From Occultella gossypii (GTDB lineage Bacteria > Actinomycetota > Actinomycetes > Actinomycetales > Beutenbergiaceae), in the NCBI RefSeq assembly GCF_019947135.1, contig NZ_JAGSHT010000010.1:372001-436000 (forward strand): a DNA stretch of 64,000 bases. The letters are read 5' to 3'. The translations under genes and the position numbers were made by a program. Position 1 is the stretch's first letter. Every line of letters starts with the position of its first letter. Positions 1 to 64,000 of this stretch are shown piece after piece. The notes under the pieces are model-generated. The model ran no database searches, was not told the origin of the DNA, and worked only from the letters and a program-made list of their open reading frames with translations.

Positions 1-636
1 CTGCATCCGGATCGAGTCGAAGTCCTTCACGGCCTGGCGGACCATGTCCTCGACCTCGGCGATCGCCTCGATCCCGGCGAAGCCACCGCCCACGAACGTG
101 AACGTGAGCATCCGCTTGCGGGCCTCGGGGTCCCAGGTGGAAGCGGCGACGTCGAGCTTGTTCAGGACCCGGTTGCGCAGCGCGATCGCTTCCTCGATCT
201 GCTTGAACCCGATCCCGTTCTCGGCCAGTCCGGGGATCGGCAGCACCCGGGCAACGGCCCCGAGAGCCAGGACCACCTGGTCGTAGGAGATCTCGTAGGG
301 CTCACCCTCGGTGGGGTTGATGGTGGCGCGCCGGTTCGCGTGGTCCAGTGCGGACACGGACCCGGACAGCAGGGTGCTGCCGCGCAGCAGACGACGGTGC
401 GGCGCGACGACGTGCCGTGGCTCCAGCGAGCCCGCGGCGGCCTCCGGCAGGAACGGCTGGTAGGTCATGTACGGTCGCGGGTCAACCATGACGATGGCCG
501 CCTCGCGTCGTCCGAGTCGCTTGCGGATCTGCCTCGCCGTGTACAGGCCCACGTAGCCGCCGCCCAGGATGAGAATCCTGGGCACCTTGCGGGTGCGGCC
601 GGCCGCGGACGTGAACGTGGGCATGGTGGCGCTCAT
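1..636 (-). CDS. ndh: Type II NADH dehydrogenase-like FAD oxidoreductase, N-terminal part (cut by the window edge)
   Basis: Probably oxidises NADH and passes electrons to membrane quinone without pumping protons. The 212 visible residues carry two dinucleotide-binding glycine motifs: GGGYVG near residue 25 for FAD, and VGGGFAG near residue 185 for NADH. Between them is the family stretch PYMTYQPFLPEAAAG. The ATG at 636 lies 10 nt after the uracil-DNA glycosylase stop with an AAGG ribosome site, so this is the last visible gene of a three-gene minus-strand operon. The C-terminal membrane-anchor region lies outside the window, so other members of the pyridine nucleotide-disulfide family are not fully excluded. 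The family is secure; the exact electron acceptor is inferred. Confidence 0.88.
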   Translation of the reverse strand, partial: MSATMPTFTSAAGRTRKVPRILILGGGYVGLYTARQIRKRLGRREAAIVMVDPRPYMTYQPFLPEAAAGSLEPRHVVAPHRRLLRGSTLLSGSVSALDHANRRATINPTEGEPYEISYDQVVLALGAVARVLPIPGLAENGIGFKQIEEAIALRNRVLNKLDVAASTWDPEARKRMLTFTFVGGGFAGIEAIAEVEDMVRQAVKDFDSIRMQ

Positions 637-646
637 GCGTTCAACC

Positions 647-1588
647 TTAGAGCGGATCGACCCCGTCGGCAGTGTGTGATTGCGCACCACCGGACCCGTC
701 CCGGCAGCGCGCCAGGACATCGTCGAGCATCGCCTCGGTGAGCCGTCCGGTGAAGGTGTTCTGTTGGGAGACGTGATAACTGCCGACGACGGCGATCTCG
801 CGTCCGCCGCTGCCGTTACGTCCCGGGCCGGTCGCCCGGGCGCCGGACGTGGTCGCCGGCGCGCCCGGGGTGGTGACCCGTGCGGTGACCCCGTGCCCGA
901 AGCTGGGCCGCGGCCGCGGGATGCCCCAGCCGAGATCGGACAGCGCCGCGAACGTGGCCTGCCAGGCGATGCCGCCGAGGGCGAGGATCGCGGTGAGCCC
1001 GTCGGACAGCAGGTCGAGTTCGCGGTGCAGCCAGGGCGCGCACGCGTGCTTCTCGTCGGGTGTCGGCTTGTTGTCCGGTGGGGCGCACCGCACGGTCGCG
1101 ACCATCCGCGCCCCGTGCAGCTCCAGCCCGTCCCCCGCCGCGACGGACGTCCCCTGGGTCGCGTAGCCGGCCCGGTGCAGGGCCGCGAAGATCCAGTCCC
1201 CGGACCGGTCCCCGGTGAACATCCGCCCGGTGCGGTTCGCCCCGTGCGCCGCGGGTGCCAGGCCCACGATCAGCAGGGTGGGCTCGGGGTCCCCGAGGCT
1301 CGCGGCGGGACGGCCCCAGTACGGCTGGTCCGCGAACGCCCGTCGTTTCGTGCGGGCCACGTCCTCGCGCCAGGAGACCAGCCGCGGGCAGGCCGAACAG
1401 ACGCTGCTGCGGGCGTCGACCTGGGCCAGGGTGGCGCGCTCGGCGAGCCGCACGACGTCCGCGGGAGTCCGTGCCCGCGGGGTGCGCGCGGAGGCCGGAT
1501 CACCGGGCCACCCGGACCCGGGCGGGACCGGAGAGGTGAACGGCTCACCTGTGATCGGGTGGGGCAGCGCCTCCCCCACCGGGCCCAC
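647..1588 (-). CDS. Uracil-DNA glycosylase, family 5 (UdgB type)
   Basis: Removes uracil, and in this family other deaminated bases, from DNA as the first step of base-excision repair. The family 5 signatures are visible: GLAPAAHGANRTGRMFTGD in the first half and GSYHVSQQNTFTGRLT near the C-terminus. Four cysteines (CSACP near the N-terminus, and two around a CAPPDNKPTPDEKHAC stretch) fit the iron-sulfur cluster of the family. An open frame extends up to 1687 but would run across the YbaK gene. I chose GTG at 1588 because CCGGAGG lies 9 nt before it, inside the end of the YbaK gene, which suggests coupled translation. Length is then 313 residues. Confidence 0.88.
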   Translation of the reverse strand: MGPVGEALPHPITGEPFTSPVPPGSGWPGDPASARTPRARTPADVVRLAERATLAQVDARSSVCSACPRLVSWREDVARTKRRAFADQPYWGRPAASLGDPEPTLLIVGLAPAAHGANRTGRMFTGDRSGDWIFAALHRAGYATQGTSVAAGDGLELHGARMVATVRCAPPDNKPTPDEKHACAPWLHRELDLLSDGLTAILALGGIAWQATFAALSDLGWGIPRPRPSFGHGVTARVTTPGAPATTSGARATGPGRNGSGGREIAVVGSYHVSQQNTFTGRLTEAMLDDVLARCRDGSGGAQSHTADGVDPL

Positions 1589-1592
1589 GGGC

Positions 1593-2069
1593 TCAAGCCT
1601 CCGGGTCGGTGACGTCCGCGACCTGGGCGCCGAGAACCCGAATGGCATCGTCGCCGTCGACCGTCGCGGCCACTCCGAAGGCGCCACCGCCGATCGAGAT
1701 CTGCCGCCCGGCGACCCGCTCGTCGGCGATCACCGGCCACGCGGTGCTGGCGCCGAACGGCGTGATCGTGCCGCGCTCGTATCCCGTGACCTCGAGGGCC
1801 CTGGTGGCGTCCGGCATGGAGAGCCGGTTCACGCCGAGCAGGGCGCGCAACTTCGGCCACGAGATGGTCCGGTCCCCGGGTACCAGGACGAACAGGTAGT
1901 CACCGGAGGCCCGACGGACCACCATCGTCTTGACGATGTCCCCCGGCTCCACGCCGCGGGCCGCGGCAGCCTCGGCGAGCGAACCGACCCGTCCGTGGGT
2001 GGTCACCGTGAACGGGATGCCGGACGCCTCGAGCGCGTCGATCGCCGGCGTGTGAGGGGCGTCGGTCAT
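1593..2069 (-). CDS. YbaK/EbsC-family aminoacyl-tRNA deacylase
   Basis: 158 residues covering a single YbaK/ProX domain. Proteins of this family hydrolyse mischarged tRNA such as Cys-tRNA(Pro), a quality-control step in translation. Visible features are the N-terminal FTVTTHGRVGSLAEAAAARG segment, the central KTMVVRR strand where the conserved lysine sits, and the late region with GTITPFG and IGGGAFG. It opens a minus-strand operon with the glycosylase and NADH dehydrogenase. Whether it acts on Cys-tRNA(Pro) or another mischarged tRNA cannot be told from sequence. Confidence 0.87.
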   Translation of the reverse strand: MTDAPHTPAIDALEASGIPFTVTTHGRVGSLAEAAAARGVEPGDIVKTMVVRRASGDYLFVLVPGDRTISWPKLRALLGVNRLSMPDATRALEVTGYERGTITPFGASTAWPVIADERVAGRQISIGGGAFGVAATVDGDDAIRVLGAQVADVTDPEA

Positions 2070-2154
2070 CCACTCACCTTAGCCACGACAGTGGACGGCC
2101 CGGGCCGTCGCGGGTACGTGCCCGGCCCCACCCGGCTGACCTCGTCCTGCCACA

Positions 2155-4038
2155 TCAGAAGGGTGGTGGTGCGTCGGGTGGCTGTGGTGGGTGGAGGGTG
2201 TCGTTGATGATGTGGCCGAGGAAGGTCGTGGTCTCGTCGCGTTCGCGGCGGTAGCGCAGCCCGGCCGGGGTGGTCCACTCGAACACGCCGGGCTCGGTCT
2301 GCTCGACCTCGAAGGCGCCGTGGGTCTTGACGTTGTGGTCCCGACCGCACAGCGGCGACAGGTTGTCGTGAGAGGTCCGCCCACCGGAGGGGTCGCCGGG
2401 CTCCTCGGAGCCCTCCGGCGCCTCGACCCAGGGGACGTTGTGGTCCAACTGGCAGCCGCCCGCGGGGCGGGAGCAGCAGGGCCGCACGCAGGTGCGGTCC
2501 CGGGCCACGATGTGATCGGCCAACGCCTGCGTGGGCCGGTACCGGGTGTGCCCGAGGTCCAGGACCGTGTCCGAGAGTGGGTCGGTGACCAGCCGCCGCC
2601 AGATCCCACCCGCCGCGATCGCCCGCGCCGTGGCCGGGGTGATCGGCCCATACCCGGCCAGGATCGGCACCGACTCCGGGTCGATCGAACGAGTCGGCGG
2701 ATCCGGATGATCCGCATGCGGATCCACCGGCGGCACAGGAGTCCCGCCGGGCTGCCGGGGCATAGCGGAGTTCGGGCACAACGGATCCCGACACCGATGC
2801 CTCGTGGGCGCACCGGTCGGGGGCGCACCGGTCGTGGGCGCAGCCGCACCGGGGGTGGCATGCGTGCCGGCTTCGGTGGCGGCCGCAGGTGGGCTGTCCG
2901 GGACCGCTCCACCGGCAGCCGCGGGTGGGCTGTCCGGGATCGCTCCACGGGCAGCCGCGGGTGGGCGGTCCGGGGCAGAGTTCTGGCCCGCAACCGTGAC
3001 CGTGTCCCGGTCCGCGAGGGCGTCCGGGGGCAACAGGTGCTCGATCGCGACGATCACGTGGATCTCCGGGCGGCGCCCACCGACCGTCGCAGCCAACGAA
3101 GTCCCATCGGGGAACTCACCGGTGGCCAATGCGTGGGAGCCGACCCCGGCGAGGGTGTCGAATCGCAACTGATCCAGGGTCCGGTCATCACCCTCGGCCT
3201 TCGCGGCCCGGGCCGCCGCGTCCAGCGCGATATCCAACGCCAACACATCCGGGGCAGGTCCCTCAATCCACATCGACGCCGCCCCATCCGGCAACGCCCG
3301 AGGGCGGGTGACCTTACGCCCACGCGCCCTGAGTTGGGCACGTTCATGGGCGCCTTCAGGATCAACACTGATCAGCGCCTTCGCGACATCACGCCGCAAC
3401 TGCTGCGGCGTGCGACCCGGCGCCTTGGGCAACACCAGGTCCTCGACCGCCATCGCGGCCTGCCACGGCACCTCATGCAACGCCTCGACCATCGCCTTCG
3501 CCTTCGCCGCATCGATGCGACCCAGCCGCAACTCGATACCGGTCTTGGCCAGGACCGTGGTCAGCATGATGCCCTGCCGGACCAACGACAAACACTCATT
3601 CCTCGGCGCGGTCAACCGGATCGAGAGCTCCTCCCCCGCGGTGCTCGCCTCCCCATCGGTCACCAACGCCAACCCCGGCTGGTTCATCGTGGCCCGCTCC
3701 GCCAGGATCGCCGCCGCCCTCGTCAACGTCTCCTGCGCGGCCGCCTGCACCCGACGCGCCGCGGCCGCGACCTCCACCAACGTCGCATCATCAACCTCAT
3801 CCAGATCCAACGCCTGGATACGTGTCAGCAACGCCGGCGTCGGGAGCATCTGCGCCAGCCGGGCCGCCTCCGGCAGCGCCTCCCACGCCGCCACCATCGC
3901 CGTCAGAACGGTCTCCAAGGTGGACTTCTCCGAGGCCAGCCGCACCCGGACCGAGCCCGGCTCGGCAGGCCAGAACTGCACCCGTGAGGAGCCCCCGCCC
4001 TCGCTCGGGGCCGCACCGCCCGCCTGATCCCGCGCCAT
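2155..4038 (-). CDS. DUF222 / HNH endonuclease domain protein (13E12 repeat family)
   Basis: 627-residue protein of a family expanded in actinobacterial genomes. The N-terminal two thirds is the alpha-helical DUF222 region. The C-terminus has an HNH nuclease-like zinc fold, with cysteine pairs before QLDHNVPW and the closing NLSPLCGRDHNVKTHG. Between them lies a proline/alanine-rich linker built of a 12-residue repeat. The frame also opens at TTG 4077, but ATG at 4038 is preferred because the residues added by the TTG start do not resemble the family. The function of the family is not established; links to mobile elements and DNA cleavage are only inferred from the HNH motif. Confidence 0.82.
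   Translation of the reverse strand: MARDQAGGAAPSEGGGSSRVQFWPAEPGSVRVRLASEKSTLETVLTAMVAAWEALPEAARLAQMLPTPALLTRIQALDLDEVDDATLVEVAAAARRVQAAAQETLTRAAAILAERATMNQPGLALVTDGEASTAGEELSIRLTAPRNECLSLVRQGIMLTTVLAKTGIELRLGRIDAAKAKAMVEALHEVPWQAAMAVEDLVLPKAPGRTPQQLRRDVAKALISVDPEGAHERAQLRARGRKVTRPRALPDGAASMWIEGPAPDVLALDIALDAAARAAKAEGDDRTLDQLRFDTLAGVGSHALATGEFPDGTSLAATVGGRRPEIHVIVAIEHLLPPDALADRDTVTVAGQNSAPDRPPAAARGAIPDSPPAAAGGAVPDSPPAAATEAGTHATPGAAAPTTGAPPTGAPTRHRCRDPLCPNSAMPRQPGGTPVPPVDPHADHPDPPTRSIDPESVPILAGYGPITPATARAIAAGGIWRRLVTDPLSDTVLDLGHTRYRPTQALADHIVARDRTCVRPCCSRPAGGCQLDHNVPWVEAPEGSEEPGDPSGGRTSHDNLSPLCGRDHNVKTHGAFEVEQTEPGVFEWTTPAGLRYRRERDETTTFLGHIINDTLHPPQPPDAPPPF
2888..2980 (-). repeat. 36-bp tandem repeat, about 2.5 copies, inside the DUF222/HNH gene
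   Basis: A 36-bp unit beginning GGTGGGCTGTCCGGG starts at 2888, 2924 and 2960, the last copy diverging. It encodes a 12-residue proline/alanine-rich linker segment (core DSPPAAA). Because 36 is a multiple of three, copy changes would keep the frame. Confidence 0.85.
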
Positions 4039-4336
4039 ACCCAGAACACTATGACCGACCACCGACAACACCCCCAAACCCCTGTGAATCCGGGGAAAAC
4101 GAGCAGGCGATGGAGGCGCGCGGACCGTGCCACGCAGAGTCGATCAGCTGACCCGACGTCGCTGCTCGAGGTCGGCCTGGACTCAGGTGGCCGCGGGCTG
4201 CACACGTCGACTCGCCAGCGTCCCAGCCGAGCCCGAGCTTGTCGAAGATCGACGACGTGGGTGGTCGATGATGCGCTCCGGGACCACCAGCACGGCGGCC
4301 AACCCTCCGGGCGCTGGAGTCCGTGTAGCCACGGCC
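4039..4336. other. Intergenic stretch without a convincing gene
   Basis: No reading frame here has protein-like composition with a ribosome site. A possible stem lies at 4260-4288 (GGTGGTC and GACCACC, 15-nt loop). It is downstream of the E2 gene and could be a weak terminator, but it lacks a U-run. Confidence 0.4.
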
Positions 4337-5557
4337 TCAGACCAGCATGCTCACCGGCTCCTCGACGACCCGGGTGAATGCCTCCAGCCAGCGCGCCGCC
4401 AGGGTGCCGTCTGCGACCCGGTGGTCCACGGACAGCGTGCAGGTCATCACGGTGGCCACGCCCAGGGCACCGTCGGTGACGACCGGCCGCTGCTCGGCCA
4501 CGCCGACGGCGAGGATCCCCGCGTGCGGCGGGTTGATGATCGCCGCGAACTCCCGCACACCGTAGCTGCCGAGGTTGGAGACGGTGAACGAGCCGCCCTC
4601 GAGCTCGTCCTGGCGCAGCCGCCGCTCGCGCGCCCGGGTAGCCAGGTCGGCGATCGCGGTGCTGAGCTCGCGCAGACGCATCCGTTCCACGCCCCGGACC
4701 ACCGGCGTGTACAGCCCGTGGTCGGTGGACACGGCCACGGCGATGTCCACCCCGGCGAAGGTGCGCACCGCGTCGTCGGTCCAGATGGCGTTCAGGTCCG
4801 GCACCCGTTCGTGCGCGGCGGCGACTGCTCGGACCACGAGGTCGTTCACGGACACGCGGTGACCACCGTCGGCGTTGATCCGACGGCGCAGGTCCAGCAG
4901 CGCATCGACGCGGACCTCCGCGGTCAGGTAGTAGTGCGGCACGGTGGCCTTGGACTCCGCGAGGCGTCGCGCGACGGCACGCCGCATCCGGGTGTGCGGG
5001 ACGTCGGTGAAGGCAGCGGCTGGTGTTCCGGTCCGGTCAGGCCCGACGGCGGTCGCCCGCTCGTCCCGGACGGCGTCCGTGGTCGCTGCGGTGCTCGCGG
5101 CACTCGCCGCACTCGCGGCGGCCTCGACGTCCCGGCGCACGATGCGCCCGCGCGGCCCGGAGCCGCGCAGTACGGCGAGGTCGAGGCCCTGGTCGCGGGC
5201 CAGCTTGCGGGCGAGGGGGCTGGCGAAGACCCGACCACCCGGGCCCACTCCGCCGTCGGGCGTTGCGTCCCCCTGCCCCACCTGCGCGAGGAACGCCGCC
5301 AGCACGGCGTCGTCCTCACCGGGGGCGAGCAGCACCGCGATGGGTGCGCCGACGTCGACCGTCGCTCCCGCGGCCACGAGCCGGCGTCCGAGCACGCCGT
5401 CGGACTCGGCCTGGTACTCCACCACCGCCTTCTCGGTCTCGATCTCGGCGAGCGGCTGGCCGACGCTCACGCCCGTGCCCTCCGCGACGAGCCAGGTTGC
5501 CAGCACCCCCTCGGTGGTGTTCGCGAGGACCTCCGGCATCCGCACGAGGGTGGGCAT
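4337..5557 (-). CDS. 2-oxo acid dehydrogenase E2 (dihydrolipoamide acyltransferase)
   Basis: Transfers the acyl group from E1 through a swinging lipoyl arm to CoA. Domain order is classical: lipoyl domain, residues 1-76, with the lipoyl lysine at 43 in ETEKAVVEY; peripheral subunit-binding domain, about 110-146 (ASPLARKLARDQGLDL then GSGPRGRIVRRDV); and catalytic domain from about 185, with the active histidine at 379 in DHRVADG. Only one lipoyl domain is present. The ATG at 5557 lies 3 nt after the E1 stop, so the two genes are co-transcribed. No E3 (dihydrolipoamide dehydrogenase) gene is in the window, so E3 must be shared. The substrate could be pyruvate, acetoin or a branched-chain keto acid. 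Confidence 0.92.
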   Translation of the reverse strand: MPTLVRMPEVLANTTEGVLATWLVAEGTGVSVGQPLAEIETEKAVVEYQAESDGVLGRRLVAAGATVDVGAPIAVLLAPGEDDAVLAAFLAQVGQGDATPDGGVGPGGRVFASPLARKLARDQGLDLAVLRGSGPRGRIVRRDVEAAASAASAASTAATTDAVRDERATAVGPDRTGTPAAAFTDVPHTRMRRAVARRLAESKATVPHYYLTAEVRVDALLDLRRRINADGGHRVSVNDLVVRAVAAAHERVPDLNAIWTDDAVRTFAGVDIAVAVSTDHGLYTPVVRGVERMRLRELSTAIADLATRARERRLRQDELEGGSFTVSNLGSYGVREFAAIINPPHAGILAVGVAEQRPVVTDGALGVATVMTCTLSVDHRVADGTLAARWLEAFTRVVEEPVSMLV

Positions 5558-5560
5558 CGC

Positions 5561-7735
5561 TCACACCTCCATCGTGGCGACGCGCTCGAGGGCGGCGAGC
5601 ACCTCGTCGGTGCGGGCGATCGCGGCACGCTCGAGGACCTTGGAGATGCTCGGGGACGCCTCGGAGCCATGCACGCGCTGCACGGGCTGGTCGAGCCAGT
5701 CGAAGAACCGCCTGTTGATCTCATCCGACAGCCAGCCGCCGTAGGACGTGCCGACCGCGCCCTGCTCGACGATCAGCACCGTGTTCGTCTTGCGGATGGA
5801 CGCGCCGACCGTCTCCCAGTCGAGGCTGGCCCGGTCGAGCCAGCGCAGGTCGATCACCTCGGCGTCGATGCCGTGCTGCTCGACCGCCTCGAGGGCGTGG
5901 TTGACCATGCTCAAGTAGCTCAGCACCGTGACCGCACTGCCCTCCCGGCGTACCGACGCCCGGCCGAGCTCGATGCGGTAGTCGAGGTCGTCGACGGGCA
6001 CCTGGCCGGTGGTCGGGTACAGGTCCACGTGCTCCAGCACGAGCACCGGGTCATCCAGCGTGAGGGCGGTGTTCATCAGGCCGATGTAGTCGAACGGGGT
6101 GGACGGCGCCACGATCCGCCAGCCAGGGCTGGTCGCGTAGATGCCGGCCGGGTCCATCGAGTGCTGGGAACCGTAGCCGCTGCCCGCGGCGACCTTCGTG
6201 CGCAGCACCAGGGGGACCGCGCTGGTGCCGCCGAACATGTGCCGCGCCTTGCCGATCTGGTTGAAGACCTGGTCGGCCGCCACCCACATGAAGTCGGGAT
6301 ACATGAACTCCACCACCGGGCGGAACCGGCCGTCCAGGGCGATGCCGCCGCCGAGCCCGGCGAACGCGTTCTCCGAGATCGGGGTGCCCAGGACCCGGCC
6401 CGGGAACCGCGCGGGCAAGCCCTTGGTGACGCCGTTCGTGCCGCCGGCGAGCTTGTGCACGTCCTCGCCGAGCACCACGTACCGCTCGTCGGTCTCCATG
6501 CGGCGGCCCATGACGGCGGCGGCGCACTCGACGAGGCTGCGCTCGGTGAGCTCGCCGGTGTATCCGGCCAGTTCCAGCGTGCGGCCACCGTCGAGCTCGC
6601 GGGCATCGCCCCGGACGCCGACGTCCACGAAGGTGCGCTCCGGCCACAACCCGGGCCGGATCCGGCGGCTGCCGGGCTTGCCGTCCGGGTCCGCCTCGAG
6701 CAGATCGGCGGCGACCTCGGCCATGGCGCCGGTGGCCTGCTCGCGCACGGCCGCGTCGTCGGTGAGCAGGCCCCGGGAGGTCATCTCGGTGGCGACGCGC
6801 GCGAGCGGGTCCCGCGAGCGCCAGGCGGCCTCCTCGTCCTTGCTGCGGTAGCCGAACGCGCTGCCCGGGTAGGCGCCGTTCTGGTGGAAGAACCGGTAGA
6901 CCTCCGCCTCGATCACGGCCGGTCCGTTGCCCGCGCGCAGGTGCGCGAGGGCCTGCGCGGTGGCGAGGTGCACGGCGAGCGGGTCCATCCCGTCCACCCG
7001 CCAGGCGGGGATCCCGAAGCCGGGCCCGCGCCCGGACAGCCGCGGCTCCCCGGTGGCCTCGGCGACACTCGTCGACACCGCGTAGAGGTTGTTCTCGATG
7101 AAGAAGCACAGCGGCAGGTCCCAGGCGGCGGTGAGGTTCATCGATTCCAGCACCGACCCGATGTTCACGGCGCCGTCGCCGAAGTAGGAGAACGTCACGT
7201 CATCGGTGCCGGCGTGCCGCTGCGCCCAGGCGTTGCCCGCGGCGAACGGCACTCCCCCGCCGACGATCGCGTTCGTACCGAGCGCACCGGCCTCGTGCCA
7301 CTGCAGGTGCATCGACCCGCCGCGGCCGCTGCAGAAGCCGGGGGCGAGGCCGAGGATCTCCGCGAGGGTGCGGCTCAGCACGGTGCGGATGTCGGCGGTG
7401 ACGAGCGCGGCGAGGTCGAGGCTCGGGCTGACGTGCGAGATCGCCTTCGCGAGGAACTGGTGGTGGCCGCGGTGCGACCCGTTCACGCCGTCGGAGGTGC
7501 GCAGCCCGACGATGGATCCGACGGCGCCGCCCTCCTGCCCGATGCTCGAGTGCGCCGGGCCGTGCACCAGGCCCGCGCCGGCGAGTTCCAGCACGGTCTC
7601 CTCGAACGCCCGGATCAGGTGCAGCTGGCCGAGCATCGTCGCCAGCAGCGCCGGGTCCGCGTCGTCCCAGTCCTGCGGCGTGCTCCGCACCTCGAGCCAC
7701 GGGACCGAGGCGGTGAGCGTGTTGACCTGCGGCAT
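5561..7735 (-). CDS. 2-oxo acid dehydrogenase E1, alpha and beta subunits fused
   Basis: 724-residue thiamine diphosphate enzyme that decarboxylates a 2-oxo acid and acylates E2. The first half is E1-alpha-like, with the ThDP motif GDG at 186-188 and NN at 215-216, and HRGHHQFLAK and GRGGSMH before it. The second half, from about residue 400, is E1-beta-like (VVLGEDV, PISENAFAGLGGGIA, VEFMYPDFM, GSGYGSQHS). The two are usually separate genes in acetoin and branched-chain complexes. ATG at 7735 is chosen because GAAGGAGAA lies 5 nt before it; a longer frame to 7810 would run into the divergent promoter. The linkage to a GntR regulator and VOC enzyme suggests an inducible catabolic complex rather than the main pyruvate dehydrogenase. 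Confidence 0.93.
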   Translation of the reverse strand: MPQVNTLTASVPWLEVRSTPQDWDDADPALLATMLGQLHLIRAFEETVLELAGAGLVHGPAHSSIGQEGGAVGSIVGLRTSDGVNGSHRGHHQFLAKAISHVSPSLDLAALVTADIRTVLSRTLAEILGLAPGFCSGRGGSMHLQWHEAGALGTNAIVGGGVPFAAGNAWAQRHAGTDDVTFSYFGDGAVNIGSVLESMNLTAAWDLPLCFFIENNLYAVSTSVAEATGEPRLSGRGPGFGIPAWRVDGMDPLAVHLATAQALAHLRAGNGPAVIEAEVYRFFHQNGAYPGSAFGYRSKDEEAAWRSRDPLARVATEMTSRGLLTDDAAVREQATGAMAEVAADLLEADPDGKPGSRRIRPGLWPERTFVDVGVRGDARELDGGRTLELAGYTGELTERSLVECAAAVMGRRMETDERYVVLGEDVHKLAGGTNGVTKGLPARFPGRVLGTPISENAFAGLGGGIALDGRFRPVVEFMYPDFMWVAADQVFNQIGKARHMFGGTSAVPLVLRTKVAAGSGYGSQHSMDPAGIYATSPGWRIVAPSTPFDYIGLMNTALTLDDPVLVLEHVDLYPTTGQVPVDDLDYRIELGRASVRREGSAVTVLSYLSMVNHALEAVEQHGIDAEVIDLRWLDRASLDWETVGASIRKTNTVLIVEQGAVGTSYGGWLSDEINRRFFDWLDQPVQRVHGSEASPSISKVLERAAIARTDEVLAALERVATMEV

Positions 7736-7793
7736 CGCAGTTCTCCTTCGACGGCGGCGTGGAACGGGAGGGCCGCCCTCAGGATACGACTCG

Positions 7794-7805
7794 ATTGGAT
7801 CCAAT
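7794..7805. promoter_or_regulatory. Palindromic operator candidate 1 for the adjacent GntR regulator
   Basis: ATTGGATCCAAT is a perfect 12-bp palindrome, 59 nt upstream of the E1 start and in the E1/VOC divergent promoter region. Short palindromes of this kind are typical targets of FadR/VanR-type GntR regulators, and one is encoded two genes away. Binding itself is inferred. Confidence 0.55.
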
Positions 7806-7856
7806 AACAAGATGCATGACGGCGATCGCGGGGTAGATCTGGCCAGTTACGTCCCG

Positions 7857-7868
7857 TATGGATACATT
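7857..7868. promoter_or_regulatory. Operator candidate 2 for the adjacent GntR regulator
   Basis: TATGGATACATT matches the palindrome at 7794 in 9 of 12 positions, sharing TGGAT and the CA that follows one base later. It sits 49 nt before the VOC gene, placing one site near each divergent promoter. Confidence 0.4.
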
Positions 7869-7916
7869 TGGGCGAGCTACCGCTCGCACCGTGGTGGGCG
7901 GGCAGAGGAGGATCCC

Positions 7917-8444
7917 ATGGCATTGCCCGGACTCGTCGGCACCGAGCACATCGGCTTCACCGTCCCGGATCTGGAGGAGGCCACCCGGTTCTTCGTGGAT
8001 GTGATCGGCTGCGAGTGGCTGTACTCGCTCGGCCCGTTCGCCGACCCACACGGCGACTGGATGGCCGAGCACCTGAACGTGGAGCCCCGCACCGTGATGC
8101 GCGAGAACCGGTTCTTCCGGTGCCGCACCGGACCGAACTTCGAGGTCTTCGCCTACGACCCGCCCACCCCGGCTGCCCCGCAACCTCGCAACAGCGACAT
8201 CGGCGGGCACCACCTCGCGTTCTACGTGCAGGACCTGGACGCCGCGGTCGCCTACCTGCGTGAGCAGGGCATCCGGGTACTCGGGGAGCCGACCGCGAGC
8301 TCCCGGCACAACACCGGGCAGCGCTGGGTCTACTTCCTCGCGCCCTGGGGCATGCAGTTCGAACTCGTCAGCTACCCCGGCGGCAAGGAGTACGAGAAGT
8401 CCGCGACGACGCTACTTTGGCACCCGGCACATCCGAACGACTGA
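7917..8444 (+). CDS. VOC (glyoxalase/dioxygenase-fold) protein
   Basis: 175 residues with two beta-alpha-beta-beta-beta modules of the vicinal oxygen chelate superfamily: EHIGFTVPDLEEATRFF at the start and HHLAFYVQDLDAAVAYLREQG in the second half, ending with WGMQFELVSYP. The two module-leading histidines and the late glutamate are the usual metal ligands. ATG at 7917 has AGGAGG 6 nt upstream; a longer open frame from 7206 is antisense to the E1 gene. It heads a plus-strand operon with the GntR regulator. The reaction (lyase, epimerase or dioxygenase) cannot be read from sequence; control together with E1/E2 suggests a step in the same catabolic route. Confidence 0.83.
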   Translation: MALPGLVGTEHIGFTVPDLEEATRFFVDVIGCEWLYSLGPFADPHGDWMAEHLNVEPRTVMRENRFFRCRTGPNFEVFAYDPPTPAAPQPRNSDIGGHHLAFYVQDLDAAVAYLREQGIRVLGEPTASSRHNTGQRWVYFLAPWGMQFELVSYPGGKEYEKSATTLLWHPAHPND

Positions 8445-8458
8445 CCGAAGGGAGCGGC

Positions 8459-9121
8459 GTGGCGAGCACCCCACGGGCGGACGCCCTCGCGTCCCAGCGC
8501 ATCGTCGCGGGCCTGCGCGCGCAGATCCTGGCCGGCGACCTCGAACCGGGCGCACGGATCCGCCAGGAGGACCTCGCCGAACGGTTCGGGGCGAGCCGGC
8601 TCCCGGTCCGCGAGGCCCTGCGACTGCTCGAGGCCGAGGGCCTGGTTCGCCTGGTCGCGAACACCGGTGCGTGGGTCGCCAGGCTGAGCCTGACCGAGTG
8701 CACCGAGGCCTACCTGATCCGCGAACGCCTGGAGCCGCTGCTGCTGGCGGAGTCCATCCCGTCGCTGAGCGAGCCGGCCGTGTCCGAGCTGGACCGCCTC
8801 GCCGACGCCATGGAGTTCGCGGACCTGGAGACGTTCCTGGTCCTGGACCGGCAGTTCCACATGCTGTCCTTCAGCGGCGCGGCGTCGGAGTCGCTCGCCG
8901 CCCAGGTCCGCCGGCTCTGGAACACCACCCAGCACTACCGGCGGGCGTTCGCGATCCTCGTGGACATCCAGCACAGCCACCTCACCCATCATGAGCACCA
9001 CCTGATGGTCGACGCGATCAGCCGCCGCGACCCCCAGGACGCCGAGGCGCTGCAGGCCCTGCACATCCGCCGGACCCGCAAGGCGCTGGTCGAGCACCCG
9101 GAACTGTTCGACGTAGCATGA
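8459..9121 (+). CDS. GntR-family transcriptional regulator, FCD (FadR-like) subfamily
   Basis: 220 residues. The N-terminal winged helix carries the GntR signature ARIRQEDLAERFGASRLPVREAL; the C-terminal all-helical FCD domain contains ..LDRQFHMLSF.. and a late HEHHLMVDAI stretch with metal- or ligand-binding histidines. GTG at 8459 is chosen (GAAGGGAG just upstream), 14 nt after the VOC stop; the frame also opens at 8417 inside the VOC gene. FCD regulators usually bind small organic acids and release DNA on binding. The paired palindromic sites at 7794 and 7857 are the likely targets, giving control of both E1/E2 and its own operon. Confidence 0.87.
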   Translation: MASTPRADALASQRIVAGLRAQILAGDLEPGARIRQEDLAERFGASRLPVREALRLLEAEGLVRLVANTGAWVARLSLTECTEAYLIRERLEPLLLAESIPSLSEPAVSELDRLADAMEFADLETFLVLDRQFHMLSFSGAASESLAAQVRRLWNTTQHYRRAFAILVDIQHSHLTHHEHHLMVDAISRRDPQDAEALQALHIRRTRKALVEHPELFDVA

Positions 9122-9124
9122 GGC

Positions 9125-9730
9125 GTGCGCACGCCGAGCAAGTGGGAACAGAAGGTCGACCAGAACCCCGAGCACTCGCACTGGTACGTGCAGCGGTTCC
9201 GGACCATGGCTGCGGAGGGCGCGGACCTCGCCGGTGAGGCGCGCCTGATCGACGCCATGCTGCCGCGCGGGTCGCGGGTCCTGGACGCCGGCTGCGGGCC
9301 GGGCCGGGTGGGCGCGTTCCTGGCCGAGGCCGGGCACGAGGTGGTCGGCGTGGACGTCGACCCCGTGCTCATCGAGGCGGCCCAGGCCGATCACCCGGGC
9401 CCGACGTGGCTCGTCGGCGACCTGTCCGAACTCGATCTCCCGACGGCGGGGGTCGCCGAGGGCTTCGACGTGATCGTCTGCGCGGGGAACGTCATGACGT
9501 TCCTCGCCACCGGCACGGAGGTGGAGGTGCTGCGCCGGTTCCGCGGGCACCTGAACGACGGCGGCCGTGCCGTGATCGGCTTCGGCGCCGGGCGAGGCTA
9601 TGAGTTCGAGACGTTCCGCACCGATGCCGCGACGGCCGGGCTGAGCGTGGACGCCCTGTTCTCCACCTGGGACCTGCGCCCGTTCGCGCCGGACTCGGAC
9701 TTCATCGTGGCGGTCCTCAGCCGGGGTTGA
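9125..9730 (+). CDS. Class I SAM-dependent methyltransferase
   Basis: 201 residues with a Rossmann-type methyltransferase fold: motif I RVLDAGCGPGRVGAFLAE, the acidic end of strand 2 at VVGVDVD, and the motif around FDVIVCAGNVMTFLA. It begins with GTG 3 nt after the GntR stop, so translation is probably coupled. The early segment KVDQNPEHSHWYVQRF is shared by an actinobacterial group of small methyltransferases. The substrate is unknown; membership of the VOC-GntR operon may be incidental. Confidence 0.82.
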   Translation: MRTPSKWEQKVDQNPEHSHWYVQRFRTMAAEGADLAGEARLIDAMLPRGSRVLDAGCGPGRVGAFLAEAGHEVVGVDVDPVLIEAAQADHPGPTWLVGDLSELDLPTAGVAEGFDVIVCAGNVMTFLATGTEVEVLRRFRGHLNDGGRAVIGFGAGRGYEFETFRTDAATAGLSVDALFSTWDLRPFAPDSDFIVAVLSRG

Positions 9731-9740
9731 ACACCCCGTA

Positions 9741-10541
9741 CTACGTCCGCTCGTGCGGGCGCCCGCCCAGATACAAGGCGGACAGCTCCGGGTCCGCGAG
9801 CAGGTCCGCGGCCGGGCCGGTGATGTGCAACCGGCCGAGGTCGAGGACGCAGCCGATGTCTGCCGTCTCCAGGGCCCGGCGGGCGTTCTGCTCGACCAGG
9901 AGCACGGCCGTGCCGGCGTCGCGCATCGTGACGATCTGCTCGAACACGGCCGCGGTGGTCTTCGGATCCAGGCCCATCGACGGTTCGTCCAGCAGCACCA
10001 CCTTCGGGTCGACCATCAGCGAGCGGGCGAACTCCACCTGCTTCTGCTGGCCGCCGGAGAGCAGGCCCGCGAGCGAGGTCCACCGCTCCCCCACCACGGG
10101 GAACAGGTCCTTCACGAACGCGGTCCGCTCGGCGACCAGAGCCCGGTCCTTGACCGAGTAGGCGCCGAGGCGGATGTTCTCCTCGACCGTCATCTCGGGG
10201 AACACGCTGTGCCCCTGGAGCACATGGGCCAGGCCGCTGGCGAGCCGCTCCTGGGGCCCCTGCCGGGTGACGTCGACGCCGTCGACCAGGACCTCCCCGG
10301 CGCGCGGGGTGAGCATGCCGCTCGCCACCCGCAGCACGGTTGACTTGCCGGCGCCGTTCGGTCCGACGAGGCACACGATCGTACGCGGCGGGACCTTCAC
10401 GGTCAGCCCGCGCAGCACCAGGGCGGCCCGGCCGTACCCGGCCTCGATCCCGTTCAGCTCGAGCAGGTTCGCGGCCCCGGTCCGAGGCGCGGTCTCGGAC
10501 CCAGGCTCGGGCGCGGGCGACGTGGGCTGTTCAGACGCCAA
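9741..10541 (-). CDS. livF: Branched-chain amino acid-type ABC importer ATPase 2 (LivF-like)
   Basis: 266-residue nucleotide-binding protein: Walker A GPNGAGKS, signature LSGGQQKQ, Walker B VVLLDEPSMGLDP and the switch histidine region replaced by the LivF-type ..VLLVEQNARRAL. LivF normally pairs with LivG to drive the two membrane subunits. The TTG start at 10541 is supported by GGAGG 7 nt upstream and overlaps the LivG gene by 11 nt. It is the last gene of a five-gene minus-strand operon. The cargo is not necessarily leucine, because this family also carries amides, urea and aromatic acids. Confidence 0.93.
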   Translation of the reverse strand: MASEQPTSPAPEPGSETAPRTGAANLLELNGIEAGYGRAALVLRGLTVKVPPRTIVCLVGPNGAGKSTVLRVASGMLTPRAGEVLVDGVDVTRQGPQERLASGLAHVLQGHSVFPEMTVEENIRLGAYSVKDRALVAERTAFVKDLFPVVGERWTSLAGLLSGGQQKQVEFARSLMVDPKVVLLDEPSMGLDPKTTAAVFEQIVTMRDAGTAVLLVEQNARRALETADIGCVLDLGRLHITGPAADLLADPELSALYLGGRPHERT

Positions 10542-11265
10542 GGTAGGCCTCCAGCACTCGCGGGTCGGCCTGCACGTGCGCCGGGTCGCCCTCGGCGATC
10601 GGTCGGCCCCGGTCGAAGACCACCACGTGATCGGACAGGCTCATCACCAGCTCCATGTTGTGTTCGACGACCACGAACGTGCGCCCCTCGGCGTTCAGCT
10701 CCCGGATCAAAGCGGAGATCCGCCCGATCAGGGCGGGGTTCACGCCGCCGGCGGGCTCGTCCAGCATGATGATCTCGGGATCGCCCATCAGGACGCCTGC
10801 GAGCTCCAGGAGCTTCTGTTGCCCGTAGGAGAGGTTGCGCGCCTCGGCGTGCTCGAGGTGGTCGATGCCGACCCGCCGCAGCCACACCCGGGCCGCCGCG
10901 ATCGCCGTCGGGTTCTTCGCGGAGCCCAGGGCACCGGTCAGGGACGGGTTCTTGACCGCGACGAGCAGGTTCTCCAGCACCGTCATCCGCGGGAAGATCC
11001 GGCACACCTGGAAGCTGCGGCCGAGTCCGAGCCGGGCGATCCGGTCCGGGGAAGCCCTGGTGACGTCGTGGCCCGCGAGCGTCACTGTGCCGGCATCGGC
11101 GCGGATCATCCCGGTCACGCAGTTGAAGAACGTGGTCTTGCCGGAGCCGTTCGGCCCGATGATGGCGTTCACCTTGCCGGGCTGGAAGGACACGCTCGCG
11201 TCGACCACGGCGTGCACGCCACCGAAGGACTTGCTCAGGTTCGCGACCTCGAGGGTGACGGTCAT
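10531..11265 (-). CDS. livG: Branched-chain amino acid-type ABC importer ATPase 1 (LivG-like)
   Basis: 244 residues: Walker A GPNGSGKT, LivG-type insert GRSFQVCRIFPRMTVLENLL, signature LSYGQQKLLELA and Walker B IIMLDEPAGGVNP. The LivG form of the signature, SYGQQ, separates it from the LivF neighbour. It overlaps the upstream permease by the ATGA of 11262-11265 and the downstream ATPase by 11 nt, showing tight co-translation. Confidence 0.94.
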   Translation of the reverse strand: MTVTLEVANLSKSFGGVHAVVDASVSFQPGKVNAIIGPNGSGKTTFFNCVTGMIRADAGTVTLAGHDVTRASPDRIARLGLGRSFQVCRIFPRMTVLENLLVAVKNPSLTGALGSAKNPTAIAAARVWLRRVGIDHLEHAEARNLSYGQQKLLELAGVLMGDPEIIMLDEPAGGVNPALIGRISALIRELNAEGRTFVVVEHNMELVMSLSDHVVVFDRGRPIAEGDPAHVQADPRVLEAYLGV

Positions 11266-12341
11266 GGCTTGCTCGCCTCCTCGGCGTCCCGCTCGGCAGC
11301 AAGGTCCGCCGCGCTGATCTCCCGGATCGAGGATGCCTGCGGCCCGAACCGGGCGAACAGGCCCTTCACGGCCGGGATCACGCCCTCCGGCATGAACAGC
11401 ACCACCACGGCGAGCAGCAGTCCGGTCGCGACCAGGTGGAACTGGGTGTCCCCGTACTGGGCCTTGAAGAACTCGATCGCCATGCCAACCACGAGGGCGC
11501 CGAGCAGCGGGCCGAACAGGGACCGGACGCCCCCGAGGAGGGCCATCAGTACCATGTACGCGCCCATCATGATCGAGAACTGGAACACCGGGTCCAGGTC
11601 ACCGAACCAGAGCGCGTAGAGCCCGCCGCCGAGGCCGGTGAAGAACGCGGACAGGATGAACGCGACCAGTTTGGCGCCGGTCGTCGGCACCCCGAGGGAG
11701 CGCGCCTTGTCCTCGTCCTCGCGGACCGCCTTCAGGCCCATCCCGAACCGGGACCGGTCGATGGCCCACCAGGCCAGGAGCATCACGGCGAGCAGGCCGA
11801 GGTAGATGTAGTAGAAGGTCCGGTGGTGGTCGGTGCGGATCAGGTCCGGGAACGGCCGTGGCAGCGAGAGCCCACCGGAGCCACCCGTGATCGACCCCAT
11901 CGACTGGAACATCAGCAGCAGGATGAGCACGAACGCGATCGTCACGATCACGAACGAGGCGCCCCGCACCCGCAGGGCCGCGATCCCGATGGGCACCGCG
12001 ATCACCGCCACGATCAGCGCCGCCAGGGCGAGCGCGAGGAACGGCGAGATGCCGGCCTTCACCACAAGGATCCCGGTGCCGTAGGCGCCGAGGCCGAAGT
12101 AGGCGGCGTGGCCGAGCGAGATGTACCCGGTGAAGCCGCCCATGAAGTTCCAGCCGGTCGCGGTCACCGCGTAGTTGAGAATGACCACGCCGGTGGAGAG
12201 CAGGTACCCGACCTTCGTGGTCTGCGGAAACACCACCAGCACCGCGGCGAGGGCCAGGAGGGCGATCACCCTCGCCGCGGTCAGCCAGCGGGCACCCGTC
12301 AGGGCGCGCTCAAGCTCCAGCGTCTCAGAAGCGTTGCGCAA
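11262..12341 (-). CDS. livM: Branched-chain amino acid-type ABC importer permease (LivM-like)
   Basis: 359-residue membrane subunit with about ten hydrophobic segments. The LivM motifs are visible: GWNFMGGFTGYISLGHAAYFGLGAY in the first third (cited as positions about 66-90) and the cytoplasmic coupling loop VREDEDKARSLGVPT. TTG at 12341 has GGAGGTCGCC directly upstream and overlaps the LivH gene by 17 nt. The C-terminal 25 residues after FGPQASS are charged and probably cytoplasmic. Confidence 0.93.
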   Translation of the reverse strand: MRNASETLELERALTGARWLTAARVIALLALAAVLVVFPQTTKVGYLLSTGVVILNYAVTATGWNFMGGFTGYISLGHAAYFGLGAYGTGILVVKAGISPFLALALAALIVAVIAVPIGIAALRVRGASFVIVTIAFVLILLLMFQSMGSITGGSGGLSLPRPFPDLIRTDHHRTFYYIYLGLLAVMLLAWWAIDRSRFGMGLKAVREDEDKARSLGVPTTGAKLVAFILSAFFTGLGGGLYALWFGDLDPVFQFSIMMGAYMVLMALLGGVRSLFGPLLGALVVGMAIEFFKAQYGDTQFHLVATGLLLAVVVLFMPEGVIPAVKGLFARFGPQASSIREISAADLAAERDAEEASKP

Positions 12342-13203
12342 GGCGACCTCCGAAGAATCCCTGCGGACGCACCATCAGCGTCACGAACAGCGCCACGTAG
12401 AACACGGTCTGCGCCCAGGTGGTCCCGAGCGGGATCTGCAGCAGGGACTGCGAGATCCCGAGGACCATCGCCGCGATCGCAGCCCCCGGCACCGACCCGA
12501 GCCCGCCGACCACGATGATCGCCATCAGCGGCCCGATCCAGTGCCAGTGCAGGGACGGGTAGATCGTCGCGTCCATCGCCAGCGCGGTCCCCCCGACGGC
12601 GGCGGTCGCCAGTCCGAGCCCGAAGCCGTAGCTGGCGACCCGGTCGGTGTTGATCCCGACCAGCTGCGCCGCCTCCTTGTTCTGGATCGTGGCCCGCAGC
12701 GCCTGACCGAACCCGGTCTTCTTCAGGATCAGCCACAGCGCACCCAGCGCGAGCACGGCCAGCGCGAACGCGACGAGCTTGACCACCGGCACCTCGGCCC
12801 CGAACAGGGGCACGCTCGCCGAGCCGTAGCTGAAGTGGATCCGGCGCTGGACGCCCGTGAACACGAACCCGAGCATGCCCTCGATGATCAGCGCGATCGC
12901 GAACGTGAGCAGCACCGACATCATCGTGAGCGTGGCCGGCTTCAGCCTGGTGATCAGCAGGCGCTGCAGGCCGACCCCGACGACGAAGAACAGCGGCACG
13001 GTGATCACGAGTGAGAGGAGCGCGTCCAACCCGGTCCTGGTCGCGAAGAACCAGGCCAGGTAGGCCGCGAGGATCAGGAATGCGGAGTGGGCGATCTGCA
13101 CCACCCGCATCACCCCGAAGTACAGCGTCAGTCCCGAGGCCAGCAGGGCGTACAGCCCACCCAGCAGGATCCCGAGGATGAGGCTCTGGACGAAGAGCGA
13201 CAT
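12325..13203 (-). CDS. livH: Branched-chain amino acid-type ABC importer permease (LivH-like)
   Basis: 292-residue membrane subunit, the usual LivH length, starting MSLFVQSLILGILLGGLYAL. It has a LivH-type coupling region (TGFGQALRATIQNKEAAQLVGIN) and the late GGLGSVPGAAIAAMVLG motif. The ATG at 13203 is 11 nt after the binding-protein stop. With LivM it forms the channel of the importer. Confidence 0.94.
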   Translation of the reverse strand: MSLFVQSLILGILLGGLYALLASGLTLYFGVMRVVQIAHSAFLILAAYLAWFFATRTGLDALLSLVITVPLFFVVGVGLQRLLITRLKPATLTMMSVLLTFAIALIIEGMLGFVFTGVQRRIHFSYGSASVPLFGAEVPVVKLVAFALAVLALGALWLILKKTGFGQALRATIQNKEAAQLVGINTDRVASYGFGLGLATAAVGGTALAMDATIYPSLHWHWIGPLMAIIVVGGLGSVPGAAIAAMVLGISQSLLQIPLGTTWAQTVFYVALFVTLMVRPQGFFGGRLAQRF

Positions 13204-13214
13204 GAGGCCTCAGG

Positions 13215-14462
13215 TCACCATTCCGGCTTGACGTTGATGAACTCCGCCGTGGCCTGGTCGGCCGGCAGCACGATCTCCGGCTGGCCGGCCACGTACTGCT
13301 GGATGAAGTGGGCCCCGTTCGGGCGGCCGGCCTCGTCCCAGGCGAGGTCACCGACCACGGTCGGCACCGTGTTGGAGTGCAGCCAGTCGATCAGTTCCTG
13401 CTGGCACTCTCCCTGTTCGGCGCACCCGACCGCCTCGACCGCCGCCTGGACCACCTGCCCGGCGGTGTAGGCGTTCGCCTCGTCCTCGCTGGGCTCGCGG
13501 TCGTACAGCTCCGCGATCGCCTCGACGAACTCGGCGTTGCCCTCATAGTCCGCGGTCGGCGAGTACCCGGTGGGGGCGAGCACACCCTCGACGCCGTCAC
13601 CGAGGGCGTCCACGAACTCCGGCAGCGTCGGTGCCGTGGTGAACGCAGCCATCCGCGGCTGGTAGTTCAGCTGCTGCACCGCGACGATCATGTTCACGCC
13701 GTCCTGGTACTGCGTGCCGCCGACCAACAGGTCCGCATCCGCCTCGGCCAGCGCCGCGGCGATCCCGGAGAAGTCGGTGGTGTTCGGTGGGTACACCTCG
13801 TCGACGAGCGTGGTGATGCCGGCCTCCTCGAGCTTGTCCTTGAGTCCGTAGGCGGCGCCCTGAGCGAGCGGGTCGTCCATCGTGGCGTAGGAGGCGGTCT
13901 GCGGACGCTCCTCCTCGGGCATCTCCATGATGTAGTCGTAGAGGTAGTTGTAGTGGTCGTCGGCGATCGCCGGCGCCGCGTAGAAGAGGTTGCCGTAGCC
14001 CGCCTCGAAGATGTTCGCGGCCGCACCGGCGGGCTCCACGAAGAGCATCCCGTACTCGTCGACCACGCGGGCCGAGGCGAGCACCAGCCGGCTCGAGAAC
14101 GGGCCGATCACGAGATCGACCTCGTCCTGGGTGATCAACGCCTCGTAGTCGGCCACGACCCGGTCCGCGTTGGACTGGTCGTCCACGATCTTCAGCTCGA
14201 TCTCGCGGCCGAGCAGCCCGCCGTTCGCGTTGACCGTCTCCGCCCAGAGCTCGTAGCCGCGCTGCACGCCCTGGCCCGGTTCGGCGAAGTCGCCGGTGAG
14301 CGGAAGCGAGATCCCGATCAAGATGGGTTCGTCGCCACCCTCCGCGACATCGTCGCCGCCCTCGTCGCCACCGCCGCTGCACGCGCTCAGGATCAGTGCC
14401 GTGGCACCGATCCCGGCGATCAACGCCGAGGTCCGGCGCCGTCGTGAGGTCCACCTGCTCAT
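13215..14462 (-). CDS. Amino acid/amide ABC importer substrate-binding lipoprotein (LivJ type)
   Basis: 415 residues. A signal peptide with arginine-rich start ends in the lipobox LSAC, placing the lipid-attached cysteine at residue 28. The mature part is a type I periplasmic-binding fold (ISLPLTGDFAEPGQGVQRGYELWAE and ..GLLGREIELKIVDDQ). ATG at 14462 is preferred because AGGAGGAACTG precedes it; the longer frame from 14609 covers the promoter. It is the first gene of the importer operon. The LacI-type site at 14527-14540, 65 nt upstream, ties the importer to the LacI regulator at 17498, which suggests the cargo is the compound degraded by the neighbouring enzymes. Confidence 0.92.
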   Translation of the reverse strand: MSRWTSRRRRTSALIAGIGATALILSACSGGGDEGGDDVAEGGDEPILIGISLPLTGDFAEPGQGVQRGYELWAETVNANGGLLGREIELKIVDDQSNADRVVADYEALITQDEVDLVIGPFSSRLVLASARVVDEYGMLFVEPAGAAANIFEAGYGNLFYAAPAIADDHYNYLYDYIMEMPEEERPQTASYATMDDPLAQGAAYGLKDKLEEAGITTLVDEVYPPNTTDFSGIAAALAEADADLLVGGTQYQDGVNMIVAVQQLNYQPRMAAFTTAPTLPEFVDALGDGVEGVLAPTGYSPTADYEGNAEFVEAIAELYDREPSEDEANAYTAGQVVQAAVEAVGCAEQGECQQELIDWLHSNTVPTVVGDLAWDEAGRPNGAHFIQQYVAGQPEIVLPADQATAEFINVKPEW

Positions 14463-14526
14463 CAGTTCCTCCTGTGCATCATTGCCATCAACCGAGGTAC
14501 TTCGCACTCGAGAGCGCGGATTCATC

Positions 14527-14540
14527 TGCAATCGTTTGCC
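14527..14540. promoter_or_regulatory. LacI-type operator upstream of the importer operon
   Basis: TGCAATCGTTTGCC, with symmetric half-sites GCAA and TTGC around a CG centre, the usual pattern of LacI-family operators. It shares GCAAYCGTTTG with the sites at 14775 and 22290. Confidence 0.65.
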
Positions 14541-14774
14541 GTTCTCGCCACAGTGCTCCGGCGGCGGATCCAGATGTGTTGGTGTGACGCTATCCGACCC
14601 CGGCGACATCCGTCAATGAATCAGCCATCCGACTTCGACGGCGGCGTTACCCTTGACATCGCGCCGTTTGTCACCGCCCACGAGGCCGACGGAGGCGCTC
14701 GCCGCCGGCACGTCGCCCCGCGCCGCGCCGGGTAGTGTTCGCCTTGACGACGGCGCACCCTCAGCCTAGATTCA

Positions 14775-14788
14775 AGCAACCGTTTGCA
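14775..14788. promoter_or_regulatory. LacI-type operator upstream of the MFS gene
   Basis: AGCAACCGTTTGCA, GCAA and TTGC half-sites around CG. It lies about 20-120 nt before the possible MFS start codons, suitable for repression. Confidence 0.62.
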
Positions 14789-14805
14789 GTCCGTCGGGGT
14801 CGGCG

Positions 14806-16006
14806 ATGACCCGGAAACGAGGCCGCCATCTCCGCACCGGGGCGCTCCCTGCGCCTGCTCCTGGCGGCCGCATTCCTGAGTTCCGTCGACCGGATGCTGA
14901 TCGCGCCACTGCTGCTGCCGATCGCCGATGACCTGGACACGACGGTCGCCGCGGTCGCGACCACGGCGACCGTCTACTTCATCGGCTACGGCTGCACGCA
15001 GGTGCTGTGGGCGTTCGTCGCGGACCGGATCGGCCGCGTGAACGCGCTCCGGTTGGCGCTGGCGTTGGGCGGCCTGGCCACGCTCGCCTCCGCGGCGGCG
15101 CCCACCATCGAGATCCTCATGGTGTTGCGCGCGCTGGCCGGAGCCTCGTTCTCGGCGGCGGTGCCGACGGCGCTGACCTACGTCGGGGACTCCGTCGAGT
15201 CGCGGGACCGGCACGGGCCGTTGGCGGACATCATGACGGCCACGGCCCTCGGCATGGCCGCCGCGACGCTCGGGGCGGCCGCACTCGCCGACCTGATGAA
15301 CTGGCGGCTCCCGTTCGCCGTCGGGGGTGTGCTCGTCCTGGGCCTGGTCATGGCCCTGCGGCGACTACCCGAACCGGAGCGGACCGGCCCGCGACTGCCG
15401 ATCGGCGCCTCGGTGCGGCGCGTGGTCACGAACCGCTGGGCCGTGACGGTGATCGTTCTGGTGGCCATCGAGGGAGCCCTGTTCCTCGGCGCGCTGCCGT
15501 TCCTGCCGACGCTGCTGCAGGCCGGCGGGATGAGCACCGCGCTGTCCGGGGTCGTGACGGCCGCGTACGGGGCGTTCATCGTCGTCTTCGCGGTGGTCGT
15601 GAAACGCCAGGCCCGACGGCGCAGCCCGGCCTTCCTGATCGGCGTGGGTGCGGCATCGGCCACGGCGGCGTTCGCCGCGCTCGTCGTCGATCAGGGCGCC
15701 GCGGGCGTGTTCACGGCATGCGCACTGCTCGCAGCGGCCTGGGCGTTCGCGCACTCCACCATGCAGAAGTGGATCACCGAGGTGGTCCCGGCGGCGCGGG
15801 CCGTCGCGGTGAGCCTGTTCGCGTCCGGGCTGTTCCTGGGCAGCGCACTCGGGACCGCCCTCGGTTCGGGCGCGGTGGCCGAGGGCCACTACCAGGCGTT
15901 CGCGTGGGGGTTCGCCCTGGCGTCGGCACCGTTCGCGGTGGCCGTCACGGCCGCCCGGCGAGCGTACCCCGGCGACGGCCTCACGCCCCCGAAGCAGCCT
16001 CGATGA
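14806..16006 (+). CDS. MFS transporter (start uncertain; possible frameshift near the 5' end)
   Basis: Major facilitator of about 390-400 residues with twelve hydrophobic segments. It has the MFS loop 2-3 motif FVADRIGRVNALRLA. The first in-frame ATG, at 14894, begins inside the first membrane helix and would leave the protein short. Codons upstream of it encode a convincing helix start (SLRLLLAAAFLSSVDRM), but the frame contains no ATG, GTG or TTG back to a TGA at 14807. An ATG at 14806 in another frame could supply the N-terminus if one base were shifted between 14806 and 14830. I give the span from that ATG; the certain part is 14894-16006. The substrate is unknown; the operator at 14775 links it to the LacI regulon. 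Confidence 0.72.
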
Positions 16007-16340
16007 CCTCGTCGAGAACCTCGCGGGACGAGGCGAGTTGCGCGATCCTGGCGTCGATCCGGGCCCGCTCGCCGAGCAGCGTCTCCACCAAGGACGGCGT
16101 GGCCACTGCCGCGGGACCACCGTCGCAGTCCCGCATGCAGGGCAGCACGTCCGCGATCGTCCGGCTGGACAGCCCGGCCGCGAACAGCTCCTGGATGTGG
16201 ATCACCCGATCGACGGCGGACTCGGTGAACTCCCGATGCCCACCCCCGGTGCGCCGGGCGGCGAGCAGTCCCTGCTCCTCGTAGTACCGCAGCGACCGCT
16301 CACTGACCGCGGTCCGCCGCGCCAACTCCCCGATCCGCAT
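15981..16340 (-). CDS. MerR-family transcriptional regulator
   Basis: 119 residues: a winged helix RIGELARRTAVSERSLRYYEEQGLL at the N-terminus, then the dimerising coiled coil. Two cysteines in the LPCMRDCDGG segment, near residue 83, could sense thiols, metals or electrophiles. ATG at 16340 has AGGAGG 4 nt before it; the longer frame from 16385 would cover the promoter. The 3' end overlaps that of the MFS gene by 26 nt (convergent). It is divergent from the old yellow enzyme gene, its probable target, with a palindrome between them. Confidence 0.87.
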   Translation of the reverse strand: MRIGELARRTAVSERSLRYYEEQGLLAARRTGGGHREFTESAVDRVIHIQELFAAGLSSRTIADVLPCMRDCDGGPAAVATPSLVETLLGERARIDARIAQLASSREVLDEVIEAASGA

Positions 16341-16381
16341 CGCGCCTCCTGTCGCCATCGGCCGACTCGCACTCGAATCTG

Positions 16382-16391
16382 ACACCGGTGT
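16382..16391. promoter_or_regulatory. Palindrome in the MerR/old-yellow-enzyme promoter
   Basis: ACACCGGTGT is a perfect 10-bp palindrome in the 70-bp gap between the divergent genes. MerR regulators bind a palindrome between the -35 and -10 boxes, so this is the natural operator candidate. Confidence 0.5.
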
Positions 16392-16410
16392 GAGGTCCTA
16401 CCGTTCCGAC

Positions 16411-17550
16411 ATGTCGAACGACCTGCTCCTGCGCCCCTATTCCCGCGACCGCCTGAAGCTGCCGAACCGGCTCGTCATGGCGCCGATGACCCGCTACCGC
16501 GCGGCCGAGGACGGCACCCCGCTGCCGATCGTCGCCGAGCACTACGCCCAGCGCGCCTCGGCCGGGCTCATCATCAGCGAGGGCATCTACCCCGACCGTC
16601 GCGGCCAGAGCGGGTGGCGGCTGCCGGGGCTGACCGACGCCGCGCACGTGGCGGGGTGGCGGCAGGTCACCGACGCGGTGCACGCCCGAGGCGGCCGGAT
16701 CTGGGCCCAGCTCATGCACGGTGGTCGCAACGGACACCCGCTGGCCGGGCTGGACGGAGCGGCGCCGATCGCGCCCAGCGCGGTGCCCGCGGCCGCCTCG
16801 GTGCACCTGCCGGACGGCACCAAGACGGCGCCGGTGCTCCCCCAGGTCATGTCCGAGCGGGACATCGCGGACACCGTCGCCGCCTACGCAGCCTCGGCCC
16901 GGCTCGCGATCGACGCGGGCTTCGACGGCGTCGAGCTGCACGGGGCGAACAACTACCTGATCCACCAGTTCCTCGCCGACAACACGAATCTGCGCACCGA
17001 CGCCTACGGCGGCGGACCAGAAGGCCGGGCGCGGTTCCCGCTCGAGGTGACCGCCGCCGTCACCGGCGCGATCGGTGCGGACCGCACCGCGATCCGGCTC
17101 TCCCCCGGTAACCCGCAGTTCGGGATGGTCGAGGCCGACCCGGGGCCGGTCTACCGGCCGCTCGTGGACCGGCTGGACCGCCTCGGCCTGGCCTACCTGC
17201 ACCTCACCGACGGCGACGACTACCCGGCCCTGGCGGACCTGCGCCCGCGCTGGCACGGCACCCTGATCGCGAACGTCGGCGAGAACCGGGACCAGACCAC
17301 CCGCGACGCCGGCGAGGAGATCCTGCGGTCCGGGCTCGCGGACCTGGTCTCCTACGGCCGGGCGTTCCTGGCCAACCCGGACCTGCCGGCCCGGTTCGCG
17401 GTGCGGGCGCCGCTCAACCCGATCGACCACGCCCACCTGTACACGCCAGGTCCGCGCGGCTACCTGGACTACCCGGCGCTGGACCGCACCCAGCTGGTCA
17501 GCGCGGCGGCGCCGTCGAGCCCCGCACCACCAGCTCGACGGGCAGACTGA
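16411..17550 (+). CDS. Old yellow enzyme-family alkene reductase (NADH:flavin oxidoreductase)
   Basis: 379-residue FMN barrel that reduces activated C=C bonds using NAD(P)H. Family marks: LKLPNRLVMAPMTRYRA at the start, the catalytic pair in HGANNYLIHQF (His and Asn bind the substrate carbonyl), GGGPEGRARFPLEV, and late GLADLVSYGRAFLANPDLP for FMN phosphate. ATG at 16411 is the family-like start. The 3' end overlaps the convergent LacI gene by 53 nt, so the last 18 residues (proline/alanine-rich) are dictated partly by the opposite gene. Likely induced through MerR by electrophiles. Confidence 0.92.
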   Translation: MSNDLLLRPYSRDRLKLPNRLVMAPMTRYRAAEDGTPLPIVAEHYAQRASAGLIISEGIYPDRRGQSGWRLPGLTDAAHVAGWRQVTDAVHARGGRIWAQLMHGGRNGHPLAGLDGAAPIAPSAVPAAASVHLPDGTKTAPVLPQVMSERDIADTVAAYAASARLAIDAGFDGVELHGANNYLIHQFLADNTNLRTDAYGGGPEGRARFPLEVTAAVTGAIGADRTAIRLSPGNPQFGMVEADPGPVYRPLVDRLDRLGLAYLHLTDGDDYPALADLRPRWHGTLIANVGENRDQTTRDAGEEILRSGLADLVSYGRAFLANPDLPARFAVRAPLNPIDHAHLYTPGPRGYLDYPALDRTQLVSAAAPSSPAPPARRAD

Positions 17551-18538
17551 TCACGGACGTCGCGGTGTCCTCGCCGGTGAGCAGGCGCAGCATGATCCGC
17601 GCCGCCTCGGCGCCGAGCAGGGGGTGCGGCACCCGGATCGTCGTCAACGGCGGGGCCAGTTTGTCCACGTAGGGCATGTCGTTGTAGCCCACCACGCTCA
17701 CGTCCTCCGGGCAGCGCAGGCCCCGCTCGCGCATAACGTCGTAAGTCCCGATCGCGATCTGGTCGTTGCCGCAGGCGATCGCGGTCGGCGCGCTCGCGGC
17801 GTCCGTGGCCTCGAACAGCGCCGCGGCCGCGGCGGCGCCGGCCTCGACCGAGTAGGTCGCACACTCGAGGACGAGGCTGGGGTCCACGGTCAGCCCGAAC
17901 TCGTGCATGCTCTGCCGGAACGCCCGCGCGCGGGCTCGGCCGGTGGACAGGAACTGTGGGCCGGCCAGGTGCGCGATCCGGGTGTGCCCGAGCTCGGCGA
18001 GATGCCGCACGGCCATCTCCATGCCGCCGGCGTCGTCGCCGACCACGAGCGGGATCCGGGCACCCTCAACCCGCCGATTGACCAGTACGAGCGGGCGGTC
18101 CCCGTCTGCCGCGTGTCGGAGCACCTCGTCCTCGAGTTGTGCGCTGGCCACGATCAGCCCGTCCACCTGGCGGCCGATGAAGGCCTCCAGGACGTCCCGC
18201 TCCCGGTGGATATCGTTGTCGGTGTTGCCGATCAGGCAGGTGTACCCGGCCTCGGTGAGCACCGCCTCGGCGCCCTTGACGATGGGCGGGAACAGGGGGT
18301 TCGTGATGTCCGGCACGATGATGCCCACGGTCATGCTGCGTGAGGTCTTCAGGCCACGCGCCATCGGGTTCGGCCGGTAGGCCAGCTCCTTGGCGGCGCG
18401 CTGGACCTTGCGCACCGTGTCCGGGTTGACCATGCCCTGGGTGGCCGGGTTGAGGGCGCGCGAGACCGTGCCCGGATGCACACCGACCCGGTCCGCGACG
18501 TCCTTGAGGGTGGCTCCCCGCGCCCCCGGTGGCCTCAC
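17498..18538 (-). CDS. LacI-family repressor, probable regulator of the catabolic cluster
   Basis: 346 residues: LacI helix-turn-helix TLKDVADRVGVHPGTVSRAL with hinge helix YRPNPMARGLK, then a periplasmic-binding-fold effector domain (GIIVPDITNPLFPPIVKGAE ... CGNDQIAIGTYDVMRERG). GTG at 18538 overlaps the aldehyde dehydrogenase stop as GTGA, so the repressor is made as part of the operon it likely controls. Operators of GCAAYCGTTTG type lie upstream of that operon, of the importer and of the MFS gene. The effector should be the imported compound or an early product. Confidence 0.92.
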   Translation of the reverse strand: MRPPGARGATLKDVADRVGVHPGTVSRALNPATQGMVNPDTVRKVQRAAKELAYRPNPMARGLKTSRSMTVGIIVPDITNPLFPPIVKGAEAVLTEAGYTCLIGNTDNDIHRERDVLEAFIGRQVDGLIVASAQLEDEVLRHAADGDRPLVLVNRRVEGARIPLVVGDDAGGMEMAVRHLAELGHTRIAHLAGPQFLSTGRARARAFRQSMHEFGLTVDPSLVLECATYSVEAGAAAAAALFEATDAASAPTAIACGNDQIAIGTYDVMRERGLRCPEDVSVVGYNDMPYVDKLAPPLTTIRVPHPLLGAEAARIMLRLLTGEDTATSVISLPVELVVRGSTAPPR

Positions 18539-19992
18539 CAATCCACCGCGATGTACTTCGACTCGGTGTACTCGACCATGCCCTCGTGACCTCCCTCGCG
18601 CCCCAGACCGGACTGCTTCACCCCACCGAACGGGGCCGCCGGATCGGAGACGAGGCCTCGGTTCAGGCCAACCATGCCAGACTCCAGGGCCTCGCTGACC
18701 CGCAGCCCGCGGGCGAGGTCGCCGGTGTAGACGTAGGAGACGAGCCCGAACTCGGTGGCGTTCGCCAGGGCGATGGCCTCCGCCTCGGTCTCGAACGTCA
18801 TCACGGGTGCGACCGGTCCGAAGATCTCCTCGTCCAGGAGCTGCGATCCGGGCGTCACGCCGGCCAGCACGGTCGGCGCGTAGAAGTAGCCGTCGCCCTC
18901 GATCAGCCCACCGCCGGTGCTCACCGTGGCCCCGCGTGAGACGGCGTCCCCGACGAGTTCGCTCACCTTGTCCACGGCGGCCTGGTTGACCAAGGGCCCG
19001 ACGGCGTTGGCCCGGTCGATCCCGGGGCCCACCGTGAGCCCGGCCATCCGCTGGGCGAGGCGCGCGGTGAACTCCTCGGCGATGCCCGCCTGTGCGTAGA
19101 ACCGGTTGGCGGCGGTGCAGGCCTCGCCGCCGTTGCGCATCTTGGCCACCATGGCGCCGTCCAGCGCGGCGTCCAGGTCCGCGTCGTCGAACACCAGGAA
19201 CGGCGCGTTCCCGCCCAGCTCCATGGAACTGGAGATGACCTGGTCGGCGGCGACCCGGAGCAGGGACCGGCCGACCTCGGTGGAGCCGGTGAAGGAGAGC
19301 TTGCGCACCCGCGGGTCACCGAGGATGGCCTCCCCCACCGGCCCGGACCGCCGCGACGGCAACACGTTCACCACGCCGTCGGGCACTCCGGCCTGCGCCA
19401 GCAGGGCGCCAACGGCGAGCGCCGTGAGCGGGGTGTCCGAGGCGGGCTTGAGGATCACCGTGCACCCGGCCGCGAGCGCCGGGCCGATCTTGCGGGTGGC
19501 CATCGCCGCCGGGAAGTTCCACGGGGTGATCAGCAGCGCGATGCCGATCGGCTGGCGCACCACCATGATCCGGTTCGAGCCCGACGGCGCAGTCGTCAGC
19601 TCGCCGTGCAGGCGCACCGCCTCCTCGGCGTACCAGCGGAAGAACTCGGCCGCGTAGCGCACCTCGCCGAGGGCGTCGGCGAAGGCCTTGCCGTTCTCGC
19701 GCACGATCAGCTCGGCGAGCTGCTCCTCGCGCTCGGTCATCAGGTCGAACGCGCGGCGCAGGATGCTCGAGCGTTCCCGTGGGGCGGTCGCGGCCCAGCC
19801 GGCGGCCGCCGCCGCGGCCGCGTCCACGCACCGGCGGGCGTCCGCGACGGTGCCGTTGGCGACCGTCGCGATCACCCCGGCGGTGGCGGGGTCGATCACG
19901 TCGAACGTCGAGGCATCGTCGGCCGGACTCCACCTCCCGCCGATGAGGAGGTCGGTGGGTACCTCGAGTCCGGTCACCAGGTCGGTCAGCAT
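18535..19992 (-). CDS. NAD(P)-dependent (succinate/malonate) semialdehyde dehydrogenase family protein
   Basis: 485 residues, full length for the GabD-like aldehyde dehydrogenase family. Visible: LLITPWNFPAAMATRK for the cofactor cleft, ILKPASDTPLTA, FTGSTEVG, the general-base glutamate in MELGGNAPF and the catalytic cysteine in GEACTAANRF. ATG at 19992 has GGAGG 7 nt upstream. It oxidises an aldehyde acid to the acid with NAD or NADP. Placed after a beta-hydroxyacid dehydrogenase, a semialdehyde produced by that enzyme is the likely substrate, but succinate semialdehyde cannot be excluded. Confidence 0.92.
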   Translation of the reverse strand: MLTDLVTGLEVPTDLLIGGRWSPADDASTFDVIDPATAGVIATVANGTVADARRCVDAAAAAAAGWAATAPRERSSILRRAFDLMTEREEQLAELIVRENGKAFADALGEVRYAAEFFRWYAEEAVRLHGELTTAPSGSNRIMVVRQPIGIALLITPWNFPAAMATRKIGPALAAGCTVILKPASDTPLTALAVGALLAQAGVPDGVVNVLPSRRSGPVGEAILGDPRVRKLSFTGSTEVGRSLLRVAADQVISSSMELGGNAPFLVFDDADLDAALDGAMVAKMRNGGEACTAANRFYAQAGIAEEFTARLAQRMAGLTVGPGIDRANAVGPLVNQAAVDKVSELVGDAVSRGATVSTGGGLIEGDGYFYAPTVLAGVTPGSQLLDEEIFGPVAPVMTFETEAEAIALANATEFGLVSYVYTGDLARGLRVSEALESGMVGLNRGLVSDPAAPFGGVKQSGLGREGGHEGMVEYTESKYIAVDW

Positions 19993-20037
19993 CTCAAGTC
20001 CTCCGTCGTGTCCTGGGTCCTGCGCGGGTCTTCGTCC

Positions 20038-21282
20038 TCAGTATGGGTTCGTCACGAACAGTTCGTCCGCTGGGAACAGGGTGATCACCTTCGGGCCGTC
20101 GGCGGTGACCACGATCTCCTCCTCGATCCGGGCGGCGGACACCCCGTCGGAGGCCGGGCAGTACGTCTCGAGGGCGAACACCATCCCCTCCTGGAGCTCC
20201 ATCGGGTGCTCCAGGGAGTTCAGCCGGGAGATGATCGGCCGCTCGTGCAGGGCCAGGCCGAGTCCGTGCCCGAACTGCAGCCCGAAGGCGGCCATCTCGG
20301 AGGCGAAGCCGAAGTCCTCCGCCTTCGGCCACACCCGGGCTATCTGGTCGGTGCTCACGCCGGGCCGGACCAGGTCGATCGCAGCGTCGATCCACTCCCG
20401 GCACTGGCTGTAGGCGTCCCGCTGGGGCGCGGTCGCGCGGCCGACCACGAACGTGCGGTAGTAACACGTCCGGTAGCCCATGTAGGACTGGATGATGTCG
20501 AAGAACGCCTGGTCCCCGGGCCGGATCAGCCGGTCGGAGAAGTTGTGCGGGTGCGGGTTGCACCGCTCCCCGGAGACGGCGTTGATCGCCTCCACGTCGT
20601 CGGAGCCCATGTCGTAGAGCTGCTTGTTCGCGATCGCGACGAGCTCGTTCTCCCGGATGCCGGGCTTGAGGGCCTCGGACAGCGTCTGGTAGACGCCGTC
20701 CACCATCGCTGCGGCGGTGCTGAGCAGGGCGATCTCGTCCGCGGACTTGATCTGCCGGGCGTCCAACATCACCTGCTGGCCGTCCCGGACGTCGAGCCCG
20801 ACGCGCTGCAGCTCCAGCACCATCGGCAGCTCGGCGATGTCCACCCCGATCGGCAGGTCCGCGACGCCGGCCGCGGAGAGCTCGCTGCGGATCTCGGCGA
20901 CCGCGCGCGCGATCAGGCCGGCGTCCGGAGCGACGGATCCGCGCAGGCCGAGCATGCCGGGCCGGGAGTTGCCCGGCTGCAGCCAGGGCGCATAGATCTC
21001 GTGGTGCAGCGCGGCCGAGCCGAAGTCCCAGACGATCGGCTCGCGGCCGCGCATCAGCAGCGCGTACCTGGCGACCTTGTCCCGGGCCCATTCGCCGATC
21101 ATGGTCGAGGTGAGGTAGCGGATGTTGTTGACGTCGAAGACGAGCAGGGCGCCCAGTTCCGAGGCGTCCAGTGCGGCGCGGGCCCGGGCCAGCCGGTACT
21201 CACGCAGCCGGTCGTAGTTGACCCGCTCCTCGAAGTCGACGGCCATCCGGCCGGGGGACGGGGTCAGGCTCATGGTCACCAT
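20038..21282 (-). CDS. M24-fold (creatinase/prolidase-like) hydrolase or lyase with a changed metal ligand
   Basis: 414 residues: N-terminal creatinase-like domain (LVFDVNNIRYLTST) and C-terminal pita-bread domain from about residue 170. Of the five metal ligands in aminopeptidase P and prolidase, four are seen: Asp in AFFDII, His in FGHGLGLALHE, Glu in FALETYCP and Glu in ARIEEEIVV. The second Asp (GYxxD in the family) is Cys here (GYRTC). It may therefore be metal-free like creatinase or bind metal differently. ATG at 21282 has GGAAGG 6 nt before it. It sits between the two dehydrogenases of a LacI-controlled operon, so it probably breaks the imported compound. It is not the DMSP lyase DddP, which keeps extra aspartates. 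Confidence 0.85.
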   Translation of the reverse strand: MVTMSLTPSPGRMAVDFEERVNYDRLREYRLARARAALDASELGALLVFDVNNIRYLTSTMIGEWARDKVARYALLMRGREPIVWDFGSAALHHEIYAPWLQPGNSRPGMLGLRGSVAPDAGLIARAVAEIRSELSAAGVADLPIGVDIAELPMVLELQRVGLDVRDGQQVMLDARQIKSADEIALLSTAAAMVDGVYQTLSEALKPGIRENELVAIANKQLYDMGSDDVEAINAVSGERCNPHPHNFSDRLIRPGDQAFFDIIQSYMGYRTCYYRTFVVGRATAPQRDAYSQCREWIDAAIDLVRPGVSTDQIARVWPKAEDFGFASEMAAFGLQFGHGLGLALHERPIISRLNSLEHPMELQEGMVFALETYCPASDGVSAARIEEEIVVTADGPKVITLFPADELFVTNPY

Positions 21283-21343
21283 GTCAGGCCTTCCGTTCGC
21301 AGTTGCTGGCAGGTACGCGAGGGGTCGGTTCGTCGCAGGTACG

Positions 21344-22279
21344 TCAGGCTCGGCTGAGGCCGTCGGAGACGGCCGCGTCCTCGGACTCGAGCGTGAGGCC
21401 GGCGGCGCGGGCCTGGAGCTCGAGCAGCACCGCGAAGTCCTCGCTGACGTGCCCCTCCCCCACGGCGGCGGAGACGAGCTGGTGCACCAGGGCCGCCACC
21501 GGCATCGGCGCATCGAGGCGACGCCCCGCGGCCAGGCCGAGGTCGAAGTCCTTGCGCAGCAGCACCGGGGTGAACGTCGGCGTCAGATCGAGGTTCACGA
21601 ACGCCGGCGTCTTGTACTTCGTGAAGGTCGAGCCCATCACCGAGTCGTTCAGGAACGCCAGGAAGTCGGCCCGGCTGATCCCGCCCTTCTGGGCGAGTAC
21701 GGTGATCTCCGCCAGGGACTGGGTCACCACGCCGAGGAACAGGTTGTGGCAGATCTTGACCAGGCGGGCCCGCTCGCCCTCGCCCACATAGGTGACGGCG
21801 CGGCCGATCGCCTGCAGTTGGGCCTCGACCTCGTCGTGGACCTCCCGGGGGCCGGAGGTGACGATGGTGAGCCGGCCGGCATCGATGACCTTGGCGTTGC
21901 CGGACACCGGGGCGGCGAGCATCCGCGTGCCGCGCGCGGTTACCTCCGCCCGGATCGCCTCGCCCTCGTCCGGGTCCACGGTCGAGGAGTCGACGAGCAG
22001 GCGGGGGCCGGGCCCTGAAGCGAACAGGCCGCCCTCGCCGAAGAGCACCGCGTGCAGGTCCGCGCCGGTGGAGACCATCGTGTAGACGACCTCCCGGTCG
22101 GCCAGGTCCGCGGGGCGGTCGACGACGGAGGCGCCGTCCGCGATCAGCGCCTCGGCCTTGGTCCGGGTCCGGTTGTACACGGCCACGTCGTGCCCGGCGG
22201 CGAGCAGGCGCCTGGCCATGGCTGCGCCCATCCGCCCGGCCCCGATCCACCCGATCCGCGCTTGTGTCTCCTGGGACAT
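21344..22279 (-). CDS. Beta-hydroxyacid dehydrogenase (3-hydroxyisobutyrate dehydrogenase family)
   Basis: 311 residues. The N-terminal Rossmann motif GWIGAGRMGAAMA binds NAD(P); APVSGN follows near residue 120; and the catalytic lysine is in LVKICHNLF with the partner Asn three residues later. This family oxidises 3-hydroxy acids to semialdehydes or reduces glyoxylate/tartronate semialdehyde. ATG at 22279 follows CAGGAGACAACG. It is the first gene of the operon continuing with M24, aldehyde dehydrogenase and LacI, and lies directly below two operator-like sites. Oxidation to a semialdehyde used by the aldehyde dehydrogenase is the simplest scheme. Confidence 0.92.
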   Translation of the reverse strand: MSQETQARIGWIGAGRMGAAMARRLLAAGHDVAVYNRTRTKAEALIADGASVVDRPADLADREVVYTMVSTGADLHAVLFGEGGLFASGPGPRLLVDSSTVDPDEGEAIRAEVTARGTRMLAAPVSGNAKVIDAGRLTIVTSGPREVHDEVEAQLQAIGRAVTYVGEGERARLVKICHNLFLGVVTQSLAEITVLAQKGGISRADFLAFLNDSVMGSTFTKYKTPAFVNLDLTPTFTPVLLRKDFDLGLAAGRRLDAPMPVAALVHQLVSAAVGEGHVSEDFAVLLELQARAAGLTLESEDAAVSDGLSRA

Positions 22280-22289
22280 CGTTGTCTCC

Positions 22290-22303
22290 TGCAATCGTTT
22301 GTT
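22290..22303. promoter_or_regulatory. LacI-type operator at the dehydrogenase operon
   Basis: TGCAATCGTTTGTT, sharing 12 leading bases with the site before the importer operon. It is only 11 nt above the ATG of the first gene, so a bound repressor would block initiation or elongation. Confidence 0.65.
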
Positions 22304-22348
22304 GGCTTGCGTTGAAGGTACCAGAGTGGGTATCGAGATACTAGCGCC

Positions 22349-22360
22349 GCAATCCATTGC
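22349..22360. promoter_or_regulatory. Second palindromic site of the same promoter
   Basis: GCAATCCATTGC has perfect 5-bp arms (GCAAT, ATTGC) around CC. It lies 59 nt above the site at 22290, about six helical turns, and could allow looping. The centre differs from the CG of the other three sites. Confidence 0.5.
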
Positions 22361-22410
22361 AGTCGATGAGGGCGACTGTTCAGCTCGCCCTCCGCGCGCC
22401 CGCGCTCGGC

Positions 22411-22467
22411 TCCGCTGACGCGAAGCGCGGGTCGGCGCAGGCGCGACCCACATCTGGGGTCAGCGGA
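22411..22467. terminator. Nested hairpin downstream of the DMT transporter
   Basis: Outer arms TCCGCTGAC (22411-22419) and GTCAGCGGA (22459-22467) are perfect; inside lie GGGTCG (22429) and CGACCC (22444). It starts 16 nt after the stop codon of the minus-strand transporter gene. There is no U-run, as is common for actinobacterial terminators. Confidence 0.55.
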
Positions 22468-22482
22468 ACGTGGGCGAGGGCG

Positions 22483-23490
22483 CTACGTGCCTCTCGAGCG
22501 CCGCCGCGCGGTGACCAGGGCCACCGTGACCCCGACGACGACGAGCAGGGTGGCGACCGCACTGGCCGGCGTGACGGAGCCGCCCGGCGTGAGCGCGTTG
22601 AGCACCTCCGCGGCGATCACCTGGCCTGCGATGGTCAGCAGCGCGAGGGTGAGCACGCCGTGCACATGCACGAGCGCGGCCGCCAGGAAGATGAAGGTGA
22701 TCCCGATGAGGCCGGCCAGGTACATCCACCACTGCGTCGGCCACGCCCCGAGGTCCTCCCCCGGTGCGATCAGGCTCACCACCAGGAACACGACCACCAC
22801 CGTGGTCGCGAGGGTCACGTTCAGGACGGTGGACGGGACCGGGCCGGCGATCCGGGCGACCCGACCGTTCACGGCCTGCTGGAACGCGTTGCCGGCTCCC
22901 CCGAGGAACGGCAGAAGCACCAGCACAACCACCTCCCAGGTGGCATCCGGCCCGGTCGCAGCCCCGCCGAGGGAGGCGATCAGCACCGCCGCGACGGCCG
23001 ATCCTGCTGCGACGACGCGCCCTGGACTCAGTGGCTGCGGGCCGCCCGGGGCCAGGGTGGTGCGATCGACCAGCAGGGCCGCCGTCGTCTGGCCCGCGAC
23101 GGCGGCGACGGCGAACAGGGCCACCCCGATCACGCTCACCGACAGCGCTTGGCTGAGCACGAACACGCCGCCGACGCAGCCGCCGACGAAGGTCCACCAC
23201 GGGTAGGAGCCGGACCGGATGGCGCGTGCGAGCGTGACCACGCCCCGCCGCGCCGTCGGGATCGAGACCGCGATGATCAGGATCGTCGTCAGCCCGCCGA
23301 TCATCGAGACCGTGGCCGCCACTCCGGCCGCACGCATCCCGGTGCCGAGCTCGGCGCGGAATGTGCCGTTGACGAGAGCCTGCACCGACGTCAGCGCCCC
23401 GGCGACGACCATGACCGGGATGCTGGCGATCCGCACCCAGCGCGGTGTGGAGGCGTAGTCGACGCCGGGCGGGCGACCGCCCGCCCTCAT
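22483..23490 (-). CDS. DMT-superfamily membrane protein (YdcZ/DUF606 type)
   Basis: 335 residues with about ten hydrophobic helices in two homologous halves. Each half has the family pattern of a G-rich helix with an N and Q (SVQALVNGTFRAELG in the first, GAGNAFQQAVNGRVA in the second) and WWTFVGG/WWMYLAG. The family consists of putative exporters of unknown substrate. ATG overlaps the ppx stop as ATGA (23487-23490), so the two are co-translated; a functional link with polyphosphate is not evident. Confidence 0.85.
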   Translation of the reverse strand: MRAGGRPPGVDYASTPRWVRIASIPVMVVAGALTSVQALVNGTFRAELGTGMRAAGVAATVSMIGGLTTILIIAVSIPTARRGVVTLARAIRSGSYPWWTFVGGCVGGVFVLSQALSVSVIGVALFAVAAVAGQTTAALLVDRTTLAPGGPQPLSPGRVVAAGSAVAAVLIASLGGAATGPDATWEVVVLVLLPFLGGAGNAFQQAVNGRVARIAGPVPSTVLNVTLATTVVVVFLVVSLIAPGEDLGAWPTQWWMYLAGLIGITFIFLAAALVHVHGVLTLALLTIAGQVIAAEVLNALTPGGSVTPASAVATLLVVVGVTVALVTARRRSRGT

Positions 23491-24473
23491 CGGCTATCGG
23501 GCGTGGCGGTGTCAGGGGTGTCGGGCCGGCCGGCCGTGAGCGCGATGCCGTCGAGGATGTCGTGCTCGCTGGTCCGCACGTGGGTGAGCGACCCCCCGGC
23601 GGCGGCGACCTCGGCGACCACCCGCGAGATCACCTCGAACCAGATCAGCGCGCCGGCGGCGATCACGTCCACCCGGCCGGGGTGCAGGTAGGGCAGCGCG
23701 GCCCGCTCGGCACGGTCCATCGCGACCAGGTCCTGGCAGGCGGCCAGTGCCTCGTCGACGGGCAGTATGGCCCCGTCGATCCGCTCGGGGCGGTAGGTGT
23801 CCAGGCCGAGGGCGTGGGCGGTGACCGTGGTGACCGACCCGGCCACGCCGACCAGAGTGGCCACCTGGCCGAGCGGCACCCGTGCCGCGGCCTCGTCGAG
23901 GAGCGCGCGGATGTCCGCCGCGGCTGCCTCGACCTGCGCCGTGCTGGGCGGATCGTCGCGCAGATGCCGCTCGGTCAGGCGCACCGATCCGATGTCCAAC
24001 GAGATGGACGCCGTCGGGCTCGCCTGCCCGAGGACCAGCTCGGAGGAGCCGCCGCCGATGTCGACGACCAGGTAGGGACCCTCGGCCCGCGACCCGACCC
24101 CGCTGATCACGCCCGCGAACGAGAGGGATGCCTCCTCGGCCCCGGAGATCACCTCCGCCGGAACACCGAGACGCTCACGGACACCGTCGAGGAACTCGTC
24201 CCGGTTGCTCGCGTCACGGGTCGCCGAGGTGGCCACGAACCGGATCGCCTCGACGCCGTGATCCCGGCACAGCTGCGCGTAGGTCTCGGTCGCGGTGAGG
24301 GTGCGGGCCAGCGCGACCGGGTCGAACCGGCCGGTCGCATCCACACCCTGCCCGAGCCGGACCATCTCCAGCCGGCGCACCACATGCGTCAGTGAGCGGC
24401 GGTCCGAGGACCGGTCCGCGATGAGCAGCCTGATGGAGTTCGTTCCGCAGTCGATGGCAGCCACACGAGTCAC
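23487..24473 (-). CDS. ppx: Ppx/GppA-family exopolyphosphatase
   Basis: 328 residues, the short actinobacterial form. Actin-like ATPase fold motifs: AAIDCGTNSIRLLIAD (phosphate 1), FVATSATRDASNRDEF, and VVDIGGGSSELVLG (phosphate 2), with catalytic Glu in the SGAEEASLSF stretch. It hydrolyses polyphosphate or pppGpp. In related genomes it follows eno-ftsB-DUF501 directly; here a regulator pair is inserted between DUF501 and ppx. Confidence 0.93.
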   Translation of the reverse strand: MTRVAAIDCGTNSIRLLIADRSSDRRSLTHVVRRLEMVRLGQGVDATGRFDPVALARTLTATETYAQLCRDHGVEAIRFVATSATRDASNRDEFLDGVRERLGVPAEVISGAEEASLSFAGVISGVGSRAEGPYLVVDIGGGSSELVLGQASPTASISLDIGSVRLTERHLRDDPPSTAQVEAAAADIRALLDEAAARVPLGQVATLVGVAGSVTTVTAHALGLDTYRPERIDGAILPVDEALAACQDLVAMDRAERAALPYLHPGRVDVIAAGALIWFEVISRVVAEVAAAGGSLTHVRTSEHDILDGIALTAGRPDTPDTATPDSR

Positions 24474-24522
24474 CGTCCAAGCCTCTCACCTGACCGGGTG
24501 GCGGCGCTCCACGGTCCGCCGG

Positions 24523-24879
24523 TCAGACCGGCGGCCCGACGATGCCGCGCAGCGCCGCCACGTGCCGCTCGAACGCCTCGCGCCCGGCCTCGGTGACGCG
24601 GTACCAGGTGGTGCGGCGCTTTCCCCGCCAGGTCACCTCCGTGTCCACGTAACCGACCTCCGCGAGCACCGCGAGGTGCGAACCGAGGTTCCCGTCGCTG
24701 ATCCCGAGGGTTCGGCTGATCGTCGTGAAGCGCATCGAGCCGCCCGCGGGCAGCGCCACGAGCGCCGCCTGGATGCGCAGCCGGACCGGGTCGGTGAGCA
24801 GGTGGTCGAACGGCGCGCGCAGTGCGTCCGCGAACTCCGCCGGCAGCTCGTGCAGGCGGTCCGGCCCGGGTTCGGTCAT
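24523..24879 (-). CDS. Winged-helix transcriptional regulator (ArsR/MarR-like)
   Basis: 118 residues, essentially one winged helix: LTDPVRLRIQAALVAL, recognition region TTISRTLGISDGNLGSHLAVL and wing YVDTEVTWRGKRRTTWYRVTEAG. This type is usually autoregulatory together with a co-encoded membrane protein. ATG at 24879 overlaps the stop of the upstream membrane protein as ATGA. The inverted repeat at 25497-25521, in front of that operon, is its probable operator. Confidence 0.86.
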   Translation of the reverse strand: MTEPGPDRLHELPAEFADALRAPFDHLLTDPVRLRIQAALVALPAGGSMRFTTISRTLGISDGNLGSHLAVLAEVGYVDTEVTWRGKRRTTWYRVTEAGREAFERHVAALRGIVGPPV

Positions 24880-25460
24880 CGCCCGCTCCGTACCGGCGTG
24901 GCACGCACGATCCCGAGCACCAGGAGGGCGATCCCGGTCCCGAGACCGTAGACCAGCAACGGCGAGATACCCTCCGGCACCGTCACGACGGCGGCGAGCA
25001 CCACGCTCCCCCCGCTCACCGCGAGCAGGGCCCGGTCGGCGGTCATGATCGCGTAGATCGCCATCGCGACACCCCACAGCGCCCCCAGGAACAGCGCCAG
25101 ACGCCACGGTTCGAGCGGTGAGACGACCTGGACCAGGAACGGCGACGCGGCCAGGACCAGGAACCACGCGCCGCGCAACCGACCGGCACCCGGGTTGCTC
25201 ACCCCCGGCTCCCGGCCCGCGAACGTGGCTACGAGGCCGACCGCCGTCGCGAGCGCACCCACCACGAGCGCCCAGGGCAGGTCGAGGTGGCCGAGCGCCG
25301 GGTAGCCGACGGCCCAGGCGATGCCCCACCCGACGAGCGGCGCACCGGTCACAGGTGCGCGGTACGCCCGGTCGGCCCGGCGCCCGATCGCGTCGAGGTC
25401 CGCCAGGGTCCCCGCGGCGTCGGACCTCGGGTCGGCGGGACTGGGCCGCGGCTGGTCCAT
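24876..25460 (-). CDS. Membrane protein of unknown function, paired with a winged-helix regulator
   Basis: 194 residues with an acidic N-terminus (about 45 residues) then about six hydrophobic segments. No catalytic motif is visible. It forms a two-gene operon with the regulator, an arrangement common in Actinobacteria where the membrane protein may sense or relay the inducer. The ATG at 25460 follows an ACTTCCGGC-complement region with weak ribosome site GGAAG-like. Confidence 0.75.
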   Translation of the reverse strand: MDQPRPSPADPRSDAAGTLADLDAIGRRADRAYRAPVTGAPLVGWGIAWAVGYPALGHLDLPWALVVGALATAVGLVATFAGREPGVSNPGAGRLRGAWFLVLAASPFLVQVVSPLEPWRLALFLGALWGVAMAIYAIMTADRALLAVSGGSVVLAAVVTVPEGISPLLVYGLGTGIALLVLGIVRATPVRSGR

Positions 25461-25496
25461 GCCGGAAGTCTATCGGCGACACGCACGCGGGGCTTC

Positions 25497-25521
25497 ACAT
25501 ACTCCGCCGCACAGAGTATGT
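25497..25521. promoter_or_regulatory. Inverted repeat operator between regulator operon and small membrane gene
   Basis: ACATACTC (25497-25504) and GAGTATGT (25514-25521) are perfect 8-bp arms with a 9-bp spacer. Winged-helix dimers often bind such arms. The site lies in the 85-bp divergent gap, so it could control both sides. Confidence 0.6.
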
Positions 25522-25545
25522 TCCGAGACAACCGAAGGAGCAGTG

Positions 25546-25734
25546 ATGAACACCAGTATCGTCAACGGAATCTTGGCCGGGGCACTCGCCGGAGTGCTCT
25601 GGGTCTGCATCGCCCTCATGGTCGGCATCGAGACCACGACCGTGGGCATCGTGGGCCTGATCATCGTGCTCACCACGGTCCTCGTGACCGCCGTGGTGTC
25701 CGGGGTGGTCGCGAAGTCGGTCCGAGCCGGCTAG
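25546..25734 (+). CDS. Small two-helix membrane protein, 62 residues
   Basis: Begins MNTSIVNGILAG and is almost wholly hydrophobic with two predicted membrane helices (about 8-28 and 33-55), ending KSVRAG. ATG at 25546 has GAAGGAG 6 nt upstream. I do not recognise a family with certainty; it is shaped like small GlsB-type or stress membrane proteins. It shares its promoter region with the winged-helix regulator operon, so it is probably a target of that regulator. Confidence 0.7.
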   Translation: MNTSIVNGILAGALAGVLWVCIALMVGIETTTVGIVGLIIVLTTVLVTAVVSGVVAKSVRAG

Positions 25735-25740
25735 GCCGGC

Positions 25741-26310
25741 TCAACAGGTGCAGCGGTCCGGTCTCCAGACGTCCGCGATGAGCGCGAGGGCCTCGTCGCC
25801 GAGCGGATTCACCCCGGGCCCGGCCGCGAGCGCGTGCGCCACGAGCACGTGCAGGCACTTCACCCGGGTGGGCATGCCGCCGGAGGAGATGCCGTCGATC
25901 TCGGGGACCTCGCCGAGCTCGGCACGCTGGGCGAGGTAGTGCTCGTGCGCGCGGGCGTAACCGGCGGCGAGCGCCTCGTCCTGGGTGAGCCGCTCGGACA
26001 TCTCCCGCATCACGCCGCTCGCCTCCAGGGTGCTCACGGCGGCGACGGCGCCGGGGCTGGTCAGGTAGTACGTCGTGGGGAACGGCGTGCCGTCCTCCAG
26101 GCGCGGGGCGGTGCGGACCACCGTGGGACGGCCGCACACGCACCGGGCGGCCACGGCGACCACGCCCCGGGCCGGGCGGCCGAGCTGCTCGGCGAGCACC
26201 TCCAGGTCGGCGGCGCTGACGCCGGGCGGGGTCGCGGCAGACGGGGGCGCGTCGGTCGCATCGGAGTGGGCGGCGTCAGGGGTCGAGCCGTCGTCATCGG
26301 AGCCGGTCAT
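25741..26310 (-). CDS. DUF501 family protein
   Basis: 189 residues: a variable acidic N-terminus then the DUF501 domain from about residue 33. Conserved cysteine motifs are present: VAARCVCGRP, MPTRVKCLHVLVAHALA and the terminal RPDRCTC, which may bind metal. The family is almost always next to ftsB/divIC in Actinobacteria; its function is unknown. ATG at 26310 overlaps the ftsB stop (ATGA). Confidence 0.92.
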   Translation of the reverse strand: MTGSDDDGSTPDAAHSDATDAPPSAATPPGVSAADLEVLAEQLGRPARGVVAVAARCVCGRPTVVRTAPRLEDGTPFPTTYYLTSPGAVAAVSTLEASGVMREMSERLTQDEALAAGYARAHEHYLAQRAELGEVPEIDGISSGGMPTRVKCLHVLVAHALAAGPGVNPLGDEALALIADVWRPDRCTC

Positions 26311-26972
26311 CAGTCGGAGACCTCCCCGGCCACCTGGACGGAGTCCCACACGGTCAGGTACCACGGGCCGGTCGGGGGCACGCTCACGGGTCCGTTCTCG
26401 GCGGGGTCGGGGGCCGGCTCCTCGCCGGTGATCGTCTCGGGGTCCACCACCCGGTAGGGCGTCTCCCCCGGCATCACGAAGCCGAGCCGGTCACGCGCCC
26501 GGGCCTGCACGTAGGCGTCGTCGTTCCACTGCTCGACGGCGTCGGTCAGCTCGGCGTTGCGCTGTTCGGCCGCCACGATCTGGGCGCTCAGCTCACGGTG
26601 CCGTTCCTGCTGGGTGATGTACGCACGCAGGGTGGGCGCGAGCACGATGAAGGCCATCAGGATCACCACGAACAGCACCAGGGTACGGACGGTGATCTGC
26701 CGCGGCGCCTTGTGCACCTCGGTGGTGGCGCCGGCCTGCTTCGCTGCGCCCGCCCGGCGGGCGGCCGTCGGCTTCGCAGCCGGCTTGGCGGCGGGCTTCG
26801 CGGCGGACCTCGACGTGGGCTTCGCGCCGGACTTGGCGGACGCCGACCCCGACCGGGGCGTGCGCGAGGTGCTCGCGCGCGCACCGGCGGCGGCGCGGCT
26901 CGACGTGGCGGGCCGACTCGTCGTCGCCACGGACCCGCTCGAGCGCGGGGCGGCAGGACGTCGGGGACTCAC
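26310..26972 (-). CDS. FtsB/DivIC-like septum formation initiator
   Basis: 220 residues: a long low-complexity cytoplasmic N-terminus rich in A, K, P and R (AAKPAAKPAAKP), one membrane helix near residue 98 (LVLFVVILMAFIVLAPTL), a periplasmic coiled coil (ITQQERHRELSAQIVAAEQ) and the family ARDRLGFVMPGETPYRVVDP region. It belongs to the divisome linking FtsQ/FtsL to wall synthesis. GTG at 26972 is chosen with GAGGGA just upstream; the longer frame to 27371 is not protein-like. Confidence 0.88.
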   Translation of the reverse strand: MSPRRPAAPRSSGSVATTSRPATSSRAAAGARASTSRTPRSGSASAKSGAKPTSRSAAKPAAKPAAKPTAARRAGAAKQAGATTEVHKAPRQITVRTLVLFVVILMAFIVLAPTLRAYITQQERHRELSAQIVAAEQRNAELTDAVEQWNDDAYVQARARDRLGFVMPGETPYRVVDPETITGEEPAPDPAENGPVSVPPTGPWYLTVWDSVQVAGEVSD

Positions 26973-27098
26973 TCCCTCATGTTCTCTCACGGGGCGAGGT
27001 TTTCGGCGGAGCAGCAGGGCGTGAGTCGTGCCACAGCAGGATAGGTCTGCCCACCGACACCGGCCGGGACCGGGCCCGGCAGGGCCGATCTCGGGCCG

Positions 27099-27150
27099 CG
27101 AACGCCAACGGCGGGCGCCCCTCGAAAAAGGGGACACCCGCCGTCGTTCG
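27099..27150. terminator. Long stepped hairpin between eno and ftsB
   Basis: CGAACG (27099) pairs with CGTTCG (27145), and inside it CGGCGGG with CCCGCCG and CCCCT with AGGGG around a GAAA-type loop. It is 94 nt downstream of the enolase stop on the minus strand. Very stable, without a U-run; a terminator or RNA-processing structure. Confidence 0.65.
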
Positions 27151-27243
27151 GACGTGGCGGCAGTGCGCGCCGAAGCCGCAACCGGTCGCCTCGACCCAGG
27201 CGCTACCAGCCGCCGCGATCCAGGTCCTGCCGAGCGCTGTCGC

Positions 27244-29323
<2,080 letters not shown>

Positions 29324-29327
<4 letters not shown>

Positions 29328-29884
29328 CCTGCGACCGGGGCCTCAGGGGCGAGGATCCAGTCGGGGGTGACGGCTGCGATGGTGTTGGCCTCGGCGTCCC
29401 ACTCGCCGTAGCGAGGACTGACCACGACGTCGGCGTCCGTCAGCCGTGCGTTGACGTCGTCCAGGATCGCCTGGCCGTCCGGACTCTGGCTGATGTCGCC
29501 CTGGGCCAGGATCATCCGGGTCACCCGCAGGGTGTCCGCGCTGTAGTCGGCGACCGGCACACCCTGGGCGGCCGCGGTCGCCTCGAGCACCTCCTGCGCC
29601 TGCTGGTCGGAGTAGGCGATCCCGTTCTCGGAGGCGACCTGAAGGACCTCCGGGGCCGCGATGAGGAGCTGGAGCACCTGCGTGGGCGCGGGGTCCGCCG
29701 TCAGCATCGGAGAGATCTGCGTGTCCGTGGTGGACAGCGTGCTCTCGGTGATGCGACTGCCGTCCACGACGGCGGCGGCGCCCGGGTTCGCGGAGCAGGC
29801 GGTGAGGGCGAGGGCGCCCACGGCCAACGAACCGGTGATCTTGAGGAGGCGAGACGTTGTGACCACCGAGGCGAAACCCTTCAC
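29324..29884 (-). CDS. SurA-N-like lipoprotein (putative secreted chaperone)
   Basis: 186 residues. The signal peptide ends in the lipobox LTAC (cysteine about residue 30). After AVVDGSRITESTL comes an all-helical region typical of the SurA/trigger-factor chaperone N-domain; no peptidyl-prolyl isomerase domain follows. It is coupled to mazG, an order found in related genomes. The start is uncertain: GTG at 29884 lacks a ribosome site, and GTG at 29866 is an alternative. Confidence 0.78.
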
Positions 29885-29914
29885 GCGCGAACAGATACCG
29901 GGGCCATCGTATCC

Positions 29915-29966
29915 TCAGCGCTCCACGTCGGCGACGACGTGCTCAACCTCCGCTGCCGACTCCCGG
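29915..29966 (-). pseudogene. Remnant copy of the nucleoside hydrolase 3' end
   Basis: 52 bp match the last codons of the nucleoside hydrolase gene (31235-31286) at 44 positions. Read on the minus strand it encodes ESAAEVEHVVADVER and a stop, against ESAAEVERVVTDEYR in the intact gene. Nothing upstream extends the match. Confidence 0.65.
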
Positions 29967-30025
29967 CCACAGCCTGGGCGGCCGTGGTCCGGATGACCGC
30001 CGGCCCGGGGCGCCGAACACGCGGG

Positions 30026-30676
30026 TCAGGCCGCGGTGCGCGCGCCCTTCGCCAACGAGCGCCCGTACTCGTGGGCAAGGAGCTCGGCCTCGGCGTGCAT
30101 GCGGGCGGCGACGTCGGTGAACTCGTCCAGGGCCGGGTTCGTGCCGACGAGCGTGAACTCCGTCTCGACCACGTCCAGATCCAGGTTCCAGACATCCTCG
30201 AGGATCCGGCGCATCCACGGCGTCGCGTGGTCCCAACCCTCCCGAGGGGTCCCCGCCCCGTACGCGCCGCCACGGACCGTGGCCAACACCGCGCGCTTAC
30301 CGGCCAGACTCGGCGAGTCCCCGGGGGCCAGTCGCGGGTCGGTGAGCGCCAGGTCCGTCCAGGTCTTGAAGTGCTGGGAGACACCGAAGTTGTACAGCGG
30401 CACCGCCAACAGCAGGACGTCCGCCGCGAGGACCTCGTCGGCCAGCTCGGTCGCGAGGTCGATGGCGCGCTGCTGTTGCGTGGTGCGTCCGGCCGGGGGT
30501 GCGAAGGCGGCATGCGGCCAGGCGTCGGCCGGAATCGGGTGGCGCCCGAGGTGGCGGGTGGCCACGTGGCCGGCCGGGTGCTGGGCGCGCCACTCGGACT
30601 CGACGATGTCGGCGATCCGGCTGCTGTGCGAGCCCTCGAATCGAATGCTGGCGTCGAGGCGGAACAGGGTGGGCAT
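30026..30676 (-). CDS. FMN-dependent NADH-azoreductase-like flavoprotein
   Basis: 216 residues of the flavodoxin-fold AzoR/NAD(P)H-quinone reductase group: LFRLDASIRFEGSHSS (phosphate loop), LLLAVPLYNFGVSQHFKTW and ATVRGGAYG near the isoalloxazine site. It probably reduces quinones or azo compounds by two electrons. ATG at 30676 has GGAGGTCCC before it. Divergent from the HxlR regulator at 30785, with three phased repeats between them, so it is likely induced by quinone or electrophile stress. Confidence 0.9.
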   Translation of the reverse strand: MPTLFRLDASIRFEGSHSSRIADIVESEWRAQHPAGHVATRHLGRHPIPADAWPHAAFAPPAGRTTQQQRAIDLATELADEVLAADVLLLAVPLYNFGVSQHFKTWTDLALTDPRLAPGDSPSLAGKRAVLATVRGGAYGAGTPREGWDHATPWMRRILEDVWNLDLDVVETEFTLVGTNPALDEFTDVAARMHAEAELLAHEYGRSLAKGARTAA

Positions 30677-30699
30677 GGGACCTCCGGGTCGGTTCAGGG

Positions 30700-30744
30700 G
30701 CACTAGCAGAATGCGAGTACTTGCAGAAAGATAGCACTAGCAAT
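30700..30744. promoter_or_regulatory. Three 11-bp direct repeats at 17-bp spacing, probable HxlR operators
   Basis: GCACTAGCAGA (30700), GTACTTGCAGA (30717) and GCACTAGCAAT (30734) start exactly 17 bp apart in the divergent promoter. Nine of eleven positions agree between neighbours. Confidence 0.68.
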
Positions 30745-30784
30745 ATCCGAGCGCCAGAACCTACGGGCACGGTAAACTCAGGAG

Positions 30785-31183
30785 ATGTCCGAGGATCCCC
30801 ACCCCCACGCGCAGTGCGCTGCCGGCGTGAGCCGTGCCTTCGACATGCTGGGCAAGCGGTGGAGCGGACCGATCCTCTCGGTGCTGCGGAACGGGCCGAT
30901 GAAGTTCTCCGAACTGCGCCGGGCCGTCGGTCCGATCACGGACTCCGTCCTGGCCGACCGGCTGGTGGACCTGGCCGACTTCGGGGTGGTGGTCCGGACC
31001 GAGACCGATGGCCGCCCACCCCAGATCACCTACGCGCTGACCGGGCGCGGAGAACGCCTGCAGCCGATCCTGGACCAACTCGGCCGGTGGGCCGCGAGCG
31101 AGCTGGACCGCGCCCCGTTCGAGGGCTGTGCCGAGGCCGGTGCGGCCGAGGCGCAGAGCGACGCGGCCGAGGTCCCGGCCTAG
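30785..31183 (+). CDS. HxlR-family redox-type transcriptional regulator
   Basis: 132 residues: winged helix with the family pattern AFDMLGKRWSGPILSVLRNGPMKFSELRRAV, GPITDSVLADRLVDL and wing VVVRTETDGRPPQITYALT. A single cysteine near residue 11 (HAQCAAG) is where redox-sensing HxlR/QorR proteins carry their thiol switch. Alanine-rich tail of about 20 residues. Likely represses the divergent flavoprotein gene and itself. Confidence 0.9.
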   Translation: MSEDPHPHAQCAAGVSRAFDMLGKRWSGPILSVLRNGPMKFSELRRAVGPITDSVLADRLVDLADFGVVVRTETDGRPPQITYALTGRGERLQPILDQLGRWAASELDRAPFEGCAEAGAAEAQSDAAEVPA

Positions 31184-31234
31184 TCGCCGACACCCGAGCC
31201 GTACACCGGCAGCGGACCCGACGCCGTCGAACCG

Positions 31235-32221
31235 TCAGCGGTACTCGTCGGTGACGACGCGCTCGACCTCCGCGGCCGACTCCGGGAACAGGGTGGTCAG
31301 CAGGAGCCGGTAGAAGCGGGCCGCGTCCGCGCCGGTGCCGACCTGCGCGTTGCCCGCCGTGCCCGGGAAGTCCCCGGTGCGGGCCACCAGGGACCGACCC
31401 TCCTGCTCACCGTCGACGGCGATGGTGACGTTGGCCTCGACGGTCGCGACCACCTCGGGGTCGAGCAGGTACGCGGCGGCGAGCGGGTCGTGCAGGTCGA
31501 ACGACAGGCTCCCGTTGGAGACGAACGCGAAGTTCGCGTAGGTGCGGGTGATCGCGTGGATGAAGCGGGACACCGGGGTGTCCAGCCGGAGCAACAGTTC
31601 ACCGATCCCCGGCGTCAGGTCCGCCTCGGCGGTGGCGTCCAGGCCGACCATGACGACGTCGGCGAACCCCGCGGAGAACACGGCTTCGGACGCCTTCGGA
31701 TCGCACCAGAGGTTGAACTCGGCCCATTGCGTCATGTTGCCGCCGCCCTCCGCCCCGCCCATCAGCACCAGGGACCGGACGTTGCCGGCGAACGTCGGGT
31801 CGGCCTGGACGGCCGCCGCGATGTTCGTCAGCGGGCCGAGCGTGAGCAGGGTGACCTCGCCCGGGTGGGCAGCGGTGTGCGAGATGAGGAAGTCGACGGC
31901 GGACTCCTCCCGTTCGCGCATTGTCACCGTCCGGCCGCCCTCGCCGCCGAGCCCGTCGGCGCCGTGCACGTCCGGGCTGAACTCCCGGCCGCGGGCGGCG
32001 CTGCCCTCGGCGCCGCGGTACACGCCGACGTCGGTCCGGCCGGCAAGCTCCAGCAGACGCAGTGCGTTGCCGGTCACCTGGTCCAGGTCGGCGTTGCCGC
32101 CGACGGTCGTGACGCCGTCGATCTGCAGCCGGTTCGCGGGCGCCGCCGCCGCGGCGCACAGGAACAGCAGCGCGATCGCGTCGTCGATGCCCGGGTCGGT
32201 GTCGATGATGATCCGCCGCAC
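31235..32221 (-). CDS. Inosine/uridine-preferring nucleoside hydrolase
   Basis: 328 residues; cleaves ribonucleosides to base and ribose for salvage. The calcium- and ribose-binding signature IIIDTDPGIDDAIAL is at the N-terminus; further marks are VGGNADLDQVTGNAL, LLTLGPLTNIA, MGGAEGGGNMTQWAEFN and LHDPLAAAYLL with the active-site histidine. GTG at 32221 has GAGGAGG upstream. Its last 52 bp have a diverged duplicate at 29915. Confidence 0.93.
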   Translation of the reverse strand: MRRIIIDTDPGIDDAIALLFLCAAAAAPANRLQIDGVTTVGGNADLDQVTGNALRLLELAGRTDVGVYRGAEGSAARGREFSPDVHGADGLGGEGGRTVTMREREESAVDFLISHTAAHPGEVTLLTLGPLTNIAAAVQADPTFAGNVRSLVLMGGAEGGGNMTQWAEFNLWCDPKASEAVFSAGFADVVMVGLDATAEADLTPGIGELLLRLDTPVSRFIHAITRTYANFAFVSNGSLSFDLHDPLAAAYLLDPEVVATVEANVTIAVDGEQEGRSLVARTGDFPGTAGNAQVGTGADAARFYRLLLTTLFPESAAEVERVVTDEYR

Positions 32222-32351
32222 TGCTTGGCCTCCTCGTCAGGGTTGCCCAGCGTATCGCCGGTTGGACTCGACTGGACGTAATGGTCCGACTGACCTTAAG
32301 ATCGATCCAGTGTTAACGTCTTGATGACTCTTACTCGTTCCGGAGGTGACC

Positions 32352-33083
32352 ATGGCCCCGACGCTCGCGGTGTCGACGGTGATCTTCGCGCTGCGCACCG
32401 ACGAGCGCAGTTCCGCCGCGATCGGGGCCCGGCCCCAGCTCTGGCTGCCGCTCGTGGTGCGCCTGCGGGACCCGTTCGACGGACGCTGGGCACTTCCGGG
32501 CGGTCCCCTGCGCGAGGACGAGGGCCTGGCCGACGCTGCCTCCCGGACCCTGCTGGAGACCACCGGGCTGCGCCCGAACTACCTGGAGCAGCTCTACGCG
32601 TTCGGCGACGCCGACCGGCCCGGCGCCGAGCACGGGCGGGTGGTCTCGGTCGTCTACTGGGCGATGATCGGGGCCGAGGAGGCGCACCTGGCCACCACCG
32701 GGCAGAACGTGCGTTGGCTGGCCGCGGACCGGCTGCCGAACCTGGCCTTCGACCACAACCGGATCGTGGAGTACGCGCTCTGGCGGTTGCGCACGAAGGT
32801 CGAATACTCCCGGATCGCGCATGCGTTCCTGGGCGAGACGTTCACCCTGCGCGAGCTGCGCGAGGTCCACGAGGTGGTGCTCGGCAAGGCGGTCGATCCG
32901 GCCAACTTCCGCCGTCAGGTGGAGGCGAGTGGCGCCGTCGTCCCCACCGGTCAGGTCCGCACCGGAGGCCGGCACCGGCCCGCCCAGCTGTACCGCTACG
33001 ACACCGCCATCGAACCGGTCGATCTCGGCCCGCTGGCCCCCGAACCGCAGATGTCCCCCACCTCCACCGAGGAGACCCCATGA
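32352..33083 (+). CDS. nrtR: NrtR-type Nudix transcriptional regulator of NAD synthesis
   Basis: 243 residues: Nudix-like domain (WALPGGPLREDEGLADAASRTLLETTGL, cited by residues about 42-70) with an altered, probably non-catalytic Nudix box, then a winged-helix DNA-binding part (LGETFTLRELREVHEVVLGK ... NFRRQVEASG). NrtR proteins sense ADP-ribose and repress NAD genes; here nadA begins in the ATGA of its stop. ATG at 32352 with GGAGG 5 nt before it is preferred to the GTG two codons earlier. I did not find a convincing operator, though GTTAAC at about 32314 lies in the promoter. Confidence 0.9.
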   Translation: MAPTLAVSTVIFALRTDERSSAAIGARPQLWLPLVVRLRDPFDGRWALPGGPLREDEGLADAASRTLLETTGLRPNYLEQLYAFGDADRPGAEHGRVVSVVYWAMIGAEEAHLATTGQNVRWLAADRLPNLAFDHNRIVEYALWRLRTKVEYSRIAHAFLGETFTLRELREVHEVVLGKAVDPANFRRQVEASGAVVPTGQVRTGGRHRPAQLYRYDTAIEPVDLGPLAPEPQMSPTSTEETP

Positions 33084-34372
33084 CGACCACCGCTTCGGTC
33101 GACACCACCATCCAGCTGATCGACGCCGGCCGGGCCACGGGCTCGACCTGCAGCCCGGACCTCGCCAGCGGCCCGTGGGCGTTCGACGCCAGTCCCGGCT
33201 ACGGGCCCGGCGCGTCGCTCGCGGACCCACCACCCGCCGTCGCCCCCCGACAGGGCGAGCTGCCCAGGGAATACCGCGAGGCGGACCCGGCCGACCTGGA
33301 CGCGCGCGTGCGCGCCGCGAAGGCGACGCTCGGCGACCGGGTGGTCATCCTCGGGCACTTCTACCAGCGCGAGGAGGTCGTCACCCATGCGGACTTCGTG
33401 GGCGACTCCTTCCAGCTCGCGAACGCCTCGCTGACCCGCCCGGACGCCGAGGCGATCGTGTTCTGCGGCGTGCACTTCATGGCCGAGACCGCGGACCTGC
33501 TCTCCGGCCCCGAGCAGGCCGTGATCCTGCCGAACCTGGCCGCCGGCTGCTCGATGGCGGACATGGCGGACATCGACCAGGTCGAGGAGTGCTGGGAGCA
33601 GCTCACCGAGCTGTACGGCACCGAGCCCGGCGAGGACGGCAGGGTGCCGGTCATCCCGGTCACCTACATGAACTCCTCCGCGGCGCTGAAGGGCTTCTGC
33701 GGCCGCAACGGCGGCATCGTCTGCACGTCCTCGAACGCCGCCACGGTGCTGGAGTGGGCGTTCGAGCGCGGGCAGCGGGTGCTGTTCTTCCCGGACCAGC
33801 ACCTCGGGCGCAACACCGCCAAGGCGATGGGCGTGCCGCTCGAGGCGATGCCGATGTGGAACCCGAACAAGCCGCTCGGCGGCAACGACGAGCAGGCCCT
33901 GACCGACGCCCAGGTGATCCTGTGGCACGGGTTCTGCTCGGTGCACCGCCGGTTCACTCCTGGTCAGATCGAGCAGGCCCGCGCCGAGCACCCGGGCGTG
34001 CGCGTGATCGTGCACCCGGAGTGCCCGATGCCGGTGGTCGACGCCGCCGACGAGTCCGGTTCCACCGAGTACATCCGCAAGGCGATCGACGCCGCCACCG
34101 AGCCGACCACGTTCGCGATCGGCACCGAGGTCAACCTGGTCCAGCGCCTGGCCGCGCAGTACCCGCAGCACACGATCTTCTGCCTGGACCCGGTGGTGTG
34201 CCCGTGCTCCACGATGTACCGGATCCACCCGGGCTACCTGGCCTGGGTGCTGGAGTCCCTGGTGGCCGGCGAGGTGCCGAACCGGATCACGGTCCCCGCG
34301 GACGTCGCCGACCCGGCCCGGCTGGCGCTGGAACGGATGCTCGCGGCCAAGCCTCCCGTGGCGGGAGCCTGA
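33080..34372 (+). CDS. nadA: Quinolinate synthase A
   Basis: 430 residues, the long form; condenses iminoaspartate with dihydroxyacetone phosphate to quinolinate using a 4Fe-4S cluster. Visible: ILGHFYQREEV, GDSFQLA, cluster cysteines about 129 (FCGVHFMAE), 215 (GIVCTSSNA) and 374/376 (CPCSTMYRIHP), with HPECPMPV between. The first 70 residues are a poorly conserved extension. Overlaps nrtR by ATGA and ends 1 nt before nadB. Confidence 0.97.
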   Translation: MTTTASVDTTIQLIDAGRATGSTCSPDLASGPWAFDASPGYGPGASLADPPPAVAPRQGELPREYREADPADLDARVRAAKATLGDRVVILGHFYQREEVVTHADFVGDSFQLANASLTRPDAEAIVFCGVHFMAETADLLSGPEQAVILPNLAAGCSMADMADIDQVEECWEQLTELYGTEPGEDGRVPVIPVTYMNSSAALKGFCGRNGGIVCTSSNAATVLEWAFERGQRVLFFPDQHLGRNTAKAMGVPLEAMPMWNPNKPLGGNDEQALTDAQVILWHGFCSVHRRFTPGQIEQARAEHPGVRVIVHPECPMPVVDAADESGSTEYIRKAIDAATEPTTFAIGTEVNLVQRLAAQYPQHTIFCLDPVVCPCSTMYRIHPGYLAWVLESLVAGEVPNRITVPADVADPARLALERMLAAKPPVAGA

Positions 34373-34373
34373 G

Positions 34374-35933
34374 ATGGCGCGCGTGCTGGTCATCGGCTCC
34401 GGGATCGCCGGGCTCGTCGCGGCCGCGGAGGCCGCCCGCACCCATGACGTGGTGCTGGCCACGAAGGGCGACCTCGGGCTGAGCAACACCCGCTACGCCC
34501 AGGGCGGCATCGCCGCGGTGATGTTCGCCGAGGACGACGTGGCCGCGCACATCGCGGACACCCTCACCGCCGGCGCCGGGCTGTGCGACCCCGAGGCCGT
34601 CCGGGTGCTGTGCACCGAGGGCCCGGCCCGGATCCGGGACCTGGTCGCCGCCGGCGTCGAGTTCGACATGGCCGGCGGCCGTTTCGCCCAGGGCCTGGAG
34701 GCGGCGCACTCGTTCCCGCGGGTGCTGCACGCGGGCGGGGACGCCACCGGCGCCCGGATCGAGGCGGCACTGACCGCGCAGGTGCGCGCGAGCGCCGTGG
34801 CGATCCACGAGAACACGTTCCTGACCGACCTCGTCGTCGCCGACGGCCGCGTGGTCGGGGCGAGCCTGCTCGACGGCGCCGGTCACGTTCTCGAGGTCCG
34901 TGCGGACGCCGTGGTGCTCGCCACCGGCGGCGCCGGCCAGCTGTACCCGTACACGTCCAACCCCGCGGTGGCCACGGGCGACGGCGCCGCGGCGGCCGCG
35001 CGCGCCGGAGCCGCCCTGGCGGACCTGGAGTTCTACCAGTTCCACCCCACCACGCTCGCCCTGCCCGGGAACTTCCTGGTCTCCGAGGCCGTGCGCGGCG
35101 AGGGCGCGGTGCTGCGCGACGCCGACGGCGAGCGGTTCATGCTCGCCGTGCACCCCGACGCCGAGCTCGCCCCCCGGGACGTGGTGGCCCGGGCCGTGGC
35201 GGACCGGATGGCGGCGACGGGTGCGCCCGTGTACCTGGATGCCACCGCGTTCGGCGCCGACGCGCTCGCCCACCGGTTCCCCAGCATCGACGCCGCCGTG
35301 CGTGCCGCCGGCCTGGACTGGGCGCGCACACCGGTGCCGATCACCCCGGCCGCGCACTACTGGATGGGCGGCGTGGCCACCGACCTCTTGGGCCGCACCT
35401 CACTGCCCGGCCTGTACGCCGTCGGCGAGGTCGCCCGCACCGGCGTGCACGGTGCGAACCGTCTGGCCTCGAACTCCCTGCTCGAGGGCGCGGTGTTCGC
35501 CCACCGCGCGGTGCGGGCCCTGGCGAACCCGGACGCGGCCGGGCCCTGGCCCGCAGGCGGTTCGGTGGCCGCCTCGGCCACCGGTTCGCTGCGAGCGGTT
35601 CCGGCGCCACGCGGTGCCGGCGATGGCCCGTCGGAGGCGGCGCCGTTCTCCCGGGCCGCGGTGCAAGACCTGATGTGGGACGCCGTCGGGCTGCGCCGGC
35701 ACGGCGTCGGGCTCGCGCGAGCCGCCCAGACGTTCGACGCCTGGGCGGCGAGCACGCCCGCCCCGCACTCCCCGGCCGAGCACGAGGACGCGAACCTGCT
35801 CCTGCTCGCCCGGCTCACCGCCCGGGCCGCGCTGGCCCGCACGGAGTCGGTCGGAGCGCACTTCCGCACCGACGAGCCGTTGGGCACGCGATCCGCCGCG
35901 CAGCCGACCGCCATGGCGGTGGGCGCATGCTGA
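34374..35933 (+). CDS. nadB: L-aspartate oxidase
   Basis: 519 residues; oxidises aspartate to iminoaspartate, the substrate of NadA. FAD motif VIGSGIAGLVAAAEAA at the N-terminus, NTRYAQGGIAAVM, GGAGQLYPYTSNP, the substrate-site LEFYQFHPTTL and C-terminal GVHGANRLASNSLLEG. It starts 1 nt after nadA and its last 7 nt overlap nadC. Confidence 0.97.
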   Translation: MARVLVIGSGIAGLVAAAEAARTHDVVLATKGDLGLSNTRYAQGGIAAVMFAEDDVAAHIADTLTAGAGLCDPEAVRVLCTEGPARIRDLVAAGVEFDMAGGRFAQGLEAAHSFPRVLHAGGDATGARIEAALTAQVRASAVAIHENTFLTDLVVADGRVVGASLLDGAGHVLEVRADAVVLATGGAGQLYPYTSNPAVATGDGAAAAARAGAALADLEFYQFHPTTLALPGNFLVSEAVRGEGAVLRDADGERFMLAVHPDAELAPRDVVARAVADRMAATGAPVYLDATAFGADALAHRFPSIDAAVRAAGLDWARTPVPITPAAHYWMGGVATDLLGRTSLPGLYAVGEVARTGVHGANRLASNSLLEGAVFAHRAVRALANPDAAGPWPAGGSVAASATGSLRAVPAPRGAGDGPSEAAPFSRAAVQDLMWDAVGLRRHGVGLARAAQTFDAWAASTPAPHSPAEHEDANLLLLARLTARAALARTESVGAHFRTDEPLGTRSAAQPTAMAVGAC

Positions 35934-36778
35934 CCCGGACCGTGATCGAGGCGGCCGTGGCCGCCGCCCTGGCCGAGGACGCACCCTGGGGCGACCTGAC
36001 CTGCGCGGCGCTCGTGCCGCCGTCGGCCACCGCGAGCGCCGAACTGGTGGCGCGCACCGAAGGCGTGTTCGCCGGCGGGGAGGTGTTCGCGGCCGCGTTC
36101 ACACTGACCGACCCTTCGGTCGAGGTCACCCTCGCCGAGCCCGACGGCGCCGCGTTCGCCGCGGGGGCGATGCTGGCCCGGGTGGTCGGCCCGGCGGGCG
36201 CCGTGCTGCAGGCGGAGCGGATCGGGCTGAACTTCGCCCAGCGGCTGTCCGGGATCGCGACGGCGACGCGTGCCTACGTGGACGCCGTCGCGGGCACCGG
36301 GGCCAGGATCGTGGACACCCGCAAGACCACGCCGGGGCTGCGCGCGTTCGAGCGGCACGCCGTGCGGGCCGGCGGCGGGCACAACCACCGGTTCTCGCTG
36401 TCGGATGCGGTGATGGTCAAGGACAACCACCTGGCGGTGCTGGTGAACTCCGGCGTCGGTGTCACCGAGGCGCTGCTGGCCGCCCGCGACCGTCTGCCGC
36501 ACACCACGCACATCGAGGTGGAGGTGGACCGGATCGACCAGCTCGACGCGGTCCTCGCGGCCGGGGTGGACACGATCATGTGCGACAACTTCACGCTCGA
36601 CGAGCTGCGTGCGGGGGTCGCCCTGATCGGTGGCCGGGCGATCGTGGAGGCGAGCGGCAACGTGCGCCTGGACACCGTGCGAGCCATCGCCGAGACCGGC
36701 GTCGACGTGATCTCGGTCGGAGCGCTGACCCACTCCTCCCCCGCCCTGGACCTGGGGCTCGACGTGAGCGTGCACTGA
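35927..36778 (+). CDS. nadC: Nicotinate-nucleotide pyrophosphorylase (carboxylating)
   Basis: 283 residues; converts quinolinate and PRPP to nicotinate mononucleotide. Marks: EDAPWGDLTC, ERIGLNFAQRLSGIAT, DTRKTTPGLRAFERHAV, GGGHNHRFSLSDAVMVKDNH and the barrel-end VEASGNV and ISVGALTHS. ATG at 35927 overlaps nadB by 7 nt; its TGA overlaps the next ATG by one base. Confidence 0.97.
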   Translation: MLTRTVIEAAVAAALAEDAPWGDLTCAALVPPSATASAELVARTEGVFAGGEVFAAAFTLTDPSVEVTLAEPDGAAFAAGAMLARVVGPAGAVLQAERIGLNFAQRLSGIATATRAYVDAVAGTGARIVDTRKTTPGLRAFERHAVRAGGGHNHRFSLSDAVMVKDNHLAVLVNSGVGVTEALLAARDRLPHTTHIEVEVDRIDQLDAVLAAGVDTIMCDNFTLDELRAGVALIGGRAIVEASGNVRLDTVRAIAETGVDVISVGALTHSSPALDLGLDVSVH

Positions 36779-37923
36779 TGCTGTACCTGGACGCGGCCGC
36801 GACCACCCCGGTACGCCGGGAGGCGCTGGAGGCCATGTGGCCGTACCTGACCGGTGAGTTCGGGAATCCGTCCAGCCACCACACCGTCGGCGAGCGGGCC
36901 GCCGCAGCGCTGGCGGACGCCCGGTCCCGGGTCGCGGGCGTGCTCGGCTGCCGGCCCGGCGAGGTGGTGTTCACCTCGGGCGGGACCGAGGGCGCGAACC
37001 TGGCGATCAAGGGACTGGCGCTGGCGAACCCGCGGGGGCGGCACCTGGTCACGACCAGGATCGAGCACGAGGCGGTGCTGGCGTCGGTGGACTACCTGGT
37101 CCGCGTGCACGGGTTCTCGGTCACGCACGTGGCCGTGGACACCGATGGGCGGGTGCGGCCGGAGGCCCTCGACGCGGCCCTGCGCCCGGACACCACGCTG
37201 GTCTCGATCGCGCTGGCGAACAACGAGATCGGCACCCTGCAGGACATCACCTCCCTGGCCGCGGCCGCGCACGGACGTGGCGCCCTGTTCCACACCGACG
37301 CCGTCCAGGCGGCGGGTTGGCTGCCGGTCTCCGCGCGCGACCTCGGCGTGGATGCGCTCTCGATCTCCGGGCACAAGGTCGGCGCCGGGAAGGGCATCGG
37401 CGCGGTGTACCTGCGCGGCCGGCTGCCGGTGGAGCCGGTGCTGCACGGTGGCGGCCAGGAGCGCGAGCGACGCTCCGGCACCGAGAACGTGCCGGGGGCC
37501 GTCGCCCTCGGGATCGCGCTGTCGCTCGCCGAGGCGGAACGGGACCAACTGGCGCCCCGGGTGGGCGCGGCGCGGGAGTCGTTCATCGCCCGGGTGCTGG
37601 AGCTGGTCCCGACGGCGGTGCTCACCGGGCCACGGACTGTGCGCCTGCCGAACCACGCCTCGTTCTGCTTCCCGGGCACCAGCGGCGAGGCCGTGCTGCT
37701 GGAGCTGGAGCGCCTCGGCGTGGTCTCCTCGAGCGGCTCGGCGTGCGCGGCCGGCTCGGACGAGCCGTCGCACGTGCTGATCGCGATCGGGGTGCCACCC
37801 GAGGTCGCGCAGACGTCCGTCCGGTTCACGTTCGGGCGCGAGGTCACCGAGGAGGACCTGGCCGGTGCTGCGGAGTCGGTGGGCGCGGCGGTGGCGAGCG
37901 TCGCATCCGTGGGCACCGCCTGA
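36778..37923 (+). CDS. Cysteine desulfurase (NifS/IscS-like) of the NAD operon
   Basis: 381 residues, class V aminotransferase fold: YLDAAATTPVR, FTSGGTEGANLAIKG, HEAVLAS, PLP lysine in SISGHKVGAGKG, and the active cysteine in SSSGSACAAGS. It takes sulfur from cysteine for Fe-S assembly; in this operon it most likely builds the NadA cluster. The ATG at 36778 shares a base with the nadC stop (TGATG). A longer upstream frame lies within nadC and is rejected. Confidence 0.94.
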   Translation: MLYLDAAATTPVRREALEAMWPYLTGEFGNPSSHHTVGERAAAALADARSRVAGVLGCRPGEVVFTSGGTEGANLAIKGLALANPRGRHLVTTRIEHEAVLASVDYLVRVHGFSVTHVAVDTDGRVRPEALDAALRPDTTLVSIALANNEIGTLQDITSLAAAAHGRGALFHTDAVQAAGWLPVSARDLGVDALSISGHKVGAGKGIGAVYLRGRLPVEPVLHGGGQERERRSGTENVPGAVALGIALSLAEAERDQLAPRVGAARESFIARVLELVPTAVLTGPRTVRLPNHASFCFPGTSGEAVLLELERLGVVSSSGSACAAGSDEPSHVLIAIGVPPEVAQTSVRFTFGREVTEEDLAGAAESVGAAVASVASVGTA

Positions 37924-38040
37924 GATCATCGCTTGCAGACGGTCGGAGGTCGACGTGGCTCAACTCTTGAACTCCAGTCGCAGCTACCCGACGGACGCCG
38001 CAAGCACGATGCGAGCCCACCCGAACCAACGGCGGTGAGC

Positions 38041-38121
38041 AGCCGCGGGTCGATCATTGCCACGCGGAACGTCCGCGACTTCGAACGTGCGGACATCGAG
38101 CTCATCAATCCTGGAGGCCGG
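38041..38121 (+). pseudogene. VapC-like PIN-domain toxin remnant (C-terminal end only)
   Basis: A frame in the 284-bp gap encodes IIATRNVRDFERADIELINP at 38053-38112, matching the end of PIN-domain toxins, whose usual pattern is TRNVxDF then NP. The last acidic PIN residue is present but the rest of the toxin and any antitoxin are gone. The sequence from 37924 to 38040 is unrecognised. Confidence 0.65.
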
Positions 38122-38207
38122 ACACCGCCACTCGTTGACCGTCCCGACACTGCCCACGTAGCGTTTTCGTATCGGGCCCGGCCGAGCCGAGCGAAGGAGA
38201 CGTGCGG

Positions 38208-38690
38208 ATGAGCGGCACAGGCCGGTCCACTCCGCCCCGACTCCCCCCGCGTTGGTTCATCCGCGTGTTCTGGGCGGGTCACCGAGCCGTGTTTCGCGGC
38301 TCCGGCGGGAGGGTCGGACTGAGCCGGCCCAAGCCGGGCAGGGCCGGCCTGATGCGGCTGCGGACCGTCGGCCGACGCACCGGCGACCCGCGCGCCGTCA
38401 TGCTCGCCTACATCGAGGACGGCCCGAACCTCGTCACCCTCGCGATGAACGGCTGGGGCGACGCGCCGCCGGCGTGGTGGCTGAACCTGCAGGCGAGCCC
38501 GGAGGCCACGGTCGACCTGCCCGGCGAGGAGCGCGTCGTGCGCGGACGGGCAGCCCAGGGCGACGAACGCGAGCGCCTCTGGGCCCGGTACGCCGAGCTC
38601 TTCGAGGGCGATCTCGACGACTACGCCGCGATGCGCTCGAGGGAGACGCCCGTCGTGGTGTTCGAACCGGCAGCCGGCGGTCCGTCCTGA
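38208..38690 (+). CDS. Deazaflavin-dependent nitroreductase-family protein (Ddn/FDOR-like)
   Basis: 160 residues: split-barrel fold with the family motifs LMRLRTVGRRTGDPRAVML, NLVTLAMNGWGDAPPAWWLNLQASPEATVDL (cited by residues about 80-110) and late ETPVVVFEP. Related proteins use F420H2 or other flavin cofactors to reduce various substrates. ATG at 38208 has GAAGGAG 8 nt upstream; GTG at 38202 is also possible. It is a single gene between the VapC remnant and the sugar locus. Confidence 0.85.
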   Translation: MSGTGRSTPPRLPPRWFIRVFWAGHRAVFRGSGGRVGLSRPKPGRAGLMRLRTVGRRTGDPRAVMLAYIEDGPNLVTLAMNGWGDAPPAWWLNLQASPEATVDLPGEERVVRGRAAQGDERERLWARYAELFEGDLDDYAAMRSRETPVVVFEPAAGGPS

Positions 38691-38776
38691 CCGAGCCCGC
38701 GGATCCGGCCGGGCCTGACCGGACCGGGGACACGGGGTCGGACACCTCCGGGTCCGGGCTGGAATAGTGTCGGGGC

Positions 38777-39790
38777 GTGACCGAGGACGGCGACCGCGAG
38801 GCGGGCCAGGAGGAGAAGCGTTCCGCCACGATCTACGACGTGGCCCGGCGCGCCGGCGTCAGCCATCAGACCGTGGCCCGGTTCCTCAACGGTGAGGGCG
38901 GCATCCGGCCCTACAACAAGGTCAAGGTCGTCGCCGCGCTCGAGGAGCTGCGCTACCGGCCGAACATGGCCGCGCGCTCGCTGGCCACGAAGCGGACGTT
39001 CCGGATCGGCGCACTCGGGTTCGAGATCGCCGGACACAATCCGGGCCGGGTGCTGCAGGCGGCCAGTGATGCCGCCCGCGAGCTGGGCTACGTCGTCGAA
39101 GTGGTCGGCCTCGACCCGCTCGACCCGGGCCAGCTCGCCGACGGCGTCGAGACGCTGATCCGCAATGGGGTGGAGGGGCTTCTGATCACCTCCCCCACGG
39201 TCGGCATCGCCGACGAGCTCAGCCGCCTCCGGATCGATATCCCGGTGCTGGTGGACGGCGCCCGGGAGACCGACGAACTGCAGCGCCGGGGCACCCTGCT
39301 CGCCCTGGAACACCTGCACGCCCTCGGCCATCGGCGAATCGCTCACATCGCCGGGCCGTCCCAATGGACCGCGGCGCACCTGCGGCGAGCGACGTACGAG
39401 TCCTTCTTGGCCGAGCGCGCCGGGGCGCCCGTGGTCTGGGAGGGCGACTGGGAGTCCCGTTCCGGGTACGCCCACGCCGAGCGGGTGGCCGGCGACCGGT
39501 CGATCACCGCTGTGTTCGCCGCGAACGATCGCATCGCCCTCGGCGCACTGCTCCGGTTCCACGAGCTCGGGATCCGGGTGCCTGGTGACGTCAGCGTCGT
39601 CGGGTTCGACGACATGCCGGAGTCGGAGTTCTTCCACCCGCCCCTGACCACGGTCCGACAGCACTTCGACGCCGGCGGCCGGACGAGCGCTGCCCGGCTG
39701 ATAGCGATGATCGAGGGCAGGTCGGTGGACGCGCCCTACCCCGAGCCCGAACTCATCGTCCGCGCCTCGACGGGGCCCGTCTCGACCTGA
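38777..39790 (+). CDS. LacI-family repressor of the sugar-uptake locus
   Basis: 337 residues: acidic N-terminal tail, helix-turn-helix TIYDVARRAGVSHQTVARFL, hinge YRPNMAARSLATKR, then a sugar-binding-type effector domain ending in VVGFDDMPESEFFHPPLTTVRQ. It begins with GTG 86 nt after the previous gene. The adjacent perfect palindrome at 39834 and the transporter downstream mark it as the local repressor; the effector sugar is unknown. Confidence 0.93.
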   Translation: MTEDGDREAGQEEKRSATIYDVARRAGVSHQTVARFLNGEGGIRPYNKVKVVAALEELRYRPNMAARSLATKRTFRIGALGFEIAGHNPGRVLQAASDAARELGYVVEVVGLDPLDPGQLADGVETLIRNGVEGLLITSPTVGIADELSRLRIDIPVLVDGARETDELQRRGTLLALEHLHALGHRRIAHIAGPSQWTAAHLRRATYESFLAERAGAPVVWEGDWESRSGYAHAERVAGDRSITAVFAANDRIALGALLRFHELGIRVPGDVSVVGFDDMPESEFFHPPLTTVRQHFDAGGRTSAARLIAMIEGRSVDAPYPEPELIVRASTGPVST

Positions 39791-39833
39791 GGCTTGCGCC
39801 TCCCGAGCCATCGACCTAGAGTGGCCACTCTCA

Positions 39834-39853
39834 AAACGTTACCGGTAACGTTT
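39834..39853. promoter_or_regulatory. Perfect 20-bp LacI operator palindrome
   Basis: AAACGTTACCGGTAACGTTT is fully self-complementary, with the CG-centred half-site form common in LacI operators of sugar genes. It lies 41 nt before the binding-protein ATG, overlapping the likely promoter. Confidence 0.82.
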
Positions 39854-39894
39854 CGATCCGAAACCTCAGATGTCAGCACGAAGGAGTGGTGTAC

Positions 39895-41184
39895 ATGCCA
39901 ACGCGACGAACACGTTCAGCCGTCCTCACGGGCGCCCTCGCAGCCTCGGCCCTGGTCCTCGCCGGGTGCTCCGGATCCGATGCGGACGAAGGCCCGGTGG
40001 TCCTGGAGTACTGGTCCTGGGCCCCCAACATCGAGCAGGTCGTGGCCGTCTGGAACGAGGCCAACCCGGACATCCAGGTCGAGGTCAACACCGCTGTCGC
40101 CGGGGCCGAGATCACGGCCAAGCTGCTCGCGGCCGCCGAGGCAGGCAACCTCCCGGACGTCTCCAACACGACCTACGACAACCTGCCGAGCCTGATCATC
40201 AACGACATCGCGGCCGACGTCTCGGACGTCATGGGCGACCGCGAGGCGGAGACGGCCGGGCCGGCCTGGAACCTCACCACCTTCGGAGGCGTCAACTACG
40301 CCGTTCCCCAGGGGACCTCGCCGCAGATGCTGTTCTACCGCACCGACGTCTTCGCCGAGCACGGCATCGAGGCGCCGACCACCTGGGACGAGTACGCGCA
40401 GGCGGCCCGGACCATCCACGCCGCGGACCCGGACACCTATCTGGCCACGTTCCCGGCCAACGACGCGCAATTGTTCGCCGCGCTCAGCCAGCAGGCCGGC
40501 GCCCAGTGGTGGTCCCAGAGCGGAGACGCCTGGTCGGTGGACATCGCCGGCGACGCCAGCGGCCAGGTCGCGGACTACTGGGAGGGACTCGTCGACGAGG
40601 GCGTGGTCGCCACCATGAAGACCTACACCCCCGAATGGCAGGCCGCACTGGCCGACGGCACTCTCGTCAGCTGGCTCGGCGCAGTCTGGACGCCGCCGCT
40701 CATCGAGCAGAACGCCCCGGAGACTGCAGGCCTCTGGCAGGCGGTGGCGCTGCCCCAGTGGACCCTGGACGCGCCGGCAGCCGGCGTGATGGGCGGCTCC
40801 GGCACGATCGTGACCACGCAGTCCGACCATCCGGAGCAGGCCCGGGAGTTCGCCCTCTGGCTCAACACCTCGGACGAGGCACTGAACGCCTACATCGAGC
40901 ACGCGAACATCTGGCCCGCGGCACTCAGCGGCCGGGACCTCGACGGGCTCGCGGAGCCGCCGAGCTTCATGGCGAACCAGCCGGACTTCTACGACCTCGC
41001 GGCGCAGATCGACGAGTACACGGTCGAGGTCACCTGGGGGCCGAACGTCGCGGCGGGGTTCGACACGTTCAACAACGCGTTCAGCGACGCGATCGCGAAC
41101 GGGACCCCGTTCCGGGACGCACTCGAGACGGTCGAGACCTCGGTGGTCAGCGACCTCGAGACACTCGGGTACACGATCGAATGA
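39895..41184 (+). CDS. Sugar ABC transporter substrate-binding lipoprotein
   Basis: 429 residues. Lipobox LAGC puts the lipidated cysteine at residue 25. The mature protein is a family 1 extracellular solute-binding fold: YWSWAPNIEQVVAVWNEANP early, TSPQMLFYRTDVFAEHGIEAP in the middle and a tryptophan-rich ligand region (AQWWSQSGDAW). ATG at 39895 follows AAGGAG by 8 nt. Overlaps the first permease as ATGA. The sugar is not readable; the aldolase downstream suggests an acidic sugar. Confidence 0.92.
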   Translation: MPTRRTRSAVLTGALAASALVLAGCSGSDADEGPVVLEYWSWAPNIEQVVAVWNEANPDIQVEVNTAVAGAEITAKLLAAAEAGNLPDVSNTTYDNLPSLIINDIAADVSDVMGDREAETAGPAWNLTTFGGVNYAVPQGTSPQMLFYRTDVFAEHGIEAPTTWDEYAQAARTIHAADPDTYLATFPANDAQLFAALSQQAGAQWWSQSGDAWSVDIAGDASGQVADYWEGLVDEGVVATMKTYTPEWQAALADGTLVSWLGAVWTPPLIEQNAPETAGLWQAVALPQWTLDAPAAGVMGGSGTIVTTQSDHPEQAREFALWLNTSDEALNAYIEHANIWPAALSGRDLDGLAEPPSFMANQPDFYDLAAQIDEYTVEVTWGPNVAAGFDTFNNAFSDAIANGTPFRDALETVETSVVSDLETLGYTIE

Positions 41185-42101
41185 CGTCGCTGACCAGCCG
41201 GAGGAGCCGGCTCCGGCTCGCCCCGTACCTGTTCCTGGCACCGGCCCTCATCCTCGCGACCGCGCTGCTGACGGTGCCGATCGGGTACACCGTATGGCGG
41301 AGCCTGCACGCGACCCGGATCACCGGTGGTGGCCTCGGTGTCGCCGAGGAGGTCTTCGTCGGGATCGAGAACTACGTGCGGGTCCTCGGCCGAGCCGACC
41401 TGCTGCCCTCGTTCGGCCGGCTGCTCGGATTCGCGGTGATCTTCGTCCCGACCGCGATGGTGCTCGCACTCGTGTTCGCGCTCCTGCTCGACAACGTCTC
41501 GAGCAGACTGACCCGGTTCTCCCGCATCTCGATCTTCGTTCCCTATGCGGTCCCGGGGGTGATCGCGGCGCTCATGTGGGGATTCATGTACCTGCCGGGG
41601 GTCAGCCCCTTCCATGACGTCGCGGCTGCCCTGGGGCTACCCCGGCCCGACTTCCTCGGGCACTCGGGCATCATCGCCTCGATCGCCAACATCGCGATCT
41701 GGGGCGCGGTCGGCTTCAACATGGTGATCCTGTACACCGCCCTGCGCGGGCTGCCGAACGAGCTGTACGACGCGGCCCGGATCGACGGCTGCAGCGAGTG
41801 GCAGCTGGCCATCCGGATCAAGGTGCCGCTGGTCGTGCCCGGCCTGATCCTCACCGGGATGTTCACGGTGATCGGTGCGCTGCAGGTGTTCAGCGAGCCG
41901 AACACGATGGTGACGCTCTCGACCGCGATCGGGTCCGACTGGGTGCCGATGATGGTGGTCTATCGGGACGCGTTCATCACCAATGACCTCTACGGCGCGT
42001 CCGCGCTCGCGATCATCATCACCGTGGTCACGCTGGCCGCGTCGTTCCTGCTGCTCGGCATCGCCCAACGCCGGGCCTTCGGGTCGGAGAGCCGCTCATG
42101 A
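41181..42101 (+). CDS. Sugar ABC transporter permease, MalF/UgpA type
   Basis: 306 residues, six membrane helices starting LAPYLFLAPALILATALL. The coupling EAA loop is ELYDAARIDGCSEWQLAIRI. It shares ATGA overlaps with the genes on both sides. Confidence 0.93.
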   Translation: MTSLTSRRSRLRLAPYLFLAPALILATALLTVPIGYTVWRSLHATRITGGGLGVAEEVFVGIENYVRVLGRADLLPSFGRLLGFAVIFVPTAMVLALVFALLLDNVSSRLTRFSRISIFVPYAVPGVIAALMWGFMYLPGVSPFHDVAAALGLPRPDFLGHSGIIASIANIAIWGAVGFNMVILYTALRGLPNELYDAARIDGCSEWQLAIRIKVPLVVPGLILTGMFTVIGALQVFSEPNTMVTLSTAIGSDWVPMMVVYRDAFITNDLYGASALAIIITVVTLAASFLLLGIAQRRAFGSESRS

Positions 42102-42994
42102 CCACCACCCTGCCCCGCACCGGCGACCGGGTCGTGGCGGTAGCCCCGGCCCGGGCCCGCACCTCCTCCGGGATCCTGCCGACGGCCATCCTGCTGATCG
42201 GCGCGGCCTACTGCCTCCTGCCCGTGTACTGGCTGATCTCGGCCGCCACGAAGCGGCCCGACGAGCTCTTCTCGACCTTCTCCCTCGCCCCGAGCTTCAA
42301 CGGCGGGTTCATCGACAATCTGGTCGGCCTGTCGCAGTACGCCGGCGGTGCCTTCTGGCAGTGGTGCCTGAACAGCCTGATCTACGCCGGCGGCGGCGCG
42401 GTCGCCGCGACCGCCGTGGCCGCGCTCGCCGGGTTCGCGCTGGCCAAGTACGAGTTCCCGGGCAAGCGGCTCGTGTTCGGGTACCTGCTCGTCGGCGTCC
42501 TGGTGCCCGGGGTGATCGTGGCCATCCCGCAGTACCTGCTGCTGTCCCAGCTCGGGCTCGCGGGCACCCGGTGGTCGATCCTGCTGCCCGCGATGATCAG
42601 CCCGTTCAGCATCTACCTGACCCGGGTGTTCACCGCCGGTGCGGTCTCCGACGAGGTGATCGAGTCGGCCCGCCTGGACGGCGCCCGCGAGTTCCGCCTG
42701 TTCCGGTCGGTGGCGCTGCCGATGATGGCTCCGGGCCTGATCACCGTGTTCCTGCTCCAGTTCGTGGGGATCTGGAACAACTTCCTGCTGCCGTTCATCA
42801 TGGTCACCCGCAGCGACATGATGCCGCTCACGGTCGGCTTCTACTCGATGATGAACCAGGGCTCGGACCAGACCAACGTGTACAGCTTCGTGATCATGGG
42901 GTGCCTGCTCGCCGTCGTACCCCTGATCGCGCTCTTCCTGTTCCTCCAGCGCTACTGGCGGCTGGACCTCATCAGCGGTTCCCTCAAGGGCTGA
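42098..42994 (+). CDS. Sugar ABC transporter permease, MalG/UgpE type
   Basis: 298 residues with six helices; N-terminal AYCLLPVYWLISAATKRPDEL and the coupling loop VIESARLDGAREFRLFRSVALP are typical of MalG. No ATPase gene follows: this transporter must use a shared ATPase such as MsiK encoded elsewhere, as is usual for sugar importers in Actinobacteria. Confidence 0.93.
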   Translation: MTTTLPRTGDRVVAVAPARARTSSGILPTAILLIGAAYCLLPVYWLISAATKRPDELFSTFSLAPSFNGGFIDNLVGLSQYAGGAFWQWCLNSLIYAGGGAVAATAVAALAGFALAKYEFPGKRLVFGYLLVGVLVPGVIVAIPQYLLLSQLGLAGTRWSILLPAMISPFSIYLTRVFTAGAVSDEVIESARLDGAREFRLFRSVALPMMAPGLITVFLLQFVGIWNNFLLPFIMVTRSDMMPLTVGFYSMMNQGSDQTNVYSFVIMGCLLAVVPLIALFLFLQRYWRLDLISGSLKG

Positions 42995-43020
42995 CCCCAG
43001 CCCGTCCCGAAAGGACTCTC

Positions 43021-43953
43021 GTGCCCACACTCCTGCCCGACGGCGCCTGGCCCGTCATGCTGACCCCGTTCCGCGCCGATCGCTCGATCGACTGGGACCA
43101 GGTCGCGGCCTACGCCGACTGGCTCGTGAAGCTGGGGTCTGCCGGTGTCTTCACCGTCGCCCTGTCCAGCGAGATGTACGACCTCACGCCTGTCGAGCGC
43201 CTGGAGCTCGCCCGTCGAGTCGTCGAGACGGTCGACGGTCGGGTACCAGTGATCGCCTCGGCGATCGGTGCCGACCCGGACGAGACGGCCGAGGCCGCCG
43301 CCGGACTGGCGGATGCCGGGGTGACCGCCGCCGTCCTGGTGAGCCCGTTGCTGGCCGCCCCCGACGAGGACGACGCGGCGTGGATCCGTGCCACCGAGCG
43401 GATCCTCGACCGGGTGCCCGACCTCGACTTCGGGGTGTACGAGTGCCCCGTGCCCTACAAGCGGTTGCTCACGCTCGAGACCGTCCGGTGGCTGGCCGAG
43501 ACCGGCAGGTTCACGTTCTACAAGGACACCAGCCACCGGGTCGACGTGATGGCGGCACGGATCGAGGTCCTGGCCGGCACCCCGCTCCGCCACTACAACG
43601 CGGAGATCTCCTCCCTCGTCGAGAGCCTTCGTGCCGGCGGTGCAGGCTTCAGCGGCTACGCGGCGAACATCTATCCCGAACTCGTCGCGTGGCTGTGCGC
43701 GAACCACGACGTCGCACCCGAGGCAGACGTCGCCACCGTGCAGCGGGTCCTGAGCATCGCCGAGCACAGCATCAACGCCCGTTACCCGTCGTCTGCCAAG
43801 TTCTTCCTCGCGCACAGCTCCCGGCTGACCATGTCCAGCGTCAGCCGGTGGAAGCCCGAGTCCATCGGCAGCCACGACGGGCAGCCTCTGATCGACCTGG
43901 CCCGGTACCTCGAGAGCGCCGGCCTACCGGCACTCGACCCGGGCCGCCGCTGA
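43021..43953 (+). CDS. DapA-family aldolase/lyase (dihydrodipicolinate synthase/N-acetylneuraminate lyase fold)
   Basis: 310 residues of the class I pyruvate-type aldolase superfamily. The Schiff-base lysine is in FTFYKDTS and the conserved tyrosine region in FGVYECPVPYK. Missing the standard GTTGE of true DapA: the equivalent is LSSEMYDL, which argues against lysine synthesis. Starts at GTG 43021 after AAAGGA. Fourth gene of the sugar locus, so likely cleaves a keto-sugar acid derived from the imported compound. Confidence 0.85.
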   Translation: MPTLLPDGAWPVMLTPFRADRSIDWDQVAAYADWLVKLGSAGVFTVALSSEMYDLTPVERLELARRVVETVDGRVPVIASAIGADPDETAEAAAGLADAGVTAAVLVSPLLAAPDEDDAAWIRATERILDRVPDLDFGVYECPVPYKRLLTLETVRWLAETGRFTFYKDTSHRVDVMAARIEVLAGTPLRHYNAEISSLVESLRAGGAGFSGYAANIYPELVAWLCANHDVAPEADVATVQRVLSIAEHSINARYPSSAKFFLAHSSRLTMSSVSRWKPESIGSHDGQPLIDLARYLESAGLPALDPGRR

Positions 43954-43987
43954 GCCCCCCGCCGCACTGCGTGAACCGATCGCTCAC

Positions 43988-44047
43988 GCAGTACCTGCAG
44001 CCTGAGGAAGGACGATCTACCGTTCTGTGTCAGGCGGCAGGTACTGC
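43988..44047. terminator. 18-bp inverted repeat between convergent genes
   Basis: GCAGTACCTGCAGCCTGA (43988-44005) and its inverse at 44030-44047 match at 17 of 18 positions with a 24-nt loop. It lies between the aldolase stop (43953) and the mfd stop (44086), suitable as a bidirectional terminator. Confidence 0.6.
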
Positions 44048-44085
44048 TTGACGGCGGCAGGCACTTCCTCGGCGCGACGCTCGTC

Positions 44086-47000
44086 CTACGAGGAGCTTGC
44101 CACCTTCGCGGCAGCGGCGACCGTCGCACCCGGGACCAGCACGGCGTCGATCAGATCGGTGACCCAGGTGATCAGCTGCTCGTCCCGCAGCGAGGTACCG
44201 CCGACACGGGAGGTCGTCGGGGCCGGCACCAGCGCGGTGCGCACCGCCGGCTTGAGGATGGTCCCGGGGTAGAGACGCTTGAGCCGCAACTGGGCAGACT
44301 CGGCCAGGTCGACCGGCGCGAACCGGATGTACTTGCCCTGCGCGGTCATGTCCACGAGCCCGGCGGCGCGGGCCTTGACCCGCAGCGCGGCGACGGCGAA
44401 CAACCGCTCGACGGGCTCGGGCACCGGGCCGTACCGGTCGACGAGCTCCTCCCGGATGGCGTCGATCGCCGCGGCGTCCCCGGCCTTCGCGATCTTCGTG
44501 TACGCCTCCAGCCGGAGCCGCTCGTGCGCGATGTACTCATGCGGCAGGTGCGCGTCGATCGGCAGTTCCACCTTCAGCTCGGGCAGCTCCTCGGGCACCT
44601 CGCCGCGGAAGTTCGCGACCGCCTCGGAGACCATCCGCACGTACAGGTCGAAGCCGACGCCGGCGATGTGCCCGGACTGCTCCCCGCCGAGCAGGTTCCC
44701 GGCGCCACGGATCTCCAGGTCCTTCATGGCGATGGCGGTGCCCGAGCCGAGGTCGGTGTGCGCGGCGATGGTCTGCAACCGGTCGTGTGCGGTCTCGGTG
44801 AGCGGGCGTTCCGGGGGGTAGAGGAAGTAGGCGTAGGCGCGCTCGCGCCCGCGGCCCACCCGGCCCCGGAGCTGGTGCAGCTGGGACAGGCCGAGCACGT
44901 CCGAGCGTTCGACGATCAGGGTGTTCGCGTTCGAGATGTCCAGGCCGGTCTCCACGATCGTGGTGCAGACCAGGACGTCGAACCTCTTCTCCCAGAAGTC
45001 CATGATGACCTGCTCGAGCTGGTGCTCGCCCATCTTCCCGTGAGCGACGGCGATCCTCGCGTCGGGCACGAGCTCGGCGAGTTTCGAGGCGGTCCGGTCG
45101 ATCGACTCGACCCGGTTGTGCACGTAGAAGACCTGCCCCTCACGCAGCAGCTCGCGCCGGATCGCGGCCGCGATCTGCTTCTCCGCGTAGGCGCCCACGA
45201 ACGTGAGCACCGGGTGCCGCTCCTCCGGCGGGGTGGCCAGGGTGGACATCTCCCGGATCCCGGTGACGGCCATCTCCAGGGTCCGCGGGATCGGGGTGGC
45301 GCTCATCGCGAGCACGTCCACGTTCGTGCGCATCTGCTTGAGCGTCTCCTTGTGCTCCACCCCGAAGCGCTGCTCCTCGTCCACGACCACCAGGCCGAGG
45401 TCCTTGAAGTGCACCTCCCCGGTGAGCAGCCGGTGCGTGCCGATGACCACGTCGACCGTGCCGTCGCTGATGCCTTCCTTGATGGCCCGGGCCTCGGCGT
45501 CGCTCTGGAACCGGGACAGGCCCTTGACCACCACGGGGAACCCGGCGTACCGCTCGGAGAACGTGTCGAAGTGCTGCTGCACGAGCAATGTCGTGGGCAC
45601 CAGCACGGCCACCTGCTTGCCGTCCTGGACGGCCTTGAACGCGGCCCGCACGGCGATCTCGGTCTTGCCGTAGCCGACGTCCCCGCTGATCAGCCGGTCC
45701 ATCGGGACCGCCTTCTCCATGTCCGCCTTGACCTCGTCGATGGTGATCACCTGGTCCGGGGTCTCAACGAACGCGAACGCGTCCTCCAGCTCGCGCTGCC
45801 ACGGGGAGTCCGGCGCGAACGCGTGTCCCTTCGTGGCCATCCGGGCCGAGTACAGCCGGATCAGCTCGCCGGCGATCTCCTTGATCGCCTTGCGGGCCCG
45901 GCCCTTCGTCTTGGCCCAGTCCGAGCCGCCCATCTTGTTCACCGACGGCGACTCCCCGCCGGTGTACTTGGTCACCTGGTCGAGGGCGTCGCTGGGCACG
46001 TAGAGCCGGTCCCCCGGCTGACCGCGCTTGGAGGCCGCGTACTCGATCACCAGGTATTCGCGGGTGGCGGCGGTGCGCCCGGTCCCGATGGTCCGCTGGA
46101 CCAGCTCCACGAACTTCCCGACGCCGTGCTGCTCGTGCACCACATAGTCGCCCGGGCGCAGCGCGAGCGGGTCGACGACGTTGCGTCGCTTCGACGGCAT
46201 CCGGCGCATGTCCCGGGTGGAGGTGCCGGCCCGGCCGGTCAGGTCGGCCTCGGTGAACACGGCCAGTTTGAGCGGTTCCGAGACGAAGCCGCGACCCACG
46301 CTCGCGGTGGTCACGAGCACGACGCCGGTCGGCGGCAGGTCGGGTGCCTCGCCCGGGTGGGCGTCGCCCTGGGCCGGTTCGACGGCGGAGACGAGCCGGG
46401 CTGGCACGTCGCCATCGAGGAGCTGCTCCACCATGCGGCGGGCGGGCCCGGCACCTTCGGTGACGAGCACCAGGCGCCAGGCGGCGCCGGTAAGGTTGCG
46501 CAGGTCCGCGACGGCCCGTTCGGTCTCGCCGCGGTAGCCCTCCACGTCCCGGGACGCCACCGTGACGGTGCGGGCGTCGAGCTCGTCATCGTCGTCGAGG
46601 AGTTCTTCGAGCTCGGCGTCGCCGGCGAACGAGCCGAACGTCCACCAGCCGAGTCCGCGGCGCGCGGCGACGTCGCGCACCTGGGCGATGGTGGCGAAGC
46701 TCGCCTCCGACAGGTCCAGCGGGGTGTTCGCCCCGGCCGCGGCCGAGGTCCACGCGGCGGCGAGGAACTCCTCGGTGGTCGCGACCAGGTCGTGGGCGCG
46801 GCGGCGGACCCGCTCCGGGTCGTTGATGATCAGCAGCGAGTCGGCCGGGACCAGATCCAGAACCGGCTCCATCCGGTCAACCAGGACCGGGGCGAGGGAT
46901 TCCATGCCGTCGACGGCGATCCCCTGGCTGAGCTTCTCAAGCAGCTCGCCGGCTCCGGGCAACCGCTCGACGAGGGCCGCGGCCCGGGCCCGAACCGCGT

Positions 47001-47793
47001 CGGTGAGCAGGATCTCCCGGGTCGGCGGCGCCCAGATGCCATCCTCACTCACCTCGAGCGAACGCTGGTCGGCGGCCGAGAACCAGCGGATCTCCTCCAC
47101 GTCGTCACCCCAGAACTCGATCCGCTGCGGGTGGTCCTCGGTGGGCGCGAACACGTCCAGCAGACCACCACGGACGGCGAACTCGCCGCGACGTTCCACC
47201 ATGTCCACCCGGGTGTAGGCGGCGGCCACGAGCCGGGATACGACGTCCTCCATCGGTGCGGTGTCGCCCGCGCGCAGCGCCACCGGCTCCAGGTCGCCGA
47301 GCCCGGCGACCACCGGCTGGAGTGCCGCACGCACGGGCAGGATCAGCACCCGGATCGGGCGGGTCGACCCACCCGCCCCGGTGCGCGCGGCACCCGCGGA
47401 CGCTCCGCCGTCGGGCGTGGGCTCTTCCCCTGCGAGGGCGAGCGGCTCCGCGTGGGCGAGCCGACGCAGCACGGCGATACGGCGCGCGACCGTGTCGCTG
47501 CGCGGCGAGAGCCGCTCGTGCGGGAGGGTCTCCCAGGACGGGAACACCGCCACGTCCGCCGGATCGAGGTAGGCGGCCAGTGCGGCGGCGAGCTCGTCGC
47601 CCTCGCGACCGGTCGCCACGACCACCACCAGCGGCCGGGTGCCGCGACCGGCGAGCTCGGCGAGCAGCGGGGCACGGACCCCGACCGACGCGGAGACGTC
47701 GATCGCGCCGCGGGCAGACAGCGACTCCAGGAGCTCGCGCACGCCGTCGTCGGCGCGCAGTGCAGGCAGGATTCCGGTGAGGTTCTTGGGCAC
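44086..47793 (-). CDS. mfd: Transcription-repair coupling factor
   Basis: 1235 residues; dislodges RNA polymerase stalled at lesions and recruits UvrA. UvrB-homology region at the N-terminus, CarD-like polymerase-interacting domain (LRPGDYVVHEQHGVGKFVEL near residue 545), helicase core with Walker A GDVGYGKTEIA about residue 703, DEEQRFG about 805, and the later TTIVETGLDISNANT and GRVGRGRERAYAY motifs, and the C-terminal TRCF domain. GTG at 47793 with GGAAGGA upstream; the frame opens further to 47985 but that part overlaps the divergent promoter of the LCP gene. Confidence 0.97.
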   Translation of the reverse strand: MPKNLTGILPALRADDGVRELLESLSARGAIDVSASVGVRAPLLAELAGRGTRPLVVVVATGREGDELAAALAAYLDPADVAVFPSWETLPHERLSPRSDTVARRIAVLRRLAHAEPLALAGEEPTPDGGASAGAARTGAGGSTRPIRVLILPVRAALQPVVAGLGDLEPVALRAGDTAPMEDVVSRLVAAAYTRVDMVERRGEFAVRGGLLDVFAPTEDHPQRIEFWGDDVEEIRWFSAADQRSLEVSEDGIWAPPTREILLTDAVRARAAALVERLPGAGELLEKLSQGIAVDGMESLAPVLVDRMEPVLDLVPADSLLIINDPERVRRRAHDLVATTEEFLAAAWTSAAAGANTPLDLSEASFATIAQVRDVAARRGLGWWTFGSFAGDAELEELLDDDDELDARTVTVASRDVEGYRGETERAVADLRNLTGAAWRLVLVTEGAGPARRMVEQLLDGDVPARLVSAVEPAQGDAHPGEAPDLPPTGVVLVTTASVGRGFVSEPLKLAVFTEADLTGRAGTSTRDMRRMPSKRRNVVDPLALRPGDYVVHEQHGVGKFVELVQRTIGTGRTAATREYLVIEYAASKRGQPGDRLYVPSDALDQVTKYTGGESPSVNKMGGSDWAKTKGRARKAIKEIAGELIRLYSARMATKGHAFAPDSPWQRELEDAFAFVETPDQVITIDEVKADMEKAVPMDRLISGDVGYGKTEIAVRAAFKAVQDGKQVAVLVPTTLLVQQHFDTFSERYAGFPVVVKGLSRFQSDAEARAIKEGISDGTVDVVIGTHRLLTGEVHFKDLGLVVVDEEQRFGVEHKETLKQMRTNVDVLAMSATPIPRTLEMAVTGIREMSTLATPPEERHPVLTFVGAYAEKQIAAAIRRELLREGQVFYVHNRVESIDRTASKLAELVPDARIAVAHGKMGEHQLEQVIMDFWEKRFDVLVCTTIVETGLDISNANTLIVERSDVLGLSQLHQLRGRVGRGRERAYAYFLYPPERPLTETAHDRLQTIAAHTDLGSGTAIAMKDLEIRGAGNLLGGEQSGHIAGVGFDLYVRMVSEAVANFRGEVPEELPELKVELPIDAHLPHEYIAHERLRLEAYTKIAKAGDAAAIDAIREELVDRYGPVPEPVERLFAVAALRVKARAAGLVDMTAQGKYIRFAPVDLAESAQLRLKRLYPGTILKPAVRTALVPAPTTSRVGGTSLRDEQLITWVTDLIDAVLVPGATVAAAAKVASSS

Positions 47794-47969
47794 GCGAGGC
47801 TTCCTTCCAGGGCGGTGCGGGAGACTGCTTGCCCCCGTTTGCCGCACACGTCGAGCCCGGACCGAATCTCGGGCCGGGTCAGGTGCGCCCTCAAGCGTAC
47901 GCCCGCCGCGGGAAGTCGCTTGTATCCTGGGCGCAAGGCCGGTGGTGGCCAGAATCCGAGGTTGCAGAC

Positions 47970-49091
47970 ATGGCCACAGACCCACAGGGCGACGACGAGA
48001 CCGACGCGCTTCCCGAGCCCGAGGCCGGGTCCGGTCCGAGGCGGGGGCGGAGGCGGGTCAGCCGCACGCGAGTCGCGCTGCTCGTCGCCGCCGGCCTGAT
48101 CGTCGTGCTACTCGGAGGACTGATCGCCACCATCGCGGTGATCCAGAACCGGATATCGGCGAACATCGACTGGATCGAAGATCCGTTCGAGGGTCTGACC
48201 GATCGGCCCAGCGCGGGCGCCGAGGCCGGAGAGGGCGCCACCGAGGAGCCGGTCGGGGCGGCCGTGAACATCCTCATGCTCGGGTCGGACAGCCGGATCT
48301 CCGCCGGTGATCCCAGCCAGTGGTCCTATGGTGCGCAGCGCACCGACGCGATCATGCTGGTCCACATCGCCGGCGACCGGCAGTCGGCGCAGGTCATGTC
48401 GATCCCCCGGGACTCCTGGGTGCCGATCCCCGGTCACGGCGAGAACAAGATCAACGCCGCGTTCTCCTTCGGCGGGCCCGCGTTGCTGATCCAGACCGTC
48501 GAGGACCTCACCGGTGTGCACATCGACCACTTCGCCGTCGCGGACTTTGAGTCCTTCGCCGTGCTCACCGACGAGCTCGGCGGCGTGGAGATCGACCTGC
48601 CGAACGGTCTCGACAACGCCGGTGTGACCCTGGCTCCCGGGACGCACACGCTCACCGGGGAGCAGGCACTGGCCTACGCCAGGCAGCGCTATGACCTGCC
48701 CGGCGGCGACTTCGACCGGGTTGCCCGGCAGCAGAACTGGATGCGTGCGATGGTCTCGCAGGCGTTCCGCACCGATGTCCTCGCCGACCCGATGCAGCTG
48801 ACGAGCCTGCTCGACGCGGTCTCCTCGAGCCTGTCCGTCGACGAGGGCTTCACGGTCGCCACCATGCGCGACCTCGCGCTCAGTCTGCGGGACCTGCGCC
48901 CGGGCTCGATGGACTACCTGACCGTGCCGGTCGAGGGCACCGGCCGCAGCCCGGACGGGCAGCAGTCGATCGTGGTCCTGGACCAGGCGCGTTTCGACGC
49001 CCTCATGGACGCCGTGGCCACCGATGCGCTGTCGCAGTACCTGGCCGAGCACCCGGACGACGTGACCATACTCGGCTCGGCAGTGAACTGA
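47970..49091 (+). CDS. LytR-CpsA-Psr (LCP) family cell-wall glycopolymer ligase
   Basis: 373 residues: basic cytoplasmic tail, one membrane helix (about 34-57), then the extracellular LCP domain. Motifs: NILMLGSDSR, RTDAIMLVHI, MSIPRDSWVPIPGHGENKINAAFSFGG (cited by residues about 130-157) and ALAYARQRYDLPGGDFDRVARQQ. These enzymes attach polymers such as teichoic acid or arabinogalactan to peptidoglycan. ATG at 47970. Its 3' end overlaps an opposite small gene by 89 nt. Upstream TATCCT at about 47921 is a possible -10 box. Confidence 0.95.
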   Translation: MATDPQGDDETDALPEPEAGSGPRRGRRRVSRTRVALLVAAGLIVVLLGGLIATIAVIQNRISANIDWIEDPFEGLTDRPSAGAEAGEGATEEPVGAAVNILMLGSDSRISAGDPSQWSYGAQRTDAIMLVHIAGDRQSAQVMSIPRDSWVPIPGHGENKINAAFSFGGPALLIQTVEDLTGVHIDHFAVADFESFAVLTDELGGVEIDLPNGLDNAGVTLAPGTHTLTGEQALAYARQRYDLPGGDFDRVARQQNWMRAMVSQAFRTDVLADPMQLTSLLDAVSSSLSVDEGFTVATMRDLALSLRDLRPGSMDYLTVPVEGTGRSPDGQQSIVVLDQARFDALMDAVATDALSQYLAEHPDDVTILGSAVN

Positions 49092-49263
49092 GGATGGGCG
49101 GGCCCCACCGGCCCTCGATGTCGCCGAGCAGGGTGTCGACCGCGCGCAGCCGCCTACTCAGGATCCGGGTCTCGGTGGGATCCGGACTCGTGTTGACGCC
49201 GATCAGCAACTGATCGCGATACCGGCGGATCTCTTGGATACGAACCTCGTCGTTCACGGACAT
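49003..49263 (-). CDS. Small hypothetical protein, 86 residues, partly antisense to the LCP gene
   Basis: Begins MSVNDEVRIQEIRRYRDQLL. The first 50 residues are charged and helical, like a short regulatory or structural protein; the last 35 are arginine/proline-rich and read antisense to the LCP 3' end. ATG at 49263 has AAGGGAGG 4 nt upstream, which is the main evidence that it is real. No family recognised. Coding usage of its 3' third is constrained by the opposite gene. Confidence 0.6.
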   Translation of the reverse strand: MSVNDEVRIQEIRRYRDQLLIGVNTSPDPTETRILSRRLRAVDTLLGDIEGRWGPPILSSLPSRVWSRRPGARPGTATAHRWPRRP

Positions 49264-49357
49264 CTACGCCTCCCTTCGTAGCCTCCCCAGGCGGCCCCCC
49301 AGCCGGGCGAGGAGTGGTGGTGCTTGGACTGATTGTGTGCCGAGCACCTCGATTGCA

Positions 49358-51304
49358 TCAATGGGTCGGTGCGGATGGGCCTCCCGGGGTGGGTCCGGCC
49401 GGGGGCTGCTGGCCCGGGTTTCGGACGGCTGGGTCCGGCGGGGCGCCGTATTGGCCCAGTTGCGCGCCGTACGAACCCGGCTGCCCGGCGTACGGACCCG
49501 GCTGCCCGGCGTACGGACCCGGCTGCCCGGCGTACGGACCCGGCTGCCCGGCGTACGGACCCGGCTGCCCGGCGTACGGACCCGGCTGCCCGGCGTACGG
49601 ACCCGGCTGCGCGACGTACTGGCCCGGCTGGGCGGCGTACGGACCCGGCCAGCCCGTGCTGCCCGCGTCCGCACTGACGATCCGCACGCGCGCCAGCTGC
49701 GAGGTCAGGAGCGCGAAGGCGGCGGCGAAGAGCACCACCAGCGGCACCGGGGTCAGCAGACCGAGCACGGATCCGGTCTCGAACCGCCGCGAGAACAACT
49801 GCGTCAGCACCAGGACGGCGTGCTGGGAGTCCGGGCTGAACGAACTCAGGTACGGCCACAGTGCGCCCTGCGGACCCAGCCACGTCTCGATGGCGAACAC
49901 CCCGAGCACAGTCAGGCCGGCGACTCGCGGGGCGCTGCGCCGGTCCGGGCTGCGCCGGACCGCAGCGAACAGGAACGTGAACAGGAACAGGGCGCCGATC
50001 GTCAGGAACGGCGGCTCGAGAGTCGGCCGGTTCAGCCAGTTGAGGTCCCGCAGGATCAGGAAGTAGGCGGGCGCGAGTGCTCCTAGGCCCACGAACAGCC
50101 ACGGCGCGAAGAACCAGAGGACCCGTTCGCTTCGCGGGCCGAACGGGCGCAGGTAGCCGATGGCGTACCCACCGGCGGCGGCGATCGCGGTGCCCACCAG
50201 CGCGTTGCCCAGTGCGCTGCCCCACGTCGTCACGAACACCCCGGCCGCCGAGATTCCGAGCTCTTCCTCCGGCAGACCGAGGCTGGTCAGCCAGGGCAGC
50301 GCGACCAGGATCAGGCCGACCAGCGCGACCGCCGCGAGCACTACCCCAACGATGCCCGCCGCGCCATCGGTGCGCGGGACCGGCGGTGGCTCGATGCGGT
50401 AACGCGTGCCGACCACCAGAGCGGTCCCGAGCAGCCCGAAGAGCACGAGCGGGATCAGCACCACGATCGCGATCGCGCCGGCCACCCCGGCGTCGGCGTA
50501 GAGGAAGGCACTCTCATAGATCAACGCGCCAGGAAGCTCGCGGTCGCCTCCGACGATGTAGGGCGTGAAGGTCTGCCAGCCGACGGCGATCCCAGCGAGC
50601 CCGGTTCCGACGAGCGCCAGCGCGGTGGCGCGACCGCGGCCGGGTCCGTCCACGAGCCGCCCGACGAGGGCCCCGACGAGCAGTGCTGCCCCGAGCCCGA
50701 CGGCGAGGAAGCCGAGGACGATCCCGGCGCCGTCACCCCGGGCGAGCGGGCCGACGCCGAAGCCGTACGAGAACGGGGCCATGGTCACGAGGCCGGCGCC
50801 GAGGATGCCGAGGCCGATCGCGGCCGCGCGGGCCGACGCCTTCGCCAGGAGCCGACCGATGAGCATCCCCACGCCGAAGCCGAGGAGCGCCGGGGCGAGG
50901 CCGGCCGCGGCGCCGACCAGCAGACCGGTCAGCAGCTCGGGTGGGATCTGCCCGTAGTTGTCGAGCCCGACGAAGACCCCGCCGCCGAGGAGCGCACGCT
51001 CCTGGAGGCTGGAGATGAAGAGGCGCACGGTGGGGATGATCTGACCCAGGAGCAGGGCGATGGCGGCCGGCGCGAGGAGCAACAGGCCCAGGCCGGTCCG
51101 GGCCGGCGGCTCGGCGGACGTGCCGAGCGGCGATGGTGCATAGGGACCCGGCGCAGGCGCCGTCGCATGGGGGCCGTGCTGCGGCACCGGCGCGGACGGG
51201 CCCGGTTGAGGCGCGTGGGTGCCGTGCTGCCCGGCCGGTCGCTGCTGACCGGCTTGCTGGTGCGACGACGCACCCGTCCATGGCCCCTGATCCGGCGTCC
51301 CCAT
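49358..51304 (-). CDS. Large membrane protein resembling fused ABC sugar permeases, with a repeat tail
   Basis: 648 residues. N-terminal Q/P/H-rich cytoplasmic tail of about 65 residues, then about fourteen membrane helices. Two sections look like permease openings: LGLLLLAPAAIALLLGQIIP with FVGLDNYGQIPPE, and a second with FVTTWGSALGNALVGTAIAAAGGYAIGYLRP and ..ERVLWFFAPWLFVGLGALA. No canonical EAA-D-G coupling loop is seen and no binding protein or ATPase is adjacent. The C-terminus is a GPYAGQP tandem repeat. Function unknown; a scaffold or sensor derived from MalF/MalG is possible. Confidence 0.75.
   Translation of the reverse strand: MGTPDQGPWTGASSHQQAGQQRPAGQHGTHAPQPGPSAPVPQHGPHATAPAPGPYAPSPLGTSAEPPARTGLGLLLLAPAAIALLLGQIIPTVRLFISSLQERALLGGGVFVGLDNYGQIPPELLTGLLVGAAAGLAPALLGFGVGMLIGRLLAKASARAAAIGLGILGAGLVTMAPFSYGFGVGPLARGDGAGIVLGFLAVGLGAALLVGALVGRLVDGPGRGRATALALVGTGLAGIAVGWQTFTPYIVGGDRELPGALIYESAFLYADAGVAGAIAIVVLIPLVLFGLLGTALVVGTRYRIEPPPVPRTDGAAGIVGVVLAAVALVGLILVALPWLTSLGLPEEELGISAAGVFVTTWGSALGNALVGTAIAAAGGYAIGYLRPFGPRSERVLWFFAPWLFVGLGALAPAYFLILRDLNWLNRPTLEPPFLTIGALFLFTFLFAAVRRSPDRRSAPRVAGLTVLGVFAIETWLGPQGALWPYLSSFSPDSQHAVLVLTQLFSRRFETGSVLGLLTPVPLVVLFAAAFALLTSQLARVRIVSADAGSTGWPGPYAAQPGQYVAQPGPYAGQPGPYAGQPGPYAGQPGPYAGQPGPYAGQPGPYAGQPGSYGAQLGQYGAPPDPAVRNPGQQPPAGPTPGGPSAPTH
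49476..49643 (-). repeat. 21-bp tandem repeat in the membrane-protein gene tail
   Basis: Six exact copies of CCCGGCTGCCCGGCGTACGG plus one more base run from 49476 to 49601, followed by two altered copies to 49643. Each encodes the seven residues GPYAGQP on the minus strand. Copy number is expected to vary by slippage without loss of frame. Confidence 0.92.
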
Positions 51305-51351
51305 GCAGGGGAGGGTAGCAAGTCCCGATTGCCGGCCTCGGCCGGGCGGGC

Positions 51352-51948
51352 TCAGGCCCTCGCGGTGTGCAGCGCCGTCTGGGCCTTCTCCAGCCCGATG
51401 GACAGCACGTCCCGGACGGCGTCGGCGGCCTCCTCGAGGGTGACGCCGAGCTCGGCGCGCTCGGCGGCGGAGAAGTCCCGCAGCACGTAGTCGGCCGGGT
51501 CCATCCGGCCGGGCGGGCGGCCGATGCCGACGCGCAGCCGCAGGTAGTCGCGGTCGCCGAGGGCCTGCGAGATGGACTTCAGTCCGTTGTGGCCGCCCTC
51601 GCCCCCACCGCGCTTGAGCCGCAGCGTGGTGGCGGGCAGGTCGAGCTCGTCGTGGATGACCAGGAGGTGGTCGGGTTCCACGTCGTAGAACCGGCAGAGC
51701 CCCGCGACGGGGCGGCCGGAGACGTTCATGTAGCTGGACGGCTTGGCCAGGACCACGCGCGGGCCGGGCGCACCGCCCGGCAGGGTGCCCAGGCGACCGT
51801 CCAGCACGGTGGCGCCGGCCTTGTGCGTCGTGAAGGAGCCGGGGACGTCCCGGGCGAGCACGTCGAGGACCATCTGACCGACGTTGTGCCGGTTCCCGGC
51901 ATAGGTGGGCCCGGGGTTACCCAGGCCCACCACCAACCAGACGCTCAT
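51352..51948 (-). CDS. pth: Peptidyl-tRNA hydrolase
   Basis: 198 residues; recycles peptidyl-tRNA. Motifs: [20 protein letters not shown] with catalytic His and Asn, [18 protein letters not shown] (catalytic Asp), [13 protein letters not shown] and [13 protein letters not shown] at 51948 is the family start, just after the rplY stop (16 nt). Confidence 0.97.
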
Positions 51949-51964
51949 GACTGTGCCGAGAGGC

Positions 51965-52618
51965 TCAGGCCTGCTCGTCGGCTCCGGCCGGGGCAGCGGC
52001 CTCGCCCGCAGCACCGGCAGCCTCGCCGGCAGCCTCGGCCTCGGCGTCGGCCTCCAGGTCCTCGGCGGAGGCGCGCGGCACGGTCACGTTGATGACCACC
52101 GATTCGGGGTCGACCTCGAGCACCGAGCCGGCCGGCAGGGTCAGCTCGCCCACGCGGACGATGCTGCCCTCCTCGAGGCCCTCGATGTTGACCTCGACGT
52201 GCTCGGGCAGGTTGGTCGCCTCGGCCTGCAGGCTGATGGTCTGCATGTCGAGGGTGTGGATGGTGCCGGGGGCGGTCTCACCGATGATCACGACGGGCAC
52301 GTCGACGATGACCTTCTCGCCACGACGGACGAGGATGAGGTCGAGGTGGTCGATGGTGCGGCGGATGGCGTCGCGCTGCACGTCCTTGACCAGTGCGAGC
52401 TCGTGGTTGTCTCCGAAGTCCAGCGTGAGCAGGGCGTTCGCGTTGCCCTTCAGCGCCAGGAACGTAGCGTGGTCCGGCAGCGACAGGTGCACCGGGTCGG
52501 TGCCGTGGCCGTACAGCACGGCGGGGATGAGGCCCGCGCGGCGGGTGCGGCGAGCGGCGCCCTTGCCGAACTCGGTACGGACGGTGGCCTTCAGGACGTT
52601 CTCGTTGCTCTCAGACAT
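51965..52618 (-). CDS. rplY: 50S ribosomal protein L25, CTC-type
   Basis: 217 residues: the 5S-rRNA-binding L25 domain ([26 protein letters not shown], cited by residues about 12-37), the C-terminal TL5 beta domain, and an alanine/glutamate-rich tail of about 30 residues typical of the long form. ATG at 52618 with GGAGAAG upstream. Forms the rplY-pth pair seen in most Actinobacteria. Confidence 0.96.
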
Positions 52619-52850
52619 GGATGTCTTCTCCAAAGATGGTGGGGGCGGCGGGTGGCCTCAGCGCGGGACGTCGGGCGGGCGGCTCACGGTCGCGCTCCAC
52701 CACGTCGATCACGGACCCGGCGGCTGCGCGTGCGGCCGCCCGGCATCCCTCGCCGAGGCAACCTGGACATCCTACCCGCACAGGCGAGTTGGCGGAAACC
52801 GGGCGGATCCGGTCTTCGTCACAGTGCGTGGCGCCGTCCCGGCGCCGGCG

Positions 52851-53495
52851 TCAGGCGCCGGGGCCGTCCGCCCAGTCCCAGTGCACCGTCACGCTCGCGC
52901 CCACGGTCTGCTCGCCACCCTCGACCGGCATCGACGCCGCCGCCGCGAACGCCCGCGCCTTCGGCATGCCCGGCACCACGTCCGAGCCGCCCTCGTGAAC
53001 GGCCACCACGGCACCCAGGGCGCGACCGGCCAGGTCCGCGTACTGCTCGGCCCGGCGGCGCGCGTCGGCGAACGCCGCCGCGCGGGCCTGGGCCTGCGCC
53101 TGCGCGGGCTCAGAGATACCGAAGGTGAGCGAATCGATCCGGGCGACCGGTCCGCCGTCGGCCAGTGCCGCATGGACCTGCCCACCCGAGGCGCCCACGT
53201 CCCGCAGCACGGCGCGCAGCCCGAGCCGCACGTGGACCCGGCTGGGCGCCGGTTCACCGGTGTCCGTGGTGCGGTCCTCGTGCCAGATCGAGGTCTGGGT
53301 GGTGCGCAGGTCGCTTCGGTCGACGCCGCGCGCGAGCAGCCCGTCGCGGATCCGGGCGAGGCCCTGCTCCGCCGTGGGCAGGACCTCGGACAGGTCCGGT
53401 CCGCTCACGGTGACACCGAGGTCGGCGTGCACCACGTCGGGCTGTACGTCAACGCCACCGGTCCCGGTGACGACGATGCCGCCGTCGGTCGTCAT
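52851..53495 (-). CDS. SIMPL-domain (DUF541) protein
   Basis: 214 residues covering one SIMPL domain: VVTGTGGVDVQPDVVHADLGV at the start, DLRTTQTSIWHED in the middle and FADARRRAEQYADLAG. Usually such proteins are secreted, but no signal peptide is seen here, so it is probably cytoplasmic. Located between prs and rplY. Function unclear beyond the family name. Confidence 0.87.
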   Translation of the reverse strand: MTTDGGIVVTGTGGVDVQPDVVHADLGVTVSGPDLSEVLPTAEQGLARIRDGLLARGVDRSDLRTTQTSIWHEDRTTDTGEPAPSRVHVRLGLRAVLRDVGASGGQVHAALADGGPVARIDSLTFGISEPAQAQAQARAAAFADARRRAEQYADLAGRALGAVVAVHEGGSDVVPGMPKARAFAAAASMPVEGGEQTVGASVTVHWDWADGPGA

Positions 53496-53514
53496 CGCTG
53501 CAGCCTAGTGGGCC

Positions 53515-54492
53515 TCAGACCCCGTCGAACAGGCTGGTGACGGAGCCGTCGTCGAACACCTCGCGGATCGCGCGGCCGAGCAGCGGGGCGATGGACAGGA
53601 CGGTCAGCTTCGCGAACCGCTTCTCGACCGGGATCGGCAGCGTGTCGGTGATGATGACCTCGCGGGCACCGCTCTCCTGGAGCCGGCTCACGGCCGGGTC
53701 GGAGAGCACCCCGTGGGTCGCGGCGACGATCACGCTGCGGGCGCCCGCGGCGGTGAGCACCTTCACGGCCTCGGCGATGGTGCCGCCGGTGTCGATCAGG
53801 TCGTCGACCAGCACGCAGTCGCGGTCCGCGACCTCGCCGACCACCCGGTTGGCCACGGCCTGGTTCGGGCGGTTGATGTCGCGGGTCTTGTGGACGAACG
53901 CCAGGGGCACGCCACCGAGCTTGGCAGCCCACTGCTCGGCGACCCGGATCCGGCCGGCGTCCGGCGAGACCACGGCTGCGTTCGCGACGTCGACGCGGGT
54001 CCGGACGTAGTCGGTGAGGATCGGCATCGCCCACAGGTGGTCCACCGGGCCGTCGAAGAAGCCCTGGGTCTGCGCGGCGTGCAGGTCCACGCTCATGATG
54101 CGGTTGGCCCCGGCGGTCTTGAACAGGTCCGCCATCAGCCGCGCGGAGATCGGCTCGCGGCCGCGGTGCTTCTTGTCCTGACGGGCGTATCCGTAGAACG
54201 GCACGACCGCGGTGATCGACTTCACGGACGCCCGCTTGAGCGCGTCGACCATGAGCAGCTGCTCCATGATCCACTCGTTGATCGGAGCCGTGTGGGACTG
54301 CAGCACGAACGCGTCGGCGCCGCGCACGCTCTCGGCGAACCGGACGTAGATCTCACCGTTGGCGAAGTCGTAGGCCGTGGTCGGGACCACCTCGATACCC
54401 AGCTCGTCGGCCACCGCGGCCGCGAGTTCGGGATGCGCACGGCCGGAGACGAGGACGAGTCGATTCTCGCCGTGGCTGGTGATACCTGTCAT
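53515..54492 (-). CDS. prs: Ribose-phosphate pyrophosphokinase (PRPP synthase)
   Basis: 325 residues; makes PRPP from ribose 5-phosphate and ATP, feeding nucleotide, histidine and NAD synthesis (NadC and NadA-NadB products in this window use PRPP). Motifs: NGEIYVRFAES, PFYGYARQDKKHRGREPISARL (cited by residues about 98-120), VDLHAAQTQGFF, and the PRPP loop VLVDDLIDTGGT. Confidence 0.97.
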   Translation of the reverse strand: MTGITSHGENRLVLVSGRAHPELAAAVADELGIEVVPTTAYDFANGEIYVRFAESVRGADAFVLQSHTAPINEWIMEQLLMVDALKRASVKSITAVVPFYGYARQDKKHRGREPISARLMADLFKTAGANRIMSVDLHAAQTQGFFDGPVDHLWAMPILTDYVRTRVDVANAAVVSPDAGRIRVAEQWAAKLGGVPLAFVHKTRDINRPNQAVANRVVGEVADRDCVLVDDLIDTGGTIAEAVKVLTAAGARSVIVAATHGVLSDPAVSRLQESGAREVIITDTLPIPVEKRFAKLTVLSIAPLLGRAIREVFDDGSVTSLFDGV

Positions 54493-54532
54493 CGATCGTG
54501 GCTCCTCGCGCCTCGTGGGGGGATTGTTGTGC

Positions 54533-56086
54533 TCAGGACGTGGCGCCGCGCTCGCGCTCGGCGCGGGCCTGCGGGGAGAGCGACTCGGCCGCCGGGTGGC
54601 CGGCCGCGGTGGCGGCCTCGGCTGCGGGCGTGCCCGGCCGGCGGCTGGTCACCCAGCCCTCGATGTTGCGCTGCGATCCCTGGCTGACGGCGAGCGCCCC
54701 CGGCGGGACGTCCCGCCGCACCACGGTGCCGGCACCGGAGTAGGCGCCGTCCCCCACGGTGACGGGTGCCACGAACATGTTGTCCGCGCCGGTCCGGGCG
54801 TGCGAGCCGATCACGGTGCGGTGCTTGCGCACGCCGTCGTAGTTCACGGTGACGCTCGCGGCGCCGACGTTCGAGTCGTGGCCGATCGTGGCGTCCCCGA
54901 TGTAGGACAGGTGCGGCACCTTCGAGCGCTCCCCGATCTCGGAGTTCTTCACCTCGACGAACGTGCCGATCTTGCCCTCGGCGCCGAGGATCGCACCGGG
55001 GCGCAGGTAGGCGAACGGGCCAACACTGGCACCGTCGCCGATCTGGGACTCGGACCCGTGCGTGCGGACCACGCTCGCGTTCTCGCCGACCTGCACGTCC
55101 CGCAGCGTCGTGTCCGGGCCGATCGTGGCGCCGGCGCCGATCTGGGTGGCCCCGTGCAGCTGGGTGCCCGGCAGCAGCGTGACGTCCGGGGCGAGCTCGA
55201 CGTCGGCGTCCACCCAGGTGCTGGCCGGGTCCACCACGGTGACGCCGGCGCGCATCCAGTCCGTGAGGATCCGGCGGTTCAGCTCGGCGCCGAGCGTGGC
55301 GAGCTGGACCCGGTCGTTGACACCCTCGACGAGCAGCGAGTCCTCGGCGATCACGGCCCGCACGTGGTGGCCGTCCTCCCGGGCGATGGCGATCACGTCG
55401 GTCAGGTAGACCTCGCCCTGGGCGTTGTCACGGCCGAGGCGGCCGAGCGCGTTCCGGAGCACGGCCGCGTCCATGACGTACACGGCACTGTTGATCTCGT
55501 CGATCTCCGCCTGCTCGGCCGTCGTGTCCTTCTGTTCCACGATCCCGACGACGTCGCCCGTGCCGTCCTCACGGACGATCCGTCCGTAGCCGGTCGGGTC
55601 GGGCACGACCGTGGTCAGCACGGTCACGGCGTTGCCGTCCTCGAGGTGGGCCTCCAGGAGCGCAGCGAGGGTGCCGGTGTCCAGGAGCGGCACGTCGCCG
55701 GCGACGATCACGACCGGGCCGGCCAGGCCCTCACCCGCCCCACCCAGCGGTGCCGGGCCGTCGGAGTCCGCGACGGTACGGCTCTGCGCGGCGGCGTCGG
55801 CAACCGCCATCGCGCACTGCGCCGCGCGGCCCGTGCCCGGGATCTCGTCCTGGTCGGCGATCAGCACCTCGGGGTCGAACTCCTGCACATGGGCGGCGAC
55901 CAGGTCGCGCTCGTGGCGCACGACCACCACGAGGTGTTCGGGGTCCAGGCCCCGGGAGCTGGCGATCGCGTGGCCCACGAGGGATCGCCCACCGATGCTG
56001 TGCAGCACCTTCGGGGTAGCGGATTTCATCCGGGTGCCCTGACCTGCGGCGAGTACGAGGACGGCGGCGGGACGCTTCAGGCTCAC
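54533..56086 (-). CDS. glmU: Bifunctional UDP-N-acetylglucosamine pyrophosphorylase / glucosamine-1-phosphate acetyltransferase
   Basis: 517 residues; the last two steps to UDP-GlcNAc for the cell wall. N-terminal uridylyltransferase with VLAAGQGTRMKS and GTGRAAQCA, then left-handed beta-helix repeats and the acetyltransferase site (LSYIGDATIG, NYDG). A 40-residue Ala/Glu tail ends it. GTG at 56086 is chosen as the family start; the longer frame to 56473 covers the tRNA gene. Confidence 0.96.
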   Translation of the reverse strand: MSLKRPAAVLVLAAGQGTRMKSATPKVLHSIGGRSLVGHAIASSRGLDPEHLVVVVRHERDLVAAHVQEFDPEVLIADQDEIPGTGRAAQCAMAVADAAAQSRTVADSDGPAPLGGAGEGLAGPVVIVAGDVPLLDTGTLAALLEAHLEDGNAVTVLTTVVPDPTGYGRIVREDGTGDVVGIVEQKDTTAEQAEIDEINSAVYVMDAAVLRNALGRLGRDNAQGEVYLTDVIAIAREDGHHVRAVIAEDSLLVEGVNDRVQLATLGAELNRRILTDWMRAGVTVVDPASTWVDADVELAPDVTLLPGTQLHGATQIGAGATIGPDTTLRDVQVGENASVVRTHGSESQIGDGASVGPFAYLRPGAILGAEGKIGTFVEVKNSEIGERSKVPHLSYIGDATIGHDSNVGAASVTVNYDGVRKHRTVIGSHARTGADNMFVAPVTVGDGAYSGAGTVVRRDVPPGALAVSQGSQRNIEGWVTSRRPGTPAAEAATAAGHPAAESLSPQARAERERGATS

Positions 56087-56144
56087 GCGCCCACTGTAGC
56101 CGCGGCAACGGACCCGCCACGCCGCAGCCGCACGCCACCGGCGG

Positions 56145-56216
56145 CTCCGCCCCCAGGATTCGAACCCGGACCACACGGCACCAAAGGCCGGCGTGCTGCC
56201 ATTACACCAGGGCGGA
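56145..56216 (-). tRNA. tRNA-Gln, anticodon TTG
   Basis: The minus strand folds into a full cloverleaf: acceptor TCCGCCC with GGGCGGA, T arm GGGTTCGAATCC, and anticodon loop CTTTGGT with TTG at its centre, which reads CAA. No CCA is encoded. It lies just upstream of glmU on the same strand, a placement frequent in Actinobacteria. Confidence 0.97.
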
Positions 56217-56321
56217 ACGGGCCTGCGCCGACGAGGATCCGCGGGCGAAGACCGGGGACCAGTCTGCCAAACTTCCTGACGTGCTCCATCACGCCCGCAG
56301 GCCGCACGGCATGATGGGCTC

Positions 56322-56978
56322 ATGGCCGACACCCCGCGACGCCCCAGCCGCCCCCGGATGACCGGCAGCGAGCGCCGCGAGCAACTCCTCGGGGTCTCCC
56401 GGTCATTGTTCGCCGAGCGTGGCTTCGAGGGCACCAGCGTCGAGGAGATCGCAGCCCGTGCGAAGGTCTCCAAGCCGGTGGTCTACGAGCACTTCGGCGG
56501 CAAGGAGGGTGTGTACGCCGTCATCGTCGACCGTGAGGTGCAGACCCTGCTCACCGCGCTGATCGGACCGCTGAAGCGAGGCGGCCACCCGCGGGTCACC
56601 GTGGAGGCCACCGCCCTGGCGCTCCTCGACTACATCGAGAAGAACACGGACGGGTTCCGGATCCTGGTGCGCGACTCCCCCGTGGCGCAGGCCACCGGGA
56701 CGTTCTCCTCGCTGATCGGGGACGTCGCCACCCAGGTGGAGTCGGTGCTGGCGGATCAGTTCCGGCGGCAGGGCTTCGACCCGGCGAACGCCCCGATGTA
56801 CGCGCAGATGCTGGTGGGCATGATCGCGCTGACCGGACAGTGGTGGCTGGAGGCGCGTTCGCCGGACAAGCAGGTGGTGGCCGCGCACCTGGTGAACCTC
56901 GCCTGGAACGGCCTGCGTGCCCTCGAGGTGGAGCCGCGGCTGACCCCGGCGGCGGTCCGGCGACGTCAGGGAGGCTGA
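56322..56978 (+). CDS. TetR-family transcriptional regulator
   Basis: 218 residues: N-terminal helix-turn-helix (LLGVSRSLFAERGFEGTSVEEIAARAKVSKPVVYEHF, cited by residues about 23-59) followed by the ligand-binding helices. ATG at 56322. The ABC exporter operon begins 89 nt downstream on the same strand and may be its target. The ligand is unknown. Confidence 0.9.
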   Translation: MADTPRRPSRPRMTGSERREQLLGVSRSLFAERGFEGTSVEEIAARAKVSKPVVYEHFGGKEGVYAVIVDREVQTLLTALIGPLKRGGHPRVTVEATALALLDYIEKNTDGFRILVRDSPVAQATGTFSSLIGDVATQVESVLADQFRRQGFDPANAPMYAQMLVGMIALTGQWWLEARSPDKQVVAAHLVNLAWNGLRALEVEPRLTPAAVRRRQGG

Positions 56979-56994
56979 CCGCACGGTTGGCAAT

Positions 56995-57014
56995 GGGTAA
57001 GGCACGCCTTTCCC
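56995..57014. promoter_or_regulatory. Inverted repeat before the ABC exporter
   Basis: GGGTAAGGCACGCCTTTCCC: arms GGG-AAGGC and GCCTT-CCC with one T/T mismatch. It lies about 55 nt before the start codon, near the expected -35 region. It loosely recalls DtxR/IdeR-like boxes as well as TetR operators; the binder is unknown. Confidence 0.4.
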
Positions 57015-57066
57015 GGGTGCGCTAGCGTCGGAACGACCCACCTCACCGACCGGAGGATCCGGCCCT

Positions 57067-57999
57067 GTGGCAACCCTCGAGATCGACCACCTGAACAAGA
57101 GTTACGGAACGCTCCGTGCTCTGAAGGACATGACGTTCTCCGTGGAGTCCGGCGAGATCTTCGGCTTCGTCGGCTCGAACGGCGCCGGGAAGACCACCAC
57201 GATGCGGATCGCCCTCGGCGTGCTCCGCCCCGACTCCGGCGAGGTGCGCTGGGACGGGCGCCCGCTCGACCTCCAGATGCGCCGCCGGGTCGGCTACATG
57301 CCGGAGGAGCGCGGCCTGTACCCGAAGATGAAGGTGGCCGAGCAGCTCACCTACCTGGCCCGCCTGCACGGCATGTCCGCCGCGGACGCACGCACCGCCG
57401 TCGACCATTGGACCGAGGTACTCGGGGTGGCCGCCCGGCGCGGCGACGAGGTGCAGAAGCTCTCGCTCGGGAACCAGCAGCGGGTACAGCTGGCCGCCGC
57501 ACTCGTGCATGATCCGCAGGTCCTGGTCCTCGACGAGCCGTTCTCCGGCCTGGACCCGGTCGCCGTGGACGTCATGAGCGGCGTGCTCCACGAGCGCGCC
57601 GCCGCCGGTGTTCCCACGGTGTTCTCCTCACACCAGCTCGACCTGGTCGAGCGGCTCTGCGACCGGGTCGGCATCGTCCGCGGTGGCGAGATGGTGGCGC
57701 TGGGCACCATCGACGAGCTGCGCACCACCGACTTCTCACGCTGGCGGGTGGTGGCGCCGGACGCCCCACCCGGATGGGCGGATGCGATACCGCACACCAC
57801 GGTGCTGGACGTCGACGGCGCAGCAACGGTCCTCGAGCTGACCTCACCTGCGGCGGGGGCCGAGCAGGCGATCCTGCAGGCGGCGCTGGCGCACTCCCCC
57901 GTGCGGGAGTTCACGCAGGTGCGCCCCACCCTGACCGACCTGTTCCGGCACGTGGTCTCCGCCGACGAGACCCCAGCCACCGAGGAGAATGCCGCGTGA
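57067..57999 (+). CDS. ABC exporter ATP-binding protein (drug or sodium type)
   Basis: 310 residues: Walker A GSNGAGKTTT, Q-loop region MPEERGLYPKM, signature LSLGNQQRVQLA (degenerate at SG), Walker B VLVLDEPFSGLDP and a C-terminal extension of about 90 residues. This subgroup matches NatA-like ATPases. GTG start at 57067 with GGAGG 10 nt before it. GTGA overlap with the permease. Confidence 0.92.
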   Translation: MATLEIDHLNKSYGTLRALKDMTFSVESGEIFGFVGSNGAGKTTTMRIALGVLRPDSGEVRWDGRPLDLQMRRRVGYMPEERGLYPKMKVAEQLTYLARLHGMSAADARTAVDHWTEVLGVAARRGDEVQKLSLGNQQRVQLAAALVHDPQVLVLDEPFSGLDPVAVDVMSGVLHERAAAGVPTVFSSHQLDLVERLCDRVGIVRGGEMVALGTIDELRTTDFSRWRVVAPDAPPGWADAIPHTTVLDVDGAATVLELTSPAAGAEQAILQAALAHSPVREFTQVRPTLTDLFRHVVSADETPATEENAA

Positions 58000-59180
58000 A
58001 CGTCGTCTGGCAGGTCGCCGCCCGCGAGGTCCGTACCCGTCTGTTCGCGAAGGCGACCATCATCTCCACCCTCGTGGTGCTGGTGCTGATCGTCGCCGGT
58101 GTGGTCGCGGTCAAGATCATCGGTGACAACGACGCGGTCTCCGAGGGCGAGCAGGTGGGCATCGCGGCCGAGACCTCGGAGCTGAGTCCCGCGCTGATGG
58201 CGGCAGCGGAGGCTGCCGGCTACCCGATCGTCCTCAGCGAGACCACCTCCGGCGACGCCACCACGGCGATCAACGACGGCGACCTGGCCGCGTTCGTCTC
58301 CGGGGACCCGCAGGCCCCGGTGCTGCTCGTCGAGGACTCCCCCGCTCCGGAACTGCTGACCGCACTGACGACCGCGGCGCAGCAGTACGTGATGTCGAGT
58401 GCGATCACCGAACTGGACGGGGATCCGTCCCAGATCGGCGCCGACGTCGCGGCGGCGGCGCCGACCGTCCAGGCGCTGTCCACGGATGAGTCGGAGTTCG
58501 ACCCGTACGCGTTCATCGTGGCCATGGTCACCTGCGCGCTGCTGCTGTTCACGCTCCTGCAGAGCGGCTCACTGATCGCGATGGGCGTGGTGGAGGAGAA
58601 GGTGAGCCGGGTCGTGGAGATCCTGCTCGCCACGATCCGGCCGGCCCAGCTGATGGGCGGCAAGGTGCTCGGCATCGGGATCGTCGGCCTCGTGCAGCTG
58701 TTGGTCTTCGGGGGCGCCGCCGCGATCGCCGCCGCAGCCACCGGTCTGCTCGAAGGCGTGGACCTGAACCTCGGCAGCGCGTTCGTCTGGATGCTGGTCT
58801 GGTTCTTCCTCGGCTTCGCCCTGTACGCCGTGCTGTTCGGCGGGTTCGCGGCCCTGGTGTCCCGGCAGGAGGACATCGGTGCGGTGACCACCCCGATGAT
58901 CTTCGGGATGATGGCGCCGTTCTACCTCGCCATCTACCTGGTCCCGAGCCTCCCGGACTCGCCCGTGGTGCGGATCCTGTCCCAGGTCCCGTTCTTCGCC
59001 CCGTTCATGATGCCGGTACGGCAGGCATTCGACTCGGTCGAGGTCTGGGAGCTCGCGCTCTCGATCGCGCTCTGCGTCGCCTTCGTGCCGCTGCTGGTGT
59101 GGCTGGCGGGCCGGGTCTACTCGCGGGCCGTCCTGAACACCGGTGGCCGGATGAAGCTCAAGGACGCCCTGGCCCGCTGA
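57996..59180 (+). CDS. ABC-2 type exporter permease (NatB-like)
   Basis: 394 residues. One helix near residue 21-45, a large extracellular loop of about 130 residues (acidic, D/E/A-rich), then five helices in the second half with the conserved MGVVEEKVSRVVEILLATIRP linker typical of NatB. Partner of the ATPase upstream; cargo unknown. Confidence 0.91.
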   Translation: MNVVWQVAAREVRTRLFAKATIISTLVVLVLIVAGVVAVKIIGDNDAVSEGEQVGIAAETSELSPALMAAAEAAGYPIVLSETTSGDATTAINDGDLAAFVSGDPQAPVLLVEDSPAPELLTALTTAAQQYVMSSAITELDGDPSQIGADVAAAAPTVQALSTDESEFDPYAFIVAMVTCALLLFTLLQSGSLIAMGVVEEKVSRVVEILLATIRPAQLMGGKVLGIGIVGLVQLLVFGGAAAIAAAATGLLEGVDLNLGSAFVWMLVWFFLGFALYAVLFGGFAALVSRQEDIGAVTTPMIFGMMAPFYLAIYLVPSLPDSPVVRILSQVPFFAPFMMPVRQAFDSVEVWELALSIALCVAFVPLLVWLAGRVYSRAVLNTGGRMKLKDALAR

Positions 59181-59244
59181 GCCGCCGGCCCTCACGGAGC
59201 CAGGTCGGGCTCGGGCTCCTCGGTTCGGCGCGCCCGGGAAGTCT

Positions 59245-59256
59245 CTCGATATCGAG
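59245..59256. promoter_or_regulatory. Palindromic operator of the MarR gene
   Basis: CTCGATATCGAG, perfect, 12 nt before the ATG at 59269. Position suits direct autorepression. A TAATCT at 59257 immediately after it could be the -10 box of a leaderless mRNA. Confidence 0.6.
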
Positions 59257-59268
59257 TAATCTCTGGAC

Positions 59269-59763
59269 ATGACCGGACACGACGAGGTCGATCGGATCGT
59301 CGAGGCGTGGGAGCGTGAGCGCCCCGACCTCGACGTGGACCCGTTGCGAGTGTTCTCCCGGGTCTCCCGGCTGTCCCGACACCTCGATCTGGCCCGCCGG
59401 GCCGCGTTCGCCGAGCACGGGCTCGAGGTCTGGGAGTTCGACGTGCTGTCGGCGCTGCGTCGTGCCGGCGCCCCCTACGAGCTCACCCCCGGCACCCTGC
59501 TCACCCAGACCCTCGTCTCCTCGGGCACCATGACGAACCGGATCGACCGGCTCGTCGACCACGGCCTGGTACTGAGGCACTCCGGGCCCGGGGACCGCCG
59601 GGTGGTGCTGGTCCGGCTGACGCAGCGCGGGCAGGAGATCGTGGACGCGGCCATGACCGACCTGCTCGCCCGCGAGGCGGCGCTCCTCGAGCGGCTGCGC
59701 CCGGACGAGAGCGCCGAACTCGCAGCGACGCTGCGCACCCTGCTCACGCCGTTCGAGAGCTGA
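59269..59763 (+). CDS. MarR-family transcriptional regulator
   Basis: 164 residues: dimer helices at both ends and winged helix LTPGTLLTQTLVSSGTMTNRIDRLVDHGLVLR with wing SGPGDRRVVLVRLTQRG. The early SRLSRHLDLARRAAFAEHGLEVWEFDVLSAL stretch (cited by residues about 27-57) is typical. Very short leader with an operator-like palindrome upstream. Separated by 171 bp from an ABC-F gene, a plausible but unproved target. Confidence 0.92.
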   Translation: MTGHDEVDRIVEAWERERPDLDVDPLRVFSRVSRLSRHLDLARRAAFAEHGLEVWEFDVLSALRRAGAPYELTPGTLLTQTLVSSGTMTNRIDRLVDHGLVLRHSGPGDRRVVLVRLTQRGQEIVDAAMTDLLAREAALLERLRPDESAELAATLRTLLTPFES

Positions 59764-59935
59764 CGCCGACCTTCCCAGGCCGGCCCCCGCCGTCGCCTCC
59801 TCCCCTCCTCACCCTGCCGTCCCTCCCCACCGAGCTCCGGCGGCCCAGCGCGCAGTTCCCCCCCTCCCCGGCGGCCGTTGGAACGTGGCAACCGCGCGTT
59901 CGGCGGCAGGCTCGGGCGCGTCTACTCTTGACCCG

Positions 59936-61714
59936 ATGGCGCATCTCCTGGGGGCCGAGGCCCTCCACCTCGAATATCCGACTCGGGTCGTGTTCGACTC
60001 GGTGACCGCCGGGATCGACGAGGGCGACCGGATCGGGATCGTCGGTCGCAACGGCGACGGCAAGTCGAGCCTGCTCGGCATGCTCGCCGGGCGGATCCAG
60101 CCCGACGGCGGCCGGGTCACGAGGCGCGGTGGCGTGCGGATGGCGGTGCTCGACCAGGGCGACACCCTCGACCCCGCGCTGACCGTGGGCGCGTCGATCG
60201 TCGGGACGCGGCCCGAGCACGAGTGGGCGGGCGATGCCCGGGTGCGGGACGTCATCGCGGGTCTGGTCTCGGACATCGGGTGGGACGCGACGGTGGGTTC
60301 GCTCAGCGGTGGGCAGCGGCGCCGGGTCGCGCTGGCCGCGCTGCTCGTCGACGACTGGGACATCGTCGCGCTCGACGAGCCGACCAACCACCTCGACGTC
60401 GAGGGCATCACCTGGCTGGCCGGGCACCTGCGTACCCGGTGGGCGCCGAACGCCGGCGGGCTGCTCGTGGTCACCCACGACCGCTGGTTCCTCGATGAGG
60501 TGGCGACCGCCACGTGGGAGGTCCACGACCGGATCGTGGAACCGTTCGAGGGCGGCTACGCGGCGTACGTGCTCCAGCGCGTCGAGCGGGACCGGCAGGC
60601 CGCCTCCGTCGAGAGCAAGCGGCAGAACCTGATGCGCAAGGAACTGGCCTGGCTGCGCCGCGGCCCGCCGGCCCGGACGTCGAAGCCGAAGTTCCGCATC
60701 GACGCCGCCAACCAGCTGATCGAGGACGTGCCTCCGATCCGCGACCGGGTGGCGCTGTCCCGGCTGGCGACCGCCCGCCTGGGCAAGGACGTCGTCGACC
60801 TGCTCGACGTGTCCGTGGCCTACGGCGACAAGCCGGTGCTGCGCGGCATCGAGTGGCGGATCGCCCCGGGTGAACGCACCGCGATCCTCGGGGCGAACGG
60901 TGCGGGCAAGTCGACCCTGCTGGCCGTGATCGCCGGCACCCTGCAGCCCGACTCGGGCCGGGTCAAGCGCGGGAAGACCGTGCAGCTGGCGATGCTCGAC
61001 CAGCAGTTCACCGAACTCGCGGAGATCGGCGGGGACCGGGTCCGTGACGTCCTCGCCCGGACCAAGACCACCTACCTGGTGGACGGCAAGGAGATGACGC
61101 CGGCCCAGCTGCTGGAGCGACTGGGCTTCGCCCGGGAGCACCTGTCCGCCCGCGTCGGCGAGCTGTCCGGCGGCCAGAAGCGGCGACTGCAGTTCCTCCT
61201 GATCCTGCTCTCGGAGCCGAACGTGCTCGTGCTCGACGAGCCCACCAACGACGTGGACACGGACATGCTCGCGGCCATGGAGGACGTGCTGGACTCCTGG
61301 CCCGGCACGCTCATCGTGGTCTCCCACGACCGGTACCTGCTGGAGCGGATCACGGACCAGCAGTACGCCATCATCGACGGCCGGCTGCGGCACCTGCCCG
61401 GCGGGGTGGACGAGTACCTGCGACTGCGCGAGCACCGGGAGCAGGCAGCGTCGGCCGACCAGCCGGCGGCGCGTCCTGGGGGCGGTGGCCAGAGCGGAGC
61501 GCAACTGCGCGCGACGCAGAAGGAGCTCGCATCGGTCGAACGGCGGCTCGCGAAACTGCAGGCGCAGATCGACACCACCCGCACCGCACTTGCCGACCAC
61601 GATCACTCCGACTACGTGGGCCTCGCCGCCGAGACGGAGCGGATCCGCACCCTGGAGGCGGAGCTGACCGAGCTCGAGAACCGGTGGTACGAGCTCAGCG
61701 AACTCGTCGAGTAG
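59936..61714 (+). CDS. ABC-F family ATPase
   Basis: 592 residues: two soluble nucleotide-binding domains joined by the ABC-F linker. Domain 1: GRNGDGKSS, LSGGQRRRVALAALL, VALDEPTNHLD. Domain 2: GANGAGKST, LSGGQKRRLQFLLILL, VLVLDEPTNDVD. A C-terminal coiled coil (QKELASVERRLAKLQAQID) is present. These proteins act on ribosomes as translation factors or resistance determinants; there are no membrane helices. ATG at 59936; no ribosome site is visible and TACTCT lies 10 nt upstream, suggesting a leaderless message. Confidence 0.94.
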   Translation: MAHLLGAEALHLEYPTRVVFDSVTAGIDEGDRIGIVGRNGDGKSSLLGMLAGRIQPDGGRVTRRGGVRMAVLDQGDTLDPALTVGASIVGTRPEHEWAGDARVRDVIAGLVSDIGWDATVGSLSGGQRRRVALAALLVDDWDIVALDEPTNHLDVEGITWLAGHLRTRWAPNAGGLLVVTHDRWFLDEVATATWEVHDRIVEPFEGGYAAYVLQRVERDRQAASVESKRQNLMRKELAWLRRGPPARTSKPKFRIDAANQLIEDVPPIRDRVALSRLATARLGKDVVDLLDVSVAYGDKPVLRGIEWRIAPGERTAILGANGAGKSTLLAVIAGTLQPDSGRVKRGKTVQLAMLDQQFTELAEIGGDRVRDVLARTKTTYLVDGKEMTPAQLLERLGFAREHLSARVGELSGGQKRRLQFLLILLSEPNVLVLDEPTNDVDTDMLAAMEDVLDSWPGTLIVVSHDRYLLERITDQQYAIIDGRLRHLPGGVDEYLRLREHREQAASADQPAARPGGGGQSGAQLRATQKELASVERRLAKLQAQIDTTRTALADHDHSDYVGLAAETERIRTLEAELTELENRWYELSELVE

Positions 61715-61724
61715 TGGGACACCA

Positions 61725-63938
61725 CTAGCCAAGGGCCGGGGACGCGGATTCCTCACGGAGGCCGAATCGGCGGAAGACCGGCGTGAGGAACGCAGGCGCC
61801 CACCAGTTGGCGTCTCCGGCGAGGCGCATGAGGGCGGGGACGAGAATGCCGCGAATGACGGTCGCGTCGACGACGATCGCGACGGCGACACCGATGCCGA
61901 TCATCTGCAGGTACATGACCGACCCGGTCGCGTAGACGCCGAACGAGACTGCGAGGGTGACGGCCGCCGCGGTGATGAGCGGGGCGCTGCGCTGCAGGCC
62001 CGCGAGCACGGCACGGTCGTTGTCCCCCGTGCGTTCGTACTCCTCCCGGATGCGGGACACCATGAACACCTCGTAGTCCATCGAGAGCCCGTAGACGACG
62101 CAGAACATCAGGATCGGGAAGGCCGGGTCGAGGGTGCCGATCGGCGTGAAGCCGATCACGTCCGCGAGGAAGCCGTTCTGGAACACCGCGGTCAGCACGC
62201 CGAACATCACCCCGACGCTGAGCAGGTTCAGCACCGTGGCCTTGAGCGGGATCAGCAGGCTTCCGGTGAGGAGGAACAGCAGCACGAAGGTGACGAGCAG
62301 GATGAGGCCGGCGATGAGCGGAAGCCGCTCCAGCAGAGCTTCCCGGAAGTCGACGAGCTGGGCCGGGTAGCCGCCCACCAGGACCTGTTCGAACGGGCTC
62401 CCCAACGAGCGCACCTCGCCGACGATCCGATCCGCGTCGTCGTCGAGATCGGCGCGCACCGGAACCGCCTCGAGACGCTGCCGGTGCCCGGACTCGAGCC
62501 GTTCGTCACCGTCCCCGACCCTGGTCCCATCGACGTAGACGCCGACCGCGGAGTTCACCTGGGCGACCCCGTCGATACGGGACATCTCGGCGGCATAGAC
62601 CTCCACCTCTGCGTCCGCGGGTGCCCCGGCACCGGTCTGGACCACCTGGAGCGCATCGTTGGCCTCGGCACCGAAGTCGGCACGCAACTGCTCATAGGTG
62701 GCGCGCACCGAGGATCCCTGAGCGAGCACTCGATCGTCGGGGACGCCGATCTGTACGCCGAGGGCGGGAGCGGCCAGGGCGAGCAGCGCGAGCAGGGCTA
62801 CCCCGCCCCAGATCACCGGTCGGCGCATGACCCGCTGACCGAGCCGGTACCAGCGGCCCTGCTCGATCGGCATCTGCGCGGGGACCGTGACACCCCTGCG
62901 CGTCATCCGTTCACCCAGGACCGCGAGCGCAGCGGGGAGGATGACGAGCGCCCCGACGGCGGCCGTGATCACGGTGAGCACGCCGGCGAAGGCGAAGGAG
63001 CGCAGGAACGGGAACGGCAGCGCGAGTAGGACCGCGACCGAGGCGGCCACCGTCAGTCCGCTGAAGACCACCGTGCGGCCGGCCGTGTTGAGCGTCTCCC
63101 GCAGGGCCAGGCGGACGGTCGCACCTCGGGCGAGCGCCTCACGGAACCGGGAGATCACGAACATGCTGTAGTCCACCCCGAGCCCGATGCCCATGACGAG
63201 CACGATGTTGGAGGCGAAGCTCGCGATCTCGACCACGGCGGTGAGCGCCCGCAGCCCGGCCAGCGTCGCGATCACCGAGAACAGGCCCACACCGAGTGTG
63301 AGCAGCGCCGAACTGACGCGTCGGTAGATGAGCACGAGCAGGACGAGCATGAGCGGGATGATGATGAGCTCCGCCCGCACGAAGTCCTGCGTGGCCTGGG
63401 CGCTGATCTGCGTCGAGGCCGCCTCCGAGCCCGCCACCTGCACGGTGATCGCCGCGTCCTGGCGGGTGTAGTCCGGGATGTACTCGGCGATGGCCGCACG
63501 AGCGTGGGTCGCATCACCGGTCACGTGGGCGAGCACCAGAGCCGAGGCGCCGTCGTCGCTGCGTAACGTGGCATCGCCACCCAGCGACCAGTACGACCAC
63601 ACATCGCCCACGGCGTCCTCGCGGGACAACTCGTCGGCGACGACCGTCGCGGACTCCACCACGGCCGCATCGTCGACGTCGCCGTCCACGGCCGTGATCA
63701 GGAGGATCAGGTTGGAGTTGCCGGTGGCGAACTCCTCCCGCAGCACCTCCTGCGCTGCGACTGACTCACTCCCGGCCGCCTCCCAGCGATTCAGCACGAA
63801 CGATGACAGTGCGCCGGCGGCGACCGCGACGAGTCCGGTGAGCACGACGAGCGCGCCGATCAGCACCGGCCAGCGGCGGCGATAGGTCACCTCGCCGAGG
63901 CGTTCGAGGACGGTGTCGGACGGCGGTGCCACGGTCAC
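61725..63938 (-). CDS. MMPL/RND-family membrane transporter
   Basis: 737 residues with the RND layout of two repeats, each with one helix, a large extracytoplasmic loop and five helices. Repeat 1 has ..IGLGVDYSMFVISRFREALARG and repeat 2 has YGLSMDYEVFMVSRIREEY, the GxxxDY and RxRE signature of mycobacterial-type MMPL proteins that export lipids or drugs. GTG at 63938 has TGGAGA upstream and overlaps the stop of the preceding gene as GTGA. Convergent with ABC-F, 10-nt gap. Confidence 0.93.
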   Translation of the reverse strand: MTVAPPSDTVLERLGEVTYRRRWPVLIGALVVLTGLVAVAAGALSSFVLNRWEAAGSESVAAQEVLREEFATGNSNLILLITAVDGDVDDAAVVESATVVADELSREDAVGDVWSYWSLGGDATLRSDDGASALVLAHVTGDATHARAAIAEYIPDYTRQDAAITVQVAGSEAASTQISAQATQDFVRAELIIIPLMLVLLVLIYRRVSSALLTLGVGLFSVIATLAGLRALTAVVEIASFASNIVLVMGIGLGVDYSMFVISRFREALARGATVRLALRETLNTAGRTVVFSGLTVAASVAVLLALPFPFLRSFAFAGVLTVITAAVGALVILPAALAVLGERMTRRGVTVPAQMPIEQGRWYRLGQRVMRRPVIWGGVALLALLALAAPALGVQIGVPDDRVLAQGSSVRATYEQLRADFGAEANDALQVVQTGAGAPADAEVEVYAAEMSRIDGVAQVNSAVGVYVDGTRVGDGDERLESGHRQRLEAVPVRADLDDDADRIVGEVRSLGSPFEQVLVGGYPAQLVDFREALLERLPLIAGLILLVTFVLLFLLTGSLLIPLKATVLNLLSVGVMFGVLTAVFQNGFLADVIGFTPIGTLDPAFPILMFCVVYGLSMDYEVFMVSRIREEYERTGDNDRAVLAGLQRSAPLITAAAVTLAVSFGVYATGSVMYLQMIGIGVAVAIVVDATVIRGILVPALMRLAGDANWWAPAFLTPVFRRFGLREESASPALG

Positions 63939-64000
63939 GGGGTCTCCAGTGGTCTCTGGGCGGCGCTCGGGCAGACGATGCCGGCGTCCAGCCCTGCTAA
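63935..64000 (-). CDS. C-terminal end of an unidentified gene, cut by the window edge
   Basis: An open frame enters from the right edge and ends at TGA 63935, overlapping the MMPL start by GTGA. The 21 visible residues end AAQRPLETP. The position fits a co-transcribed regulator (MarR or TetR often precedes MMPL genes), but too little is visible to name it. Confidence 0.45.
   Translation of the reverse strand, partial: LAGLDAGIVCPSAAQRPLETP

Follow-up and report, generated by a model that had tools for sequence, protein, structure and literature searches.

The M24 fold serves peptidases, a lyase (DddP) and metal-free hydrolases, the last represented by the creatinase-like enzymes. In M24 peptidases and in DddP the aspartate of the GYxxD motif is a metal ligand. 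The metal residues of RdDddP are Asp295, Asp297, Asp307, His371, Glu406 and Glu421, and exchanging any one of its metal-binding residues for alanine is reported to abolish the activity of RnDddP (PMC4108388). The ligands of canonical M24 metallopeptidases read D, D, H, E, E, whereas in the protein analyzed here they read D, C, H, E, E. We place it somewhat on the probable side that this protein is a non-peptidase M24-fold metalloenzyme, belonging to a clade that arose once among DddP-related proteins through an Asp-to-Cys change at a metal ligand, and that it functions in carboxylate catabolism. Among the open-licence papers that our searches listed, no title or abstract opening describes a cysteine at the M24 metal site or the operon that encodes this protein.

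Cys273 and the M24 metal site

The gene lies at 20038–21282 (−) of the window, by which we mean the whole 64,000-nucleotide stretch of DNA that was analyzed, from a genome of 5.84 Mb in 39 contigs. It starts with an ATG at 21282, within an open frame that extends to 21513, and encodes 414 aa. An initial annotation made from the sequence had assigned the product to the M24 fold, and this assignment holds. Pfam Peptidase_M24 (PF00557) scores 133.8 bits against a cut-off of 23, and M24-fold structures fill the listed fold matches, which places the protein in the M24 'pita-bread' superfamily. Creatinase_N falls just below its cut-off (20.4 versus 22 bits), and the best NCBIfam match is DddP (108 bits). 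The AlphaFold2 model, built with 40 sequences, has a mean pLDDT of 88.9 and a pTM of 0.88. Foldseek ranked DddP first against this model (6.1e-26), as did a second fold comparison (Z 36.6, with an rmsd of 2.6 across 394 residues at 22% identity), in which all entries less than 1 Z unit away, for example a Xanthomonas Xaa-Pro dipeptidase and DoeA (both Z 36.1), count as tied with DddP. The N-terminal domain had been likened to that of DddP, a resemblance that in fact runs the full length of the protein.

Five phmmer alignments (with PepE 4ege; RlDddP 4s01, 4s00 and 4rzy; and Deinococcus prolidase 5cdl) pair Cys273 (codon TGT, 20464–20466) with the second aspartate in the D...GYxxD motif. They also align Asp262 (20497–20499), His339 (20266–20268), Glu372 (20167–20169) and Glu387 (20122–20124), all likewise encoded on the (−) strand, with the four remaining M24 ligands. 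As the initial annotation had proposed, the cysteine falls on an aspartate of the metal site and not outside it, and the annotation's statement that the other four ligands are kept is borne out. Among the best matches of two homologue lists, Cys273, Asp262 and His339 are each present in 111 of 111 loci at identities of at least 56%; two of these loci (L004 and L006) are from the window's own genome, and four further loci of the set of 115, the other M24 genes of that genome, were set aside. The Occultella aeris homologue (L036) is 98% identical to the window protein. Cysteine is also present in distant relatives at 28–41% identity, including L122–L131 (34–41%) and L138 (29%), while L132–L137 have Asp at this position. 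Its presence in all 111 loci and in distant relatives rules out chance or sequencing error as the source of Cys273.

Our survey of ligand retention covered 250 M24 domains, comprising those of the homologue-list and plasmid loci, the five that the window's own genome carries, and 63 matches from seven further genomes; the homologue lists included the 30 best of one search, 80 of 251 in another, and the 30 best of a third. Position 273 was Cys in 148 domains (hereafter Cys-type), Asp in 82 (Asp-type), and another residue in 20, with site placement less sure in the most divergent rows. The other four ligands were intact in 147 of the 148 Cys-type domains, 81 of the 82 Asp-type domains, and none of the 20 others. 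Because the set holds near-copies, among them many Cys-type rows and the window gene counted three times, we also give clustered counts. After clustering at 90% identity the four ligands were intact in 82/83 Cys-type, 69/70 Asp-type and 0/19 other domains, and after clustering at 50% identity, which leaves five Cys-type clusters, in 4/5, 35/36 and 0/14, respectively. The sole Cys-type exception, L138 (G032:C55:1909-3105), is a natural ligand variant with Asn in place of Asp262, and it counts against the reading we prefer. Position 275 sorts the two types completely. Tyr275 (20458–20460, −), the invariant partner of the cysteine in a C-x-Y-R-[TC] signature, is found in 148/148 Cys-type and 0/82 Asp-type domains, which mostly carry Ser, Thr or Ala there.

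The metal site is probably kept, with the thiolate as a ligand, since the other four ligands are intact in all but one Cys-type domain, a pattern that a sulfur-ligated site predicts. Had the cysteine taken the place of metal catalysis, the four ligands would be expected to drift, as they have in the 20 domains with another residue at 273. An analogous exchange, in an unrelated fold, occurs in the class B1 and B2 zinc metallo-beta-lactamases, in which a Cys ligand takes the place of the Asp found in glyoxalase II and other relatives. The survey also bears on a metal-free mechanism in which Cys273 would attack an amide or ester to give an acyl-enzyme, with His339 as base. Such a nucleophile is consistent with the cysteine at all 111 best-matching loci, and the invariant Tyr275 could assist it, but the mechanism has no need of the four metal ligands, which 147 of 148 Cys-type domains keep and which none of the 20 sampled M24 proteins with another change at this site keeps in full. 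We consider it distinctly unlikely.

Alternatively, one of the metal sites could have become vacant once its oxygen ligand was gone, leaving a single metal held by four ligands and freeing Cys273 to act as general acid/base, redox switch or substrate-binding residue. The replaced Asp is among the six residues around two metals in RdDddP (PMC4108388), and L138 shows that one Cys-type protein does without Asp262. Against a mononuclear site stands the strictness of the cysteine, which is not exchanged for Ser, Ala, Gly or Asn and would so point to a specific thiol role. This arrangement seems to us unlikely, and a thiolate-ligated metal site remains our preferred reading. In the predicted structure residues 270–280 form one strand. 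Positions 273 and 275 would therefore be expected to point the same way, and Cys273 and Tyr275 could form a redox-active or cross-linked pair.

Relation to described M24 families

The DMSP lyase DddP has in common with the M24 protein its full-length similarity, the N-terminal domain, four metal ligands and kinship in trees. It differs, at 22% identity, in Asp307, which is Cys here, and in its extra Asp297, for which the M24 protein has no counterpart acid, so the six-residue DddP site is incomplete. The score of 108 bits against the DddP equivalog NF043017, whose cut-off is 600, and the changes at the equivalents of Asp307 and Asp297 together rule out membership in DddP. The initial annotation had likewise set the protein apart both from DddP and from creatinase, and neither distinction needs revision. 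Creatinase (Z 33.4) and the ectoine hydrolase DoeA, both of which hydrolyze small zwitterions, have the same two-domain fold and, if our reading is right, would share a non-peptidase role with the M24 protein. However, creatinase-like enzymes lack the metal ligands, of which four are kept here and in nearly all Cys-type domains, and the protein scores 62.3 and 61.9 bits against the two NCBIfam models for DoeA/EutD, whose cut-offs are 575 and 613. The kept ligands and the DoeA scores rule out an enzyme of creatinase or DoeA type. As far as sequence comparison goes, the M24 protein may still work like DddP, DoeA or an M24 peptidase.

Some Cys-type genes have a creatinase-like M24 paralogue in their vicinity whose residues at the five ligand positions are E, Q, H, Q, G; examples are L055:4497-5699(−) and those in L058, L082, L093 and L141.

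Phylogenies built with site 273 masked place the Cys-type proteins together. In a 94-row tree, a quick tree with long branches made from the 250 rows after leaving out near-copies and rows shorter than 180 residues, they form one side of a branch with an SH-aLRT of 83. A more careful 35-row tree, which takes in two haloarchaeal proteins, supports the Cys-type clade at 94/90, with a single Asp/Cys change in 92% of 200 bootstrap trees. Its neighbors in this tree are Asp-type proteins that carry a D-F-V-R motif, a placement of weak support (86/69); a DddP-like group comes next outward, the three together being supported at 97/94. Two DddP-like rows, L241 (820 bits) and L230 (635 bits), score above the DddP cut-off of 600 and serve as positive controls. 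The Cys-type clade, a large one, groups in these trees with DddP-related proteins rather than with the sampled prolidases, and it probably arose by a single Asp-to-Cys step among DddP-related enzymes.

Public records for plasmid-borne relatives carry the annotation 'Xaa-Pro peptidase family protein'. If the protein were a conventional Xaa-Pro peptidase that tolerates the changed ligand, this would agree with that label, with the Peptidase_M24 fold, and with dipeptidase structures that tie with DddP. Prolidase, aminopeptidase P and PepE do have the fold and four of the five metal ligands in common with the M24 protein, which differs from them in its Cys for the second Asp, its Tyr275 and its linked catabolic genes. 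Since the ligand is changed throughout a clade that groups with DddP-related proteins, and since the linked genes resemble carboxylate catabolism, we regard a conventional peptidase of this kind as very improbable. The public annotation is probably wrong for the Cys-type clade.

In the window's own phylum, 43 of 396 genomes have a match at E 1e-40 or better, some of these matches being Asp-type. In the phylum of genome G396, a match at E 1e-20 occurs in 22 of 249 genomes, but in only three of these, G396 itself among them, does it reach 65% identity. Homologues on haloarchaeal plasmids (L250 and L251, 34% identity) are Cys-type. The annotated neighbors in the two haloarchaeal regions L250:2896-11156 and L251:3722-10251 are of a different set: one has ABC importer, VOC and crotonase genes around the Cys-type M24 gene, and the other has EthD-domain, TPP-binding and NAD(P)-dependent oxidoreductase genes. 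One Rhodospirillales genome holds two Cys-type M24 genes close to each other (L111:8001-9221 and 13156-14427), which are 71% and 33–34% identical to the window protein.

Gene neighborhood

The M24 gene is the second gene of a four-gene operon on the (−) strand, in the order HIBADH-like, M24, SSADH-like and LacI. The first (21344–22279, start chosen by reading the sequence) encodes an NAD(P)-dependent dehydrogenase of the HIBADH family, with PF03446 and PF14833 detected on the longer open reading frame 21344–22453. The SSADH-like aldehyde dehydrogenase (18535–19992) matches PF00171 at 544 bits and the SSADH model at 568 bits, below the cut-off of 646, and the LacI-family regulator (17498–18541) carries PF13377 and PF00356. 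A five-gene Liv-type importer operon (9741–14462, −) comprises a substrate-binding protein (13215–14462, PF13458, start chosen by reading the sequence), two permeases (12325–13203 and 11262–12341, both PF02653) and two ATPases (10531–11265, PF00005 and PF12399; 9741–10541, PF00005). Genes for a fused 2-oxoacid-dehydrogenase-type E1 alpha/beta (5561–7738, −; PF00676, PF02779, PF02780) and an E2 acyltransferase with a lipoyl domain (4337–5557, −; PF00198, PF02817, PF00364) also lie in the window. Divergent from E1 is a gene for a VOC protein of the glyoxalase superfamily (7917–8444, +; PF13669, start chosen by reading), with a GntR/FCD regulator beside it (8417–9121, +; PF00392, PF07729). A further regulator and a distance of 12 kb separate E1 and E2 from the M24 gene, which weakens the link we propose between them.

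An MFS gene and an oxidoreductase gene of the old-yellow-enzyme type (PF00724) occupy 14894–17550 (+), with the LacI gene on one side and the importer operon on the other. The MFS gene has an operator-like site in common with the importer operon.

LacI-operator-like sites, each given without strand, occur just upstream of the HIBADH-like gene (22291–22302, one mismatch to GCAANCGNTTGC), upstream of the importer operon (14528–14539, GCAATCGTTTGC), and between that operon and the divergent MFS gene (14776–14787, GCAACCGTTTGC). The window holds seven sites with at most one mismatch against 1.32 expected, the maximum in 100 shuffles being five. The presence of such sites ahead of both operons, that of the M24 gene and that of the importer, suggests that the substrate or a product acts as inducer. 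Taken alone, however, the sites count for little in favor of our reading, because the motif is a general one of the LacI family and the exact operator pattern occurs 15 times in the whole genome against nine for a reversed control.

Much of this gene set recurs in other phyla. Our context set was 80 of 251 matching places, and for 41 of the 80 the flanks of the M24 gene extend 4.5 kb or more in each direction. HIBADH-like genes were found in 29 of these 41 full-context loci, E1 in 28, LacI in 25 and SSADH-like genes in 20; two or more of the HIBADH-like, E1 and SSADH-like genes were present in 29, and none of them in three (L088, L101 and L111). An E1 gene lies within 600 nt of the M24 gene on the same strand in 49 of the 80 loci. 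For comparison with other M24 genes, we took those domains with at least 1 kb on each side, which were 113 of the 147 Cys-type and 49 of the 102 others. Within 1.5 kb, E1 was found at 68/113 Cys-type versus 0/49 other M24 genes, HIBADH-like at 40/113 versus 3/49, LacI at 21/113 versus 1/49 and SSADH-like at 13/113 versus 1/49. Neighborhood counts are not independent because several loci come from similar Chloroflexi MAGs, and the inconstancy of the set, seen for instance in the SSADH-like gene, tells against our reading.

The window E1 is 67% identical to that of a Streptomyces plasmid (L116), on which HIBADH-like, M24, SSADH-like, VOC, E1, E2 and ABC importer genes lie together. A Paenarthrobacter plasmid (L149) combines HIBADH-like, M24, VOC, E1 and E2 genes with a branched-chain-type ABC importer, and its cluster has no annotated aldehyde dehydrogenase. 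The window VOC protein is matched by the one next to E1 in L149 (57%) and by those of L116 and L119 (58%). Five marine plasmids (L117, L121, L142, L143 and L144) have E1, E2, SSADH and importer genes around M24, but an SDR gene rather than a HIBADH-like gene stands directly before it, a further point against the proposed scheme. In L117, L121 and L142 the opposite strand also encodes, at a distance of 8 to 9 kb, an oxidoreductase that matches a HIBADH-like query at 30–32%. Importers near Cys-type M24 genes vary among loci and include Liv-type, TRAP, MFS and ribose-type systems.

Candidate pathway and substrates

The initial annotation had suggested creatine-, ectoine- or sulfonium-type compounds as candidate substrates. 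This neighborhood points to the catabolism of a carboxylate without naming the substrate. Our best reading of the M24 protein is a putative metallo-hydrolase or lyase in such a pathway, whose steps we deduce from enzyme classes. The importer would bring in a small carboxylate. Asp262, Cys273 as thiolate, His339, Glu372 and Glu387 would hold a center of one or two metals that activates water or a base, and a C–N or other C–heteroatom bond of the imported carboxylate would be broken. The HIBADH-like and SSADH-like dehydrogenases would then oxidize a hydroxy acid and the semialdehyde derived from it, with formation of an acyl-CoA left to the E1/E2 complex. A more far-reaching version, which we hold to be possible but doubtful, is that the clade, widespread and spanning bacteria and haloarchaea, has a thiolate-ligated and perhaps thiolate-bridged metal center with an invariant tyrosine on the same strand, and carries out a non-peptidase step in an undescribed carboxylate pathway.

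One substrate compatible with our preferred reading is pantothenate, which the M24 protein would hydrolyze, leaving the neighboring enzymes to oxidize pantoate. The pantoate route runs through aldopantoate, dimethylmalate and ketoisovalerate to isobutyryl-CoA, and we considered it because the order of enzyme classes at the locus fits. The protein behind pantothenase activity (EC 3.5.1.22) is reported to be unidentified (PMC10393543). Contrary to expectation for this route, one E1 alpha of the family, from L064, scores higher with human pyruvate dehydrogenase (187 bits) than with human branched-chain E1 (122 bits) or a Thermus 2-oxo acid dehydrogenase (157 bits). Genes that the route would lead one to expect were also absent with the queries used, since neither the one LeuB-type enzyme of the window's own genome nor six of its seven class-III aminotransferases has a relative at E 1e-10 among the 80 loci or at E 1e-5 in the window, a search that is not a full negative because it used these seven queries on loci of which many lie on short contigs. 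We judge pantothenate hydrolysis extremely improbable.

The best solved relatives of the HIBADH-like protein are 3pef and 3pdu, which we take to be gamma-hydroxybutyrate-type enzymes. A gamma-hydroxybutyrate-type route considered on this basis was not singled out by the evidence. The same applies to an acyloin route, as a few E1 relatives are annotated as acetoin dehydrogenase and others as TPP-dependent or pyruvate dehydrogenase, and to a Rut-like scheme, of which LLM monooxygenase, flavin reductase and RidA genes occur in a few loci. No named pathway emerged from the E1 neighborhoods examined.

If our reading of the metal site is true, a clade with a fixed sulfur ligand represents a further way in which the M24 metal site can be retuned. 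A new catabolic pathway may be reached through the linked genes, and annotators can readily tell the clade apart by its C-x-Y-R-[TC] signature.

Cys-type M24 genes also occur on two Paenarthrobacter plasmids (L149, NZ_CP101190.1, 22421–41386; L120, NZ_CP127116.1, 6244–16479), where they are grouped with RidA, crotonase, HIBADH-like, monooxygenase and flavin reductase genes. The monooxygenase and flavin reductase, which are presumably SadB-like, share 73% identity from one plasmid to the other. Similar neighbors are shown around the sad cluster of Microbacterium BR1 (PMC5693940), and sad genes may therefore have joined an older M24-linked cluster.
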